Source: a virus. Taken from it: a DNA stretch of 54,252 nucleotides. Below, piece by piece: positions 1-54,252 of the stretch (positions within the stretch are counted from its first letter, which is position 1; the number at the start of each line of letters is the position of its first letter). Both the position numbers and the translations under genes were made by a program. Below the pieces are notes generated by a model, which made no database searches, had not been told where the DNA came from, and saw nothing but the letters and a program-made list of their open reading frames with translations. Location of the stretch: positions 1 to 54,252 of IMG/VR virus record IMGVR_UViG_3300017788_000032; one strand, 5' to 3'.

Positions 1-345
1 GGCGTCTCTGTTGGTGTTTCTGTAGGCGTAGGCGTCTCTGTTGGCGTGGGCGTTTCTGTAGGCGTCTCTGTTGGTGTTTCTGTAGGCGTAGGCGTCTCAG
101 TAGTTGTTTCAGTAGGTGTGAGCGATGGTGACAGCGATACAGACGGAGTAGGGGTTTGCGTGCTTGTCGTAGTGGGTGTTTGTGTAGGAGTTCTTGTTAC
201 TGTCGGTGTAGGAGTTCTAGTTGGAGTTCTTGATGGGGTTACTGTAGTTGTAGGTGTAATAGAGGGAGTAATAACGGGTGTTCTCGTCATCGACGGTGTA
301 ACGGTCATAGTAGGTGTATTTGTAGGCGTAGGGTATGCACTGGTT
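1..345 (-). repeat. 30-bp-unit minisatellite coding Pro/Thr repeats
   Basis: Degenerate tandem units of about 30 bp encode [10 protein letters not shown]-type decapeptides on the minus strand. Positions 1-30 and 61-90 are identical. The array degenerates toward position 345. The matching plus-strand open frame (Val/Gly repeats) is a shadow of this composition, not a gene. Confidence 0.8.
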
Positions 346-1028
346 AGCAAGAAGTTTGCAACATAACTAGAATTATCACTGTCAAGTTCAAGAATTTCTA
401 AGCTTTTAATTTTTTCTTCTTCAGAAACAGACAATTGTGAACTATTTACTAGATGAAAATTTTCAAAATTAAATACTGAATCGGGTAAAATTGTGAGTTT
501 TAAATTAAACACGTTTAATGCAAGATTACCATTTACTACAGTAACTGAAGGATAAAAAGTAGTTATGTTTTGTGATTCTGGGTAATACGTGTATGATACC
601 GGTGTATCGATAGGGAGACCAGAATCTAGAAACGCTACATTATTAGGTAATATATTGGCAACTAATCCTTTTTCAATATTAACAATTTCATTATTATCAT
701 CAAAATCATATACTATTTTTAATGTAGAATAATAAGTGTTATCAATACCGGACGGTATTACAGTAAGAGTAGTAGCTCCTTTAAAGCTGCCTAAATCTGC
801 ACTAAGAGCGGTATTAGAAATAGGGTAGCCCCAAGGGAATATTAATCCCCCGTTTGCAGTAAATGGATAAACAAATGTGCCTGTAGTTTCTGAGAACAAA
901 CTACCGGTAGCTGTTGTGGGATATAAAATGGAAGTATCATATACCGGATCAACAAATAAATAATGGTTTATTATTGACGGTTGTCCAGCTTCTTGTACGC
1001 TGGACAAAACGTAAGACACAGAATTCAC
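1..1028 (-). CDS. Partial Pro/Thr-repeat virion protein (3' end outside window)
   Basis: Open frame read leftwards and running off the window edge, so the C-terminus is missing. The first ~225 residues have no family I recognise. They are Ser/Thr/Asn-rich and beta-strand-like, with no Cys-rich or catalytic pattern. From about residue 228 the protein becomes a mucin-like stretch of alternating PTPT, TETP and TPTV units, like the linker in the adhesin at 8772-11210. No ATG is available. I chose GTG at 1028 because an in-frame TAA lies just upstream and a GTAAATA late box sits exactly 5 nt before it. It is downstream of, and probably co-oriented with, the glycosylation gene block. I infer a tail or baseplate adhesin; the N-terminal function is unknown. 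Confidence 0.7.
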
Positions 1029-1033
1029 ATTAT

Positions 1034-1040
1034 TATTTAC
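1034..1040 (-). promoter_or_regulatory. Late-promoter-like box GTAAATA, 5 nt before GTG at 1028
   Basis: One-base variant of the T4 late box at the spacing seen throughout this window. It supports the GTG start of the partial Pro/Thr-repeat gene. Confidence 0.5.
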
Positions 1041-1068
1041 TAAAAATACACTGAAATATACTTATAAA

Positions 1069-2727
1069 CTAATTCTCTTTTCTTAAATTACCTTTATAAA
1101 AATCAAATCTATTATGTTCTATAGGAGAAAGTAATAAAACAGACCCTTTTAACTGATCTTTTTTAGTCAACTGATACATATAGGACATCCAAGTTTGTTC
1201 AAAGGGAGCTGCCCATTTCGTAGTTAAAAACATCTTTTTATTACCTTTTTTAGATACTATTTGAGGCCAATTGCAGTAATATATCTCACCATCTATATAG
1301 CTAAGTCCTTCTAATGTTTTAATATTTTTAAATTGTGTAAGAGGCGCATTGGGATCCAATCCCATTTTAGGCAGTTTTCTATTATTTGGCCAAAACTGCT
1401 CTCTTACATTTTGCGGTACATTATACCACGACCATTGAGTAGAATTATCGCCAAAAAACTCAGAATAAGAGAATTTAAGAAAATCGAACTCTTCTTTATC
1501 CATTATTTTAACTAGCTTATAAAAAAGATTATCTGTATAGCGGGCAAAGCCATTCTTACAAGGGGGATCCGTTTTTTCACACAAATTCATATCATCCTCT
1601 AAAAACATATAATACTTAGAATTTGTCTCATCAAAATGTTCCGCAATAAATTGTCTACCCCCGCAAATACCTATATTATTTTTCTTTATGCGTTCAAAAT
1701 TATATTTTTCGCAAAGACGAATATACTCAGACTCTGTTTCAAGATCAGTACTATTATCGAGTAAGAAGTTTTTAGTTTCTCTTAAAAATCCCTTTTGCTT
1801 CTCATATGTAGATAGTAACGCCTCAAACTGTTTAGGTGAGTTAAAGGTTATGACATATAAGCTTACACCGGAAAGCTCTTGCTCAACTTTAATATATTCA
1901 TTAATATTAAGATTTTTTAAATCTTCGAAAAATTTAGATAAAAGCCCGTTACCCTCAATTGAAAAGCGTGTAAACAGGTTAGGATGTGTATACGTCATTA
2001 ATGTAAAAATGCTTTCTTCTGTACCCATATACCCATCATTAAGCGTACTATTTAAAAGTGAGTAGTATATCTGATTGATATCGGATATCATTTCTTTAGG
2101 ACCACCGAAAAAGCCAGCTCTACAAACATACTCAACGTTTTTTACGTTGGCAATTTCATTCATCTTACCTCTTGTAAATCCGTGTATCTCACCTCCATCG
2201 GGATAAGGAAAACTCACAAATAAAAACTTTTCTAAAAACAGGGGAAGTTTATCTAAAACTTTATCGTGGGTAAAGTATCCCCAATGTACTGTATTGGTGA
2301 TGCCTGCATCAAGCCAAAAAAGATAATCTGAATTAAACTTATCTAAAATTTTTGCATCATGAAGTAAGAAAACTTTTGACATAACTAGCGGATTATACAT
2401 CTCAAGCTTAGCTTGAGTTGATTCCGCTAACCACCCTGCTTGTCCGTACCATTCAGGGTTGGTTCTAATTTCCTGAATTTTATTATAAAATGGCATACTT
2501 TTAATCCAGTCTAAATCTCGCCTTATAAATTGTGTATTGTCATCACTTCTTCTTTCTTTTACAAAATTTTCAAGCTTCTCATCGCCGAAAATAATAAGAT
2601 TAAAGTCTGCTTTAAATAATTCTGATAGTTTATCTAGGTAGTGATTATAACCGCGAGACCAGCCTTCAGCGAGTTTATCTCTACCTATATCCCAAAGCCC
2701 AGTTACTATTGTATATGTTTTGTTCAT
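1069..2727 (-). CDS. Two-domain glycosyltransferase (HtrL/YibB-like plus GT-A)
   Basis: 552 aa. The N-terminal half (about 1-270) opens TIVTGLWDIGR and contains FWLDAGI and a conserved RAGFFGG segment, as in the HtrL/YibB/WlaTC family linked to surface polysaccharide synthesis. The C-terminal half (about 285-552) starts SLYVITFNSP and carries a DNST and an EDDM motif typical of GT-A nucleotide-sugar transferases. It therefore looks like a fusion of two sugar-transfer modules. The ATG overlaps the stop of the upstream carbamoyltransferase (ATGA), so translation is probably coupled. It is the last gene of the sugar-modification block. The donor and acceptor cannot be read from sequence. Confidence 0.75.
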   Translation of the reverse strand: MNKTYTIVTGLWDIGRDKLAEGWSRGYNHYLDKLSELFKADFNLIIFGDEKLENFVKERRSDDNTQFIRRDLDWIKSMPFYNKIQEIRTNPEWYGQAGWLAESTQAKLEMYNPLVMSKVFLLHDAKILDKFNSDYLFWLDAGITNTVHWGYFTHDKVLDKLPLFLEKFLFVSFPYPDGGEIHGFTRGKMNEIANVKNVEYVCRAGFFGGPKEMISDINQIYYSLLNSTLNDGYMGTEESIFTLMTYTHPNLFTRFSIEGNGLLSKFFEDLKNLNINEYIKVEQELSGVSLYVITFNSPKQFEALLSTYEKQKGFLRETKNFLLDNSTDLETESEYIRLCEKYNFERIKKNNIGICGGRQFIAEHFDETNSKYYMFLEDDMNLCEKTDPPCKNGFARYTDNLFYKLVKIMDKEEFDFLKFSYSEFFGDNSTQWSWYNVPQNVREQFWPNNRKLPKMGLDPNAPLTQFKNIKTLEGLSYIDGEIYYCNWPQIVSKKGNKKMFLTTKWAAPFEQTWMSYMYQLTKKDQLKGSVLLLSPIEHNRFDFYKGNLRKEN

Positions 2728-4316
2728 TTATTATCAGAGTTATAAACTATATATTTGTCAGTATAAACAAAATCTAGACCACAATCTAACATTTTAAGCG
2801 CATCTTTATATGAATTTATAAGGGGTTTACCGTTTACATTAAAAGATGTATTAAGGAGAACGCCTATGCCTGAGTGTTTTTCAAATTCGGTAATTAAATC
2901 ATAAACCTTTTCATTCTGTTCACGTGTAACTGTTTGCAATCTAGCAGTACCATCAACATGAGTAATAGCAGATAGTTTTTCTTTCCATTCATCTTTAACT
3001 TTTGCATAAAAGCTCATAAATCTGCTCTCACCTTTCCAATAAAAATACTTTTCTACATCTTCTAACCGTACAATAGGCGCAAAAGGTCTAAACCATTCAC
3101 GCTTTTTTACCTTTTCATTTAAAATGTCCTTCATTCCCGGTATAGAAGGATTGCACATTATACTTCTATTACCTAATGCACGAGGCCCGTGTTCTGAATT
3201 ACCCCAAATAGTTCCTATAATTCTTCCTTCCGCTAAAAGCTTTGCAGCTTTTTCTAATGTATAAGGGTCAGTCCATTTACTTTCTATAAGCTCAAAAAAT
3301 GCATTGGGATCTATTGGAGGAAGCCCACCGTATGTCACATCAACTTGCTCTAAAGGTTTTTCAAAATCTAGAAGCATGCCTAGAGCTAGCCCACAATCAT
3401 TTGAATTTGGAGCTACAAAAACATCTCTGCCTGTTTTTTCTTTTAATTTAGTATTAAGAACAACATTTAAAGCGCATCCCCCTGTAATACAAATAGGTAA
3501 ATTTTTAAAATGATCTAGATAGGGCTCGATAATCTCAAAAAATACTTCTTCGAAAGCTTGCTGCGACGTTGTAGATAAATCTAATGATATATCACCTTCG
3601 AAGCGGTTACTGCTATCAAAGGTAATGCCAAGCTTTGTTCCTAAATCTTTTAAATAGCCTTCTATAATATTACCGTCGGGTTTTTTATAGTAAAACTCTT
3701 TAATATGAGGTAACCACTCATTTCTCACTTTACCATAGCCACAAAGACCCATTAATTTACCGGAATACACTAAATTACCTATGTTAATATCTGATTCAAA
3801 ATTAATATGACTACAATAGTGTCCAAAAATCATATATGCATAGCCCATATCAATATTATGACGAGCTATTTCTATGACACCGCCCTCTCGTGTAGCTGTG
3901 TATATATTAAAAAACCCGTCACTGCCACCGCCGTCAAAGCTTATTATTAATGCTTCAGTAAAGGGAGACTGGTAAAACGTACCTGCAGCATGTGCACGGT
4001 GGTGAAGGCAGGGTATATGGTTTTTCGCATTAATATATCTTTCAAAATAAAATTTTTCTAAACCGTTATCTGTACCGTAAACAACATCAGTGTTAGAAAA
4101 AATACAATTATCATAATCGTTATCTAAATTAAACTCTGTTTTTAAATAAGACATAATACCATCAAAAACTGTCTTAGCATTTCTACAAAGCCTATACTGT
4201 ACCATACCAAGGTTCTTTTTATTAGCAAATCTTTCTACTTCTAAAACACGATACCTACCATCATGCTTAAACGCAAAGCCACCGTTATGTGACCCGTAAA
4301 AAGCTATATTTTTCAT
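2724..4316 (-). CDS. O-carbamoyltransferase (NodU/CmcH family)
   Basis: 530 aa, full length for the family, which transfers a carbamoyl group from carbamoyl phosphate to a sugar or antibiotic hydroxyl. The N-terminal ASKHA-type domain shows the HHRAH metal-binding motif (105-109) and DGGGSDG (128-134). The C-terminal domain carries EHGPRALGNRSI and the terminal LNTSFN..GKP signature. It overlaps the genes on both sides by ATGA, placing it inside one translationally coupled sugar operon. I infer that it decorates a glycan built by the neighbouring GTs, on virion protein or host surface. The family call is firm; the substrate is unknown. Confidence 0.9.
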   Translation of the reverse strand: MKNIAFYGSHNGGFAFKHDGRYRVLEVERFANKKNLGMVQYRLCRNAKTVFDGIMSYLKTEFNLDNDYDNCIFSNTDVVYGTDNGLEKFYFERYINAKNHIPCLHHRAHAAGTFYQSPFTEALIISFDGGGSDGFFNIYTATREGGVIEIARHNIDMGYAYMIFGHYCSHINFESDINIGNLVYSGKLMGLCGYGKVRNEWLPHIKEFYYKKPDGNIIEGYLKDLGTKLGITFDSSNRFEGDISLDLSTTSQQAFEEVFFEIIEPYLDHFKNLPICITGGCALNVVLNTKLKEKTGRDVFVAPNSNDCGLALGMLLDFEKPLEQVDVTYGGLPPIDPNAFFELIESKWTDPYTLEKAAKLLAEGRIIGTIWGNSEHGPRALGNRSIMCNPSIPGMKDILNEKVKKREWFRPFAPIVRLEDVEKYFYWKGESRFMSFYAKVKDEWKEKLSAITHVDGTARLQTVTREQNEKVYDLITEFEKHSGIGVLLNTSFNVNGKPLINSYKDALKMLDCGLDFVYTDKYIVYNSDNK

Positions 4317-4861
4317 TTCTTAATATATGCTACTTGATAATAAACTTTATCGCCAACATCAATTTTTACGCTTATATCCTTATTATCAAGATTTAATATT
4401 TTAAGTTCAGGATAAAGCTTTTCCATAGACTCGAAATTTAATGTAGGTTGTAAGTGACGTTCATAAACATTACCAAAAACAACATCTTGCGGTAAATTTA
4501 ATGGCACTACAGCAAGAAACTCTTTTACTCTATTGAGATATTTGTCAATAACAGTTCTTGCATCAGTCTCAGAGAGGTGCTCTAGCGTATCACCCATAAT
4601 TATAATATCGTAATCAAATTCAGAAAACTCAAAATCAATAATGTTACCTAAAAATAAATTATTATATTTTTGTTTCAACCCATACTTCTCTATATAAGGT
4701 TCAAAAATTTCTATGCCATCAATATCGCTAAAATAATTCTTTAATAAATCACAATATGTTCCTTCACCGGCACCTACATCTAAAATCTTTGACGAGGCAG
4801 GAAACGTATTTGTAAGATACTTAACAATATCTGTTCTTAAGTAAGGCCAACTACCAGGCAT
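4313..4861 (-). CDS. Class I SAM-dependent methyltransferase
   Basis: 182 aa Rossmann methyltransferase. Motif I is ILDVGAGEG near residue 25, the acidic motif II is in DGIEIFEP, and post-motif DIIIMGDTLEHL matches the Methyltransf_11/23 type. Its position between a carbamoyltransferase and a GT suggests methylation of a sugar or small precursor rather than DNA. No DNA-binding domain or DPPY motif is present. The stop overlaps the next ATG (ATGA), and its own ATG lies 10 nt after the previous stop. No Shine-Dalgarno is visible. Confidence 0.8.
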   Translation of the reverse strand: MPGSWPYLRTDIVKYLTNTFPASSKILDVGAGEGTYCDLLKNYFSDIDGIEIFEPYIEKYGLKQKYNNLFLGNIIDFEFSEFDYDIIIMGDTLEHLSETDARTVIDKYLNRVKEFLAVVPLNLPQDVVFGNVYERHLQPTLNFESMEKLYPELKILNLDNKDISVKIDVGDKVYYQVAYIKK

Positions 4862-4871
4862 ATATTATATA

Positions 4872-5717
4872 CTACGAGACAAGAAATCTTCCATATGTGG
4901 GGTGTAATGAAGTAATATTAAATTCATTTAAGATATTTTTAATAAATGTTGCACCTCTAACATTAAGATAGATATTAAATAGACCATGCCTAACTCCTTC
5001 GACATATTGTACTATAAAAAAAGTATTAATATCTTTTTCATCTAATTCATCATAAGCTTTAAAATTTGAACATAATTTCTTATACCCGTAAATATTGTCG
5101 TTTTGCCATAATGTATATTTTTCTGTGCTAGGTATAATTTCTCTTCTTAACATCTTATTATCATAAAGTACTGAATTGTCAAAATCATGTAAGGTAATGC
5201 CTTTATTGTGTTCTAGTACTTTAAGAAGCGTTTCTTTTCTCCAAATACAGGGCTGAACAGAGCACATATATTGAAAATTATCTGGTATACAAAAAAGCTC
5301 GTCATTAAAAATTGATTGCTGATAAAGCTGCCAATTTTTTGATTTAGGATGACATGATGAAAAGCTAAAAAAATCTATATTATCACTATTCATAAGGTTA
5401 AGCAAATTCTCTAGATTTTTATAATCTATATCTCTAGATAAAAAATAATCATCACAAAAAAAGAAAATATATTTTTCGTCTATTTTAGATAAAGCATTTA
5501 TTAATGAGTAGGTAAAGTGACCGCCATTGCCTTGAAAATGCACATTTGTATCTATCACTGTAACAGTATCGTTTTTTTCAATCCTTACACCGTCGTTATT
5601 CGTAATAACAGTAAGGGGTATTTTATTTTGTGTATGCTTATAAAAAAGCTTTATAAAAAGATTTGCAATAGGAATGTATAGTTGATTGGTATAGCAAACG
5701 TATCTTAAGCTATTCAT
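4872..5717 (-). CDS. Putative GT-A glycosyltransferase
   Basis: 281 aa. Starts with a Rossmann-like RYVCYTNQLY strand. The KYIFFFCDDYFL segment near residue 95 is the probable metal/nucleotide-sugar site (DD in place of DxD). No membrane segment is present, so it should be soluble. The ATG overlaps the upstream gene by 4 nt (ATGA) and the gene ends in TAG. A glycosyltransferase fold is inferred from the motif, length and neighbours; the exact GT family is uncertain. Confidence 0.6.
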   Translation of the reverse strand: MNSLRYVCYTNQLYIPIANLFIKLFYKHTQNKIPLTVITNNDGVRIEKNDTVTVIDTNVHFQGNGGHFTYSLINALSKIDEKYIFFFCDDYFLSRDIDYKNLENLLNLMNSDNIDFFSFSSCHPKSKNWQLYQQSIFNDELFCIPDNFQYMCSVQPCIWRKETLLKVLEHNKGITLHDFDNSVLYDNKMLRREIIPSTEKYTLWQNDNIYGYKKLCSNFKAYDELDEKDINTFFIVQYVEGVRHGLFNIYLNVRGATFIKNILNEFNITSLHPTYGRFLVS

Positions 5718-6508
5718 TGATGCTCGGTAGGATGACCTATTTTATATCCGTTGGGGGTAACTATATCACTTAATACGGTACCGCAAAACTGTATGTCAAA
5801 AGCTTTGAATCCGGCAACATGCGCTGCAACACCTATTTCAAACCCTTCCGCCCAAGTACCCCAAGTATATTCTTTATTAGCTAAAAAGTCATGTAATTTT
5901 TTCCACTCTTCATAAAACTTTAAAATTTGATTATTTTTGTTTTCAAAAACAAAAAAGTATTCTGCAGGGAGACCTGCTCCATTCCATTCATTATGCGAAC
6001 CAGGCTGTAACTCAAACGCTTTTATTTTATGCCAAAATATATTTGGTTGAGGGTTTGTGGCTAGTTTATCGAAATATTCAGCTTTTACTGGGCCTAGCTT
6101 TAAATCGGCCCGAGGAGCAAAGAAATTAAAACCTTTAGACGTTTTATCTAGAAGATATGTTTCAATTACCTCGGTATTCCAATTTCTTATTGAATTGTCA
6201 CAATCAGTAAAGTAAATATAATCAGCCTGTACGTGCTCAAACGGCTTTAAGCAAATATATCTCATATTAAAATTAAAATCAGATGCTCCTTTACCGGGGC
6301 CAATAAAAAGTCTTATCTTAAAATCGTTTCTATCAATTTTTTGAATTATTATTCTATCGGTTTTAAATTTTTCCTCAATAACCTCAGGCAAATCTGTTGC
6401 AACAACTATTGACGCAGGTGTTTTATTAAGAACATCATCTGCAAACCTTAAAAAATAATCTGTTGTATAGTTTTTACCGAGGCTTAGTGTTGCAAAGCAA
6501 TGTTTCAT
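5714..6508 (-). CDS. Putative DxD glycosyltransferase
   Basis: 264 aa, soluble. YIYFTDCDNSI near residue 97 contains a DCD (DxD) metal-binding motif in the usual post-strand position. The preceding NMRYICLKPF helix and the later NEWNGAG and FFVFEN segments resemble small retaining GT-A enzymes. Translational coupling by ATGA to the genes on either side places it in the sugar-modification operon. Donor and acceptor are unknown. Another GT-A family member of different specificity is the main alternative. Confidence 0.6.
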   Translation of the reverse strand: MKHCFATLSLGKNYTTDYFLRFADDVLNKTPASIVVATDLPEVIEEKFKTDRIIIQKIDRNDFKIRLFIGPGKGASDFNFNMRYICLKPFEHVQADYIYFTDCDNSIRNWNTEVIETYLLDKTSKGFNFFAPRADLKLGPVKAEYFDKLATNPQPNIFWHKIKAFELQPGSHNEWNGAGLPAEYFFVFENKNNQILKFYEEWKKLHDFLANKEYTWGTWAEGFEIGVAAHVAGFKAFDIQFCGTVLSDIVTPNGYKIGHPTEHQ

Positions 6509-7458
6509 TGTATAAGCTTATTTATATCGAATACTTTATCAAATATACATGTTTGCGAATCTAAAGTACAGTTCTCTAGATACCATTTACGAGCATTTTG
6601 CCCTATATGCTCATATTTAGAGTAGTTGTTAACTATGTCATTATATTTTTCGACTATTGAATCTCTTAGTTCTTCATGATTAACCCTGGAAAGCCCGTCT
6701 GCAAATTTTGCATTTGGACATACGTCTACGTAATGTACGCCGGGGACCAAGGGATTATGAAAAATACAATTTAATTTTGGTCTAATTACAATTTTGCCCA
6801 GACCAAAGAGCTCAATATCGCGGTTACATATTTCTCCGGCCCCGTTTAAGCTCAAAGAACATATCTCGTTATGCATTTCTTTTACGTAATCATTAAAAGT
6901 TAGTCTTGAATTAGTAAATGATATGTTTTCGTGTTTTAAATTATTAGCTAACCACTCTCTTTCTTGATATAAAAACCCTCTAAAACAAATATTTTTACTT
7001 TTTTGTGATGGTATTTTTAAAGTTGTTTCAATATCTTTTACAAAAGATGTATTATATACATCGTATGTATACGGAATATGAACGCTATTTATATTTTCAG
7101 GGTATTCCCACTCTTCGCTTTGAAATGTATTTTTAAATTCATTATAAAAGTCATAATTAAATCCGCTAGAACATATAAACTGTTGCATATTTTTAGGCTG
7201 CCATTCAAAAAGCTTATTAAATACCCAAATATTTCTATCGTTAAGTGATACTATAGTGTATTTTTCTGTATCATTACAGAATATAGTAAAAATATGAGCG
7301 GAATATCTGCTGTAAATATTACCGTTTTTATTATCTTGAGGTATAAACGTGTGTTCGGGATATTTAGCTTTAAGATGGTCGAACAATCTTTGAAAAAGAT
7401 GCTGCCTATACCAAGTTGTATACTGGGCACCTTGCCAGAAGTACACATTAAAAGTCAT
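6505..7458 (-). CDS. Putative GT-B glycosyltransferase (GT90/CAP10-like C-terminus)
   Basis: 317 aa. Opens FNVYFWQGAQYTTWYRQHLF, which I do not recognise. The C-terminal part has SLNGAGEICNRDIELFGLGK, then a PGVHYVDV segment resembling the donor-site strand region of GT90/CAP10 enzymes. A helical tail follows with an NARKWYLENCT motif common in GT-B proteins. Its position between two other glycosyltransferases supports sugar transfer. The overlap with the next gene is ATGA; the start follows the upstream stop by 4 nt. Confidence 0.5.
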   Translation of the reverse strand: MTFNVYFWQGAQYTTWYRQHLFQRLFDHLKAKYPEHTFIPQDNKNGNIYSRYSAHIFTIFCNDTEKYTIVSLNDRNIWVFNKLFEWQPKNMQQFICSSGFNYDFYNEFKNTFQSEEWEYPENINSVHIPYTYDVYNTSFVKDIETTLKIPSQKSKNICFRGFLYQEREWLANNLKHENISFTNSRLTFNDYVKEMHNEICSLSLNGAGEICNRDIELFGLGKIVIRPKLNCIFHNPLVPGVHYVDVCPNAKFADGLSRVNHEELRDSIVEKYNDIVNNYSKYEHIGQNARKWYLENCTLDSQTCIFDKVFDINKLIQ

Positions 7459-7462
7459 TAGA

Positions 7463-8731
7463 CTAACTTACTTTATTGCCAATGATACCTGTAATGGGAT
7501 CAGCCCATCCTTTAGATACGCTATGAGGCCAAACAATCCAGCTATGCGGCATTTGCTCACAATTAAATTCACGCCATACTTTACAATATTTGTCCGGATC
7601 ATTAAACATCCTTTCAATTTCAGCTTTATCAGCATCTTTTCTAAACACATCCTTACCTTCTTTATCTTTGAAGGCTACACACCAAAAATCATAATCCTTT
7701 TCAGGGACTTGATCATATCTTACATCAATACAATGCTTAAAGATATTTAAAAACGATTTATCATACTCTTCTTGTGTCATACTATCATTTGGATTAGGTG
7801 GGAGCTTGTTATCTAACGTCCATCTTTGAACTGCGCGCTTTTTAAAGCATAGACCTGCATACTTTTCGTAGTCTTGTACAGATCTTATTTTGCCAAAATC
7901 ATATTTACCAAAATCAATGTCTTTCTTTTCACCATCCATTTCAAATAGCTTACGGTTACGAGAATGTGAGTCCTTATTAAACTGACCCCACGCAGGTACA
8001 TCATCCCAATGCTTAGATCTACCTTTCCTGGTATATTCGTGCCAAGCCACTATAATGTGGGGGTGAAATAAATCGTATCCCCAGGTATAAGAGCGCACTG
8101 CGAGGTTAATTTCTTCGCCATGAAAATAATAATAAGGATCATAAGGCACTTCTTTAACCCACTTACCTAAAGTAAAGATAAAGTGTGCAGAAACAAATCT
8201 AGCAGGAAGAGGTTCTGTACGAGATTTAAAATCATCTATAGAAGCGGGAAGAAAAAATACTGCACCTTCAGGAATAAATCTATCAAAATTCATCTTCCAG
8301 GGCACCTGCACGCGTGCACCGGGGTCATTATCTGGATCAAAGCTAGATATATAACCAGTTAAAAGAGGCTTTTTATGTCCCTTTTTCTGTAGCTGTTTAA
8401 CCATGTTAATACATTTTTCATCCCAATGCTCTACGAAACGATGGTGACTATCTAACTGCAAATAATATTTTTCATTTGTATAGTTGTCTTGGATTCTGCT
8501 ACGTGCCCAGCATGTCCCTTTGCTTTCTTTATATGGAATGGGTATAATCTTAAATCTTTTATCCTGAGAAAACTCTTCTAATGAATCATTTTCATCTTTT
8601 TGCCAGCAAATACTAAAGACAAGGTTCTCCGGGTGCTTTGCTTTCGCAATACAGTCTCTTAATGTTAGAAGAAGTTGTGGATCACGGTACGAGGCAATAG
8701 ATATAAAGATCTTATTATTAGCGCTTTTCAC
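7463..8731 (-). CDS. GlcNAc-transferase family glycosyltransferase (GT60, Skp1-type)
   Basis: 422 aa. The N-terminus IFISIASYRDPQL with LRDCIAKA and the YLQLDSHHRF motif near residue 92 are hallmarks of the GlcNAc family (Pfam PF11397). Its founding member adds GlcNAc to hydroxyproline of Skp1 in Dictyostelium. FHGEEINLAVRSYTWGYDLF matches the conserved acceptor-side segment. Start is GTG at 8731; no ATG is available in frame. It is the first gene of the sugar block and lies directly downstream of the Thr/Pro-rich adhesin gene, whose repeats are an obvious candidate acceptor. That link is inference; protein O-linked activity is known for the family. Confidence 0.8.
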   Translation of the reverse strand: MKSANNKIFISIASYRDPQLLLTLRDCIAKAKHPENLVFSICWQKDENDSLEEFSQDKRFKIIPIPYKESKGTCWARSRIQDNYTNEKYYLQLDSHHRFVEHWDEKCINMVKQLQKKGHKKPLLTGYISSFDPDNDPGARVQVPWKMNFDRFIPEGAVFFLPASIDDFKSRTEPLPARFVSAHFIFTLGKWVKEVPYDPYYYFHGEEINLAVRSYTWGYDLFHPHIIVAWHEYTRKGRSKHWDDVPAWGQFNKDSHSRNRKLFEMDGEKKDIDFGKYDFGKIRSVQDYEKYAGLCFKKRAVQRWTLDNKLPPNPNDSMTQEEYDKSFLNIFKHCIDVRYDQVPEKDYDFWCVAFKDKEGKDVFRKDADKAEIERMFNDPDKYCKVWREFNCEQMPHSWIVWPHSVSKGWADPITGIIGNKVS

Positions 8732-8771
8732 TAGAATATATTAATATATGCTAGACTTAAATCAAGATGAA

Positions 8772-11210
8772 TTAATTGTGGAATCTAATGTCAGCACTGA
8801 CCAATGAGCCGGTGTCTATAGAGAAGAAGTCCTGTATATACAACTTCCAAGTCCCGTTGGCAGAGCCAGCCGAGATGTTATTGTAAATTGCGAGAGATGT
8901 ATTATAAGGCCCTGAAGGACATCCATTAGTAGGATCCATAGGGAAAGTATTTGCAATACTGTTGGGTCTAAAGAATCCAGAAGAATAGCCGTCCCAGGGA
9001 GTTAATATGGCGCTGTCAAGTACTACTGTGGTATTACTAGCTGCATTACTGCCGATTTGACCTGCAAGAATGCTTGTTGTCGTACCATCTGGTGCGACTA
9101 ATAGCATTACAACGTCTTCAGGAAAATTGTGAGAGTAATTGTTAAGTTTTACAGATACCCGTGAGCTATTACTCGTCAATCCAGATACATTAAATTCTAA
9201 AGGATAGGGAGTAGCTATAGCGTTATCATTTATTATTAAATTAGTTGTAGTTGACGGGAAAGATGTGTAGTCGGGTATAGTTTGTGTAGGTGTCGGTGAT
9301 GGGGAATTCGTAGGCGTGATAGAAATTGTTGGTGTAAGGGTTGGAGTTTGTGTGAGCGTAGGTGTCACTGTAGGTGTGGGTGTATTTGTTGCTAGAGGAG
9401 AAAGTTCGTGAACTCTTAGTTGAGCTCTATATAAGCTACCAACGTCTACACCTGCAAAGTCTTGAATATATAGACTCCACGTACCATTTACAGCAACAGC
9501 GGCTAGATAATCGAATACTGAAAGGCTTGTATTATAAGGTCCGCTTGGGCAAGGGCCGTCAAACGGGAATGTAATATCAGATGTATTAACATTAAAGTTA
9601 CCTGAGGAATAACCATTCCAAGGTGTTGGGTTCTGTCCATCGAGTATCACTGTAGCATTATTGGCACCTAATGTACCTACTCTACCGGCAAGAATACAGG
9701 CAGTTACACCATCAGGAGCAACCAATAACATTGCAACGTCTGATGGAGCAGAGTGCGTATAGTTTTCAAGTTGAATTGAAATTCTAGAAGAGGTATTAAC
9801 TATACCACTTACAGTAAAGGTCATAGGATAGGGGCTTGCGGTAGTACCATCATTAATAATTGTATTGGTATTGTTAGAATAGAATCCAATATAATCAGGC
9901 GGAGTAGTAGTCGGGGTTACTGTTTGTGTAACTGTGGGTGTTAATGTTTCTGTAGGTGTGTTAGTAGGTGTCTCTGTTGGTGTAGGTGTCTCTGTGGGTG
10001 TAAAAGATATAGTGGGAGTGTTGGTCGGTGTTTCAGTAGGCGTGGGTGTCTCTGTGGGTGTGAAGGATATGGTAGGCGTGTTAGTGGGTGTTTCAGTAGG
10101 CGTGGGTGTCTCTGTGGGTGTGAAGGATATGGTAGGCGTGTTAGTGGGTGTTTCAGTCGGTGTGGGTGTTTCAGTAGGTGTAATAGAAATAGATGGTGTA
10201 ATTGATATTGTGGGTGTCACCGTAGGTGTACGGGTTAATGTAGGTGTATTAGAAGAAGTGACTGTAGGCGTTGGTGTTACTGTCCTAGTTGGCGTCATTG
10301 TAGGTGTTTCTGTTGGTGTAGGTGTCCTTGTAAGAGTTACGGTAGGTGTAACTGTATTAGTGGGAGTAAGTGTGGGTGTGGGTGAATTGCTAGGAGTGAT
10401 TGTAGGTGTAATGGAAATAGTGGGTGTGATAGTAGGTGTAATAGAAATTGAAGGCGTAACTGTCGGTGTTGGTGTATTAGTAGGAGTGACTGTAGGGGTA
10501 ACGGTAGGGGTAACATAAAACCCATTTTCCTGAATATTTTTAATAGAGAAATTAGTTTTATTAATACCATTACTAAATGCAAAAACGGGACATACGGTTT
10601 CAGGAAAACTATAATCTAAATTTACTGTTGTTATGTTTTTATAATCTTGACCTTTATTTCTATGATCTACTACAATGGTTTTGCCTAAATTTGTTATTCT
10701 AGCCCTAAAGCTATTGTACTCAGAGCCGGAGGCTGATTGTTTATATAAAAATATGTTTTTATTTTTTAATGTTGTTCTGGAAAGTAAATTAAACCCTTGA
10801 GTGTAGCCTGTACGTACTGTAAGCGTGTTAGGTACAGGTGTGTTAAATCCGCCTTCTCCTACATCATCTGCGCCAAAATTGCCAGTAATATCTGCACCAA
10901 TTACTGCTACAGCGTTTTTAATGCCCGGGTAATTTAATATTGAGGGTACATAAAATGGGAAGAACGGAACATATATGGTTGATATTGCAGTTAGACTCGT
11001 AACACCTAGACCTGGCCCGGGACTCCCACCATAAAAATATTTATCTGCGTCATCACTATCAATAAAAAAGAGACTAAACCCCTCAGAACCTGAAACATTA
11101 ATGCCATAGCAAGAGTAATCAAACGAAACTATTATATCTCTAGTAGTGTCTAAAAACTTTAGACTGTATAATAATGAGGTTTTATTTGCTTCGGTTAATT
11201 CGTAACTCAT
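8772..11210 (-). CDS. Virion adhesin: lectin-like domain, mucin-like linkers, two P-domains
   Basis: 812 aa. Residues 1-230 resemble an L-type lectin/ConA-like sandwich ([33 protein letters not shown]). Residues ~232-435 are a Pro/Thr-rich mucin-like linker built on 20-residue [10 protein letters not shown]-type repeats. Residues ~436-605 and ~645-812 are two copies of a P-domain-like beta module (PF01483 type: [32 protein letters not shown]). A short second PT linker separates the copies. The gene sits just downstream of the gp7-like wedge gene (stop and ATG separated by 2 nt), implying a baseplate or fibre location. I infer a glycan-binding adhesin whose linker may be O-glycosylated by the adjacent enzymes. 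Confidence 0.75.
9961..10200 (-). repeat. 60-bp tandem repeat, four copies, in adhesin linker
   Basis: Four consecutive 60-bp units begin at 9961, 10021, 10081 and 10141. Units two and three differ at only two positions, while the outer units are more diverged. Each unit encodes 20 residues, so copy-number change would keep the frame. Flanking shorter PT units extend from about 9907 to 10518, and a second PT linker lies at about 9275-9395. Confidence 0.85.
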
Positions 11211-11212
11211 AT

Positions 11213-14200
11213 TTAGACTCCGAAATTATATGCTCCATTTAATACTATACCTGCACTAGAGCCTGATATAATAAATGTTGTGTAAGAAGATGATAATGCT
11301 GAGGCAAAATTGAGTGTATTTGTGTCAGGTATAAGCTTAAACATTGTATTCGTTATATTAGTTATAACTCCGTTTATGTATTTAAAGAATATCTTTATAA
11401 TGTAAAATACATCGGAAAGATCTTTACCTAGATATGTGATGCTGTATATACCTGTATCACTATCATAACCGAATATTGGTTTTTCTATTTCTACAATATT
11501 AACATTAAGGCCTGTGCCTGATAGCGAGAACATTTTTAGCTTTTCAAAGGATAGTACATTTCTCTCTTCTACCGGATATAATCTATTATATTCGAGAGTA
11601 TTAAGTGATAGAGAATAAATTTCAGGATAAACAATTTTATCATTGGTAGCGCTTAGTTCGGATAGTAATACTGTTTTACTAAAGAAAAGAATGTTCTCTT
11701 GTTCATTAAACCATACTGTAGATAATTTTTCTAATTCCTTATTAGAACCTCTTTCAAAAAACAAATCATTTTTAGTTGTGTTTATTATTGTATTGGTTTC
11801 ATAATCAAACATTAGCTTATCAAAAATAATATAATTATCAGTTTCAAATTGAATTGTATCATAATATATATCAAAATTAATAAGCTTATTGTTTATTTCG
11901 TTTTGTATATTTGCGTAATACTTTGAAGTAATACCACTCAAAGCTGCCGATCCAGGTAGATATATAGAAGAATTTGAGTTACGGTAATATAAATCTCCGT
12001 AGTCAATATATTTCGTTTGATAGAGTGTGCGTTTTTTGTCTAGGCCTGTTATGCCTTCAATAACTGTGGTGTTGCGTAGAGGTATGCGATAATTTAAATA
12101 GTTTGATTTTTCAACATAAGATACTGCAAATTCTAAATCGCCTCCGCAGGGTGAAGCACTATTAAATGCAAATATGCTTCCATCTATGTTAGTAACGGCA
12201 GAAATAGGAGGTACAAAATTAAAATCAGCGGGGTTTATAAAGTTAGGTACATAATTAGGAGCTAGAGGGGTAGATCCTCCTTCTAGCAGTTCAATATAGT
12301 AGACGTTTGCGTTTGAAGGGTCAAAAGAAGGGTCGTCAGAAGGATAATCGGGTAGCAGGCCTGATACAGGCGATACAAAGGTGACGCCATCCTTTACAGT
12401 ACAAACAAAACTAACATCAATTTTGTTTGGACAAAACGTTTCTGGCTGAAATCTATAAGAAACGCAGGGCACCAATGACCCTGTTAGAGCAAAAGTAGGT
12501 GGGCCTTCATTATAAAAGAATGCTGAAAGAGGGGTAGGTGAAAGTATAGACGGTCCCTGTAAATAAAATCCTGATCCTGGGGGAATATTGTTAGTTGTTT
12601 TTAAAATAATACCAGAATATCCCTTTGTAGGATCTTCTTCCGTATAATCAAAGTTATATCCGGACACAGAATCATAAAAAGCATATCCATCCAAAGACAG
12701 ACAATAATAAATTTTTACGTTTCCTTGCTGTCTGGGGGTATTTGAAAGTGTCTTTTGAGGGTGTACATCTTTATACAAGCTAAATTCATTACCGTAAATG
12801 TCATTTTTGTACTGTACTACAGATTTGTTAAGAGAAAATAAGCTTTCTACTCTTTTATCAATAGGAAAAACATTTTGCGGTATAATAGGAAAGACATCTT
12901 TATTAGCCCATTGGCTTTTATTTGTTCCTGTAAAGAATTCCTGTGGATCTGTGTATCTGGTAACACCATGAACACTGGTATCTAAAGATTGTTCTCTTGT
13001 CTGATAGCCTCTAAAAGACTGAAAATATGGGCTAGTTGATGGGTCACCAAATTTAAATTGATTTGAGAAATCAGTCTTTAAAAAATAAGTAAGTTCATTA
13101 AAAACTAATGGGGTTTTAAATGCTTCTTCAGTTAATCCAGATATATTACCAAATTTAGAAGGGTCAGGAAATATGTAAACTGTGCTTCCACTTAGGCTGG
13201 CTGTGTTGACCTTAAAGTTTAATCCAAGATTATGAAAATTTGTAAGACCTAACTTATCAGGTTTAAAAAATAAACCTATTTGTTTTGCTGTTTTAGTAAA
13301 CTCTAATTCGGGAACTGCAGCTACCGCGGGATACCTTTTATTTAAATAGTTAGCAAATTCGTTTTCTGCAGAAAACAATACTCCCGAAACATAATTGGTA
13401 CCTGTACTATTTGTTGAAAGATAGTAAAAATCTGTACCTATAAATTTCTCAATACCTGTCTTTAAAACGTTAAAATTTAAGTTTGCTACAGATTCATTAT
13501 TAATGGTGTTAATATAATCATTATCTTTTAGTAAATTAAGTTGTGTGGGCTCAACAAAAGGTGTTATTGAAAAATTGTTAACACCTAGTTCTATTAAAAA
13601 GAACGGATAAGAGGTTATAGCACTTACTATAGAAGAGTCGAAATCGATAAACAAGTTTGAATTTATATCGTACTGATTAAGAGCAAAAAACGCCTCTCTG
13701 TCACCGGTTGCATCATAAGCAGAAGCAGGAAGATTAGGACTTACGTCTAAGTAGTTTGTATAAGTATCGAACAAGTCTTCAACATCAATTACAACATTAT
13801 CTCTAACTGTAGAAAGAGATAAATTGAGAGTTCTTATAATATCAGTAAGGTCTTCCGTTTCTAGTGATTTAGAAATTTCATTATAAATTAATTTTTCTAT
13901 ACCAAAATTAGAACCCTTGAGATTGTATCTTAGTGCTGCTGTTTTAACATCATCTCTTAAAGTACTGTAGTATAAACAAATTTCTTTTATTTTTTGTGCA
14001 AAAAACGGTACAGCTACTGCAAGGTCTCTATTATTTGAAAAATCTATATTTTTTAACCAACGCTTTTCATCATTCGATGTAAATGAAAGTACAATTTCAT
14101 TTATAAGTGTTGTGTAAAGCGCTTTAGTAACGTTTACGCGAACCGATTTTTCAGAATTTTTAATCTCATACCAGTTATTAAGATATGATTGATATCTGCT

Positions 14201-14356
14201 TAAAAAGTCTTTGGCGTTTGTAAATAGGACATTATTATATTTGACCCATTCTTGAAAAGAAAGAGGTTCATTACTATCAACAGGACTGTCCGGTCGATTT
14301 AGAGAAGTAATTGATACTGTAAGCCTCTCGTCAATAAATCTACTAGAGTCTAACAT
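11213..14356 (-). CDS. Baseplate wedge protein, gp7-like
   Basis: 1047 aa, close to T4 gp7 (about 1030 aa), and downstream of gp25 and gp6, as wedge genes are in T4-like phages. The N-terminal ~200 residues are helical. They include the segment around [16 protein letters not shown] and a following ALRYNLKGS, which I associate with marine T4-like virion/baseplate proteins. The rest is long, Asn/Ser/Tyr-rich and beta-like, with no catalytic motif. A late box TTAAATA lies 5 nt before the ATG. The gene is followed at once by the adhesin, fitting a baseplate-to-fibre junction. The gp7 assignment rests on size and order more than motifs. Confidence 0.6.
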
Positions 14357-14361
14357 TTAAA

Positions 14362-14368
14362 TATTTAA
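14362..14368 (-). promoter_or_regulatory. Late-promoter-like box TTAAATA, 5 nt before ATG at 14356
   Basis: Variant T4-type late box just upstream of the gp7-like gene. It overlaps the 3' end of the preceding PKD/propeller gene. Confidence 0.6.
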
Positions 14369-17300
14369 TTGTTATATGTTATGTCGCTACCACTTAAGAA
14401 CAATCTAAGTCCTTTAGTTAATTCGTAACTGAGCATATTTTGCATTATACCGTTGTCTTTTGACCAATCTTTAAAAGAGCTATTACTAAAACTTAGAGTT
14501 GTTAGCGGGTTGTCCCAATCTATTGTATTATTTTTATAAGAATTTTCAAATTGCGGCATATATGTAAAGAAATTATAATAATCGCTAATTCTATTACCAG
14601 ATAACCCTAAAGGAGCAATTAATCCCCACCCCCAATCATAGCTATATGCAGAAAGCTTTAGCTCCGTACCAACGGGGTAGTTATAAATGGCTAAATTATT
14701 AACTAACTTATAAATCCCTGAAAATAATTCGTAAGAAACTATTGGTATGCCAGAAGAAATACTGCTTGTAAGTGTGGAAAGCTGGGTTCCAAGATTATTA
14801 GGATTAACATTTATTACACCTGTGCCCGGTGTATAGAAATTTAATTGATATTTGTTTCTTTCTCCCCAAAGTTTTTTATGCTTAACAGATAAAATGTTAA
14901 CTAATCTCTTTAGTTGAGGTGGGAATGGGTAGTTATATTGTTCAAACTGTATTGAGAGTTCATTACAGAATGAAAGCAATTGCTCTAAATTAACTAAATC
15001 GATATCTGCAGTATTACTTACATAGTTAGCTATTTTTTCATAAACAGTTTTTCCGAGCTCATAAGGCTGGGCTGTAAGACCTCCTACTATAGTTCCTAAG
15101 AAATCACCAAAAAATACATTTTTTTCTTCTAAACTCTCTGTAAATATAAAAGATTTATAAAAAGCTTTTGCATCAAAATCTTCATTTATTTTGTACATAG
15201 CATAAGCACCAGAAGTAGGAAGAATATTAAAATTATTTGATTGACCTGTAATAGTCCTATATGCTGTTGTTAAGGCCATATTTTTGTTAATCCATCTGCT
15301 TCCTAGCCAGTCCCCGTATGCTTGGAAAAGCTGATCTTCAAACGTAGAAAGAATATTCATATCATTTTGCGGAGGAAATACTAGATCAACATAAGGTAAT
15401 TCGCTTTCAGATGAGACGGGTGGGGCAAGAGTGTCTATAAAATACATCTTATTAGTAAAGTTATTAATCACCCAAATAAAAGATGCAGTGTCTGATGCAA
15501 TACCGCCAATACTACCTATGTAGTTTGTAAAGTTACCGGATCCTGCAAGATAATTAGTTCTATTACCATCAGCAGCACTTACTCTAGTCAATGTGTCTTT
15601 GTCCTGTACAACCCAGGCGTTTTGATAACCGTCAACAGTAAGATTGCCGATAAAATTGAACCCGGTTAAAGGGTATCCTGTCACTAAAGTGCCTGCAGTA
15701 GTAAATTTATATAGATAATCGTTTTTACCGGTCAACCCACTTACATGATTGTTATTGTAATTATATGCAGTTACCCAAACATTTTTATTTCTATCTACAA
15801 CTGCTTCTACAGGTGTTATTAGTTGAGGAAAAGGTATTACAGTAAGAAGAGAGCCGTAAGTGTTATATTTAACTAAAAAGTTAGAAGCAGGGTGAGTATA
15901 AGTTACCCATACATTACTATCGGAATCAGTATCTATACTTGAAGGTAGAAATAAATTTTCACCGGCAAAACCGCTTAATATAGGTATATTATAATCGCCA
16001 CTTAAATAATAGACGAAATTAGACGCTTGAGGGTAAGCCACCGCTTTTACATATCCTTTTTCTGCATCTATCTTAATACAAGATACGGAATCGAATAAAG
16101 CTATCCATAAATCGCTACTCGGATCTAATGAAACGCTTCCAGGAGCAGCACTAGATAATATTGGAGAAAGTAAATTTGTATAGATAATATTGCTACCCGA
16201 TAATACTGGGTAAGAAGATAAACTAAAAGCAGAAAGAACGTTTCCTGAGGCATCAAATTTAAAAATATTATCGCTCGTACCGTCAGCAAACCAGGTTTGA
16301 TAGTCTAATCCCGGTCCATTACCAGAAGGAGCTACCTGTATAGCATATACATTCCTATTACCATTTGAATTAAAAAAGTCTTTTCTTGCTGAAATGGTAG
16401 TTGTTAGGTATCCGGGGCAAAAACTATAAATTTGTTGTCTAAAAAATCTTAAGAGCATATTAAATTGAGGTACTGCTATCCACCCTATAAGGGTATCCTT
16501 AGGAAAATTTAACGGGTCTATTACGTCTACAGAAGCTGTTAATAGACAATTATAAGTTACCTCAGGAGATACGAGATACCCCTTATAAAAAGCTCCAATT
16601 GATTGTGGTATGTCAGGACTAAAATCCTCATAAAATTTGATATCGTCTTTAAACTTGTAGCCGGAGGATGTATCTTCTACTAACCCAAACCTAACATTAA
16701 AAGCGGAAAGAGAGGAAATATAGGGGTATATTGTAGAGGAAGATAGGGGTGGATAGGTTTTAGTTGTAAAATTATCAATATCTTTCATTCTAATAACAAA
16801 GGGTATTTCAGTGTTTTGCCAGCTTATTTCTGGAAAAAAGAACTTAGTAGACGAAAGAGTCCCTTCACCGTCTATTCCGGTTGTAGTAATTGAAAGTTTT
16901 TCAGCAGGGTTATGTCTAACTTTAATAATAGGCAATACTGCGGGTTTTAAATTTTGAAAGCCGTAGGGCGGATATGACATGAATTCATAGGAATTATTAT
17001 AAAGAGAATACTTGTCATTAAATTTAGAGCTATCAAAAGTTGCAAATACAAATATCGGAGGTTCGCGAGATGAAAAGTTTTTAGCAGTATCATCTACATA
17101 ATAAAAGCTAGCTGAACCGGTAGTACCTGCAAAAACGCTACCTTCGTCATTTTTATTACAAATAAAAATATCATTATTCTGTACTTTAGCATATACTTCT
17201 TGATTAGATGTTTTAATTCTATCCACTAAAACATACTCTCTAATATTCCCCAATCTTTGTTCTTCATAAAAACGACTTAATGCTCTTAAGTGCGACCATT

Positions 17301-17826
17301 TATCGTTAAAGAAATTGTCCTGGTTTTGATATTGTCCTAAAGCTCCTGAAGCATATAAGTTTACTGTATAACCTTCCCCGCTCAATGCATTGTATGACTG
17401 CCAGCTATTATGTCTATTAATAATAATAGGATCTGCTATCTTACTTGCAGGTACATCATATATAAATTTTGTATAGTCCTGAAAAACTAATTGATCATAT
17501 ATAAAATCCTGAATATTAACTGTGGGTCTATAGGAACTATCAAAGCTATTTCCAAATCTATCATAAATTGTTAATCTAACATCATAAGAACCGGGCCATC
17601 TATAATGATGCACTGCTGTTAGCGAATTAGAAAAAGTGCCGTCACCGAAATCCCATCTTACTATTTTATTTGATATATTATTTGATGAAGTGAGAACTGA
17701 GGATGAGGTAAAATCGGGATAAAAAGTTAATGGAGTATTGCTTAAAGTATATGAAGATAAAGAATATCTACCAGTAAAATTTTTTACGTAGAAATATACA
17801 TAATTATAATTTACTGAATTAGCCAT
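14365..17826 (-). CDS. Baseplate structural protein with PKD domain and beta-propeller
   Basis: 1153 aa. A PKD-type Ig domain lies near residues 55-105 (WDFGDGT..., HHY..PGSYDVRLTIYD). Residues ~480-800 carry repeated blades with [N/L]-W-[V/I] motifs (DLWIALFDS, NVWVTYTHP, NVWVTAYN, NAWVVQDK, FIWVINN), as in streptogramin-lyase/SMP-30-like propellers. The C-terminal ~350 residues look like a phage wedge protein. Its ATG overlaps the TAA of the extended gp6 frame (TAATG), so it is coupled to gp6. It sits in the wedge operon between gp6 and the gp7-like gene. PKD and propeller folds usually bind glycan or protein; I infer a peripheral receptor- or cell-contact role. Confidence 0.65.
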   Translation of the reverse strand: MANSVNYNYVYFYVKNFTGRYSLSSYTLSNTPLTFYPDFTSSSVLTSSNNISNKIVRWDFGDGTFSNSLTAVHHYRWPGSYDVRLTIYDRFGNSFDSSYRPTVNIQDFIYDQLVFQDYTKFIYDVPASKIADPIIINRHNSWQSYNALSGEGYTVNLYASGALGQYQNQDNFFNDKWSHLRALSRFYEEQRLGNIREYVLVDRIKTSNQEVYAKVQNNDIFICNKNDEGSVFAGTTGSASFYYVDDTAKNFSSREPPIFVFATFDSSKFNDKYSLYNNSYEFMSYPPYGFQNLKPAVLPIIKVRHNPAEKLSITTTGIDGEGTLSSTKFFFPEISWQNTEIPFVIRMKDIDNFTTKTYPPLSSSTIYPYISSLSAFNVRFGLVEDTSSGYKFKDDIKFYEDFSPDIPQSIGAFYKGYLVSPEVTYNCLLTASVDVIDPLNFPKDTLIGWIAVPQFNMLLRFFRQQIYSFCPGYLTTTISARKDFFNSNGNRNVYAIQVAPSGNGPGLDYQTWFADGTSDNIFKFDASGNVLSAFSLSSYPVLSGSNIIYTNLLSPILSSAAPGSVSLDPSSDLWIALFDSVSCIKIDAEKGYVKAVAYPQASNFVYYLSGDYNIPILSGFAGENLFLPSSIDTDSDSNVWVTYTHPASNFLVKYNTYGSLLTVIPFPQLITPVEAVVDRNKNVWVTAYNYNNNHVSGLTGKNDYLYKFTTAGTLVTGYPLTGFNFIGNLTVDGYQNAWVVQDKDTLTRVSAADGNRTNYLAGSGNFTNYIGSIGGIASDTASFIWVINNFTNKMYFIDTLAPPVSSESELPYVDLVFPPQNDMNILSTFEDQLFQAYGDWLGSRWINKNMALTTAYRTITGQSNNFNILPTSGAYAMYKINEDFDAKAFYKSFIFTESLEEKNVFFGDFLGTIVGGLTAQPYELGKTVYEKIANYVSNTADIDLVNLEQLLSFCNELSIQFEQYNYPFPPQLKRLVNILSVKHKKLWGERNKYQLNFYTPGTGVINVNPNNLGTQLSTLTSSISSGIPIVSYELFSGIYKLVNNLAIYNYPVGTELKLSAYSYDWGWGLIAPLGLSGNRISDYYNFFTYMPQFENSYKNNTIDWDNPLTTLSFSNSSFKDWSKDNGIMQNMLSYELTKGLRLFLSGSDITYNN

Positions 17827-18062
17827 TAGAACTCTCTCTGTATTGTCTGTATCGAAGGCGTGACAATACTGATTTTATTGCTAAAATCGAGAGGGTTATT
17901 AAGGTAAGGGAACTTAAAGTAAGGTAGCTTTATATCCTGGGTTGTGATTATTGCATCGCTTTCAGGATATATAGGATTATAGATTACTAAACTTATACCA
18001 GGTATTGTTAGAGTATTGTTACCTTCTGTTCTAACAGTATTAATATCATTAACCCCCTCAAG
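17826..18062 (-). other. Detached C-terminal part of gp6 after an in-frame TAG
   Basis: Immediately after the TAG at 18063-18065 the same frame stays open for 78 codons and ends in TAA overlapping the next ATG. There is no ATG, GTG or TTG start near its beginning. The peptide begins LEGVNDINTVRTEG and continues through ISLVIYNPIYPESD and LPYFKFPYL. From memory of the family this is the usual gp6 C-terminus (EGV...R, ISF..WNP, LP[FY]FKFP). It is best read as the gp6 tail separated by one stop codon: a consensus error, a real nonsense mutation or stop readthrough. Confidence 0.75.
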
Positions 18063-19679
18063 CTAAAGTATATCATTAGTAATTTCAGTTAAACTAAGAG
18101 TTAATCCTAAATTGTCTTTTAATGTTGAGAAATAATTTTTAAAAATTTCAGAAATTTGTTGCTTTAATGCTTCTGGGTTTCTTTTAGCTGTAATATCTCT
18201 AGTAATTTGTAGAAAAGTGTTGTCTGCAATAGAAGGGGATATAATTTCCCCGGGGAACCTTACCCCCAAATCTACTCCAACATATACGGGGTCATTAATA
18301 ATAACCTCTGCAGTTGTAAGTTTGACGTTTTGAAGATCATTTAAAATAAGCTGTTTTTGAGCTGCGTTTAAATAGTTAGCTCTAGTTGTTAGTGAAGTTA
18401 GTTTTTCTAGCTTAGGAACCGCATACAAATATACGTTATTAAAATTACAGGAATCAGCAAATTTAACCTGATTAAACAATACTCTACTTTCTAGATTTGG
18501 TTTTGAAACTCCTAAATCAAAGTAATATTTTAAATGTCCTGAAATGTAGTCCCAATTGTTAACTGCAACGGTTGAAGATATTATGTTACTGTAATTTTTT
18601 GAGACGTAATTTGTAAAATCGTTTGCAGTAATTAATCTATATTGACTTCTAAACGTATTAGTAGCATTATTTTTAATACTAGCGACGGTTTCACGAGGAA
18701 CATATGCTGTAGAACCATCAATATTAGAAAACTCTACATAAGAGGCTTGAGGAGCAGTAATTAAAGTTAAGTTTTCAGGTGTAGTGTCAGATTGAATTTG
18801 AGAAAATCTTGGGGTGTTAAAGAAAAATAGTTTATTATTGTTTAAAAGACCAGAACCTACTTCTCCGGTAGTACCGTCTGTCCTCAAGTAATATACAGCA
18901 ACCTCATCTCCGGCGTTTAATTTTTTACCTGTTACATTGTTACCAAATTTTATTTCATAGCGATCATTTTCATTTAATCTTATTTCATAGGATTTAGTAT
19001 TAGATCTTTCTAAGAATAATGATTGCGTCGGTGTCCATTTTTCCCATACTGGGTTGTTAACTGAATTGTCTCTAACATAAACATCAATATTAAAATGATC
19101 TATTAGTAAATTATTACCTGCATTATCTACTAATGTAAGTGTTAATAGTTCGAACGGCTCACCAGTTGCTTCATAAGTAGGATATTCGTTGTAAGAGCCT
19201 TGATATAGTAAGTTATTTTCTTGTAAGTTTACTAACGCTTCGGTGGTACTTGTATTTTTCGAAAAAGTTACATCATTATTAAATGAATAGTTTGATCCGT
19301 TTATAGTAAAGTAAGAATATCTAGGAATAGTATAGGTGCCCGGTAAAAGCCCGGGCTTTGCAGTAGCTAGAAAAGATAGTATTGCGGTTTGATTACCAAT
19401 AGGGTTATAGCTTATTAGCTTTACTATTTTATTAATATTTTCATATAGTTCTGCAGTAGTAAAGGTACTTTCTGCGCCTGTTCTATTCAAATAAAACAAA
19501 AGAACGTGATAAGCATAAGCAACAATATCTATAATTGATGAAATATTACTACCTTCAAAATTTTGATCGGTAAAAATATTGTTTGTGTTTAGTCTGGTAG
19601 TGATTAAACTTTTTAAGCTTAACGCATCAAACGCGACATATCCATCAGGGGGTAGATCGTAGTTATTAAATGTAGCCAT
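18063..19679 (-). CDS. gp6: Baseplate wedge protein gp6 (interrupted by TAG)
   Basis: 538 aa to the TAG; 617 aa with the in-frame continuation to 17826, nearer T4 gp6 (660 aa). The N-terminus shows IDIVAYAYHVLLFYLNRTGAESTF and later PRYSYFTINGS, typical of the gp6/baseplate-J-like wedge family. The mid region has the YEIRLNENDRYEIKFGNN repeat-domain pattern, and the C-terminal helices contain LNAAQKQLILNDL. gp6 forms the inner wedge dimer ring that contacts gp25 and gp53. It follows gp25 with one base between stop and ATG. The TAG interrupts a conserved segment, so the product as written would lack its C-terminal domain. Confidence 0.85.
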   Translation of the reverse strand: MATFNNYDLPPDGYVAFDALSLKSLITTRLNTNNIFTDQNFEGSNISSIIDIVAYAYHVLLFYLNRTGAESTFTTAELYENINKIVKLISYNPIGNQTAILSFLATAKPGLLPGTYTIPRYSYFTINGSNYSFNNDVTFSKNTSTTEALVNLQENNLLYQGSYNEYPTYEATGEPFELLTLTLVDNAGNNLLIDHFNIDVYVRDNSVNNPVWEKWTPTQSLFLERSNTKSYEIRLNENDRYEIKFGNNVTGKKLNAGDEVAVYYLRTDGTTGEVGSGLLNNNKLFFFNTPRFSQIQSDTTPENLTLITAPQASYVEFSNIDGSTAYVPRETVASIKNNATNTFRSQYRLITANDFTNYVSKNYSNIISSTVAVNNWDYISGHLKYYFDLGVSKPNLESRVLFNQVKFADSCNFNNVYLYAVPKLEKLTSLTTRANYLNAAQKQLILNDLQNVKLTTAEVIINDPVYVGVDLGVRFPGEIISPSIADNTFLQITRDITAKRNPEALKQQISEIFKNYFSTLKDNLGLTLSLTEITNDIL

Positions 19680-19680
19680 A

Positions 19681-20163
19681 TTAGTTTATAAATGTGAATC
19701 CTGTATTACTTAATACACCTACAAGTCTAAAACTAGTAGTTGGATCGATTGTTACTATTGTTAATATTAAAGTTACCAAATATTGCTGATTCACCTCGTT
19801 TGGAGCTACGTTAATATTAAGAACTATTACTCGAGGTTCAAAAGTATTAAGCCCTTTAAGAATTATATTGCCAATATCAAAAGCATTGCTTTCAGTTACT
19901 GGTAAAAATAGGTATCTTTGAAGGTCTAATCCAAATAGCGGATTTAAAATCTTTTGACCTGGTATTGTAGTAAATAGATTAAAGATTGAATTTCTTACTG
20001 CAGCATAATCATAGTCGATTTTAAGATCTTTAATCTCTTTTCTTCTTAAAAATTCGTTGTTTTGTGTGTAGTCTAATTCTAGATCTAATAATAAATCAGT
20101 ATAGGTAAAATTACTTGTAGAGTCTTCAGGTTTTTGAATAGATTGAACTTTTATAGTTGCCAC
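19681..20163 (-). CDS. gp25: Baseplate wedge subunit gp25 (GPW/gp25 family)
   Basis: 160 aa. The region FNLFTTIPGQKILNPLFGLDLQRYLFLPV is the signature of gp25-like proteins (xxxGER/GQ-x-nPxfG). It is followed by the two-strand/helix core PRVIVLNINVAP. gp25 joins the wedge to the sheath initiation ring. The T4 type carries no lysozyme activity despite the fold name. The start is GTG at 20163, not the out-of-frame ATG two bases earlier, because only the GTG frame gives the family. A perfect TATAAATA late box sits 5 nt before it. First gene of the wedge operon. Confidence 0.9.
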   Translation of the reverse strand: MATIKVQSIQKPEDSTSNFTYTDLLLDLELDYTQNNEFLRRKEIKDLKIDYDYAAVRNSIFNLFTTIPGQKILNPLFGLDLQRYLFLPVTESNAFDIGNIILKGLNTFEPRVIVLNINVAPNEVNQQYLVTLILTIVTIDPTTSFRLVGVLSNTGFTFIN

Positions 20164-20168
20164 ATAGA

Positions 20169-20176
20169 TATTTATA
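20169..20176 (-). promoter_or_regulatory. Late promoter TATAAATA, 5 nt before GTG of gp25
   Basis: Exact T4 late consensus. With T4 geometry the first transcribed base would fall on the GTG itself, predicting a leaderless gp25 operon transcript. Confidence 0.75.
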
Positions 20177-20219
20177 CAACTTTATTTCTTTAAAACCTGG
20201 TTTTATTAATGATATAAAC

Positions 20220-20227
20220 AATAAATA
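20220..20227 (+). promoter_or_regulatory. Late promoter AATAAATA, 6 nt before ATG at 20234
   Basis: Late box on the plus strand, divergent from the gp25 promoter. The whole divergent intergenic region is 70 bp. Confidence 0.7.
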
Positions 20228-20233
20228 TTTTAA

Positions 20234-20836
20234 ATGAAGCGAAATTTTGTCAAATTATTTGAATCTGCATTACAGCGTTATTCTAGTGGTGGTTTTCTTA
20301 CCGGAGACGTAGTTGTTTTTAGAGAAGGAGCTATGAGCGATGAGTGGTTTAAGTCGTTAGGTAGTAATACTAAAGAGAAGATTAAAAACATGGTAAATAG
20401 TGGTTTAAATTTACGTGTATCTGCTATTAAAAATAAGTATCCTAATGTTGGTGGCGCGGGTAACACAGATTTTATAGGATCTGATGTAGATGTTGATATC
20501 ACGTCAGAAATTGCACCTGGTCGTTATATGGATTTTGTTACAGTTCCTGGTAGATTGCTCGAGCCTAAGAGTTCATACCCTAATTTACCTGAAGTACCTG
20601 AAGTATTTAAAAAAGACGATCCCAGTAAGCGCACAAACATAAAGCCAGAGGTTGTAAAGGACGAGCAAGAGGAAGTGCCTTTTTTCTCTCCAGCGCAAAC
20701 TCGTCTATCTGATGTTGGTAATAAAAAGCTATCAAAAGGTGATCGCGAATTAAAGAATCAAAATGTGAAGATACCTTCGTCTCCCGCCAAAGGTCATAAT
20801 GACCCGGCAAGCTATACAGCTAATTACCTTCCTTAA
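20234..20836 (+). CDS. Hypothetical late protein, 200 aa
   Basis: I do not recognise a family. The N-terminal half (KLFESALQRYSSGGFLTGDVVVF..., GSDVDVDITSEIAPG) looks globular. The C-terminal ~90 residues are charged and Pro/Lys-rich, likely disordered, ending PASYTANYLP. There is no signal peptide or membrane segment. A late box 6 nt upstream places it with virion genes, so a minor head or assembly protein is a reasonable guess. Its last 17 nt overlap the 3' end of the convergent gp44 gene. No Shine-Dalgarno is visible. Confidence 0.75.
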   Translation: MKRNFVKLFESALQRYSSGGFLTGDVVVFREGAMSDEWFKSLGSNTKEKIKNMVNSGLNLRVSAIKNKYPNVGGAGNTDFIGSDVDVDITSEIAPGRYMDFVTVPGRLLEPKSSYPNLPEVPEVFKKDDPSKRTNIKPEVVKDEQEEVPFFSPAQTRLSDVGNKKLSKGDRELKNQNVKIPSSPAKGHNDPASYTANYLP

Positions 20837-21758
20837 TATTAGATAGCGCAATAAAGCACGAATAACAGTTTATTTCTTGGTCTACTACAAAGCTGCTTCT
20901 ATAAATGTACTCAGATAGTGTTAAGAGATAGTCTCTCTTGAGACTATCTGCTAACTTAAGACGGTCGATGTAATTAAACAAGTTTCTCATCAATGTTACA
21001 TAGTCATGATTAAACTGATTTTCGTTTTCTATCAAAGCTTTTCTTAAAGTAGTAATATTTTTGTTCTGTATTTCTTTAAAGATAAGATCTAGAACCTCTT
21101 GATTGCCAGTTTCTGCTAAGTTAAGTGTGCCTGAAGAAGAAAATTTTTGTAATTCATTAATACATTTACGTAAATCAGGATAATTGCTTTTTATAAATTC
21201 TAAAAGTTTGGGTTTTTCAGTGTTTGGGATTTCTATCTTTTCTGCTTTTAAGATTAACGCGCATCTCTTAACTACCCCGTCAAGAGGCGGTGTCAAATCA
21301 AAACTTTGACATCTACTTTGTAGTGCCGGTATAACTCTGTACTTATAATTTGCTGTTAAAATAAATCTTGTAATCTTAGCAAACTCTTCCATCGTATTAC
21401 GTAGGGCTCGTTGAGCGTCCAATGATAGACCATCGGTTTCATCTAGAATAATAACCTTTATTTTACCATCAAAGCTTTTAGTCTGAGCAAAGCTTGTAAC
21501 TTTATTACGAATAGTATCAATTCCATTCTCATCACTTGCGTTTATATAGAGATATTGGCAATCTAATATATCGTTTACCAGGATTTTCGCAAGAGTGGTC
21601 TTACCTAACCCGGGGGTACCAAGGAATAATAGATTAGGTATTTCTTTTTTTGTCTTAAACGATTCAATTAATGGCTTATTGTTATCAGAAATAACAAAAT
21701 CACCTAGAGCTTTAGGTCTATATTTTTCAACCCAAAGATTATTAAAATCAACATTCAT
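20820..21758 (-). CDS. gp44: Clamp loader ATPase subunit gp44 (RFC-like AAA+)
   Basis: 312 aa, as in T4 gp44 (319 aa). It loads the gp45 sliding clamp onto primer-template DNA using ATP. Motifs: N-terminal VEKYRPK, Walker A GTPGLGKT (47-54), Walker B ending DETD (106-109) in place of DExD, sensor 1 RFILTANYK (~131-139) and the arginine-finger SRC motif (148-150). The ATG overlaps the dUTPase stop (TAATG), so it is coupled to dut and driven by the promoter at 22232-22259. The partner gp62 was not found in this window. Confidence 0.95.
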   Translation of the reverse strand: MNVDFNNLWVEKYRPKALGDFVISDNNKPLIESFKTKKEIPNLLFLGTPGLGKTTLAKILVNDILDCQYLYINASDENGIDTIRNKVTSFAQTKSFDGKIKVIILDETDGLSLDAQRALRNTMEEFAKITRFILTANYKYRVIPALQSRCQSFDLTPPLDGVVKRCALILKAEKIEIPNTEKPKLLEFIKSNYPDLRKCINELQKFSSSGTLNLAETGNQEVLDLIFKEIQNKNITTLRKALIENENQFNHDYVTLMRNLFNYIDRLKLADSLKRDYLLTLSEYIYRSSFVVDQEINCYSCFIALSNIKEGN

Positions 21759-22225
21759 TATTTACCTGAAGAACCAAATCCCTTTTCGCCTCGTTCGGAC
21801 TCTTCAACTTTACCCCATTCAACAGGCATAGAAAAGTTAAGATAAATGACAAACTGAGCAATTCTATCACCAGATTTAACTTCGTAGTCTTTATCCGTAA
21901 GATTATATAGTTTAATACCTGCATCCCCACGGTATCCGCAATCAATAATACCAGGATGTGCCATAATACCGTGTTTAAATCCCAATCCGCTACGGGACTC
22001 CACTTTTACCCAATATCCTTCTGGAATATAGGCAAATTTTAATCCAACACTGACCACTGCACTGCTTTTAGCGGGTATTATTTTATCCTCTATAGAGTAA
22101 ACATCGTAGCCGGTATCAGATTCATGGTTTTTTGTCGGTAATTTAGCTAAATCACTAGTCCTTTCAAATTTAAGTACCGGTAAAAATTGAATATTGGGGT
22201 CTATATCCTTAAAATTAGTATACAT
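21758..22225 (-). CDS. dut: dUTP diphosphatase
   Basis: 155 aa trimeric dUTPase hydrolysing dUTP to dUMP and PPi. All five family motifs are present: DTGYDVYS, ESRSGLGFKHG, GIIDCGYRGDAGIKLYN, GDRIAQFVI and the C-terminal RGEKGFGSSGK P-loop-like motif. It is the first gene of a two-gene unit with gp44. The start at 22225 follows a TATACT -10 box by only 6 nt, leaving no room for a Shine-Dalgarno. It keeps uracil out of phage DNA and supplies dUMP for dTTP synthesis. Confidence 0.96.
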   Translation of the reverse strand: MYTNFKDIDPNIQFLPVLKFERTSDLAKLPTKNHESDTGYDVYSIEDKIIPAKSSAVVSVGLKFAYIPEGYWVKVESRSGLGFKHGIMAHPGIIDCGYRGDAGIKLYNLTDKDYEVKSGDRIAQFVIYLNFSMPVEWGKVEESERGEKGFGSSGK

Positions 22226-22231
22226 TCTTAT

Positions 22232-22259
22232 AGTATAATATGAGTTTATAAAAGATCAA
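22232..22259 (-). promoter_or_regulatory. Sigma70-like early promoter of dut-gp44
   Basis: -10 TATACT at 22232-22237, 16-nt spacer, -35 TTGATC at 22254-22259. Only 6 nt separate the -10 box from the ATG, so the predicted transcript starts at or next to the AUG. Confidence 0.55.
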
Positions 22260-22264
22260 TAGGC

Positions 22265-22272
22265 TATAAATA
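22265..22272 (+). promoter_or_regulatory. Late promoter TATAAATA, 5 nt before ATG at 22278
   Basis: Exact late consensus, divergent from the early dut promoter within a 52-bp intergenic gap. Confidence 0.75.
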
Positions 22273-22277
22273 TTATT

Positions 22278-22742
22278 ATGAGTGAAGAGCTTAATGAAAT
22301 GGTGGGTGATCTACTAGAACAGCTTCAAGATGCAAATCAAAAAGCAGAGCAAGCTAAAAAAGAGAATAACCCTCTTAAAAAAGAAGATATGGAAAGATTT
22401 GTGGTGGAGAAAGCTGGCAAATTAGTAGAGGAAAGCTTAGAAGTTGTGTCTAATGTAAAGGAATACATCTCTTCTGCACCTGAAAGCAAGGATGTTGGTA
22501 GTTTAGCAGAGTTAATAGCTGCAACTTCAACAGCGATTGAGACGTTAAACAAGATTATAGTAACGGATAAAAAGAACGAAACTACAATTAAAGCAAAAGA
22601 GATGGATATTACTTCTAGAAAAGAGCTTAAAGAGGTAGATAATAACACAAAATTACTAGCCACAAGAGAGCAAGTGTTTAAGATGTTAATAGATAGTGCA
22701 AATAAGAGCGCTAAAATTATTGACGCTGAAATAGTAGAGTAA
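22278..22742 (+). CDS. Helical protein, candidate small terminase subunit (gp16-like)
   Basis: 154 aa, almost entirely helical and charged. Residues ~40-110 (KAGKLVEESLEVVSNV..., AELIAATSTAIETLNKI..., TTIKAKEMDI) follow the pattern I associate with T4-like gp16: a helical pair with a stretch of conserved Leu/Ile, then a Lys-rich tail. gp16 oligomerises and feeds DNA to gp17. The size matches (T4 gp16 164 aa). It has its own exact late promoter but is not next to gp17, which lies about 14 kb away. A scaffold or core protein is the main alternative. Confidence 0.45.
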   Translation: MSEELNEMVGDLLEQLQDANQKAEQAKKENNPLKKEDMERFVVEKAGKLVEESLEVVSNVKEYISSAPESKDVGSLAELIAATSTAIETLNKIIVTDKKNETTIKAKEMDITSRKELKEVDNNTKLLATREQVFKMLIDSANKSAKIIDAEIVE

Positions 22743-22743
22743 T

Positions 22744-24867
22744 TTAACTGTCTTTCTTATTATCACATTCAAAGAATGTCTTATAAAAGTCTTTAAATAT
22801 TTGTCCAAAATCAGGAACAAGACCTTTAATCATTTTAACAAAATCATCACCCTTAGGGAACTTGGGTATTAAAGCTTTAATCTTATCTTGAAGTGATTCG
22901 AAGTCGAAATCAATATCGCCATTTACAAGATTACCAAAATCGACCTTACCAATAACTGGTAATCTAAAATCACAAACAATATTCTTTAGACTTTGAGCTG
23001 TTTGAAATACGGATTGAGGGTTGTTGAGATTAGAAAAGCTTGTATTTGAAAGTAGAGCATATATTTCTGGAAATGATCCTGGATCGATTGAAGGTAAAGC
23101 GTTAGGTAGATTATTAATAGGAGCAGAAAGCAGTAAAGGAATAGAATTTAATGATTCTGTTAAATTAGAAATAGGAGCTGTAAGGCCTTGAAGACCAGGC
23201 ATACTGGTAATACCCACTTGATCTACCTTATTTTGAAGTTCTGCAAGTAAAGTATTAGGGGCTTTCAAAGAAGCTAGAGCAGAATCAAGCTTTGCTTGTG
23301 CGGATTCGGTATATGATATAGGAAGCTGAGTAATTTTATACTCTCTTTCTTGATATTTAAATATATCATCTATTTCACCGGTTGTGGGGTTGTTAGTTTG
23401 CGTAAAACAATCTTTAACACACAGAAAATCACCTATAGTTCTAGAACTTATAGAGTGTTTATACTTTTTCTGTAGTAAGTCTACTAGTTGTATCTTTCCT
23501 TCAACATTAATTTCATAGTATATGCTGTCTATACGTTGTAAATTTTTAGATTCTGTATCTCTTGGGTTATATCCGGTATTATCATTTAAGTTGCTGAAGT
23601 AAGAAACATAATCTCCGGTATTTTCAAATGTAGATGTAATTTCAGCTGTATAGTCTGGCTGAGCTGGTACATTATTGTTGTAGTAATTTATGTCTGTAAC
23701 TAAATTTAATGAATGAGGTTGAGTGGTATCTGTAGCAATATTGGTTTCATCAGATGTTTTTTGAAGGTTAACAACGTTTTGCTTTAAAATTTCAGTGGTG
23801 TCTGAACTAGCATTCTCTGAAACTACAACTAGCTCTTCTGGTAATTTGTTAGAAATTGATCCAGGTATTACATCTGGTGCCCCATAATTATTAGGAATGT
23901 CAAAAAACGGTGAAATGGTGTCGTTGTACTGGGTATTTGTTAATGTACCGATACTATCGCTTGCAGGGCTAAAGAAAAAATCGTCACCATAAGAAATTTG
24001 ATCGGAAGAATACTCAGCATTTACCTGTGTTTGTATTTCATCTGGTAGTCCAAAGTATTTTTTATACCAAAAGAAAGAAAAGTCATTCGGGTATTCCTTT
24101 AAACTGGTATTTAATTCATTAAAAAATGCAGTTTGATCTTCGATTGGGTTGGGTGAAGTCTTTGTTTTATTGTATTTTATAGCAGTCTGGATTTGAGGTT
24201 GTAGATTTCCTGGCGATGTAGGTTTAGGGGGCTGCGTAGTAGGCGGTGTTTGAGTGTTAGGCTTAGGAAAAGAAGTTTGTTTTGGAGTAAAATTAGGTGG
24301 AATTTTATTAGCTTTAATTTCCCAATGCCAGTTTTCGCCTGCTATATTATTAAAACCGTAATTTTTTGCGTTGTTTCTTAACCATCTTAATGTTTCAGGG
24401 CTACTGGAAACAGAAATATCTAATGCTAACCCTAATCCGTGATTAGAAGTTCCGGGTCTTGCAGCTCCTCCCCCTTTAGCAGGATTATAAGGCCCTAGTT
24501 TTTTATATAATCTTACCTGTTCTTCATACGACCTATAACTATCATTTATTTTAAAGGTACGACCGGTATCTCTCTCAAAGTCAGCTTTCATTTTACTGTA
24601 TTGCTCTGCAACATAAGGATTAAGATAATGACCATTTCCTATGGAAACTAGTTGATTTGGGTCACTAGTACTGAGCCTACCGTTAAGACCAAAGCTAGCC
24701 CTGCCGCTTCTTCCGCTTGTACCTGTTCCTAAATCACTGCTAGACTCCTGATTACTGCCTATAGCTGTTGGAAAGGTAGTATTTCTATTAACCAGATCTA
24801 TATTTTTGGAAGGAGCTACAAAAGAAAGATCAGGATAACTAGTTCTTGTATTTGTTTTAACAGCCAT
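22744..24867 (-). CDS. Baseplate hub protein with M15 D,D-peptidase domain
   Basis: 707 aa. Residues ~75-185 form an M15/VanY-type peptidase: SYRSYEEQVRLY, the zinc motif SNHGLGLALD (H143, D150) and NWHWE (H181). These residues cleave peptidoglycan stem peptides. The N-terminal 70 residues are low-complexity. Residues ~195-250 are a Pro/Thr-rich linker, and the remaining ~450 residues look structural, ending in an acidic/Lys tail. In T4 the hub lysozyme is gp5; here a peptidase seems to take that puncturing role. The ATG overlaps the stop of the upstream hub gene (TAATG), giving tight coupling. Confidence 0.8.
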   Translation of the reverse strand: MAVKTNTRTSYPDLSFVAPSKNIDLVNRNTTFPTAIGSNQESSSDLGTGTSGRSGRASFGLNGRLSTSDPNQLVSIGNGHYLNPYVAEQYSKMKADFERDTGRTFKINDSYRSYEEQVRLYKKLGPYNPAKGGGAARPGTSNHGLGLALDISVSSSPETLRWLRNNAKNYGFNNIAGENWHWEIKANKIPPNFTPKQTSFPKPNTQTPPTTQPPKPTSPGNLQPQIQTAIKYNKTKTSPNPIEDQTAFFNELNTSLKEYPNDFSFFWYKKYFGLPDEIQTQVNAEYSSDQISYGDDFFFSPASDSIGTLTNTQYNDTISPFFDIPNNYGAPDVIPGSISNKLPEELVVVSENASSDTTEILKQNVVNLQKTSDETNIATDTTQPHSLNLVTDINYYNNNVPAQPDYTAEITSTFENTGDYVSYFSNLNDNTGYNPRDTESKNLQRIDSIYYEINVEGKIQLVDLLQKKYKHSISSRTIGDFLCVKDCFTQTNNPTTGEIDDIFKYQEREYKITQLPISYTESAQAKLDSALASLKAPNTLLAELQNKVDQVGITSMPGLQGLTAPISNLTESLNSIPLLLSAPINNLPNALPSIDPGSFPEIYALLSNTSFSNLNNPQSVFQTAQSLKNIVCDFRLPVIGKVDFGNLVNGDIDFDFESLQDKIKALIPKFPKGDDFVKMIKGLVPDFGQIFKDFYKTFFECDNKKDS

Positions 24868-26453
24868 TACTTAGCCTCCGTGGTTAATTGTGTATTATCA
24901 TAATTATAAGTTTTAATACACCTTAATTCATTAAAATACTCGTTGCCCTCAAAAATATGCTTTACTTCTACTACAAAATAAACGCCTAAAATTTTACTAT
25001 CAAAATCGCTCCATGCAAAAGAACCATCTCTATTAATGCCTATAAATTTACCTGCTTGTCTATGTGTAGAACCGGGTACTTTAAATAAGACTGTATTGTT
25101 TAAAAATATACTATTAAAAAGTGCTTTATTTCTACCGGCTGAAAACTGTTGTAAAGTGTTATCTCCGATAACAGTAAATATATTCTTAACATTTTTTTGC
25201 TGTAATCTATATTCGCCGGGATAAAAATTAGGATAAGCCCCTTTAAAGCTTACTGAATTAAAGGGTTTTACGTAATTTGTGTCGTAAGTACTGACAGTAC
25301 TTTGAATGGTGTGTTGTGCTTGGTGAATATCGAATTGTCTTTCATCGTGATTATAGCTATGAACTAAAACTGATACAAGATCTTGTTGAGAATAGAGACC
25401 GGGCATAGGGTCATAATTAAAATTATTAATTGTGCCATACTTGTCTAAGAATAAAGCGTTAGGCGGAGTATAATCTACACTTTCAATTAAAAAGTTGTTT
25501 TCATCTGAATATAATCCCAGTTTGAAAGTTTCAAGATAACTTTCACCTATTTGAGCAGTACTGTTGTTATTAGATGCATCAAGCGCTTCATTAAAAATAC
25601 CATTTATGCTTTGAAAATTAAATTCAGATGAATTTCTTTCTATTCTCAAAAAGGCTTGATCATATTGATTAGAGGAACTAGAAACATGTCTAGATACTAT
25701 ATAATCCAGGCAGTCTAAACCTTTATATCCTGCAGGAGCTGAAAAGAATAGATTTGTAGAGCCTTCTTCGAATTTTTCACCTATAGTAACAGGCCACCCA
25801 TCATCTTCATTAAAGAAATCTAATAAAAATGTTTTTAAAGCGTTTCCGGTAGGTATACCCCTTTCTAAATTATCGGCATTATTAACATCGGTAGAATCTA
25901 GAAAATTTGCAGTTGAGTAATATGAGTTTTTTTCGCGTAGAAGTTCATAATACATATCCCAAAAATATAGTTTTTTAAGTTTTTCTCCAGGTGCTTTTCC
26001 AAGAATTTCTTCAGTTTCATATATACTAAAATTAAAAGATAGCTTAAATGCTTTTTCTGCATCTTTATCGTTTTCATAATCGTAGTTTGTATCTTCTGTT
26101 AAAACAGGCATGATATCAACAATTAAAACATCGCGTGAATCGCCTTTAAAAATAAATCCTTTTTCGGGCTTAAATGAGTTGCTATTAGAAGTTAAATTTT
26201 CCTGATTTTTAAAATCAATCATTCTCTCTGTGGCATCAAACGTATTGTTAATTACAATGTATCCTTTATGATAGAAATTGGTAAAATTATCTAAAATAAC
26301 AAGACTATTAATTGCGCCTATTTTTAATTGTTGATATCGACCATCTGCAGTAAAAAGACCTACATTAAACCTGTAAGGGTTGTTATTAATAATATTTTTA
26401 AACTCGTTATTGTTATTAGATAACTCACGAGACGAAGTAATTAAGTTTGCCAT
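24867..26453 (-). CDS. Baseplate hub protein, gp27-like
   Basis: 528 aa, no catalytic motif. Starts with an N-terminal segment containing NPYRFNVGLFTADG and AINSLVILDNFTNFYHKGYIVINNT, a pattern of hub/tube-like beta domains. Ends with a VYFVVEVKHIFEGNEYFNELRCIKTY strand set. The position directly before the peptidase hub protein and after gp53 matches the gp27-gp5 pairing of T4. I infer it forms the trimeric hub ring. Assignment is by size, context and beta-rich character rather than a diagnostic motif. Its ATG lies 1 nt after the gp53 stop. Confidence 0.6.
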   Translation of the reverse strand: MANLITSSRELSNNNNEFKNIINNNPYRFNVGLFTADGRYQQLKIGAINSLVILDNFTNFYHKGYIVINNTFDATERMIDFKNQENLTSNSNSFKPEKGFIFKGDSRDVLIVDIMPVLTEDTNYDYENDKDAEKAFKLSFNFSIYETEEILGKAPGEKLKKLYFWDMYYELLREKNSYYSTANFLDSTDVNNADNLERGIPTGNALKTFLLDFFNEDDGWPVTIGEKFEEGSTNLFFSAPAGYKGLDCLDYIVSRHVSSSSNQYDQAFLRIERNSSEFNFQSINGIFNEALDASNNNSTAQIGESYLETFKLGLYSDENNFLIESVDYTPPNALFLDKYGTINNFNYDPMPGLYSQQDLVSVLVHSYNHDERQFDIHQAQHTIQSTVSTYDTNYVKPFNSVSFKGAYPNFYPGEYRLQQKNVKNIFTVIGDNTLQQFSAGRNKALFNSIFLNNTVLFKVPGSTHRQAGKFIGINRDGSFAWSDFDSKILGVYFVVEVKHIFEGNEYFNELRCIKTYNYDNTQLTTEAK

Positions 26454-26454
26454 A

Positions 26455-26817
26455 TTACTTTAAAGCGTTTCTTATTTCATTCAATACTACTGAAACATAT
26501 TCTTTTTTAATAATTTTAATAACTGTGCCTTGATTAGGCATTTTTATTGGGTTGTAAATTTTATTAACCAGGCATATTAACCACCATAAATCGATAGTCC
26601 TGTAAGCGTTAAAGCTAATTATAGTCCATGGCATTTTTTGACTAATAGATTGGTAGGCTATATACTCCTCGCTTATTTGATCAGGCATATAAACCGATTG
26701 AAGTAGGTTGTAATAATATTGATTTTGCTCAGTAGTGTATAATTTAAAGATATTCTCGTATCTTGTAATTCTTAGAGAAGGTAACGTATTAACGTTATTT
26801 TGATAAACTCCTTCCAT
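26455..26817 (-). CDS. gp53: Baseplate wedge protein gp53
   Basis: 120 aa. The central stretch MPWTIISFNAYRTIDLWWLICLVN with NKIYNPIKMPNQGTVIKI is the gp53 signature: a Trp-rich helix followed by a LysM-like beta segment. gp53 clamps inner wedge arms together around the hub. It is shorter than T4 gp53 (196 aa) and lacks an N-terminal extension. A late box 5 nt before the ATG opens the transcription unit gp53-hub-peptidase. Confidence 0.8.
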   Translation of the reverse strand: MEGVYQNNVNTLPSLRITRYENIFKLYTTEQNQYYYNLLQSVYMPDQISEEYIAYQSISQKMPWTIISFNAYRTIDLWWLICLVNKIYNPIKMPNQGTVIKIIKKEYVSVVLNEIRNALK

Positions 26818-26822
26818 GTAGA

Positions 26823-26829
26823 TATTTAT
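26823..26829 (-). promoter_or_regulatory. Late promoter ATAAATA, 5 nt before ATG of gp53
   Basis: Strict ATAAATA core (preceded by G) at leaderless spacing. Confidence 0.7.
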
Positions 26830-26837
26830 CTTAAGAA

Positions 26838-28181
26838 TTAAGGACCTACAGGCAAGCCAGGTATAGGATTATTAGTATCTACTGGATTTTGCGCAGGTGC
26901 ATTACTATTTTGAGTAGATGAATTTAAGAACGGGTTTAATACATTGTTTATACCAAGACCCAAAGTATTAGTAGTAACTATATTATTTTTATTAAGAACA
27001 GAATACATAAAGTTTCTTGACTCTGGCAATAAGCTCTTAATTGTAATTCTAACCCTATATGCATCTGGAACTATTGTTGTAATATTACGTAAAACTGAAT
27101 TATTGCTAAATCCTCTAATTGGAATAGTAGTAGAATCCCCTTCTCTTACAGGCCCAGTTAATGGTGCAGATGCATCAACGTTTAAATTATCTACTACAGA
27201 GAGACCGAATGATAATTCCCTTCTTGAACCTATAAAATCTACTCCTAGTCCTGATATATAGCAAAAAGGAAGAAATTTTACTCCAGGTATTTCTACTTGA
27301 TAAAGCGGGGGTGGGTCAATAACCGAAACATTTTTTCTAGAAGGCTTGTTGTTATATAAAATTAAAAACAATAGCTCCCAGTTTCTTATAACATCATTAA
27401 AAGTAACAGATCCAGTATTGATTAGAGGAAATTCAAAAGAAAACTCTTCACCTTCTGTGGGATAATTATAGAACTTAGCTCTTTCAACAAACGTAACTTG
27501 TGTGGGTGCTCTTAAAGCACTAGTAATTTCTGCAAGATCAGTAACTAAATCAACACCTTGTTTTAAAAAGCTTAAAGCTGTACCTCCAGCAATATCATTT
27601 GAAAATGCGTTGGCTTGTGTATTATTTCTATTATCAAAATAAGGTAAGATAAACGACCAACCTGTAGGTTCGGTTATGTAGAGATTTTGGTATGGTAAAA
27701 GATAGGGGTTATTAGTATAAACATCGTTGTTGTCCTGTAAGTAGGGTTGTTGATTATACCAATCAGTAACAGCTTGACCGGCTTCTGACTCCCTAACAGC
27801 TTGCGTTTGTTTTTTAACCCAGTTATTAATAGGATTAGAAATATTGGTAGGTAATTTATTAACTAAACCGGTTAAATTATTTTTAGTTACACCAAATGAA
27901 TATTTTAACTGAGATATAAGGGCGTTCGACTTAAGTCTTTTTTCATTTAAAATAATTCTAGGTACTTCTTGTCTTGATTCTTTTAATTTGGAGTAAGTCC
28001 AATAAAAATCGTTAACCACATCTACTACTCCTCCTTGCGCATTACTAGTGGTAGCTGCTATTCCGGATCCTACTGGTGTGTTATTAGGGGAGATTAAAAT
28101 AGGAGGTTCTACATCTACTGTATTATCACGCTTGTAATCTGTATAATTTTTAGTTCTAGATACTGAAAAAACGTGATTCAT
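26838..28181 (-). CDS. Baseplate tail-tube cap protein, gp48-like
   Basis: 447 aa. The C-terminal half has LYQVEIPGVKFLPFCYISGLGVDFIG, then RRELSFGLSVVDN and PDAYRVRITIKSLLPESRNF. This is the tube-like fold seen in gp48/gp54-type proteins that bridge hub and tail tube. The N-terminal ~150 residues are more variable and helical. It lies between the tape measure gene and gp53, the expected place for hub-tube adaptors. Whether it is gp48 or gp54 cannot be decided here; the 302-aa product at 31629-32537 could be the partner. Confidence 0.55.
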   Translation of the reverse strand: MNHVFSVSRTKNYTDYKRDNTVDVEPPILISPNNTPVGSGIAATTSNAQGGVVDVVNDFYWTYSKLKESRQEVPRIILNEKRLKSNALISQLKYSFGVTKNNLTGLVNKLPTNISNPINNWVKKQTQAVRESEAGQAVTDWYNQQPYLQDNNDVYTNNPYLLPYQNLYITEPTGWSFILPYFDNRNNTQANAFSNDIAGGTALSFLKQGVDLVTDLAEITSALRAPTQVTFVERAKFYNYPTEGEEFSFEFPLINTGSVTFNDVIRNWELLFLILYNNKPSRKNVSVIDPPPLYQVEIPGVKFLPFCYISGLGVDFIGSRRELSFGLSVVDNLNVDASAPLTGPVREGDSTTIPIRGFSNNSVLRNITTIVPDAYRVRITIKSLLPESRNFMYSVLNKNNIVTTNTLGLGINNVLNPFLNSSTQNSNAPAQNPVDTNNPIPGLPVGP

Positions 28182-28189
28182 ATTATTAC

Positions 28190-30004
28190 TTAATATCTAG
28201 ATATCCAAGATAGATCTTTTCTAAAATCTAAATTAGAAGATGCTTTTTCTTGTAATACCATGTTATTAGAAGAATTTTGTACAACAACATTGTTGTTATT
28301 TTCCTTGTCATTTATTGCTTTCAGAACATCTATGTTTTGCATCATTAATTTTTGTTCATTTTGATGGACTTGTAATGTTGTTGATGCATATTTTTCAAAA
28401 GCTTTACTTAAATCCCTTACAGTTCTATTTAGCTCATCTAAAGATTGAGCAGGCATACTTTCCCTATCCTGTAAAAGCTTTTCTATTGGCCCGCCTTCTT
28501 TTAAGGCTAAAATTTCATCCTGTTGATCGAATCTGTAAGCCTGTCTACCTGTAAATAATGTTCTATCAGATGTTGAGGTGAGATCGCCTACATCTTTAAC
28601 TTCTACCTCTTTTTCTGACGACTTAAATCCTAACTTATCCTTTATCCAATCTTTAATATTATCTAGGTTAAATATGTTAGAAATTACATCTACCACCCCT
28701 TTTACAAAACCTAAAATCTTATCCATTAAAAAGCTACCAAGTTTTTTAATTTCTTCTGCAATATCAAATTTTTCAAAATATTCAGTTATTTTTTTACCCA
28801 AGTCTTTATTAAACCAACCTATAATCCAACCAAATATTTTACCGGGTATGCCTATAGCAAAAGATTGAATTTGATTAAAGATTTGACCTATACCTTCAAT
28901 CCATTTACCCTCTCTAAAAGGTTTAAATATTTTTTCAATTCTATCCCTTATTTCATCAAACTTAATCAAGTCTAATCCAAATATTTCAAAAATATCAAAA
29001 AAGTTTAATATACCTTTTACAAGTCCTGTTACCATTTTTTGTAAAAATGATTTATCCTTTAATTTTGGATCTGTAAATGCTTGAAATAGCCCAACTCCGA
29101 CCTCAAATAATGCCATCAAAGGTGCGAGTATTTTACCAAAAAGTCTGCCAACTTTTAATCCGAAGCTGAAAAAACTTCCTAATTGTGATAAAAAGCCTGT
29201 AAAGACTTTTAAAGCACCGGTAGGTATCATTTTACCGAGTTTAAATTTTTCAAAAAATGAAATTAAAGGTTTAAAAAACGATTTTACTTTACCAAATAAG
29301 TTTTTAACCGATTCAAATATAGATAAAGCTCTAGCTTTTGCAGTATCAAAAACGCTTTTTAAAGTTTTTATAATTGTAGAATCTTTAAACGCTGCTTTCC
29401 ATCCTAGTACTGTTTGTTTTACGGAGTCGAAAAATCCTTTTATAAGTTTTGCTATTTTTGTTTCTTTTAAAGCTTTTATGCCTGCTAATATCTTTAATTT
29501 TATACTATTAAATAATCCCCTTATAAATTTACCGATACTTGTATCTTTAAAAATATTATATAAAATTTTAAATGAATTTTTAAGAAAACTAAAAAACTTT
29601 TTTACTTGTTCTATGAATCCTAATACTGCACCAATAATAAACCCTATTACAAATGCTAAAATAAAGAATAGTTTTGCCCAGGGTCCTTTTTTAGGATCAG
29701 GTTTTTCAACGTCCACTTTAAATGAAAATAAATCTTTAAAAGTCTTTCTTAAATCTTTTTGCCCTTCCGTGGTAAGCCCGTCTATGGAAATTGGTACAGC
29801 TTGAAGCACTCTTTGTTTTTGTTTAAATCGTCTAAATCTTGCTTTATCTTCTTTTTCTTCCGGAAATAATGCTTCTTTCAGAGACTTTAAAGCTGTAATA
29901 TCAGGCTTTTCATCACCTTTATTTTTTAATAAATTTTCAACTAAAAAGTTAAACTTAGAGCTAATATCTCCATCGCCGCCTAAAGGCATAGCATCACCGT
30001 TCAT
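28190..30004 (-). CDS. Tail tape measure protein (gp29-like)
   Basis: 604 aa, close to T4 gp29 (590 aa). One strong membrane segment lies at ~109-131 (WAKLFFILAFVIGFIIGAVLGF). It is followed by a long amphipathic helical region rich in Phe, Lys and Ile, as tape measures have. Residues 152-179, 180-205 and 206-233 are three imperfect 26-28-residue repeats (FKDTSIGKF.., KETKIAKLI.., FKDSTIIKT..). The C-terminal ~120 residues form a coiled-coil-like tail. It sets tail length and may enter the membrane during DNA delivery. A late box precedes the ATG by 6 nt. Two chaperone-like genes lie directly upstream. Confidence 0.8.
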   Translation of the reverse strand: MNGDAMPLGGDGDISSKFNFLVENLLKNKGDEKPDITALKSLKEALFPEEKEDKARFRRFKQKQRVLQAVPISIDGLTTEGQKDLRKTFKDLFSFKVDVEKPDPKKGPWAKLFFILAFVIGFIIGAVLGFIEQVKKFFSFLKNSFKILYNIFKDTSIGKFIRGLFNSIKLKILAGIKALKETKIAKLIKGFFDSVKQTVLGWKAAFKDSTIIKTLKSVFDTAKARALSIFESVKNLFGKVKSFFKPLISFFEKFKLGKMIPTGALKVFTGFLSQLGSFFSFGLKVGRLFGKILAPLMALFEVGVGLFQAFTDPKLKDKSFLQKMVTGLVKGILNFFDIFEIFGLDLIKFDEIRDRIEKIFKPFREGKWIEGIGQIFNQIQSFAIGIPGKIFGWIIGWFNKDLGKKITEYFEKFDIAEEIKKLGSFLMDKILGFVKGVVDVISNIFNLDNIKDWIKDKLGFKSSEKEVEVKDVGDLTSTSDRTLFTGRQAYRFDQQDEILALKEGGPIEKLLQDRESMPAQSLDELNRTVRDLSKAFEKYASTTLQVHQNEQKLMMQNIDVLKAINDKENNNNVVVQNSSNNMVLQEKASSNLDFRKDLSWISRY

Positions 30005-30010
30005 TATTAA

Positions 30011-30017
30011 TATTTAA
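30011..30017 (-). promoter_or_regulatory. Late-promoter-like box TTAAATA, 6 nt before ATG of tape measure
   Basis: Variant late box in the 27-nt gap before the tape measure gene. Confidence 0.55.
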
Positions 30018-30031
30018 AGAAAAAAGTACGT

Positions 30032-30781
30032 TTAAACAGTGAAAAGTGAGGGGTCTATATCGATTTCTACTTCTTTATCGTTTTGTACAAAATACTTCTT
30101 TTCGAACTGTTTAACCTCATTAATAAAGTTAACCAGCTTAGTGTTTGCAGATAAAGGCAAGTTTTCTACCAGTTTAACTCTTTGAGAAAAAGTAAGTTGA
30201 TTAAACTCTACTTCTACTGGTTTAGTACCATCATTAATTACTATTTTGTTAATGTATTTAACAAGTTCATTAACATACATTTCACCAACTGCCTCGCTCG
30301 GTAGATTATCGTTATCTGCTAAAGGTGAAAGCTTCTTTTTAGTTTCTTGATTAATAAAAGAATCTTGTGCAAGAGATGGTAGAGTAACATTTATCTTTAA
30401 ATTGCCGTCTTCTAGTTCTCTGTTTTTTAGATTCTCTGGAATGGTAAAATTATTGTTAGCAACAAATGAAATATCTAGGGTACCTTCCTCAGAAATAACT
30501 GTTGAAGAAAGAGATAGAGCTCTTAAAACAACTAAAATATAATTTCTATCTAAAATATTAAATTCAACTTTTTCCGTAGAGTTTTCGTTAATAATCGTAT
30601 TAGTTAAATTGGAAAAACTTATACCCGAAAAAGCTTTGTCAAGAGCAGTCTTTACTGCTTCTTTTTGCTGCTTTGTAGTAAGCCCTTTAAATTTTATCTT
30701 ACGATTTAAGGATGGTACAAATATGTCAAATGTCTTGTTTAGGCCTTCTAGAGAAGTTAAGACATTATTAAAGTTCTCCAT
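30032..30781 (-). CDS. Tail/baseplate assembly chaperone-like protein (gp26-like)
   Basis: 249 aa, soluble. The early segment FVPSLNRKIKFKGLTTKQQKEAV matches the pattern of T4 gp26/gp51-type baseplate proteins (lPS.g..v.fkp.tvkqek.l). The rest alternates helices and short strands without a catalytic site. Position between the tube gene and the tape measure is where tail assembly chaperones sit in many tailed phages. A late box overlapping the upstream stop region lies 6 nt before the ATG. Role inferred from pattern and position. Confidence 0.5.
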   Translation of the reverse strand: MENFNNVLTSLEGLNKTFDIFVPSLNRKIKFKGLTTKQQKEAVKTALDKAFSGISFSNLTNTIINENSTEKVEFNILDRNYILVVLRALSLSSTVISEEGTLDISFVANNNFTIPENLKNRELEDGNLKINVTLPSLAQDSFINQETKKKLSPLADNDNLPSEAVGEMYVNELVKYINKIVINDGTKPVEVEFNQLTFSQRVKLVENLPLSANTKLVNFINEVKQFEKKYFVQNDKEVEIDIDPSLFTV

Positions 30782-30786
30782 AAAAC

Positions 30787-31629
30787 CTATTTATTAGGAG
30801 ATAATGGGTTTGCAATGCTTGCTTTACTCTGCTCTTTTTCTAATTTACTCATTTCTGTTTCATAAATGTTGGCTAAAACCATATTTTCTGCCAAAGTATT
30901 ATTGTCAAGATATTCCGGGGTGTAAAATAGTTTACTGACTAAAATATATTGTAATTCTAAAATACTCTTTAAATTTGCATTATACAACGCTTTAAGTATT
31001 TCCAGTAAAGAGAGATTGTAAGGTGAAAGTGTTACGCGTTGTTCATTTTTTTTACCCACTTCTAAAACTAATGTTTTAAAAGATTCGTTAATTTCATCAC
31101 TAAATGTTTTAATATGCTTGGTAATTTCAGCAGGTAGCATGTCATAAAGATCTTGTCTATTAGAAGGGTAGACAATCTCTTTACCATCAAAAAATACTTG
31201 AGAAATTGAGTCATAAAACACATCATACAAAGTTTCAAATTGTAAGAGTTTGGGCAGAGTTACTCTTACTTCAGCTTTATCTATTTTAATGGTTTTAGTA
31301 AATTCTGTTTTAAAATCTAAACATTTTTTAAGAAATGGTAGTAAGGAAAACTTAGCAGAAAGCGGGCCCTCCTTATATTCAATATCTGGAGATATGCATG
31401 TACATCTCAAAAGAAAGAGTGCACAAAATTTATCAAAATTTGTAAGTTTATAAAATTTGTCGGAATCAAGAATTGACTCTTCTAATATTTTATCAAAATA
31501 TTCAGCAATATGATCGTTATTATTATTAATTAAAAACTTATTAAGAGTCTTATATTGACTAAAAGTTATTTCTTTAACCTTTAGTTTTTCTCCTAACGTA
31601 GGGGCGTCAAAATTTATATAAAATGGCAT
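30787..31629 (-). CDS. Second chaperone-like protein before the tape measure (gp26/gp51-like)
   Basis: 280 aa, soluble and mostly helical. LKVKEITFSQYKTLNKFLINNN and FDKFCALFLLRCTCIS are similar in layout to the neighbouring 249-aa protein and to gp26-like baseplate proteins, which bind peptide-like partners. The last ~20 residues are Lys/Ser-rich. Its ATG overlaps the stop of the 302-aa tube-like gene (TAATG). The pair of similar-looking proteins next to the tape measure suggests they act together on it. Identity not certain. Confidence 0.45.
   Translation of the reverse strand: MPFYINFDAPTLGEKLKVKEITFSQYKTLNKFLINNNNDHIAEYFDKILEESILDSDKFYKLTNFDKFCALFLLRCTCISPDIEYKEGPLSAKFSLLPFLKKCLDFKTEFTKTIKIDKAEVRVTLPKLLQFETLYDVFYDSISQVFFDGKEIVYPSNRQDLYDMLPAEITKHIKTFSDEINESFKTLVLEVGKKNEQRVTLSPYNLSLLEILKALYNANLKSILELQYILVSKLFYTPEYLDNNTLAENMVLANIYETEMSKLEKEQSKASIANPLSPNK
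30788..30794 (-). promoter_or_regulatory. Late promoter ATAAATA, 6 nt before ATG at 30781
   Basis: The box overlaps the last codons and stop of the upstream chaperone-like gene, an example of a promoter embedded in coding sequence. Confidence 0.65.
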
Positions 31630-32537
31630 TATAAGAATCCAAGAGGATTTATGCTTCCAATACCATTTTGGAAGCTGGTAACCCTCGGTATGGATCCATT
31701 GGCTATTCTATTAACAATATCAGCAATAGGCAAGTAAAGATTATTTTCAACCGTATAATTTGAATATGTCCATCTAGTATTATAAGTTATCATCCTGGAG
31801 TCAGTGTAGTCTAGGGATTGTTCAGCTATTTGATATGGCATACAGTTATAAAAAGTAAATACTTTTCTAGGTATCATAGATATTCCGTTGTATGTAAATG
31901 CATACTGAAGTAATGTCATATTTACTTTCATATTTCTAATATCTTTCCTACCATTTACATCGCCGGGTCTTGCAGCTAAGCCGTAATGAGATCCTAATAT
32001 TACCCAAGGTCTTAAAACAAAATCTATAAATGAGGTATTGGTTTCTTTAAAATCTATAACAAGTTCGGGCGGTTCTGTATTTCTCTTGCTACCTAAAATA
32101 CCGGGTAAAAAGCCTCTATTATTAGATACTGTAGCGCTCATTACTTCAAATTGCTCTGTCGGGATAGTTACTTCATTTGCAAATAAACAGCCTACTACTT
32201 TTTGTAATGGAAAGCTTTTTAAAATGTTTACTGCAGTATCAATATTAAAGCCTTTTTTACTACCGTCAACGCGTTCTAATCCTTGAATTAAGCTTGTCCT
32301 TAATGCAGGAGGATATCTATCAATAACTATAATCCATTGCGTAGGGTTGGGAAGCGCGGTAAACCACGATTCCATTTGTACGAGAAAATAATCTCGAGGA
32401 CTAATTAATGGTACCCCGGGTATATTAAACCCAAAGAGACTGGTTACTTGAGGAGCAAAAGAAGGATTAGTACCGTCAACTAAACCGGTAAAATTTGTAC
32501 CAAGCCCTTGAAGTGCTTCAGTGAATGGATTATTCAC
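31629..32537 (-). CDS. Tail-tube-like structural protein (gp54-like candidate)
   Basis: 302 aa. Residues ~150-275 contain ELVIDFKETNTSFIDFVLRPWVIL and a RKVFTFYNCMPYQIAEQSLDYTD stretch ending YNTRWTYSNYTV. This is the conserved order of strands in tail-tube-like proteins of T4-type phages. It follows gp19 directly, so it may be the tube initiator or another tube-fold adaptor. Start is GTG at 32537, set by the TTAAATA box 5 nt upstream. Confidence 0.55.
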   Translation of the reverse strand: MNNPFTEALQGLGTNFTGLVDGTNPSFAPQVTSLFGFNIPGVPLISPRDYFLVQMESWFTALPNPTQWIIVIDRYPPALRTSLIQGLERVDGSKKGFNIDTAVNILKSFPLQKVVGCLFANEVTIPTEQFEVMSATVSNNRGFLPGILGSKRNTEPPELVIDFKETNTSFIDFVLRPWVILGSHYGLAARPGDVNGRKDIRNMKVNMTLLQYAFTYNGISMIPRKVFTFYNCMPYQIAEQSLDYTDSRMITYNTRWTYSNYTVENNLYLPIADIVNRIANGSIPRVTSFQNGIGSINPLGFL

Positions 32538-32542
32538 CTAAT

Positions 32543-32549
32543 TATTTAA
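32543..32549 (-). promoter_or_regulatory. Late-promoter-like box TTAAATA, 5 nt before GTG at 32537
   Basis: Lies in the 16-nt gap after gp19. It supports the GTG start. Confidence 0.55.
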
Positions 32550-32553
32550 TAAC

Positions 32554-33102
32554 TTAACTTAACTTACGCCAGTAGTGATAGGATACCGTTGCAGTAAACT
32601 CAATTGTCTCGCCTGTTCCAGTAGCAATATTGTAAGTAAGAGGGCCTACATTTCTTACGGAAACTCCGACTAATTGATACTGGGCAACGCTATTTAACTG
32701 ATTGTCTAGTTGTACTAGATCAATAATAGCGGTTTGTTTAGGTGAGAAATAATTACCTGTCGAAGTAGCGTCATTAAAGATGTCTGTTGACCACTGTTCA
32801 AACTTCTGACGAATTTGTGATTGTGCATCAGCATAAAAGGTGAGATCGTAGGCATCACTACCTGGATACTGTGCAGCGCCAGGAAGATTAAAGTTGAGAC
32901 CCATGTAAGGAACCTCAACATTTTTAATAGAACGAGCGGGCAATGTGGCTGTCTTTACATATACTAGATCGTCCTGATCAAAAGTTACTGTGCTAGCACC
33001 ACCGGTATTAATTGAAAGTACACGGAAGTTAAAATCACGTGCGAATTCACGCGATGCTGCTATTCTATAAAAGTCGGTAATTAATTGATTTACGTCAGCC
33101 AT
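32554..33102 (-). CDS. gp19: Tail tube protein gp19
   Basis: 182 aa, near T4 gp19 (163 aa). Conserved features are the N-terminal FARDFNFRVLSI, DDLVYVKTATLPARSI, VPYMGLNFNLPGAAQYPGSD and the C-terminal VGPLTYNIATGTGETIEF...VSYHYW. These match the gp19/T4-like tube family, whose hexamers stack to form the DNA channel. It is directly downstream of the sheath gene and has its own late promoter, fitting the need for many copies. GC content and codon use look slightly higher than in neighbouring small genes, common for abundant virion proteins. Confidence 0.93.
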   Translation of the reverse strand: MADVNQLITDFYRIAASREFARDFNFRVLSINTGGASTVTFDQDDLVYVKTATLPARSIKNVEVPYMGLNFNLPGAAQYPGSDAYDLTFYADAQSQIRQKFEQWSTDIFNDATSTGNYFSPKQTAIIDLVQLDNQLNSVAQYQLVGVSVRNVGPLTYNIATGTGETIEFTATVSYHYWRKLS

Positions 33103-33107
33103 AAAAT

Positions 33108-33114
33108 TATTTAT
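33108..33114 (-). promoter_or_regulatory. Late promoter ATAAATA, 5 nt before ATG of gp19
   Basis: Sits in the 15-nt gap between sheath and tube genes; overlaps the sheath 3' boundary. Confidence 0.7.
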
Positions 33115-33117
33115 CTA

Positions 33118-35409
33118 TTAGGTTACAATCTCCTGGAAGGTTGTTCCGGTTCTTGTAGCATAGAAATTAACCAATATATACTCTGCAGCTCTTACCGGTT
33201 TAATGTATATATCGACAATAACTGTATTATCATCAATAACTGCAGGTGTGTTGTTTCTCTCATCACAAATTAATAGATAGTCGTATATACCTTGTGTATT
33301 CTTTGCATTATCAAAGATTGGTGTCAAGCTATTAATAATCTGTGTACGGGTAAATAATGTGTTAGGCTCGAACAAGAAATACTTAACTGTATCTCTTGTA
33401 GCGGTTTCAAGGCTTAAGAACAATCTACGTACGTTAATACGGTCAAAAGCACTTGGCTTCTTCTGTAAAGTCTTTTGACCGAAGATTACATAACCTTCAG
33501 CAGGGAAGAACGTTACGGGATTTAAATTAATCTTATAAACCTGATCACGTTGCTTCTGCTTGGGATAAACTGCTAGATCTACTACACCGGTTAAAACGCC
33601 GCGAGTAAATCCTGCAGGAGCAAACCAGGGCTGGAAGTTACTATCGGTTGAAGCCATGGCAGCTGCAGCAAAGCCTGAGAATGGAACCCAAACTTGCTGA
33701 TTCGTTGCAACGTCGGCTACTTTAGCCAAATTAGCGAAAGCACAAGCATAACTTGAATCAATACTTGCAAACTGATTCTTTAGTGGCCAGTAAATATTGC
33801 TTGAAAACGAATTGCTAGGTATATCAAGAGTCTTAATATTTGCACCCTGTACGAATATATTTGAAATTACATCTGCTATAAAGAGATGGTCTTTACGAGC
33901 TTTGGCAAGATTTAGAAATGCGTTAGCAACTGCATTATAGCGTGTTACCGGAGTAGGTACTGAGCCGGGATTCTGTACTGTTAGTGCACTAACCAATGCA
34001 TCATAAGGTACAGTATCATCAAAGTAACCAAATGTTGAAGGGTTAAACGAATTAACATAAATTGTTCCAAGACCGGCTTCTACAGAGATATTAAGCGGAT
34101 AAAGATCGACATTGCTTATCTTTTCTGCCGCATTACTAATCTTAGTAGGAATATTACCGACAATCTTGGTTGAAAGATCGAGGTTACTGTAATCTCCTAA
34201 AGCATATAATGCGTTGGTTGTGCCTAGGATAGCGGCTAGTGAGACAACAGTACCAGAAGGTGCACCAACACGGGTTACATATTCTGAATCCGTTTCATCA
34301 GCTAGAGGATCAGCGAGTTGTGAGCTTAGGAAACGAGCCTTCTTAGTAGGTGCACCAGAGAGATTCAACCATGTTGTACCATTTTTATTAGAAATATTGG
34401 GATTAATAATGGTTGTAATGTTTGTCGAAGCTTGATCGGCAATCTCAATAAAGAAGCTTACTGCGGGGCCACCATTAATACTATTAATTTGTCTATTAGC
34501 GTCCATTGAGGCGGTATAACCTTCTTGTAGGACATAATCAAGAGCAATTGTATCTGGCGAATAGACGGACTGTCTTAGTTTGAATACACCAACTGTGATT
34601 GTATCATCAAATTGATTTGAAGAAATATCGAATGTTGGGATATTCTCGATTACCTCTGACAAGCTGCCTTGTAGGCCGGCTGAATCTGCAGAAAGAGTAA
34701 AGTTAAGTCTTACATCAGGGATGTTAACGTACTGTGAACCAAAAATTGCTGTGGTGTCTGAATTAATTGAATATACAGAATTGACATCGTTAAAAGGGGT
34801 TGCGGGGTTTAAATTGGTATTATCAATAACTCCGATATAGGTGCCTTCAAACTTTGAATTTATTGTTGATTGTGCTTTGTTAAGAACAATCATTCCTGCA
34901 GCACTAAGAGAATTGACGGTTGAAAATGTTGTTAATCCGTATGTATCGCCGGACCATGTAAATCCGTCACCTTTAAGAATTGAAAGGTATTCAGATTGAT
35001 TTAATTTTAAGTGGGTCGGTGAACCGAAGAAGTAAACACTGTTAGGCTGTGTAAGATCGCTTGTTACAGATCCGTTGACATAAGAGCGTACAGGGTAAAC
35101 GAGGGCACTATATTCATCGCTCGTGTCGATTCCGGCTCCAGCACCATAAGGTAAGCGATAAACAATTACGCTTGCAGGTGACTGTAGCGCTACTTTAACA
35201 GAGTGATAAAAATATCTCTCTGCTGAATTTGTAGGTATGCCAAAAATCTGTTCGAATTCGGAAAGCGAAGAAACGCTAATTGGTTCAGATGTTGGTCCTT
35301 TATCCGCAAACCCGGGAATAAATACGGTGGTTGCTGGGGTTCCTACACCTCTTAGCGATAAATCTCTTTCAATAATTTCAACCCCGGGACTTTGAATTGT
35401 ACGTGCCAT
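33118..35409 (-). CDS. gp18: Tail sheath protein gp18
   Basis: 763 aa contractile sheath subunit (T4 gp18 659 aa). The N-terminus RTIQSPGVEIIERDLS with FIPGFADKGP and the domain around FEQIFGIPTNSAERYFYHSV are family hallmarks. The C-terminal core includes EGYVIFGQKTLQKKPSAFDRINVRRLF and DIYIKPVRAAEYILVNF, the segment that interlocks sheath subunits. Extra length lies in the middle, probably surface-exposed insertion domains. Own late promoter at 35416-35422. Confidence 0.96.
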   Translation of the reverse strand: MARTIQSPGVEIIERDLSLRGVGTPATTVFIPGFADKGPTSEPISVSSLSEFEQIFGIPTNSAERYFYHSVKVALQSPASVIVYRLPYGAGAGIDTSDEYSALVYPVRSYVNGSVTSDLTQPNSVYFFGSPTHLKLNQSEYLSILKGDGFTWSGDTYGLTTFSTVNSLSAAGMIVLNKAQSTINSKFEGTYIGVIDNTNLNPATPFNDVNSVYSINSDTTAIFGSQYVNIPDVRLNFTLSADSAGLQGSLSEVIENIPTFDISSNQFDDTITVGVFKLRQSVYSPDTIALDYVLQEGYTASMDANRQINSINGGPAVSFFIEIADQASTNITTIINPNISNKNGTTWLNLSGAPTKKARFLSSQLADPLADETDSEYVTRVGAPSGTVVSLAAILGTTNALYALGDYSNLDLSTKIVGNIPTKISNAAEKISNVDLYPLNISVEAGLGTIYVNSFNPSTFGYFDDTVPYDALVSALTVQNPGSVPTPVTRYNAVANAFLNLAKARKDHLFIADVISNIFVQGANIKTLDIPSNSFSSNIYWPLKNQFASIDSSYACAFANLAKVADVATNQQVWVPFSGFAAAAMASTDSNFQPWFAPAGFTRGVLTGVVDLAVYPKQKQRDQVYKINLNPVTFFPAEGYVIFGQKTLQKKPSAFDRINVRRLFLSLETATRDTVKYFLFEPNTLFTRTQIINSLTPIFDNAKNTQGIYDYLLICDERNNTPAVIDDNTVIVDIYIKPVRAAEYILVNFYATRTGTTFQEIVT

Positions 35410-35415
35410 ATAAAG

Positions 35416-35422
35416 TATTTAT
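35416..35422 (-). promoter_or_regulatory. Late promoter ATAAATA, 6 nt before ATG of gp18
   Basis: Strict core in a 40-nt intergenic gap; no Shine-Dalgarno between box and ATG. Confidence 0.7.
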
Positions 35423-35449
35423 GTTTTTTTGGATAAAACTTTTTGATTT

Positions 35450-36103
35450 TTATAAATTATCTACCTGTTCAACCAGAGATATTTCCAGCTGAGAATACTC
35501 AAAAGTAAAGAAAGTTTCTAATTCTGTAGAGTCTCTATTATTAAAATTAATACTTCCCAGTGTAGTTGGAAAGGCATCTTTATATATAAACTCTATAGTT
35601 CTTTTGTCGTATTCATCTAATGCAAATAATGAAAAATTAGCTCTAAATCTAAGATAATCATAACCTAATGCATTTAAATCTCTAGAGGTCGCTTTGTTTG
35701 AATTGGCCCCTGTTCTTGCATCTGTTTTAGTCAAATTTTCTGCATCATAATAACTAAGTCGGGCATTATTTAAAAGATCTAACCATTTATAAATGATCCA
35801 ATAGTTGTTAAATCTGTTGTCAACGGTAAAGTTCACGGTAACCGGAGGGTAGGGATCTCGTGAATGACTAGAATTATTTAAAGTTTGTCCAGAATATCTT
35901 ATTTGTATTGCAGGGACGGTAACTTCAGGAACAATAGCGCCAAATACTGAAAACTGTAATGAGTCAGGATTTACTGTTTCATTACTACGGGTAACAGATC
36001 TAGAAATTTCTTTTAAACAGGGGGGTAAATTTAAGACGAATAAAAATTTATCTTTACGCGTCTTGTTAAAAGGGCTTTGAGTGTATGTAACTAGATTTGC
36101 CAT
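35450..36103 (-). CDS. Putative tail-tube-fold or tail completion protein
   Basis: 217 aa, soluble. PFNKTRKDKFLFVLNLPPCLK opens the protein. VPEVTVPAIQIRYSGQTLN and VNFTVDNRFNNYWIIYKWLDLL follow the order of strands and helix seen in tube-fold proteins (target residues P-V-x-I-R near a conserved helix). Position between the glycine-rich fibre gene and the sheath suggests a tail tip, terminator or tube-related role. I cannot assign a T4 gene number. The ATG follows the frame-corrected stop of the upstream gene by 3 nt. Confidence 0.5.
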   Translation of the reverse strand: MANLVTYTQSPFNKTRKDKFLFVLNLPPCLKEISRSVTRSNETVNPDSLQFSVFGAIVPEVTVPAIQIRYSGQTLNNSSHSRDPYPPVTVNFTVDNRFNNYWIIYKWLDLLNNARLSYYDAENLTKTDARTGANSNKATSRDLNALGYDYLRFRANFSLFALDEYDKRTIEFIYKDAFPTTLGSINFNNRDSTELETFFTFEYSQLEISLVEQVDNL

Positions 36104-36106
36104 ATA

Positions 36107-37128
36107 TTAATATATAGGGTAGCGGATTATTACTACACCAGATCCTCCTGCTCCTCCTCCTGCTGGCCTGAAGTGTAATTGCCTCCACCACCTCCACCTC
36201 CTAAGCCATTAGTACCGGGTAACCCCATAGCATTGTTTGGGTAATCATACCAACAACCTCCAGCACCACCTCCGCCTAATCCTCCGTTAATACGAGTAAA
36301 TGCTACATTATAGTACGCATTGCTACCCGCGCCGCCGCCTGCATAAAAAGTAGCTATCCCAGTAATATTACACATTATACCGGTACCACCTTCACCACCC
36401 ATATAGTAAGGATCAGCAGTTTCACCGCTTCCTCCTGCTCCTCCGCCTCCACCGCCTGCATAGGATGTATAGGAGCCGTTCCCTCCACCACCTCCATTGC
36501 CCCCTAAAACACCATTAGTACCTTTTGAGCCTGCACCACCTGTAGCAAAAGGAGAATTATCTACTGCTCCTGCTCCGCCTCCACAGCCACCGGGTCTACC
36601 GTTAGTATAAGTTAAATTTGAGTTCCAATATGTGCCGCCTCCACCACCCCCGGCGACACTGTAAATATCGAATTGTGATGCACCGCCATCACCGCCTACA
36701 GTATTATTATACCTAACTGCACCGCCTGCAGTACCCCCTGCACCGACAACTACAGTCTTATTGCCAAAAGTAACTGGAACGCTGGTATTATAGTAAACGC
36801 CTCCTGCACCACCACCTCCAGCTAGATCCCCCCCTCCACCTCCGCCTCCACCAACTACTAAAACTTCTACCGTAGGGTTATTCTGTGCTAAAGAAATATT
36901 AAAAGAACTAGTTCCAACAGATGTAAAGGTATGTATTTTGTATCGTATACCTCTTTCTACAATTTCAGTTACACTGTTTCCCCCTGTTGCTATTATTAAA
37001 GGTCTGCCTGCAGCGGTAAGTGAAGCTACTGTCGTTTTATATGTTGTAGTTGCATCAGAAATAGGCAATACCTGTGATCCTGCAAGGTTGGGTACCGTAT
37101 TGAGCTGGTTAATGGTTACGTCGGCCAT
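36107..37128 (-). CDS. Glycine-rich tail fibre/adhesin, with 1-nt frameshift near the 3' end
   Basis: Begins MADVTINQL, the N-terminal module shared with the products at 41390 and 54192. After residue ~85 it is a long Gly-rich region (GGGGG, GGAGG runs), as in polyglycine-sandwich phage adhesins. The uninterrupted frame ends at 36133 with an atypical QQEEEQEDLV tail. One frame over, the DNA reads GGGAGGSGVVIIRYPIY then TAA at 36107, which is the usual C-terminus of such proteins. A missing base near 36165 would restore it (about 340 aa). A TTAAATA late box lies 5 nt before the ATG. I infer a receptor-binding fibre tip. Confidence 0.75.
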
Positions 37129-37133
37129 TAAAT

Positions 37134-37140
37134 TATTTAA
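37134..37140 (-). promoter_or_regulatory. Late-promoter-like box TTAAATA, 5 nt before ATG at 37128
   Basis: Lies immediately before the terminase stop codon (37141-37143), within the 12-nt gap. Confidence 0.6.
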
Positions 37141-39327
37141 TTAAAGTCGACGCCAACCTTGAGATTCTAGATCCTTAACTTCGTCAAATTCATTATTATT
37201 ATCGCCTTGTACGACAATGGGTAGGGGAGGTAAGGTACCGCCTGCCTCCTTTTCATTATTATAGATGGATGCGGGATTAATAAAATATTTGATTCCAAAA
37301 TCTAAAGATTTTAACTTTAACGGTTTTTTATTAAAATCGTATTCAACTACTTCAAAATATTTTTCTACTAACTCATTCTCTAATATCATTAATCCCCATA
37401 ATAAACTCATTACTCTATCATCCCAGCTATCTGAACCCTGTTTTGCAGCCCACGTACCATTTGGATAGCGTACAAAGCCTTTTAATTCGTTAAGAGTGTT
37501 AAGATCTCTAATCTTTAAAACTTTTAATTCTGACATCCAATATCTCATATTTATCACGCCCTTATATTTTGTGTTGGTGTGAGCTTGTACCCCGATCTTG
37601 TTAAATGAAACAGGTCCTGATTTTATCCCGTAAGAAACTATATTCTCATAACCTAAAGTATTCTTAAGTTGATCAACAACTTGGGCACCACAATTATTTC
37701 TTTCAATTAAAGCTAAGGGTGATCCCCAATGTTTTAAAATTTCGTGTAATTTGGTTGTAAAGTTATATGGGCTTATAGTGCGGTCGTGATATGTTGCTAC
37801 CTGTCTAATTTCTCTAAGATCGGTAATATCCATAACTTGAATTACGCTTGCAGCTTCTCCTACACCCTCGCTTATATCAACCCCTACAACATAAATTTTA
37901 TCCTTATTGGGTTCTTCCCACATCAAATATTTTCCATTTTCAAAAACAAAGTTAGGTTCTGTACATTCGGTTTTCATTTCTTCAAAAAGTTTTTCATCGA
38001 TTGCACTTTCACCGGACTGTAAAAATACATTTCCGAACTCTTGATCGAAAACTTCTCTACTACCTAAAGTACGAATTGTCTTTTCTTTCCATACCTCATC
38101 ACGTCCGGGAAATTCCCACCAATCAACTTTTTCAGCATGCCAATCGTTTTTCTTTTCTATAGCCCCTGAATATAATTCATGAAAAAGATTTCCTGTACCG
38201 TTTGGGGTTGAAGCAACAAATATTTTAGATTTCTTAGAAGATGAGATAATTGGATATACTGAACTCCAGAATTGCTCAACAAGGTGGTTGTCAATAAATG
38301 CTAACTCGTCCAAGATAAGAACATTACAGCTATCGCCTCTACCTGCATCACTACTTGTTGTCGAAATACCAATACTAGACCCGTTACCAAGTGACATTGA
38401 TGTTTTCCCATATTCTACAGTTCCTGGTTTAAGGTAGTTCGGTAGTTTCTCATAAGCTAAACGAACTCTCTTAAAAATGTTAATAGCAGTTTGCTCTTTA
38501 TTGGCAACAATAAGAATACGCTGGTCTTCAAAAAAGCTTGCTATCCATAATGCATATATGGTCATTAAGGTGGTATTACTTGTTGGTACATATTGCCTTC
38601 CGCAAAGAAAAGTACCTGTCTCATTATCTACTGTAATACATCTTACTGGTACAGATTTGACCGGTTTAATTGATTTAATGTAATGCCATTGCGCTCTGCT
38701 TTTAAGTTTATTTTTAAATTTCTTGCATACTGGTATTCTATGATTAGGTTCTTGCCTTGTTTTTGATTTTGTAAGTAAAGTCTCAGAAATATTTTTAGTC
38801 GTTTTTTTTGAGCCATTAATATTGTTATTGCGTTGAGCTCTAGTCTGCGTAAACCAAAGATGGTCTTCATCAGCAATTATCTTTTCACCATTATCAAATT
38901 CTACCTCATAACAGTTTCTATCTGTTAAGATATCATGGGCTTTAGCCACTTTACACTGCTTACCATCAATACCAAAAACTATATCACCGTCTTTTAGCTC
39001 ACCCATGGTAGTCCATCCTAAAGGTGTGGGTATAGGTGTATCTAGTGCTAGAGCTTTACCAATTTGACGAGAAGCAAGTAAACATACAAATCTATTATCT
39101 CTCAAACTTCTTAAAATACGCTTTTGATAAGAGTGTAACTTTATCTTCATCTTACCTTCGTCTAGATTTGTTATGTAAAAGAAGTTTTCTGCAAAGTATA
39201 GAATATTCTTTCTACACTTAGCAATATCATTTACCCATTCAGGATGTGCTTCATAATCGAATGTAGCATCCGAGGTGGGTAGGTTTTGATTACCTAAATA
39301 AAATTGACTTTCTTGTTTTTTAGGCAT
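37141..39327 (-). CDS. gp17: Large terminase gp17 with an intein in the Walker A motif
   Basis: 728 aa precursor; about 568 aa after removal of the 160-aa intein (residues 92-251). The extein halves ASRQIGK and TTLMTIYALW join to a normal gp17 Walker A (SRQxGKTT). Walker B is VLILDELAFI (~336-345). The nuclease domain has VVGVDISEGVG, NCGAQVVDQL and DSWDDRVMSL acidic residues. It packages DNA at the portal and cuts headful ends. Without splicing the ATPase site is split, so packaging should depend on intein excision. The ATG is only 20 nt from the divergent ATG at 39348; a TATACTA element lies 3 nt upstream. Confidence 0.95.
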   Translation of the reverse strand: MPKKQESQFYLGNQNLPTSDATFDYEAHPEWVNDIAKCRKNILYFAENFFYITNLDEGKMKIKLHSYQKRILRSLRDNRFVCLLASRQIGKALALDTPIPTPLGWTTMGELKDGDIVFGIDGKQCKVAKAHDILTDRNCYEVEFDNGEKIIADEDHLWFTQTRAQRNNNINGSKKTTKNISETLLTKSKTRQEPNHRIPVCKKFKNKLKSRAQWHYIKSIKPVKSVPVRCITVDNETGTFLCGRQYVPTSNTTLMTIYALWIASFFEDQRILIVANKEQTAINIFKRVRLAYEKLPNYLKPGTVEYGKTSMSLGNGSSIGISTTSSDAGRGDSCNVLILDELAFIDNHLVEQFWSSVYPIISSSKKSKIFVASTPNGTGNLFHELYSGAIEKKNDWHAEKVDWWEFPGRDEVWKEKTIRTLGSREVFDQEFGNVFLQSGESAIDEKLFEEMKTECTEPNFVFENGKYLMWEEPNKDKIYVVGVDISEGVGEAASVIQVMDITDLREIRQVATYHDRTISPYNFTTKLHEILKHWGSPLALIERNNCGAQVVDQLKNTLGYENIVSYGIKSGPVSFNKIGVQAHTNTKYKGVINMRYWMSELKVLKIRDLNTLNELKGFVRYPNGTWAAKQGSDSWDDRVMSLLWGLMILENELVEKYFEVVEYDFNKKPLKLKSLDFGIKYFINPASIYNNEKEAGGTLPPLPIVVQGDNNNEFDEVKDLESQGWRRL
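38575..39054 (-). other. Class 3-like mini-intein in gp17 (no endonuclease)
   Basis: Residues 92-251 of the precursor. Block A starts with Ala (ALALDTPIPTPLGWTTMGEL), not Cys/Ser. Block B is IIADEDHLW, block F VRCITVD, and block G ends YVPTSN followed by Thr(+1). Trp after the block B His, Cys in block F and Thr before the terminal Ser-Asn form the W-C-T set defining class 3 inteins, which initiate from the block F Cys rather than residue 1. Only ~65 residues separate blocks B and F, with no LAGLIDADG or HNH motif, so it cannot home by itself. Confidence 0.85.
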
Positions 39328-39333
39328 ATATAG

Positions 39334-39341
39334 TATAAATA
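39334..39341 (+). promoter_or_regulatory. Late promoter TATAAATA, 6 nt before ATG at 39348
   Basis: Exact consensus lying wholly within the 20-bp gap between divergent genes. It overlaps a minus-strand TATACTA element (39331-39337) that may serve the terminase. Confidence 0.75.
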
Positions 39342-39347
39342 CTTAAT

Positions 39348-40259
39348 ATGAACCAGACAAGAACGCTAGTAGAAATGGGTGCACACTATGAAAAGAGTGT
39401 CATCGAGGAAAAGAAGTCTATCTTTCCTCCAAAAGATACTTTTAAGCTAGCTACTGATAAGAAGCCAGTTGAAGCTAAAGCAGATCCAAAAGCTTTTATT
39501 AATAAAAAGTCTGGTCCGGAGAATGCTGATGGATTTAAAAAAGAAATCATTGATATTAAAGATCCAAAAATAGCTAAAAAGGAAAATTTCGTAGAACCTA
39601 AAAAATTCTCACAAAACCTCGAAAAAACAGAAGTTCAAACAATAAATACTAATATGAGTAAATCTATTTTTGACAAACTATATGAGGACGTCATGTCTGA
39701 TCAGTTAGAAGCTGATGTTAATGACGCTGAAGCCCTCGGTCTTCCTTCAAGCGATTCCGGTGAAAGCGCTGGTGGTGAAGAAGAAGTAACTTTCACCCTT
39801 TCTCGTGATGTAGCTCAGAAGCTCCACGACGTTCTAGTGGCTGCTCTCGGCGCTGAAGAAGCTTCCGACGAGGGTTCTGATGAAGGTGCTGGCGACGAAG
39901 TCGGCGCTCCTGAAGAAGCCAATGAAGAGAAGAAGAACGAAAAGAAGAAAGAAGAAGAAAAGGATGAAGATTCAGAGAATGTAGCTGCCGAAGCCACAGA
40001 GCTCAAGGAACTTCCTACTTCCGCCGGCGAAAGCCTTCAAAAGAAGGACAATAAAGTCGGTGATGTAACAAAGAGTTTGGTATCCCACGGTGCCGGTGAT
40101 TCAAAAGTCACTGACAAAGTTGGAAACGATGGTGAAAAGGGTCATGCCCTCGTCGGTGCAGGAGTAAAAGGTGGAGCTCCTACATCCCCTAAGGGTAAGG
40201 CTAATGTAGTTAACGCTAAGGCCTCTAAGGTCGGTGCTTACCTAGCTGGTCTAAAATAA
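39348..40259 (+). CDS. Acidic/Lys-rich head or core-like protein, long form
   Basis: 303 aa. Residues 1-102 are Lys/Pro-rich, low-complexity and AT-rich in DNA. From Met103 the sequence changes to MSKSIFDKLYEDVM followed by an Asp/Glu/Ala-rich, probably coiled or disordered region (EEEVTFTLSRDVAQKLHDVL, then Glu/Lys runs), ending in a Gly/Lys tail. No enzyme motif. Charged, abundant-looking proteins of this kind serve as prohead core or internal head proteins in T4-like phages; that role is inferred. It has its own late promoter and is followed by the only strong terminator found. Confidence 0.65.
   Translation: MNQTRTLVEMGAHYEKSVIEEKKSIFPPKDTFKLATDKKPVEAKADPKAFINKKSGPENADGFKKEIIDIKDPKIAKKENFVEPKKFSQNLEKTEVQTINTNMSKSIFDKLYEDVMSDQLEADVNDAEALGLPSSDSGESAGGEEEVTFTLSRDVAQKLHDVLVAALGAEEASDEGSDEGAGDEVGAPEEANEEKKNEKKKEEEKDEDSENVAAEATELKELPTSAGESLQKKDNKVGDVTKSLVSHGAGDSKVTDKVGNDGEKGHALVGAGVKGGAPTSPKGKANVVNAKASKVGAYLAGLK
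39642..39648 (+). promoter_or_regulatory. Internal late promoter ATAAATA, 5 nt before ATG at 39654
   Basis: Strict box inside the coding region of the 303-aa protein, in register with an in-frame ATG. It predicts a separate leaderless mRNA for the short form. Confidence 0.65.
39654..40259 (+). CDS. Nested short form of the core-like protein (201 aa)
   Basis: Same frame and stop as the 303-aa protein but starting at Met103 (MSKSIFDKLYEDVM). Support: a late box 5 nt before the ATG, and a sharp change in composition at this point. Upstream codons are AT-rich; downstream Ala, Gly and Glu codons use far more G and C (GCC, CTC, GGC), like a highly expressed protein. The short form may be the main product and the long form an extended variant, or the two may have fused from separate genes. 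Confidence 0.55.
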   Translation: MSKSIFDKLYEDVMSDQLEADVNDAEALGLPSSDSGESAGGEEEVTFTLSRDVAQKLHDVLVAALGAEEASDEGSDEGAGDEVGAPEEANEEKKNEKKKEEEKDEDSENVAAEATELKELPTSAGESLQKKDNKVGDVTKSLVSHGAGDSKVTDKVGNDGEKGHALVGAGVKGGAPTSPKGKANVVNAKASKVGAYLAGLK

Positions 40260-40287
40260 TAGCGTTAAGTCAAAAATAGTAAAAATT

Positions 40288-40318
40288 AGGGCCTAAGTCA
40301 AATTAGGCCCTTTTTTTT
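40288..40318 (+). terminator. Rho-independent terminator after the core-like gene
   Basis: Perfect 9-bp stem AGGGCCTAA / TTAGGCCCT with a 6-nt loop, followed by seven more T. It lies 28 nt after the stop and just before the next late promoter at 40321. Confidence 0.9.
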
Positions 40319-40320
40319 GC

Positions 40321-40327
40321 TTAAATA
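40321..40327 (+). promoter_or_regulatory. Late-promoter-like box TTAAATA, 5 nt before ATG at 40333
   Basis: Directly downstream of the terminator T-run, restarting late transcription for the gp14 unit. Confidence 0.6.
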
Positions 40328-40332
40328 TCTAT

Positions 40333-40653
40333 ATGACGTTTAAAGACTTTTACAGTGGCAAAATAGGTACGGATAAGCGTCACATGCATCCGGTGGGTAG
40401 AGATGCCAGTTCACATCCCAAACACCCTGGACGCTTTGTACCGCACATGCATAGAACTATACATAAAAATCAAAAAGTAGAAGGTTTATTAAGAAAAACA
40501 TCAGGTAGAGCTATATTGAATGCTGCAGAAATTAGACAAGTAGAAGATGAATTTGGTGTAAAGTATTCAAGCACTACACCTAAAAAATTAGGTAATACCG
40601 GTGTTAGCTTGAGATTCGATCCTACTATAGGAAAGGCTGTACTAGAAAAATAA
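40333..40653 (+). CDS. Hypothetical small late protein, 106 aa
   Basis: Basic and His-rich (HMHPVGRDASSHPKHPGRFVPHMHRTIH near the N-terminus), with a globular C-terminal half ending ISLRF-like VSLRFDPTIGKAVLEK. I recognise no family. A late promoter 5 nt upstream, and gp14 starting 1 nt after its stop, place it in a head/neck unit. The His cluster could bind metal, but that is only a possibility. No signal peptide or membrane segment. Confidence 0.7.
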   Translation: MTFKDFYSGKIGTDKRHMHPVGRDASSHPKHPGRFVPHMHRTIHKNQKVEGLLRKTSGRAILNAAEIRQVEDEFGVKYSSTTPKKLGNTGVSLRFDPTIGKAVLEK

Positions 40654-40654
40654 T

Positions 40655-41380
40655 ATGTCTACACAATATTATACCGGTAATGTAGATCCGAAAGTATATC
40701 CATTTACTTTTGTAGATAATCCCTGTTTTAGATATACTGATAAAGGTAAAAATGCAGATGAAAGAAATATAATTTCTAATTATTGGAGAGAGCAAATTAA
40801 TCTTTATGGTCAGAAAGTCGGTTACATAGTTAATAATACTACTACTTTAAGTGCTGATATGTTATATGGTGAACAACCTACTCAACACTATGCACCTCCA
40901 CAAGATATAATTATAGCAATTAATTTAAATGAAAATGCGTTAATGTTGAGTAAATTTGGTTTAGTATCGGATGATGAAGTAACAGCATTTGTTCATATAA
41001 GTGCATTTTATGATACTTTTGGATATGGTGCAGAGCCTAAGTCAGGAGATTTATTCCAGCTAGTAGAATATGGAAATGACCGTCCCGGGGGAAGAAATGG
41101 TAACATTTATGAGATAACTCAAAGACTTGATCAAGATATTGCACAAATTAATCCATTGATGGGTCATTATCTTTGGTTAATAAAAGCCAAGCGTTTTGAG
41201 TACTCCTTCGAACCGGGTGTTACTCCCGAAGCACAAAACCAACAAGTGTTTGATGATACTGTTCGTCCGGGTGTCTCCGGTGCAGAAAAAAATTATAATT
41301 ATGACGTCAATAATACATCTAAAACCATTTTTGATTACTCACAAACAGATTATTCAAACGTATATGGAGGTTATCAATAA
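40655..41380 (+). CDS. gp14: Neck protein gp14
   Basis: 241 aa (T4 gp14 256 aa). Segments YWREQINLYGQKVGYIVNN and LYGEQPTQHY resemble the T4 pattern QMRGVECYYVPR...LIFGED. SKFGLVSDDEVTAFVHI and EPKSGDLFQL match the conserved central block, and LWLIKAKRFEYSFEPG the C-terminal strand. gp14 completes the head-tail neck before tail joining. It starts 1 nt after the upstream stop with no promoter of its own; its own stop overlaps the late box of the next gene. Confidence 0.75.
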   Translation: MSTQYYTGNVDPKVYPFTFVDNPCFRYTDKGKNADERNIISNYWREQINLYGQKVGYIVNNTTTLSADMLYGEQPTQHYAPPQDIIIAINLNENALMLSKFGLVSDDEVTAFVHISAFYDTFGYGAEPKSGDLFQLVEYGNDRPGGRNGNIYEITQRLDQDIAQINPLMGHYLWLIKAKRFEYSFEPGVTPEAQNQQVFDDTVRPGVSGAEKNYNYDVNNTSKTIFDYSQTDYSNVYGGYQ

Positions 41381-41383
41381 ATA
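41377..41383 (+). promoter_or_regulatory. Late promoter ATAAATA, 6 nt before ATG at 41390
   Basis: Overlaps the TAA stop of gp14, so the promoter partly uses the stop codon. Confidence 0.7.
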
Positions 41384-41389
41384 TTTGCT

Positions 41390-42004
41390 ATGCCCGATGT
41401 AACTATCAGTCAACTAGGAAGAGGAGCACCAAATAAAAATACCGCAGTTGTTCCTTATTCAGACGGAAATACAACTTATAATACATCGCCTTCTGGTATT
41501 GTAGCAGCAAGCCCGGGCTGTATTTTACAAGTCAAACAAATAGTTAAAGATGATTTTTGGACAACGACTAATAATGTTCCAAATTATGCAGATATAACAG
41601 GCCTTTCAATATCAATTACTCCTACGTCTGCTCAAAGTAAAATATTAGTTACTGCAAATGTTCTTGGATCGTGTAATGATAACTCATTTATTAGACTAAT
41701 GAGAAATATAAATGGAGGTGCTTTCACACAAATTTATACTAATTCATTAGCTTCTCCGGGTAATAGAACTAAAGTGTCTATGGGAGATTTTTATATGGTA
41801 GGTTCACCGGGCTCTGGTGCTGGTCAACAAAACACAAGTTTATTTCTTGACAGTCCTAATACAACCGATCCAGTGATATACAAATTACAAGGTTGTACTA
41901 GAAATAGTAGAACGTTTGTTATTAACGCAACATATTACGATGCAAATGCTGATTATCAAATAATAGGAGCGTCTTCTATAACTTTAATGGAAGTAGCGGG
42001 TTAA
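41390..42004 (+). CDS. Fibre-like protein with MADVTISQL-type N-terminus
   Basis: 204 aa. The N-terminus MPDVTISQLGRGAPNKNTAVVPYSDGNTTYNT matches the start of the glycine-rich fibre (36107-37128) and the partial gene at 54192, so it is probably an attachment module. Residues ~50-204 form a beta sandwich seen in marine phage fibres: LSISITPTSAQSKILVTANV, FIRLMRNINGG, SLFLDSPNTTDPVIYKLQG and a final SITLMEVA. I infer a short tail-fibre or decoration protein. Its 3' end overlaps the convergent gene by 4 nt. Confidence 0.7.
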   Translation: MPDVTISQLGRGAPNKNTAVVPYSDGNTTYNTSPSGIVAASPGCILQVKQIVKDDFWTTTNNVPNYADITGLSISITPTSAQSKILVTANVLGSCNDNSFIRLMRNINGGAFTQIYTNSLASPGNRTKVSMGDFYMVGSPGSGAGQQNTSLFLDSPNTTDPVIYKLQGCTRNSRTFVINATYYDANADYQIIGASSITLMEVAG

Positions 42005-42279
42005 TCTGCAACGTTATCTATAACTGGAGACAGCTGATTTTCGTAATCAGGAATTCTTTCGTTTCTAAATTTACTAATAAATGCATCGGCTTCTCTACAA
42101 CTATTAAACTCGACAACCACTTTACTTCTATCCATTCCTAAAAACGTGTATACTGCTTTATCGTCTTTTTTTGAAATATAAATTAAAGTATAAGCTTGAC
42201 CGGGTTTAAATCTTTTATCCCGTATACCAAGCTTAGGATTGGGTGTTATTGCAAAACTGGTTCCGATGATGTAATGCAT
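42001..42279 (-). CDS. Hypothetical protein, 92 aa
   Basis: Small beta-rich protein (YTLIYISKKDDKAVYTFLGMDRSKVVVEF) with a short helical C-terminus. No known family recognised. It overlaps the upstream gene by 34 nt, showing strong compaction, and ends 4 nt inside the convergent fibre gene. No late box, so it probably belongs to an earlier or read-through transcript with the next four genes. Confidence 0.6.
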   Translation of the reverse strand: MHYIIGTSFAITPNPKLGIRDKRFKPGQAYTLIYISKKDDKAVYTFLGMDRSKVVVEFNSCREADAFISKFRNERIPDYENQLSPVIDNVAD

Positions 42280-42554
42280 TTTTCTTTCTTTATATTTATC
42301 TTAATACCTTCATTCATCGACACCTCATCAATCATTGAATCAAAGCGTTCGACTATATACTTTTGAAAAGCTAGTGGTTTAACCCAATCTACATCTTTAC
42401 CATGAAGATCTACTTTAAATTGCTGAGCTTTCTTAGAGATAATGTCTAAAGCTTCTATAAGACAAAGCCAACGAGTATACTCATCAAGCTTAAGCTTATG
42501 TTTGGTTTGTTTAGTTTCTACTGTTATAAACTTTTTTGATAACGGCGATTGCAT
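42246..42554 (-). CDS. Hypothetical protein, 102 aa
   Basis: Mostly helical (LDEYTRWLCLIEALDIISKKAQQF, QKYIVERFDSMIDEV), Lys-rich, ending in KCITSSEPVLQ. No family recognised. It overlaps the upstream gene by 44 nt and the downstream gene by 34 nt, so the set is likely translationally coupled. Confidence 0.6.
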   Translation of the reverse strand: MQSPLSKKFITVETKQTKHKLKLDEYTRWLCLIEALDIISKKAQQFKVDLHGKDVDWVKPLAFQKYIVERFDSMIDEVSMNEGIKINIKKEKCITSSEPVLQ

Positions 42555-42969
42555 AACCTAAGATTATCACGGTAATATTATTAACATCAAGAAAATTCTT
42601 ACCTTTGTTAAGACAAAGTAGTAAATTATAGAGTGCCTCAATATTAAGACTTAAATTTTCTATAATTCTTTTAGTATTAGTAGAAACGACATCTCGGCAG
42701 TCCGCATCAATTTCACTTTCATTAATTGACTTAGTTAAGCTTTCTGCAATCAAAGAAAGAATATTTTTTATAAAAGCTTTATCTGAAGCTACATCAACTT
42801 TATAGTAGGCAAGACCTAATTCAAAGTCAGCAAGTACTTTGGGTGGGAGTGCTCTTTTAATAGCATATACAATATCATCTATAGGTATGTCAACGGGTTT
42901 AGTAAGAGCATTAAAGCTGTCCGGAGGAACGCTTGTTGTAATCTTATCTATACTTTCAGGTATTTGCAT
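42511..42969 (-). CDS. Hypothetical helical protein, 152 aa
   Basis: N-terminal region Pro-rich (VPPDSFNALTKPVDIPIDDI), then helices through KAFIKNILSLIAESL and a hydrophobic C-terminal segment ITVIILGYAIAVIKKVY that could contact membrane. No family recognised. It overlaps the upstream membrane/zinc gene by 14 nt, suggesting a functional pair. Confidence 0.6.
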   Translation of the reverse strand: MQIPESIDKITTSVPPDSFNALTKPVDIPIDDIVYAIKRALPPKVLADFELGLAYYKVDVASDKAFIKNILSLIAESLTKSINESEIDADCRDVVSTNTKRIIENLSLNIEALYNLLLCLNKGKNFLDVNNITVIILGYAIAVIKKVYNSRN

Positions 42970-43390
42970 CTTTTATTCCTTGTTCTAATACTTGGTTTAA
43001 ATGCTGTAAACTTCCGTCTAAAGGCTCTGTAGCAACTGCAGTTTCAGCATTAATGTAAACACTAATAGTTTTATTACACTCTGTGCATTTGTAATAGTTC
43101 TGTGTATTGAGTCTTACAGGAACGAAGTCCTCAACTCGTTTGTGACAAGGACATGTTACGCGTAATCCTTGTCTAGAAAATTCTCTCAACCTTTCATTAT
43201 CTAATTTTTTATTTCGAAGTAAAACATATGCGTTAAGAGCATTTACATAACCGTAATACGCTCCAAACTGAACTGCAACACCAAGAAAAAACCCTATAAA
43301 AAAATTAACCCCAAGTGTGGTGGATAATATTCCTGTAAGAGTAGCAACTGCAATAAGTGCAAGTACTTGCACGACTAACTTTCTTAACAT
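42956..43390 (-). CDS. Membrane protein with cytoplasmic zinc ribbon, 144 aa
   Basis: Two N-terminal membrane segments (about 5-24 and 28-50) are followed by a charged linker. A Cys-rich module follows: CPCH at 80-83 and CTEC at 102-105, spaced like a zinc ribbon. The C-terminal tail is acidic/polar. No family recognised. Small phage membrane proteins often modify the host envelope or block superinfection; the zinc ribbon could recruit another protein or nucleic acid to the membrane. That role is speculative. Confidence 0.65.
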   Translation of the reverse strand: MLRKLVVQVLALIAVATLTGILSTTLGVNFFIGFFLGVAVQFGAYYGYVNALNAYVLLRNKKLDNERLREFSRQGLRVTCPCHKRVEDFVPVRLNTQNYYKCTECNKTISVYINAETAVATEPLDGSLQHLNQVLEQGIKDANT

Positions 43391-43410
43391 CTTATTATTA
43401 TAATGTATAA

Positions 43411-43788
43411 TTATTTTTTTGCAACCGGTTTACCGGTCTGACCAAAAATCTCTTTTAGTTCTTTTATAATAACATCTAACTTTACAATAACTGTTTTTAC
43501 TGTTTCTTTGGCACCTGCGTTGTCTTTTACCACCGGATTATTAAGAGAGGCCATAAACATATTTTTTGCGTTACAAGCATTAAGATATAAGTCTCCAAGC
43601 TGTTCAATAATACTAGGCAATGGATACGGCATAACTTTATCTGCTTTAGCATCATTTGGATATTGATTTATACTTTTATCAAATAAATCGCGTAACGTAA
43701 CTCTTTGAGAACCAAGCTCTCTTGAGGCAATACCAGAAGTCCACTTGTTATACTGCATTATCTCTTCAAATAAAAGCTTCTTTTTCAC
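43411..43788 (-). CDS. Hypothetical late protein, 125 aa
   Basis: Start is GTG at 43788, 5 nt after a strict ATAAATA box. Predicted helical (MQYNKWTSGIASRELGSQRVTLRDLF, PSIIEQLGDLYLNACNAKNM, long C-terminal helix with VIVKLDVIIKELKEIF). No known motif. The late promoter suggests a virion or assembly role. It is divergent from the 133-aa gene across a 36-bp gap holding both promoters. Confidence 0.7.
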   Translation of the reverse strand: MKKKLLFEEIMQYNKWTSGIASRELGSQRVTLRDLFDKSINQYPNDAKADKVMPYPLPSIIEQLGDLYLNACNAKNMFMASLNNPVVKDNAGAKETVKTVIVKLDVIIKELKEIFGQTGKPVAKK

Positions 43789-43793
43789 TAAAT

Positions 43794-43800
43794 TATTTAT
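43794..43800 (-). promoter_or_regulatory. Late promoter ATAAATA, 5 nt before GTG at 43788
   Basis: One of two opposed late boxes in a 36-bp divergent gap. Confidence 0.7.
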
Positions 43801-43810
43801 TCATTTGATA

Positions 43811-43817
43811 ATAAATA
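43811..43817 (+). promoter_or_regulatory. Late promoter ATAAATA, 7 nt before ATG at 43825
   Basis: Partner of the minus-strand box. The two cores are separated by 10 bp (43801-43810). Confidence 0.65.
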
Positions 43818-43824
43818 ATAATAT

Positions 43825-44226
43825 ATGAGTACTTTTGCTCGCAGATTTGGTATTATACTAGAAGCAGACGCGGACACACAGGTTCAAGCACCTGCATCAG
43901 ATAAAGAGGCAATGGCACAGTCTTTAGATACGGCTAAGCCTGAAGATTTTGAAGTACAGGGTGGTAGAGAACAAATACAGGATCATAGAAAGACAGAGCA
44001 AGTTCAAAAGCTTAAGGAGTGGATATCCCAAATTGATCAGTTTATAAAATTTTTAAATAGCACTGAGCCTTCTAGTATGCAAGTACAGTTGCATACAGCT
44101 GCTTGTGATTCTATTTTTGAAGATATAGCAAGAAGTGAAAAAAAGAAAATAGCACGTCTTGCCGCAGAACTTAGCTCGTTGAGTGAATCGTTCAAGGGGT
44201 ATTTAATTTCTGCTAACGACAGATAA
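43825..44226 (+). CDS. Hypothetical late helical protein, 133 aa
   Basis: The N-terminus STFARRFGIILEADAD may be a cleavable or targeting peptide. Acidic/Gln-rich region to ~60, then helices LKEWISQIDQFIKFLNSTEP and KKKIARLAAELSSLSESFKGYL. No family recognised; late promoter and small size fit a head or internal protein. Its 3' end overlaps the primase gene by 14 nt on the opposite strand. Confidence 0.65.
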   Translation: MSTFARRFGIILEADADTQVQAPASDKEAMAQSLDTAKPEDFEVQGGREQIQDHRKTEQVQKLKEWISQIDQFIKFLNSTEPSSMQVQLHTAACDSIFEDIARSEKKKIARLAAELSSLSESFKGYLISANDR

Positions 44227-45247
44227 TTGACATTAATAATCTAGCTTTCATTCCTTCGTGAGAATTTGTTATAAAAAATTCTGGATCTATACTATCTAAT
44301 TTTTTATCTATACAATAGTCGTTTATATCTTTATATTTTTTTCCAACTTCCTCAGGCCATATAAAAACGGTTTCTCCATTTTCTATGAGCTTGCTAGTCT
44401 TTGATCTGCTAGCTTTGTCCTTCCACTGACTGTCAAGTACCCAAACTTTCTTAAAAAACTTAAACGATGTTAATTGCTGTTCTTGTAAAAGAGAAAACAT
44501 GTTATTGCTATTCTCTTGAATGCCGGCGACTGCAGTACCGTTTTTTACAAAGAACGAATCAATAGGGCCTTCAAAAATAAAAATATAGTCCAAATCGGAA
44601 GTAATTTTATTAACATTATACAATGACTTTTCTCCGTTAATTTTGCTGAGATACTTAGGATAAAGTCTTGCGTCTTTATCATAAATTAATCGAGACTGAT
44701 AAAATATAATTTCATTATTTTCATTATAGAAAGGTATTACAATTCTATTTTTATGAACCTTATCCTTGAGCGTTACCCATAAAGTATCTGGTCTATTGAT
44801 TGCAGTATCCAATCGTCTTTGTTTAACTAATTTAATTGCATCTTGTACAACTTTATTATCGTTAAAATACTGTTTTTGATTGGGGTCGAGTATATTAACA
44901 CAATCTAGAGGTAAATTTTCAACTACCTTGGGTTTATCCGGTGCCTTAGTACCGCTAAGAGTGTGTAGAGGTAGGATATCAAACTCTTTAGATTCATTTA
45001 AAATTTCATTAAACGAGAGACCGGATACTTCCGTTATCCATTTAATTGCATCGCTATACCACCCACAATTATGACAACAAATAGCATTATCATCTACTAT
45101 ATAAATACAGCGTCTTTTTTTGCCCCATGATTTGCCTTCCCGACAAATAGGGCAGCCGGCAACATACGTATTACTTACCTTCTTAAATTGAGGGTATCCT
45201 GCGTACTGATAAAATTTTTGCAGTATATATTCGAACGGTATTAACAC
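44213..45247 (-). CDS. gp61: DNA primase gp61
   Basis: 344 aa (T4 gp61 342 aa). An N-terminal zinc-binding domain (C32-x2-C35 ... C58-x2-C61) reads the priming site. The TOPRIM core carries YIFIFEGPIDSFF (Glu226 region) and WVLDSQWKDK (Asp272). It makes RNA primers on the lagging strand together with gp41. The start is GTG at 45247, with a sigma70-like promoter whose TATACT box ends 6 nt upstream. This makes it an early or middle gene rather than late. No Shine-Dalgarno is present. Confidence 0.92.
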   Translation of the reverse strand: MLIPFEYILQKFYQYAGYPQFKKVSNTYVAGCPICREGKSWGKKRRCIYIVDDNAICCHNCGWYSDAIKWITEVSGLSFNEILNESKEFDILPLHTLSGTKAPDKPKVVENLPLDCVNILDPNQKQYFNDNKVVQDAIKLVKQRRLDTAINRPDTLWVTLKDKVHKNRIVIPFYNENNEIIFYQSRLIYDKDARLYPKYLSKINGEKSLYNVNKITSDLDYIFIFEGPIDSFFVKNGTAVAGIQENSNNMFSLLQEQQLTSFKFFKKVWVLDSQWKDKASRSKTSKLIENGETVFIWPEEVGKKYKDINDYCIDKKLDSIDPEFFITNSHEGMKARLLMSIICR

Positions 45248-45253
45248 AGTTAT

Positions 45254-45281
45254 AGTATAGTAAAAAAATAAGCTAAAACAA
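45254..45281 (-). promoter_or_regulatory. Sigma70-like promoter of gp61
   Basis: -10 TATACT at 45254-45259, 16-nt spacer, -35 TTGTTT at 45276-45281. The layout is the same as the dut promoter, with 6 nt between -10 and the start codon. Confidence 0.5.
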
Positions 45282-45283
45282 GA

Positions 45284-45475
45284 TTATTCTTGTTTGTCGT
45301 CTTTAGGCAAATCTCTAACTGAAACTATGCCTTTACGAATAAAGGTGCCACTAGCTGGGTCAATGTATTCTGCCTCTACAACTTCCTTACCTTCACGAAT
45401 ATAAGTTCTAAGTCTCGGTCTAACCATTTGACCGCTAATAGGTGAGGCGATAGGTTTTGGCTGTATAAAGTCCAT
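45284..45475 (-). CDS. Conserved-looking small late protein, 63 aa
   Basis: MDFIQPKPIASPISGQMVRP begins the protein. The centre has ...EAEYIDPASGTFIRKGIVSVRD, a compact beta pattern I associate with a small conserved protein of marine T4-like phages of unknown role. A TATAAATA box 5 nt before the ATG makes it a late gene, unlike its replication neighbours. It may be a small head or tail component. Confidence 0.65.
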   Translation of the reverse strand: MDFIQPKPIASPISGQMVRPRLRTYIREGKEVVEAEYIDPASGTFIRKGIVSVRDLPKDDKQE

Positions 45476-45480
45476 AAAGT

Positions 45481-45488
45481 TATTTATA
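45481..45488 (-). promoter_or_regulatory. Late promoter TATAAATA, 5 nt before ATG at 45475
   Basis: Exact consensus embedded among replication genes, giving one late gene inside an otherwise early region. Confidence 0.7.
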
Positions 45489-45489
45489 T

Positions 45490-45768
45490 CTATTCTACTG
45501 GTTGCAATGCCTTATTTTTAATGTATTGTGCTTTGCATACATTGTATATATCGTTAGGTATTTTCTTAACTATATCGATTATTTTTTCGGTTAACCCAAA
45601 CTCAAACTTATCTTTAGGAACCTCTCTAATCTTCATATCTGGTAAAGATAAAAATAAAAAAGAATCATTTAATTCTTCCATTAAAACGAACAATTCACCT
45701 AAATATTTACCCCCGGTAATAGCATAAATGTATCTCTCTTTGGGGTGCTTTTGTTTGAAAAAGATCAT
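45490..45768 (-). CDS. Hypothetical protein, 92 aa
   Basis: Small mixed alpha/beta protein (RYIYAITGGKYLGELFVLMEEL, FLFLSLPDMKIREVP, then a Lys-rich helix). No family recognised. The ATG overlaps the epimerase stop (ATGA), so it is coupled to the epimerase gene, and it precedes the late 63-aa gene by 14 nt. Confidence 0.6.
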   Translation of the reverse strand: MIFFKQKHPKERYIYAITGGKYLGELFVLMEELNDSFLFLSLPDMKIREVPKDKFEFGLTEKIIDIVKKIPNDIYNVCKAQYIKNKALQPVE

Positions 45769-46601
45769 AATAACTTTATACTCTTTTCTACTGAAACAAA
45801 GGTATCAGGTAGTTCAAGACCTAGTCTTTTAATTTTATCAGTAGATAGAACGCAATTAGACCTACCGGCGACTATATCGAGGTCTTTAATTTCTACAAAT
45901 TTCCAATTCTCGTTTACCTTATGAATTGATTTAAATAAGCTTACAATTTCATCAGCACACATAGACTGGGTATTAACAACGTTATAAATTCCTGGTTCAT
46001 ATCTATCTAAAAACTTCAAAATAAATTCGTTTAAATCATCAATAGAAGTAAGACTATTTTGAGAACTAATTAAGTTATCGTATTTAAAAATTTTATAAAG
46101 ATAATTTTTACTCTCTCTTATTGAAGTAAAGGGCATTCTTATTCTCAAAATAACGTTATGCTGCTTTTCAAAAACAGTTTCAAATGCATGCTTAGTCTTA
46201 GAATAAAAGCTAGAAGAAGGATTAAAGAGTCCGAAATTTGGAACGTCGGTTTCTTCAAATGCTTTTTCATAACCAGTATATATACATCCGCTTGAGATGT
46301 GTATTGCTTTAATACCGTACCGCAAGGAAAGCTTATCTATTAGCTGAGGTACCACTACGTTATATTTCCAGCATAGTTCTTTATTTAATTCACAACCATC
46401 AACATTTGGAACTCCGGTATAACCGCAGCAATTAATAATATGAGAAAAATTATATTCTCTTAAAAATGATGAAAGTCTATACTCATTAGTATAATCTAAA
46501 ACGTTTTGATTAAATGCTAATACGTCAAGATTTTTTTCTGTTAGAAAGTTAAAAAGCTTAGTACCGATAAAGCCGCGACCCAGTATTAATATCTTGTGCA
46601 C
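45765..46601 (-). CDS. NAD(P)-dependent nucleotide-sugar epimerase/reductase (RmlD-like)
   Basis: 278 aa short-chain dehydrogenase/reductase of the extended RmlD/epimerase type. Cofactor motif GRGFIG (8-13), acidic/Asn cofactor strand, NCCGYTGVPNVDGCE (substrate/cofactor loop), Ser at HISSG (~103) and catalytic YSKTK (Tyr133, Lys137). It would make or finish a deoxy- or rearranged nucleotide sugar, plausibly feeding the GT block at 1-8.7 kb. Start GTG at 46601; a TATACTA-like element lies 9 nt upstream. The closest specific reaction cannot be set. Confidence 0.85.
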   Translation of the reverse strand: MHKILILGRGFIGTKLFNFLTEKNLDVLAFNQNVLDYTNEYRLSSFLREYNFSHIINCCGYTGVPNVDGCELNKELCWKYNVVVPQLIDKLSLRYGIKAIHISSGCIYTGYEKAFEETDVPNFGLFNPSSSFYSKTKHAFETVFEKQHNVILRIRMPFTSIRESKNYLYKIFKYDNLISSQNSLTSIDDLNEFILKFLDRYEPGIYNVVNTQSMCADEIVSLFKSIHKVNENWKFVEIKDLDIVAGRSNCVLSTDKIKRLGLELPDTFVSVEKSIKLL

Positions 46602-46624
46602 GAATTATTTTAGTATAAAAAAAA

Positions 46625-46951
46625 TTAATCTCCAGAGCTATCTCTGGTACTATTATACAAAAACTTATTTAAAAGTGCTCCCAAGGAATCAGCTTCCTGT
46701 TGATTATGAGCTGATATCATTGAAATAGGCTCGCCCTCAAAATTATAGCCGAGCAAAATAAAACAATTTAAAAATTCTAATATTTGACTAGTTAAAGCGT
46801 CTAAATCTTTTTTATTTGAAACTTTGTCTTTAATTTGCTCTCTTAAAAACGATACTAAAGCCTTGTGAGTAAGTTCTTTAACTTCCTTATTTTCATTAGG
46901 ATTAAAGTTGTTATCACTATTTTTCTTAGACGACTTTTTGTCCTTCATCAT
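46625..46951 (-). CDS. Hypothetical protein, 107-108 aa
   Basis: N-terminal ~25 residues Lys/Asn-rich, then helical (ELTHKALVSFLREQIKDKV, LDALTSQILEFLNCFILLGYN). Two adjacent ATGs are possible. The TTAAATA box at 46955-46961 is 3 nt before the first but 6 nt before the second (46948), so the second fits the window-wide spacing better. It overlaps the upstream gene by 26 nt. No family recognised. Confidence 0.6.
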   Translation of the reverse strand: MMKDKKSSKKNSDNNFNPNENKEVKELTHKALVSFLREQIKDKVSNKKDLDALTSQILEFLNCFILLGYNFEGEPISMISAHNQQEADSLGALLNKFLYNSTRDSSGD

Positions 46952-47300
46952 AATTATTTAATCTTTTTGACAAGTATCTATCGCGTCCCTGATAATGAGA
47001 GTTGTTTGAAACACCATGTCTTATCAAGTAATCAACAATGACTTCGATACTATCGGTTTTAATGTAGAAGTTTTTAGGTATTCTTTTGCCGCCGTCATGT
47101 ATTTCAAATAGCGTTTCATTAATATTATCTCTATTAGTATAGCAAGTAATAAGTACTGAAGCCTCGCTTGGATTGACCATAATCGTCCATTGACGGGGAT
47201 CTGATTTATTATAAATGTTAAATAGCTTAATTACAATAAAGCCGTTATCGCGTAAACGCTTTATGAAATAACTAGGTGTTCTGAGTTTATTCCTGCTCAT
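46926..47300 (-). CDS. Conserved hypothetical protein next to gp45, 124 aa
   Basis: Basic start MSRNKLRTPSYFIKRLRDNGF, then KLFNIYNKSDPRQWTIMVNP, LFEIHDGGKRIPKNFYIKT and SIEVIVDYLIRHGV. I associate this pattern with an unnamed protein found next to replication genes in marine T4-like phages. The N-terminal basic helix could bind nucleic acid. The ATG overlaps the gp45 stop by one base (TAATG), so it is coupled to the clamp. Confidence 0.7.
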   Translation of the reverse strand: MSRNKLRTPSYFIKRLRDNGFIVIKLFNIYNKSDPRQWTIMVNPSEASVLITCYTNRDNINETLFEIHDGGKRIPKNFYIKTDSIEVIVDYLIRHGVSNNSHYQGRDRYLSKRLNNYDEGQKVV

Positions 47301-48031
47301 TAATTAGCAAGTGCTGATATAACGAATTTAAAGCTAGAATTATCTAAGTTTAAATCTAATGTCACTACTCCCATTTTCGAGATGATACGAGATTGTATCT
47401 CTTTGAATCTCATAGAAGAAATTATTCTAAATATATCAAAATTCAACGGCATAGCTAGTGCAAACTGGGTTCCTTCGTAATCAGATGAAATATTAATTCC
47501 ATAAGAGTCTACATTGGGTCTAGTTTTATCCGTTAATTCACCAAATACTGTACTATCTTTTACTGAAATATAAATTTTATTTGTTTCTGTGCTTACTGAA
47601 CTGCCTTTTATTAGGCTCAATACTGAATTATATGCAAGGGTAAATTTACCATCAAATTCAAATTGATTTAGCTTTTCAATATTAAGTTTCGGTGAGGTAA
47701 TGATATTATCATCATAAAGATGGTACTTAAAACGAACACTATTGGATTTATAGCCAATAAAATTTGCAGATATGTCTAGCTCGTAAGATGTCTCTTCAAT
47801 ACAAGAAATAACCCGGCAAAGCTTTTTAATATCAGGTATGTTAAGCGTTTTTGAAGATGTATTACCCAACAAACTATATTCAGCGTGAACAATAACCGTA
47901 TTATCGTTAGTTGATATAAGTGATGTTATTTTTTCTTTATCAACCTTTACAACAGCGCTATCTGTAACTCTACTTAAAGGTAATAAAAAACTATTTAAAA
48001 AACCATCTTTATCGGTTATTTTTAGAGTCAT
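47300..48031 (-). CDS. gp45: Sliding clamp gp45
   Basis: 243 aa (T4 gp45 228 aa). Two-fold clamp topology: N-terminal half with VDKEKITSLISTNDNTVIVHAEY and an IPDIKKLCRVIS loop, C-terminal half with FTLAYNSVLSLIKGSS, SSDYEGTQFALAMPL and MGVVTLDLNLDNSSFKFVIS. It forms the trimeric ring tethering polymerase and, in T4, activating late transcription with gp55 and gp33. The clamp loader subunit gp44 is at 20820. No late box, as expected for a replication gene. Confidence 0.85.
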   Translation of the reverse strand: MTLKITDKDGFLNSFLLPLSRVTDSAVVKVDKEKITSLISTNDNTVIVHAEYSLLGNTSSKTLNIPDIKKLCRVISCIEETSYELDISANFIGYKSNSVRFKYHLYDDNIITSPKLNIEKLNQFEFDGKFTLAYNSVLSLIKGSSVSTETNKIYISVKDSTVFGELTDKTRPNVDSYGINISSDYEGTQFALAMPLNFDIFRIISSMRFKEIQSRIISKMGVVTLDLNLDNSSFKFVISALAN

Positions 48032-48062
48032 TACATTTATAATAACCTGTGATTCTCAACAA

Positions 48063-48485
48063 TCAATCGTTATTTAAAAGCTTATCTAATTTTTTAGAAA
48101 TAATATCTAATTTATAGTAAATGTCATCAATATCGGTTTGCTTAAAATTGAAAGTAAGTTGATCGGGATTTTCTGCAATAACATTTTCAATTTGCTGATG
48201 TACTAGCTGTTGACCATGAACCGGTTGAGCAATAGGAGGTTGAACATTAATACCGGCGTTAACTGTTGTATGTATTGGGTTTTGATAAGCAGGGGGTCTG
48301 ACCACTCTAGGAGCAGGGATTGTGTTAACCACTCTCTCAGGGTCAATTGTCATGCCGCGAAGAGTTTGATTTTGGCTTACAATATTTTTATTAAGCTCTT
48401 TAAGATCACCAATAAGATGTTGGCCCATAAATTGTATGGTAGCCAACCTTATTTCTTCAGGTGTAGGTTCTGAAAAAGTATCCAT
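48063..48485 (-). CDS. Hypothetical coiled-coil protein next to gp32, 140 aa
   Basis: N-terminal helix (PEEIRLATIQFMGQHLIGDLKELN), a Pro/Gln/Val-rich central linker (PAPRVVRPPAY..., NVQPPIAQPVHGQQ), and a C-terminal helix YYKLDIISKKLDKLLNND. It overlaps the gp32 stop by one base (TAATG), so it is made with SSB. No family recognised; a protein that pairs with the replisome or SSB tail is possible. Confidence 0.6.
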   Translation of the reverse strand: MDTFSEPTPEEIRLATIQFMGQHLIGDLKELNKNIVSQNQTLRGMTIDPERVVNTIPAPRVVRPPAYQNPIHTTVNAGINVQPPIAQPVHGQQLVHQQIENVIAENPDQLTFNFKQTDIDDIYYKLDIISKKLDKLLNND

Positions 48486-49330
48486 TATAGATCTTTAAGA
48501 AGTTCAGAAATCTTCTCATCGTCTTCGGCTTCTACTTTCTTTGAAGTAGTCACGTTAACGACGGGAGCAGGTGCTGAGGTTTTCTTAACAGACTCAACAA
48601 CGGCATCTTCTTCTACATCCTTTGTACCGTGATAATGAGTATCGAGAGTTTCCTTAAGCTCATCGTAGCTCTTCACCGAAACATAAGACTCGAGATCAAA
48701 TGCACTGTTATAGATCTTTTTAAAGGAATCTTCATCTAAGCCTTCAATTTCTTTCGATGTGGAAAACTTAGATGAGACGTATGTAGGATAATCGCCTTGC
48801 TTTTCAACCTTAATCTTAAGATTACATCCCTTAGGAGAAAGATCAAAAATACGGGGGCCGAGCTCTGAGGCTTCCTCGCCTTCAATGGCGTCCATAATAA
48901 TCTTGTGAAGCTGGCGGCCAAAGCGAAGAAGCTTTACTTTACCGTTATTATCTTGATTGACGGGGTCGTTTACAACATATACATTTACTAGCCAATTCTC
49001 TCTACGCTTAATTGCTAAAGCCTTTTCCTTTTCCTTTTCAGTACCAGTGCGAAGTACACGATATCGCTCTTCAGCAATAGGATCTCTCTGATTCCAAGTC
49101 GTCGGGCTAACTAGTGTAATGAGTTGACCGGTAGTAAGGCTGTTCCAGCCGTATGAATAGTAATGAAAAAATGTCTTTGCAGGGTCTTTAACATTAGGGA
49201 GTAATCTAACTGTATAAGTGTTACCGACCTCGCAACGAAGATAATCCTTTACTTTAGAAGAAGTCGACTCACTATTTTTGCTTAACGCGCCCTTAATGCT
49301 CTCAAACATCGAATTGGTAAATGTACTCAT
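48485..49330 (-). CDS. gp32: Single-stranded DNA-binding protein gp32
   Basis: 281 aa (T4 gp32 301 aa). The OB-fold core includes CEVGNTYTVRLLPNVKDPAKTFFHYYSYGW, ENWLVNVYVVNDPVN and GKVKLLRFGRQLHKII. The C-terminal tail is acidic with an EDDEKISELLKDL end, typical for recruiting replisome partners. The T4 zinc module is absent: only two Cys occur, at ~33 and ~170, not the H-C-C-C set. It binds ssDNA cooperatively and interacts with gp59, which is probably the next gene upstream. Confidence 0.9.
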   Translation of the reverse strand: MSTFTNSMFESIKGALSKNSESTSSKVKDYLRCEVGNTYTVRLLPNVKDPAKTFFHYYSYGWNSLTTGQLITLVSPTTWNQRDPIAEERYRVLRTGTEKEKEKALAIKRRENWLVNVYVVNDPVNQDNNGKVKLLRFGRQLHKIIMDAIEGEEASELGPRIFDLSPKGCNLKIKVEKQGDYPTYVSSKFSTSKEIEGLDEDSFKKIYNSAFDLESYVSVKSYDELKETLDTHYHGTKDVEEDAVVESVKKTSAPAPVVNVTTSKKVEAEDDEKISELLKDL

Positions 49331-49361
49331 AGTAATATAGTAGTATGTTCTTTCTATTAAA

Positions 49362-50018
49362 TCAAGCTTTATTTATAATTTTTTTTAGGCCAAGCTCTAC
49401 TAATTTGCCTGCTTTTTTAGAATTGTAGAGTTTTGTTCTAAAAAAGGATATATTGTTATATGTTTCTTCACCAAGTATAAACTTTACAACTTCAGCATCT
49501 CTTGACTTTAATCTTCTTTCAAAATCAGGAAACCCAAATAAAACAAATAAGCTTATGTCATGATTTTTGAGGTGAATAATGAATGACAATTCATTATTTG
49601 TCATATGATTGACATAATTTAATACATTAATATTTCTATCTTTACAAAAATTATAAATAAACACTAACGATTTTTTTATACCGTTCAGCTGTTCTTCAGA
49701 ATCTGGATCTTGAAGCAATTGTTTTTTATTAAAAAGAGTATACGTCTTAGTAGCTTTTAGTGAATGAAAATATTCTAAAGGAAAATAAGTTTCATCTGGA
49801 TATAATGCGAACGGAGCTTTAAAAAATTCTTCAAGTTTAATTTGTGGATATCTTTTTAAAAAAGATGAAACTTTTTTTAGAGCCACAAAGCTCTTTTCAT
49901 CTAATTTTTCAAAATCTTTTCTAAACTTAAAGGGTTGGTTATTACTAGACCTTGAAACCTTTAAATATGTATTATAAACGCGTTTATCGAACTCAGTAAT
50001 CAATTGTAATATTTCCAC
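49362..50018 (-). CDS. Probable helicase loader gp59
   Basis: 218 aa, the same length as T4 gp59 (217 aa), helical and basic. The C-terminal half (YVNHMTNNELSFIIHLKNHDISLFVLFGFPDFERRL) resembles the gp59 C-terminal pattern of helix-then-FETFILL. T4 order is 33-59-32; here a gp33 candidate and bS21 precede and gp32 follows. gp59 loads gp41 onto gp32-coated DNA. Start GTG at 50018 overlaps the bS21 gene by 19 nt. The call rests on size, character and order, not a diagnostic motif. Confidence 0.55.
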   Translation of the reverse strand: MEILQLITEFDKRVYNTYLKVSRSSNNQPFKFRKDFEKLDEKSFVALKKVSSFLKRYPQIKLEEFFKAPFALYPDETYFPLEYFHSLKATKTYTLFNKKQLLQDPDSEEQLNGIKKSLVFIYNFCKDRNINVLNYVNHMTNNELSFIIHLKNHDISLFVLFGFPDFERRLKSRDAEVVKFILGEETYNNISFFRTKLYNSKKAGKLVELGLKKIINKA

Positions 50019-50212
50019 TTATTACGAGACAATTCTTTTTTTACCCTTCTTAATGCACTAGGCTTGTAATAACATCTCTTTAGACGCAATTCATCTATTA
50101 CTCCGGATTTTAAAAATTCTCTGCTAAACTTATTATATGCTCTATCAAAATAAGCTTTATCTGTACTTTTCTTTTTGTCCAACTTTACATATGCATTAAC
50201 TACTTTACTCAT
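50000..50212 (-). CDS. rpsU-like: Ribosomal protein bS21 homologue
   Basis: 70 aa. The core FDRAYNKFSREFLKSGVIDELRLKRCYYKPSALRRVKK (residues 22-59) matches bacterial bS21: A..F.R...KSG...E.R....Y.KPS..R.k. The N-terminal MSKVVNAYVK strand is also bS21-like. bS21 sits at the 30S platform near the anti-Shine-Dalgarno end of 16S rRNA. Phage-encoded bS21 is known from some marine and huge phages and is thought to join host ribosomes during infection. Coupled between the gp33 candidate (ATGA) and gp59 candidate. The phage-mRNA preference is inference. Confidence 0.8.
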   Translation of the reverse strand: MSKVVNAYVKLDKKKSTDKAYFDRAYNKFSREFLKSGVIDELRLKRCYYKPSALRRVKKELSRNKWKYYN

Positions 50213-50505
50213 AAAAATAAACTCTTTTTGCTGCTGTTTAAAAACTTCATCACGTATTTACTTTTATACAAGCATGAATCGAATTGCAAGAAAAATTTAA
50301 TAGCGATAAAGTCATTTTTTAAATCACAATATTCTTTAAATAGCTCCCTTAAGGTTTTGTTCTTTAATAATTGTATAAACACATTCGCTAAGTTCAACTT
50401 TTTAGTATTTGTCAGTGTTACAAAAGTACAAAAAGATAGGAACAGGTGGGTTTGCTCGTATTCGGTTAGCTGTTCTAGCGGATCGTACCCTTTCACAGTC
50501 AACAA
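50209..50505 (-). CDS. Candidate late co-activator gp33
   Basis: 98 aa, helical. T4 gp33 is 112 aa, sits immediately before 59-32, and ends in a short hydrophobic clamp-binding tail (LDFLL). Here the order is the same with bS21 inserted, and the C-terminus ends in SKKSLFL, a comparable hydrophobic tail. It would link RNA polymerase to gp45 for late transcription. The internal sequence is too divergent for a motif-based call. Start TTG at 50505; a GTG three codons later is possible. Confidence 0.45.
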   Translation of the reverse strand: MLTVKGYDPLEQLTEYEQTHLFLSFCTFVTLTNTKKLNLANVFIQLLKNKTLRELFKEYCDLKNDFIAIKFFLQFDSCLYKSKYVMKFLNSSKKSLFL

Positions 50506-50530
50506 CTAATTATTGACTGTTTTTGCAAAA

Positions 50531-51857
50531 TCAATTGTCTATAGCGAGTTTGGATAGGGTATTTATAGAAGAGGTACTAGCTTCAGTGTCATTTATATGT
50601 TCATCCTCGGTTATTGTCAACGTAGAATAGTCTATTCTCATAGCGCAATGTCCAAAATTTGGACCGAACCGGTTCTTCATAAAGCCCATTTTAATAACCC
50701 CTAATTCTTTATCTGTGTCTTCTTGCCAAATACTCAAAATAACGTCGCCTGTCATGGCCAACCCTATACTTTCTGATATTGTCTTTAAGCCAGGATCTGT
50801 CGTCTCATATCCTTCTCTATTAAGCTGTGTGGCTGATATAATAGGACAATTAAATGTATATGATAAGGCTCGTAACTGCTCAGTGCATATTTTGATTCTC
50901 TCATAACTACTATCACCCATAGGGGCTCTTAATAAGTTGACATAATCGAGAACTACTGCATCAATTGTTATTCCCTTTTGAATTAGTTTTTTAACAAATG
51001 CTCTTAAATGGTTGGCTGTAATTGTTGCAGGTGGAAACTCTTTAATAATAATTTTAGAGTTTGGCTTCTCTACACAATACTCAGATATCTGACTTTTAAG
51101 AGTTTCAGATTCTATCTTAAGCTGGCTTAAAGGTATCTTAGAGACACTGGAGCATAGTCTTTTTGCATATATAAGTTCAGGCATTTCAAGAGAAACAAGT
51201 AAAACAGTTTTACCTTGATTAGCAATATTAACTGCAACGTTACCAAGAAATATACTCTTACCAATATTTGTTTCCCCGGCAAACATGTAAAGGGCTCTCC
51301 CTTCTTCAAGGAATCCCCCACCAATCTTATCATCTAGCCATTTCCATCCCGAGGGAATATATTTTTCTGAAGAGTTTAAATCATTTATAACTTTATCAAT
51401 ATCTACAAACAAGTCTAATCCAATTTCTGTAGTAAGCGAAAGACTACAAGCTTTTTCAAATTTTTCTAAAATACGAGAAGTGTCGACTTCATTTTTATTG
51501 ATATCATCTACTACTTCCATCATTGTATGGTAGACAGATTTTTCTTTTAAAAATGTTTCTGTATTAGCTGAAAGTTCATCAACATTTATATTTTTATCAA
51601 TATTATTAAAAAGCGTGACAACATTTTTTAATGAAAGCTTTAACTCATCGGTTGTAAGATAAGCTTTAATTTCAGTAATTGTGGGTTTGGTATTTCTCTT
51701 TTCGTAAAAGTCTAATAATGGTAAAAATAGCTTTAATATCTTTGTTCTTGAAATACAAAGGCTTTATATAATCAATAATTGAAGCTAGATACGTCTCATC
51801 GGTAAGCGATTTGTACGCAATAATAGTCTCAAAATAATCTAGATCTAATTTAGCCAT
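50531..51857 (-). CDS. gp41: Replicative helicase gp41 (DnaB-like), frameshifted near the N-terminus
   Basis: Reads as two frames: 51672-51857 codes the start (KLDLDYFETIIAY..., DIKAIF) and 50531-51523 the core. Between them the +1 frame continues without stop through LDFYEKRNTKPTITEIKAYL. The span is one base too long; a five-A run at 51723-51727 is the likeliest extra base, and four would give about 441 aa. T4 gp41 is 475 aa. The RecA-like core has FAGETNIGKS (Walker A), VVLDYVNLLR (Walker B), the ISATQLNREGYET segment and a basic FMKNRFG near the C-terminus. It unwinds DNA ahead of the fork with gp61 primase. Confidence 0.85.
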
Positions 51858-51887
51858 TAACTAATAATATATTATTATTCCAACTAA

Positions 51888-52571
51888 TCAAGAACCGTTA
51901 TACTCTTTTAAAAACGTCTCTTGACTCTTAGTAAAGCGTTTATCGCTTGGATTTAAAAGGCCGGGTGAACTGTGTAATACCCAGATTGGTGCAACCCCGA
52001 GTTTTAATTTCTTTCTATTTGCATCTATAGAGCTGGCGATGTCGTAATGATGAAAATCATAGTTTTCATTAAATCTCCATCCTGAGCTTATAGCTGCTTT
52101 AGTGCTTACGCTTAAAAACAACCCATCTAAAATTGTTACCCGGCTTGGTGTAGGACCGAAGGAAGTAACCATAATTTCATTCTTAGAACAAGGATGTGCT
52201 ACCGCTCCTCTTAAGTTGGTACTTTCAAATCCACCACACATTAAATGCCAAAGAGCAGGCTTCTTAATGCTAGGGTTAAGTCCCCCTGCAAGTCCAACAA
52301 TATCAAATAGCTTATGAGCTCTCTCTAGCTTTTCCAATATATTAAAATCGTCTACGTATACATCATCATGTAAAAAAACAATATAATCGTAATCGTTTTT
52401 ATATTTCTCTAGAATTACGTTATAATTTTTACTTAAACCAGTAGTATTATTAGTATTATAAAAAATATCAAACGACCCGTTATAACGGTTGTGAATCTTT
52501 TCTAAGGATTTTTGTGAATAACAATCATCGACGGAAGGAGCTCGTGTAGCAAAATAAAAAGCTGTTTTCAT
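51888..52571 (-). CDS. GT2-like glycosyltransferase (Glyco_tranf_2_5 type)
   Basis: 227 aa. TGLSKNYNVILEKYKND leads to YIVFLHDDVYVDDF (DD metal site). The FDIVGLAGG, LDGLFLSV and FHHYDI segments match the StrF-related GT2_5 family, with a His-His-Tyr-Asp motif common near the acceptor site. Soluble. The ATG overlaps the class II glutaminase stop (ATGA). The two genes may act on the same sugar product, with the epimerase nearby. Acceptor unknown. Confidence 0.75.
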   Translation of the reverse strand: MKTAFYFATRAPSVDDCYSQKSLEKIHNRYNGSFDIFYNTNNTTGLSKNYNVILEKYKNDYDYIVFLHDDVYVDDFNILEKLERAHKLFDIVGLAGGLNPSIKKPALWHLMCGGFESTNLRGAVAHPCSKNEIMVTSFGPTPSRVTILDGLFLSVSTKAAISSGWRFNENYDFHHYDIASSIDANRKKLKLGVAPIWVLHSSPGLLNPSDKRFTKSQETFLKEYNGS

Positions 52572-53251
52572 AAGTTAAAAAAAGGAGAATTACTAGAAAA
52601 TTTACCGACGGATGTAATGCCTTCTTTTGTTAATAGATATAGCAGACCTTGCTCTAATTCAACAAAGTCTTTTTCTTTTAAAGAAGAAAAGTCGTTGGTA
52701 AGAAAATTAGCATAGACTGTACTTCCTGAGCGAGCCAAGTATATGTTACTAGACTTTTGATTATAAATCCAAATTCCGAACGTCCCTTTAAGCTGTGATA
52801 ATGCATTGCAAATAGCTGCGACCTCGTTAGTTGTTTTTCTGAAATAAAGCTCTATCAATGGAGCAATAACTGATGAATCTACTACATTATAAGACTTCTT
52901 ATCTGGTAATATCTTCTTTATTTCTTTATCATTAGTAAGAACTCCGTTGTGTGAAATAACCCAATCTTTCCATTGAAAAGGATGAGACGTAGAGGGTGAA
53001 AATGCTCTTTGTGCTGAAGTAGGTGCTTGAGTATGACCGAGAAATATATCAAAATCTGTAATTTTTTTTCGTCTTTTACCATATTCAATGACAAGACGGT
53101 TACTGAGTTGAACCACCCCAGGTGTCTTCAAAACAGCATGAATTTGCGATCCGATTAATAGACCGCCATAAGAAAATGTGCCTCTTTTCTTATTATTATT
53201 ATAGAGTTTTACGTAAGTTCTAAACTCTTTAGATCCAAATATGCCGCAAAT
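52568..53251 (-). CDS. Class II glutamine amidotransferase domain protein, AUU start
   Basis: 227 aa stand-alone Ntn glutaminase. It must start with a catalytic Cys; the frame reads ATT then CGIFGSKEF, with HTQAPTSAQ and SHNGVLTN downstream (GlmS/PurF-type oxyanion and glutamine site). Upstream in frame there is a TAG only four codons before the ATT, and no ATG, GTG or TTG. A perfect AGGAGG sits 8 nt before the ATT. So either AUU initiates, as in infC, or ATG was miscalled. The enzyme releases ammonia from glutamine; no synthase domain is fused, so a partner enzyme is expected. Confidence 0.8.
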   Translation of the reverse strand: MCGIFGSKEFRTYVKLYNNNKKRGTFSYGGLLIGSQIHAVLKTPGVVQLSNRLVIEYGKRRKKITDFDIFLGHTQAPTSAQRAFSPSTSHPFQWKDWVISHNGVLTNDKEIKKILPDKKSYNVVDSSVIAPLIELYFRKTTNEVAAICNALSQLKGTFGIWIYNQKSSNIYLARSGSTVYANFLTNDFSSLKEKDFVELEQGLLYLLTKEGITSVGKFSSNSPFFNL

Positions 53252-53259
53252 ATTAATTA

Positions 53260-53265
53260 CCTCCT
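53260..53265 (-). promoter_or_regulatory. Perfect Shine-Dalgarno AGGAGG, 8 nt before ATT start
   Basis: The only full AGGAGG found at ideal spacing in front of a start. It fixes the start of the glutaminase gene. Confidence 0.75.
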
Positions 53266-53270
53266 AATTT

Positions 53271-53298
53271 ATTATATGATAAAGAATAAATAATTCAA
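53271..53298 (-). promoter_or_regulatory. Sigma70 promoter of the glutaminase gene
   Basis: -10 TATAAT at 53271-53276, 16-nt spacer, -35 TTGAAT at 53293-53298. Unlike the dut and gp61 promoters it leaves room for a short leader with a Shine-Dalgarno. Confidence 0.6.
53286..53292 (+). promoter_or_regulatory. Late promoter ATAAATA, 7 nt before ATG at 53300
   Basis: Overlaps the spacer and abuts the -35 of the divergent early promoter, so early and late transcription would compete here. Confidence 0.65.
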
Positions 53299-53299
53299 G

Positions 53300-54189
53300 A
53301 TGAACAAAGACTCAAAGTTTATTTTTGAAGCTTATTTAGCTAAAAAACAAATAGTCTCAGAAGCACCTATATATGCTGACGACTTAAAATATACCGGGGA
53401 CATTGAAAAAGCTCCTGGCAAAGGCTATGGTATCGGTAAGGTTGCTGCAAAAGAAGGTAAAACTAAGGCAGAAGTGGCTAATAGAGTTTTAGACGCAATA
53501 AAAACAAAGCTGTTTAAACCCGCTGCTCACACCATAGATGGTAATGAATATCAGCTCTATTATCCCGGTAGTAAGATGAAGTTTAGAACAGATTTGGAAA
53601 ATCTTATTAAGAATGAATTAAAGCTTGGCGGTACAGAAGCAAAATATACTGCAAGAATTGTGGATAATCTACTAAATGTATTGAGGGTAGATGTTGAGGG
53701 CGGTACAGCTGCAAATCCTGCTCAAGTTAAACAAGCGGTCGTTTCTGGTGTTGAAGGCAAATCTGTTGCAAAAGGCCCTCAAAGCGCGCCCTCGGCTCCT
53801 GTAGCTAATAATTTTGTAAAAAATGATGTTAGATTTATAAAAGAATGGATGCCTATTTTTAGTGAACTTCCAGATGAAATCTCTGTTGCAAAGGGAGACA
53901 TTTATGATTCACCAGAACTTAGAAAAGAAGTAGAAGAAGCAATTACCCGTGCTTATGATGTAAAAATGGCAAGCGACAAAGAGCTTGTACAAGATTTTAT
54001 CGACTCATTAAAATACAAGGGTAGTTATTCGCCTGCGGCAGAAAAAGCCGCAGAAGGTGAAGGTACAGGTGAAGCGCCCACGGTTATGAATATCCTGAAG
54101 ACGACGACGTAACTGGTACACTCAGAGATATGGGTGCAATTGGTGGTCGCCGTGGCTTTGATCCGGGTGGATTTAGCTATGGAGACTAA
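53300..54189 (+). CDS. Virion-like protein, frame shifted near the C-terminus
   Basis: About 296 aa when corrected. The FIFEAYL start resembles internal virion proteins of marine phages. The middle is Lys/Ala-rich and helical with a Ser/Ala/Pro linker at ~160-175. The uninterrupted frame stops at 54112 in MNILKTTT. One frame over the DNA reads ...GYEYPEDDDVTGTLRDM then GRRGFDPGGFSYGD and TAA at 54189, a credible C-terminus 2 nt before the next ATG. One missing C in the CCC at ~54076-54078 would join them. No family recognised. Late promoter at 53286. Confidence 0.7.
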
Positions 54190-54191
54190 AA

Positions 54192-54252
54192 ATGGCAGAT
54201 GTAACTATTTCTCAGCTTTCTGTAGCTAATACACAGCCTAATAATCTTTTAC
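54192..54252 (+). CDS. Start of a third MADVTISQL-type fibre protein (partial)
   Basis: The last 61 nt open with ATG and encode MADVTISQLSVANTQPNNLL, the same N-terminal module as the products at 36107 and 41390. The C-terminal receptor part lies outside the window. The start is 2 nt after the corrected stop of the previous gene. Confidence 0.75.
   Translation, partial: MADVTISQLSVANTQPNNLL

Follow-up and report, generated by a model that had tools for sequence, protein, structure and literature searches.

Late expression led by Shine-Dalgarno (SD) sites has its textbook example in the T4-like phages. The T4 late system comprises gp55, gp33 and gp45 acting at TATAAATA promoters, each with an 8-bp box that begins at position -13, roughly one helical turn ahead of the transcription start (+1) (PMC2988020). 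A late motif, NATAAATA, has also been described for cyanophages (PMC2984593). Leaderless mRNAs are known from mycobacteria, Deinococcus and other bacteria, where ATG or GTG, and not TTG, stands at +1 and the -10 element lies a short way upstream of the start (PMC4633059, PMC3160421). In mycobacteria, both ATG and GTG serve leaderless initiation at +1, and enrichment of TTG was seen only where an SD leader was present (PMC4633059). No description of leaderless T4-like late genes was found in the open-access papers searched.

The stretch of DNA analyzed here (the window) is a 54,252-base IMG/VR fragment of an uncultured T4-like phage. It encodes T4-type replication and packaging genes (clamp loader, primase, helicase, single-strand DNA-binding protein, dUTPase, terminase) and structural genes (tail sheath, tail tube, baseplate wedge), and it shares T4-type core genes with its Kyanoviridae relatives, the cyanophages Syn9 and P-SSM2, the pelagiphage HTVC008M and the methylophage Melnitz. 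A 20-kb stretch of the window had no near-identical DNA among 50,697 phage records, and the window proteins tested were <60% identical to any protein of that collection. The window thus represents a T4-like branch without a close cultured member in the collection. Behind the tail genes lies a sugar-modifying gene cluster (1069-8731, minus strand) with a Nol-like carbamoyltransferase, a glycosyltransferase and a methyltransferase. The related contig G001 carries at least seven similar genes in tandem (152129-157072, L099), most with the N-terminus MADVTI, which is also that of window gene 36133-37128; these genes are likewise similar to 41390-42004.

A sequence-only reading of the window had proposed that late promoter boxes sit 5 to 7 nt before start codons that have no SD, and that the late transcriptome is therefore leaderless. 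All 21 starts preceded by (A/T/G)TAAATA were recovered at their exact positions (Table 1), with 14 ATAAATA, 6 TTAAATA and 1 GTAAATA boxes at spacers of 5 nt (12 starts), 6 nt (7 starts) and 7 nt (2 starts). No real SD was present in the last 20 nt before any of them. GGAG-like letters at 41390 and 33102 precede the box and so could not be transcribed from it, and SD-like letters are absent between box and start in the window. The spacing also withstood comparison with shuffled upstream regions: 21 of 58 genes have a box at 5 to 7 nt, while in 2,000 dinucleotide shuffles of the 30 nt preceding each start the number of such genes averaged 0.79 and never exceeded 6. At this position in the window TAAATA outnumbers every other hexamer, and the box is rare at other distances from the start. 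The open reading frame of start 1028 is incomplete, as it extends past the left end of the window, and the ATG at 46948 directly follows another ATG. The boxes of 20163 and 20234 form a divergent pair within one 70-bp gap. Start 39654 lies in frame within ORF 39348-40259 (plus strand) and has a late box of its own, which four relatives retain; judged by geometry, with no mapped RNA 5' end, it is a putative internal leaderless start yielding a shorter form of the protein.

Table 1. Predicted promoter elements and selected genes of the window
Feature	Positions	Strand	Spacer (nt) and start	Product	Relatives and remarks
Late box GTAAATA	1034..1040	-	5, GTG 1028		Frame truncated at the window edge
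Late box TTAAATA	14362..14368	-	5, ATG 14356		Spacer 5 in 4/4 relatives
Late box ATAAATA	20169..20175	-	5, GTG 20163	Baseplate wedge	Spacer 5 and GTG in 4 relatives
Late box ATAAATA	20221..20227	+	6, ATG 20234		Kept in 4 relatives, spacer 5 or 6
Early-type promoter TTGATC-N16-TATACT	22232..22259	-	-10 ends 6 nt before ATG 22225	dUTPase	
Late box ATAAATA	22266..22272	+	5, ATG 22278		
Late box ATAAATA	26823..26829	-	5, ATG 26817	Baseplate wedge-like	
Late box TTAAATA	30011..30017	-	6, ATG 30004	Weak tape-measure protein match	
Late box ATAAATA	30788..30794	-	6, ATG 30781		
Late box TTAAATA	32543..32549	-	5, GTG 32537	Weak tail-tube family match	Spacer 5 and GTG in 4 relatives
Late box ATAAATA	33108..33114	-	5, ATG 33102	Tail tube	
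Late box ATAAATA	35416..35422	-	6, ATG 35409	Tail sheath gp18	
Late box TTAAATA	37134..37140	-	5, ATG 37128		
Late box ATAAATA	39335..39341	+	6, ATG 39348		
Late box ATAAATA	39642..39648	+	5, internal in-frame ATG 39654		Spacer 5 in 4/4 relatives
Late box TTAAATA	40321..40327	+	5, ATG 40333		Spacer 5 in 4/4 relatives
Late box ATAAATA	41377..41383	+	6, ATG 41390	Tail-fibre-like	
Late box ATAAATA	43794..43800	-	5, GTG 43788		Spacer 5 and GTG in 4 relatives
Late box ATAAATA	43811..43817	+	7, ATG 43825		Divergent with box 43794..43800
Late box ATAAATA	45481..45487	-	5, ATG 45475		
Late box TTAAATA	46955..46961	-	6, ATG 46948; 3, ATG 46951		Spacer 6 in G001-G003
Gene	47300..48031	-		Sliding clamp, gp45-type	AlphaFold2 pLDDT 86.6; Foldseek top matches PCNA and beta clamp, E ~1e-12
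Early-type promoter TTGATT-N17-TACTAT	49337..49365	-	-10 ends 6 nt before ATG 49330	SSB (PHROG)	
Gene	50000..50212	-		Ribosomal protein bS21, phage-encoded	PF01165 above cut-off; subclade-specific; leaderless link not shown
Late box ATAAATA	53286..53292	+	7, ATG 53300		Spacer 7 in G001, G002, G005

Because the starts in the window had been chosen by the sequence-only reading, the test was rerun on genomes that it had not seen. A search with the tail-sheath protein retrieved 80 relatives. In four large relative contigs, about 39 to 41, 48 to 51, 40 and 29 genes have a box at 5 to 7 nt (shuffle means 2.8, 3.3, 2.1 and 1.7; maxima 9, 12, 7 and 6), as do 52 genes of a distant 197-kb contig, G009 (mean 3.4, maximum 11). 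Across whole relative contigs the commonest spacer is 5 nt, then 6 and 7 nt. The fixed spacing therefore recurs in independent relatives, and most boxes of the window recur orthologue by orthologue, with the same or neighboring spacing, at 40 to 80% protein identity. Upstream of gp18, nearly all of about 70 relatives keep (A)TAAATANTTTAT and then the ATG, with the 6-nt spacer retained while the flanks have diverged. About 9 to 12 nt ahead of the late box of gp18 lies a further conserved block, AAAGTTTTATC or AAACTTTGTC (L004-L083); it was not seen at the other late boxes of the window and is specific to gp18. SD-like letters precede 2 of 193 box genes, compared with 22 of 193 in an upstream control stretch (G001, G002, G003, G005 and the window summed). 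Start calling was mechanical (ATG and GTG only, from open frames), and gene counts are not fully independent, as the main relatives share orthologues.

In contrast, control stretches (T4, Syn9, P-SSM2, HTVC008M, Melnitz and others) have a box at 5 to 7 nt in only 0 to 2 genes, and their starts are richer in SD. Whereas boxes in this clade lie 5 to 7 nt from starts without SD, those in a 50-kb T4 stretch lie mostly 24 to 28 nt before SD-rich starts, and those in 50-kb stretches of Syn9 and P-SSM2 almost all lie ≥15 nt before the start. When the range was widened to 4 to 8 nt, 0 to 1 gene each had a box in phiM9, Melnitz, C48C1, XG4, Cr30 and two single-cell viruses, and 4 genes did in HTVC008M. 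Boxes of Syn9, P-SSM2, HTVC008M and Melnitz are mostly ≥11 nt upstream, with SD-like starts in about 25 to 80% of genes; this leadered T4-like layout, with room for an SD between box and start, is not that of the clade of the window. Within the clade, 43.9% of 1,204 genes have a box at 5 to 7 nt and 8.8% have SD-like starts, versus 1.5% and 55.8% of 658 genes in leadered loci. When loci were split by box position alone, SD-like starts made up 8.8% (near box) versus 49.7%. Likewise, a wider scan scored per locus gave 92 near-box loci with 8.8% SD-like starts, compared with about 50 to 56% in leadered, far-box loci.

Transcripts do not include the promoter box from which they start, and in a leaderless mRNA the start codon stands at the 5' end or no more than 5 nt from it. 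As the box sits upstream of +1, the leader can be at most 5 to 7 nt long, whatever the exact start site. Start-codon choice further constrains this site. GTG starts occur at spacers of 5, 6 and 7 nt in 34, 4 and 1 genes, and ATG starts in 81, 41 and 21 genes (Fisher p=3e-4), while TTG starts with a box at 5 to 7 nt are at background level only. At spacer 7, a purine occupies the sixth base after the box, equivalent to +1 in T4, in 27 of 31 cases. In the absence of mapped 5' ends, start-codon choice fits a putative +1 six bases after the box together with a purine rule for +1.

The late box resembles the T4 late system in its sequence, its use at structural genes and the accompanying gp55 homologue and sliding clamp. 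It stands before tail, baseplate and other structural genes, while several replication genes have none. It differs from T4 TATAAATA in that its first base is relaxed to A, T or G, and upstream column counts of box genes contained no conserved block in the -35 region. A gp55-type late sigma factor homologue, with its conserved core and central motif, was identified in 8 of 8 large relatives tested (E 1e-18 to 1e-21); the gene is not in the window fragment. As inferred from its modeled fold, the clamp encoded in the window would be the expected late-transcription activator. A search for gp33 yielded 46625-46948, which is conserved and of compatible size but without any family match.

Genes without a late box often have TTGA-N16/17-TATAAT, with the -10 element ending 5 to 8 nt before the start (mode 6 nt). 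Early-type promoters whose -10 ends 3 to 9 nt before the start precede 15, 23, 18 and 12 genes in four contigs (shuffles, 0.6 to 0.9) and none in the T4 stretch; a looser threshold gave 76 early-type instances. In the distant contig G009, 15 genes have such a promoter at 3 to 9 nt and 4 at 10 to 45 nt, and in the SD-using contig G016 the relation is reversed (3 and 10 genes, respectively). The early and the late programs thus both look leaderless. In bacteria with leaderless mRNAs these are part of the cellular genome, whereas here they would make up the early and late programs of a lytic phage, read in part with a phage sigma factor.

Overall, the proposal of a leaderless late transcriptome is supported by the sequence tests, although no RNA 5' end has been mapped. 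It needs widening, as the layout is not confined to late genes, and narrowing to the heads of transcription units, internal genes being excepted. The boxes, their spacing and conservation, the absence of SD, the start-codon rule, gp55 in the relatives and the clamp fold are demonstrated features; the leaderless reading itself rests on geometry, and promoter activity, the exact +1 and the mode of ribosome binding are inferred. We consider it highly probable that in this T4-like lineage promoter and start codon are fused, with leaderless early and late unit heads and coupled internal genes. In the proposed model, gp55-type sigma and the gp45 sliding clamp would read late genes from an NTAAATA -10 box whose downstream edge lies 5 to 7 nt before ATG or GTG, and transcription would start at the start codon or 1 to 2 nt before it. 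Host sigma70-type holoenzyme would read early genes from TTGA-N16/17-TATAAT promoters placed likewise. The resulting mRNAs would have leaders of 0 to 2 nt, at most about 7 nt, without an SD, and translation would presumably proceed by leaderless initiation at a 5'-terminal AUG or GUG, with operon-internal genes reached mainly through stop-start coupling.

As to the cause, we consider it most likely that the lineage has adapted to a host with ribosomes tolerant of leaderless mRNA that lacks an SD, although this is an inference. An improbable but not negligible alternative is that the phage itself makes the ribosome competent for leaderless mRNA, for example by inserting its own bS21. Indeed, bS21 is encoded in 9 of 9 tested contigs of the window's subclade, and phage bS21 was reported to enter Escherichia coli ribosomes and to lower translation there (PMC6375957). 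Initiator tRNA supply has been reported to favor leaderless translation (PMC9031893), and G001 carries an initiator-like tRNA-Met (L092:14018-14094, plus strand) with no 1:72 pair and an initiator-type D arm. However, no bS21 was detected in two distant leaderless contigs, G009 and G014 (129 kb), or in five partial ones, whereas HTVC008M, which uses SD, does encode it, and the initiator-like tRNA was found in a single genome. bS21 was accordingly rejected as a clade-wide cause and, on gene content, may be an accessory at most. Aquatic lake phages with their own bS21 have been described (Chen et al. 2022, PMC9723584), in a study in which no statement on leaderless mRNAs or promoters was found; here, the leaderless layout reaches members without detected bS21. 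A tRNA-Met kept in G001-G003 was rejected as an initiator, since its paired 1:72 end, judged by eye, marks an elongator or Ile-type tRNA. No phage IF3 was found.

The host could not be assigned. An actinobacterial host was rejected, as WhiB is absent from 9 contigs and the bS21 that the clade encodes was not found in a Corynebacterium control. A genome scan with gp18 found no relative, and comparison of bS21 with solved structures pointed to no clear phylum. The tRNA-Glu best matches Saprospiraceae/Bacteroidota (64 to 66 of 74 bases; Rhodobacteraceae, 61 to 63), a match too weak to name a host and in conflict with the sigma70-type early promoters. Published Bacteroidota promoters are of the TAnnTTTG type, and few mRNAs are leaderless in Flavobacterium psychrophilum (5.5%) and Bacteroides thetaiotaomicron (3.7% with leaders <10 nt) (PMC9723704, PMC7366714). 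SD-free starts and one tRNA lean toward Bacteroidota, whereas published promoters and the low leaderless share point the other way. Leaderless relatives also carry tmRNA genes (L100:282-688, minus strand; L243:15777-16193, minus strand; L253:7028-7454, plus strand), supported by Rfam RF00023 in G002 and G009 and by ARAGORN only in G014; the predicted tag of the G002 tmRNA has an atypical end.

Tightly packed internal genes mostly have neither a promoter box nor a clear SD, and stop-start coupling is frequent. SD enrichment at internal genes is weak or absent (51 of 253, versus 34 of 253 in a control stretch; four contigs summed). Neighboring genes frequently overlap by 4 or 1 nt (27 to 37 instances in G001-G003), which suggests translational coupling. 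Both strict promoter patterns are missing from most internal genes and from about a third to half of unit-head genes. On present sequence evidence, the architecture appears to be one of leaderless unit heads and coupled followers, and not of cistrons that are each leaderless. Many box genes closely trail a gene on the same strand, so that read-through and a leadered mRNA may also be possible. It is unlikely, though, that functional transcripts arise mainly from promoters further upstream and that the near boxes are minor or relict. Read-through probably covers many of these packed box genes, and a minority of TAAATA boxes in relatives do lie further upstream, but the fixed spacing of the near boxes has been kept across deep divergence. 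Furthermore, the divergent pairs 20163/20234 and 43788/43825 exclude read-through from the facing gene, and there are no SD sites to serve read-through mRNAs.

The distribution of the hexamer bears on whether TAAATA is instead a translation signal, i.e., an AT-rich or Kozak-like element that ribosomes recognize on a leadered mRNA, and not a promoter. The upstream regions are AT-rich and SD-free, and Flavobacterium johnsoniae is reported to use Kozak-like sequences in place of SD (PMC6847099). However, enrichment at 5 to 7 nt is restricted to one exact hexamer (178 occurrences in 685 genes versus 4.2 expected), TAAGTA (15 versus 1.6) being the sole single-base variant with clear enrichment. The hexamer matches the T4 late promoter core exactly and is found alongside gp55, it is absent from most of the tightly packed internal genes, TTGA/TATAAT takes its place before many replication genes, and its spacing follows the +1 purine rule, all of which makes a translation signal very unlikely. 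Least credible of all is that start codons, being taken from open frames only, were mis-called and that the real starts lie downstream after ordinary SD leaders, as orthologue alignments at 40 to 80% identity reach residue 1 in most genes, in-frame SD-preceded alternatives lie within 20 codons in only 2 of 230 box genes, and gp18 is already conserved from residue 6 (SPGV), before any further methionine.

With promoter and start codon fused as preferred here, the distribution of the trait can be followed on the gp18 tree, in which leaderless loci form one deep, long-stemmed clade with a leadered, SD-rich group (L183, L186 and L197) nested inside. After two mis-trimmed rows (branch length 10) were dropped, the label required two state changes, and a single leaderless clade was not rejected (p-AU 0.43). 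One switch with one reversal and two gains would both be compatible with the tree, and the matter is not settled. We regard it as probable that a whole myovirus lineage has dispensed with 5' leaders and SD in early and late expression alike, with most of its diversity keeping the trait and one nested group having regained or kept SD leaders.

The leaderless contigs and the nested SD-using group offer a natural contrast on what drives the switch, and such phages can be recognized in genomes simply by near-box spacing. Starts may be misplaced here by gene finders that take SD into account, while promoter and start are jointly predictable. The predicted host has leaderless-competent, SD-indifferent ribosomes. 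As both promoter classes lie at the start codon in a large T4-like branch, an entire lytic program can probably run leaderless. If this is true, each promoter would be joined to its start codon, and one element would set the start of both transcription and translation.

Follow-up and report, generated by a model that had tools for sequence, protein, structure and literature searches.

A divergent bS21 homologue between gp33-position and gp59-like genes in T4-like aquatic phages with predicted leaderless mRNAs

bS21 is the commonest ribosomal protein encoded by viruses. Among the closest described systems, the freshwater phages of Bacteroidetes reported by Chen et al. 2022 (PMC9723584) are aquatic and poor in Shine-Dalgarno (SD) sequences and carry a bS21 proposed to swap into host ribosomes; its gene lies among capsid and terminase genes, on the opposite strand, and the Tyr54 position of the product is still aromatic. 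The pelagiphage HTVC008M (Mizuno et al. 2019, PMC6375957) is T4-like and has a bS21 gene near cobS and the sliding clamp gene, not at gp33, with SD motifs in front of a part of its genes. In SD-poor Flavobacterium, the cellular bS21 governs the use of SD sequences by sequestering the anti-SD, and its own gene has a strong SD and is autoregulated (PMC9976891). In T4, late transcription depends on gp55, gp33 and gp45 and on the TATAAATA box, which lies 9-35 nt upstream of the genes with SD leaders in between, and dsbA, a small gene for a DNA-binding protein upstream of gene 33, overlaps this gene and is translationally coupled to it (PMC2988020).

The locus described here belongs to a viral DNA fragment of 54,252 nt (the whole stretch analysed, hereafter the window). 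In contrast to the phages of Chen et al., its bS21 gene is co-directional with its neighbors in a gp33-bS21-gp59 arrangement, overlaps the gp33-position ORF and encodes Asn at the Tyr54 position; unlike the Flavobacterium gene, it has no comparable SD and its product ends in a different C-terminus. With T4 it shares the TATAAATA box, the presumed gp33-gp59-gp32 order and, in a relative, a gp55 homologue, but in the clade of the window the late boxes are separated from the start codon by 5-6 nt. Like dsbA, bS21 is a small gene with a probable coupling to its neighbor, here the gp33-position ORF, but it is located downstream of this ORF. Phage-encoded bS21 is already known; the gp33-bS21-gp59 arrangement and the promoters starting at the initiation codon seem to be new. 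The features of the locus are:

50531..51523, minus strand: gp41-like DnaB-type helicase (PF03796, E 9.5e-27; phrog_19, E 3.6e-59)
50209..50505, minus strand: gp33-position ORF, presumed late-transcription co-activator (22-row alignment, synteny with T4 and cyanophages)
50000..50212, minus strand: bS21 homologue (PF01165, 33.7 bits), whose ATG overlaps the stop codon of the upstream ORF (ATGA)
49362..50018, minus strand: gp59-like helicase loader, 218 aa, best structural match T4 gp59 (1c1k)
48485..49330, minus strand: gp32 single-strand DNA-binding protein (PF08804, E 2e-19; phrog_224, E 3e-42)

The minus-strand ORF at 50000-50212 starts with ATG and encodes 70 aa. A sequence-only reading had taken the product for a bS21 with the family core pattern and proposed a profile search, which, once run, matched Pfam Ribosomal_S21 (PF01165) with E 2.9e-8 and 33.7 bits, above the curated gathering cutoff of 27; the PHROG S21 profile was matched as well. 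The score against the NCBIfam equivalog model TIGR00030 (26.7 bits) falls just below its cutoff of 28.95, so the protein is a divergent member of PF01165 and not an equivalog. A phmmer search with the window bS21 as a query matched many solved bS21 chains, including those from Lactococcus, Flavobacterium and E. coli. The viral contigs scanned contain 59 distinct relatives; all 12 of those checked exceed the PF01165 cutoff, and the K50-P51-S52 core that follows the two-helix region is invariant in the 15 relatives aligned and kept in nearly all others. In one subgroup (L070, L078, L079) TPS replaces KPS, the conserved KW is lost and the protein ends in HKRRFT or NKRRFA. The dN/dS values between close pairs are 0.01-0.18, i.e. 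purifying selection (values for distant pairs, compared without gap handling, are meaningless and were discarded). These values, together with the 59 relatives, argue that the ORF did not arise by chance; judged by its sequence, it is a genuine, divergent member of the bS21 family. DNA searches revealed no cultured relatives of the phage, and no copies of the window bS21 were found in bacterial genomes.

On the minus strand, bS21 is preceded by the gp41-like helicase gene and the gp33-position ORF and followed by the gp59-like gene and gp32, which supports its earlier placement inside a gp33-gp59-gp32 cluster, with gp32 recognized by profile, the gp59-like protein suggested by its best structural match and gp33 presumed from position. 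The gp33-position ORF encodes 95-98 aa, with a conserved start that is probably GTG at 50496 according to the 22-row alignment, and its C-terminus (KSKYVMKFLNSSKKSLFL) has a KK-x-LFL tail reminiscent of a clamp-binding terminus. Since hhalign, Foldseek and VIA-align gave no match to gp33, the gp33 assignment is presumed from position, size and the clamp-tail-like C-terminus. The model of the gp59-like protein, aligned with 496 chains, found 1c1k as the best match (Z 7.2, 174/217 residues, rmsd 13.5; next Z 4.8); the hhalign sequence-profile comparison with T4 gp59 was negative and Foldseek reported no significant match. Translation of this gene may start at GTG 50018 or at a codon closer to the bS21 stop. 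Elsewhere in the window, 20820-21758 encodes an RFC-type clamp loader subunit, which fits a T4-like replisome, and 45765-46601 and 52568-53131 encode an RmlD-like reductase and a GlmS-like glutamine amidotransferase domain, respectively. The related phage G001 carries GTP cyclohydrolase and QueD-like genes (L107:210-863 and L106:17437-18090), so a 7-deazaguanine DNA modification is possible there.

The gp33-position ORF lies immediately upstream of bS21 in 53 of the 59 relatives, with a gp59-like gene downstream; 50 relatives overlap it, 39 of them by exactly 4 nt (ATGA, TTGA or GTGA). In T4 and in the cyanophages (S-8S53, DSL-LC03), the gp33 and gp59 genes share a direct 4-nt overlap with no bS21 in between, which suggests that in the clade of the window bS21 was wedged into this very junction, probably by insertion. 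With the gp33-position ORF as a query, 300 relatives were retrieved and 80 loci kept; of the 74 loci read, 34 have an adjacent bS21 by a strict test and 7 more have an evident one that fails it, while in most of the others the ORF is directly followed by the gp59-like gene. A search for this ORF in 384 bacterial genomes of the candidate host class, carried out without a positive control, revealed no copies.

No late box lies 5-6 nt from the bS21 start. Two candidate control elements are found further upstream:

50507..50534, minus strand: promoter-like TTGATT-N16-TAATTA, upstream of the gp33-position ORF, recurring there in many relatives
50560..50567, minus strand: T4-type late box TATAAATA, upstream of gp33-bS21-gp59

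A comparable late box stands 309-355 nt upstream of bS21 in about twelve relatives. The pair of elements makes early plus late expression plausible, and thus also the earlier suggestion that bS21 is made before and during late expression. SD-like purines in front of bS21 (AAAAAGAG, AAAAAGG) were considered as a ribosome-binding site and rejected, as they are explained as codons of the KK-rich C-terminus of the upstream protein. The stop/start overlap suggests that bS21 is translationally coupled to the gp33-position ORF, and its synthesis would accordingly be co-timed with late transcription.

The genes of the window are SD-less: an SD core precedes 5% of them vs 7% in shuffled sequences (71% vs 15% in T4), and in the relatives such cores are at most modestly commoner than in shuffles (up to 15% vs 5%). 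The lack of SD leaders claimed in the sequence-only reading is thereby confirmed statistically. We searched for T4-type late boxes with the pattern [AT]TAAATA and calculated expected counts from a Markov model. The window has 21 boxes, and 16 of them stop 5-6 nt short of a start codon vs 0.3 expected; for 18 genes the distance between box and start codon is 5-7 nt; ten relatives have 14-37 such boxes per contig at 5-6 nt vs 0.2-1.2 expected, while none was found at this distance in the stretches of T4 and P-SSM2 tested. HTVC008M (L126, L134, L135) has 8 of 20 late boxes at this gap, above expectation, beside SD-led genes. Boxes similar to TATAAATA are present at late genes of the window and its relatives, in line with T4-type late transcription, and G001 encodes the late sigma factor gp55 (phrog_234, E 2.7e-27). 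A second class comprises TATAAT boxes, which in the relatives belong to TTGAC/TTGAT-spacer-TATAAT promoters ending 6 nt before ATG (14 TATAAT boxes in G001). Over 11 phage contigs, the late box at gap 5-6 far exceeds the Markov expectation in all and TATAAT at gap 6 exceeds it in most. Examples from the window are:

35416..35422, minus strand: late box ATAAATA, 6 nt before the ATG of the tail sheath gene (sheath phrog_23)
45481..45487, minus strand: late box ATAAATA (TATAAATA with the preceding T), 5 nt before the ATG of ORF 45284-45475
22266..22272, plus strand: late box ATAAATA (TATAAATA with the preceding T), 5 nt before the ATG of ORF 22278-22742
49337..49365, minus strand: gp32 promoter TTGATT-N17-TACTAT, ending 6 nt before ATG, predicted to be leaderless

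A sigma70 box that ends 6 nt before ATG has the usual geometry for transcription from the A of the start codon. The T4 late box starts at -13 (PMC2988020), hence a late box that ends 5 nt before ATG also puts +1 on the A. Both promoter classes would thus place +1 at or beside the start codon, and we infer from this geometry that the mRNAs are leaderless. The earlier impression of apparently leaderless mRNAs gains the promoter geometry of both classes, with boxes 5-6 nt from the starts, as its basis, the transcripts themselves being predicted.

The best 80 genome relatives kept for a different bS21, encoded by the sister phage G014, all come from Verrucomicrobiota, mostly Opitutales/Puniceicoccales; the candidates were picked by short peptide patterns, so this result is suggestive. 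Genes of Opitutia show no SD enrichment (21% vs 19%; 11% vs 10% in five low-GC genomes), the low-GC marine Opitutia have a GC content close to that of the phage, and TANNNT at gap 6, the signal expected for leaderless genes in the candidate hosts, is raised only slightly. Some Verrucomicrobia are counted in a published survey as SD-scarce bacteria in which CCUCC is conserved (PMC10783764). The host is therefore probably a member of Verrucomicrobiota and itself SD-poor, where the step from G014 to the window is an extrapolation. The 16S tail of the candidate hosts was found neither by the Rfam model nor by pattern search. The similarity of the window bS21 itself was rejected as a guide to the host, as bit scores fail to separate Opitutia, Lactococcus, Bacteroidota and E. 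coli (for E. coli and B. subtilis we used what we take to be the reference sequences). A Bacteroidota host was also considered and rejected, as TANNTTTG promoters, typical of this phylum, are not enriched.

Three sister phages, G013, G015 and G016, contain the gp33-position and gp59-like genes and gave no match to PF01165 (contigs of 131, 98 and 119 kb, possibly incomplete), and their late-box spacing and low SD content are the same as in the relatives that carry bS21. It follows that bS21 beside gp33 is not needed for the leaderless layout, and bS21 is not what makes leaderless, SD-less expression possible. In G014 the more host-like bS21 (60 aa) is encoded far from gp33 (L225:7046-7228).

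Our explanation, built from these observations and from the known behavior of the family, is as follows. In a T4-like aquatic phage, whose wider clade would have leaderless, SD-less mRNAs whether or not bS21 occupies this place, a bS21 gene was probably inserted between the gp33-position and gp59-like genes. Ribosomes that finish the gp33-position protein could restart on the overlapping bS21 start codon, which would make the output of bS21 depend on that of the presumed late co-activator when late transcription sets in. The phage bS21 would most likely exchange into the platform of host 30S subunits, next to the 3' tail of the 16S rRNA, and there keep the ribosomes active or bias initiation to phage mRNAs as the supply of host bS21 stops. 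We regard this explanation as a whole (a real, divergent bS21, coupled to the presumed co-activator and swapping into host 30S subunits) as probable on balance. The score below the equivalog cutoff and a C-terminus unlike that of cellular bS21 indicate that entry into the ribosome could fail or be altered. The HTVC008M bS21 does enter E. coli ribosomes, which are almost inactive with it (PMC6375957), so the outcome could also be inhibition and not biased translation.

A simpler possibility, somewhat doubtful in our view, is that the phage bS21 merely makes good the host bS21 that turnover or shut-off removes, keeping 30S subunits active with no preference for any mRNA. This agrees with the loose, exchangeable binding of bS21 (PMC6375957), with the purifying selection on the phage gene and with the host-like bS21 of G014, but the bS21 of the clade differs strongly from cellular bS21 at each of its two ends, which would be needless for pure replacement.

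A specific retuning, in which a 30S platform altered by the phage bS21 would make ribosomes choose leaderless phage mRNAs ahead of host mRNAs with leaders, seems to us unlikely. Every tested bS21-carrying contig of the clade has the leaderless, SD-less layout, and translation of bS21 is probably coupled to that of the presumed late co-activator. The C-terminus is also suggestive: Tyr54 of F. johnsoniae bS21 stacks on the 16S tail (PMC9976891), and this position is occupied by Phe in 77/77 Opitutia bS21 (rpsU loci L247-L326), by Asn64 in the window bS21 and by an aromatic residue (F or H) in only 8/53 phage relatives, whereas a Trp two residues further, part of a near-invariant KW, is present in 51/53 relatives and in the window. 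The window protein thus lacks the aromatic residue found in the Bacteroidetes-type phage bS21 of Chen et al. (For Opitutia, the Phe at this position and the SD-poor genes suggest that masking of the anti-SD may not be confined to Bacteroidota.) In Flavobacterium, a bS21 that has lost its C-terminus shifts the choice of mRNA, yet ribosomes without bS21 or its C-terminus gain initiation at strong SDs and work more slowly on SD-less mRNA (PMC9976891); if the phage C-terminus is simply non-functional, the phage would want the reverse. The same layout in the sisters with no detected bS21 weakens the retuning proposed in the sequence-only reading, and the SD-poverty of the likely host group means that the phage may simply match its host. 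As an adapter of ribosomes to leaderless mRNA the phage bS21 is not supported as stated, though it may add some bias toward phage mRNA. A broader idea is that the clade, with leaderless mRNAs for early and late genes alike, has joined its late co-activator and a bS21 in one coupled cistron pair; transcription and the make-up of the ribosomes would then change at the same time, and the phage-bS21 ribosomes would favor leaderless mRNA. This is slightly less likely still.

It is very improbable that this protein is a bS21-like RNA-binding factor that serves late transcription or replication as a partner of gp33 or gp59 and not the ribosome: its gene is strictly linked to the gp33-position ORF and the gp59-like gene, and this and the weaker match to TIGR00030 would fit, but the KPS core persists in nearly all relatives and the HTVC008M gene lies elsewhere in its genome. 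Equally improbable is that the boxes 5-6 nt before starts are a Kozak-like, AT-rich translation signal and the mRNAs not leaderless, for although start-codon-proximal sequence tunes initiation in Bacteroidota (PMC6847099), here two sequences stand at two distances (late box 5, sigma70 box 6), each fitting the geometry of its own promoter and not a single translation signal, the TATAAT sites are paired with TTGAC or TTGAT at promoter spacing, and control AT-rich 7-mers show no peak at the late-box distance.

Two points stand out. The two promoter classes with +1 at the start codon would, if true, amount to a genome-wide expression style that we did not find described for T4-like phages in the literature searched. 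The clade also offers a natural comparison, as close relatives with and without bS21 at gp33 all share the leaderless, SD-less layout, and this comparison separates the idea that bS21 enables leaderless translation, which it disfavors, from the idea that bS21 adds a bias or keeps the ribosomes running.
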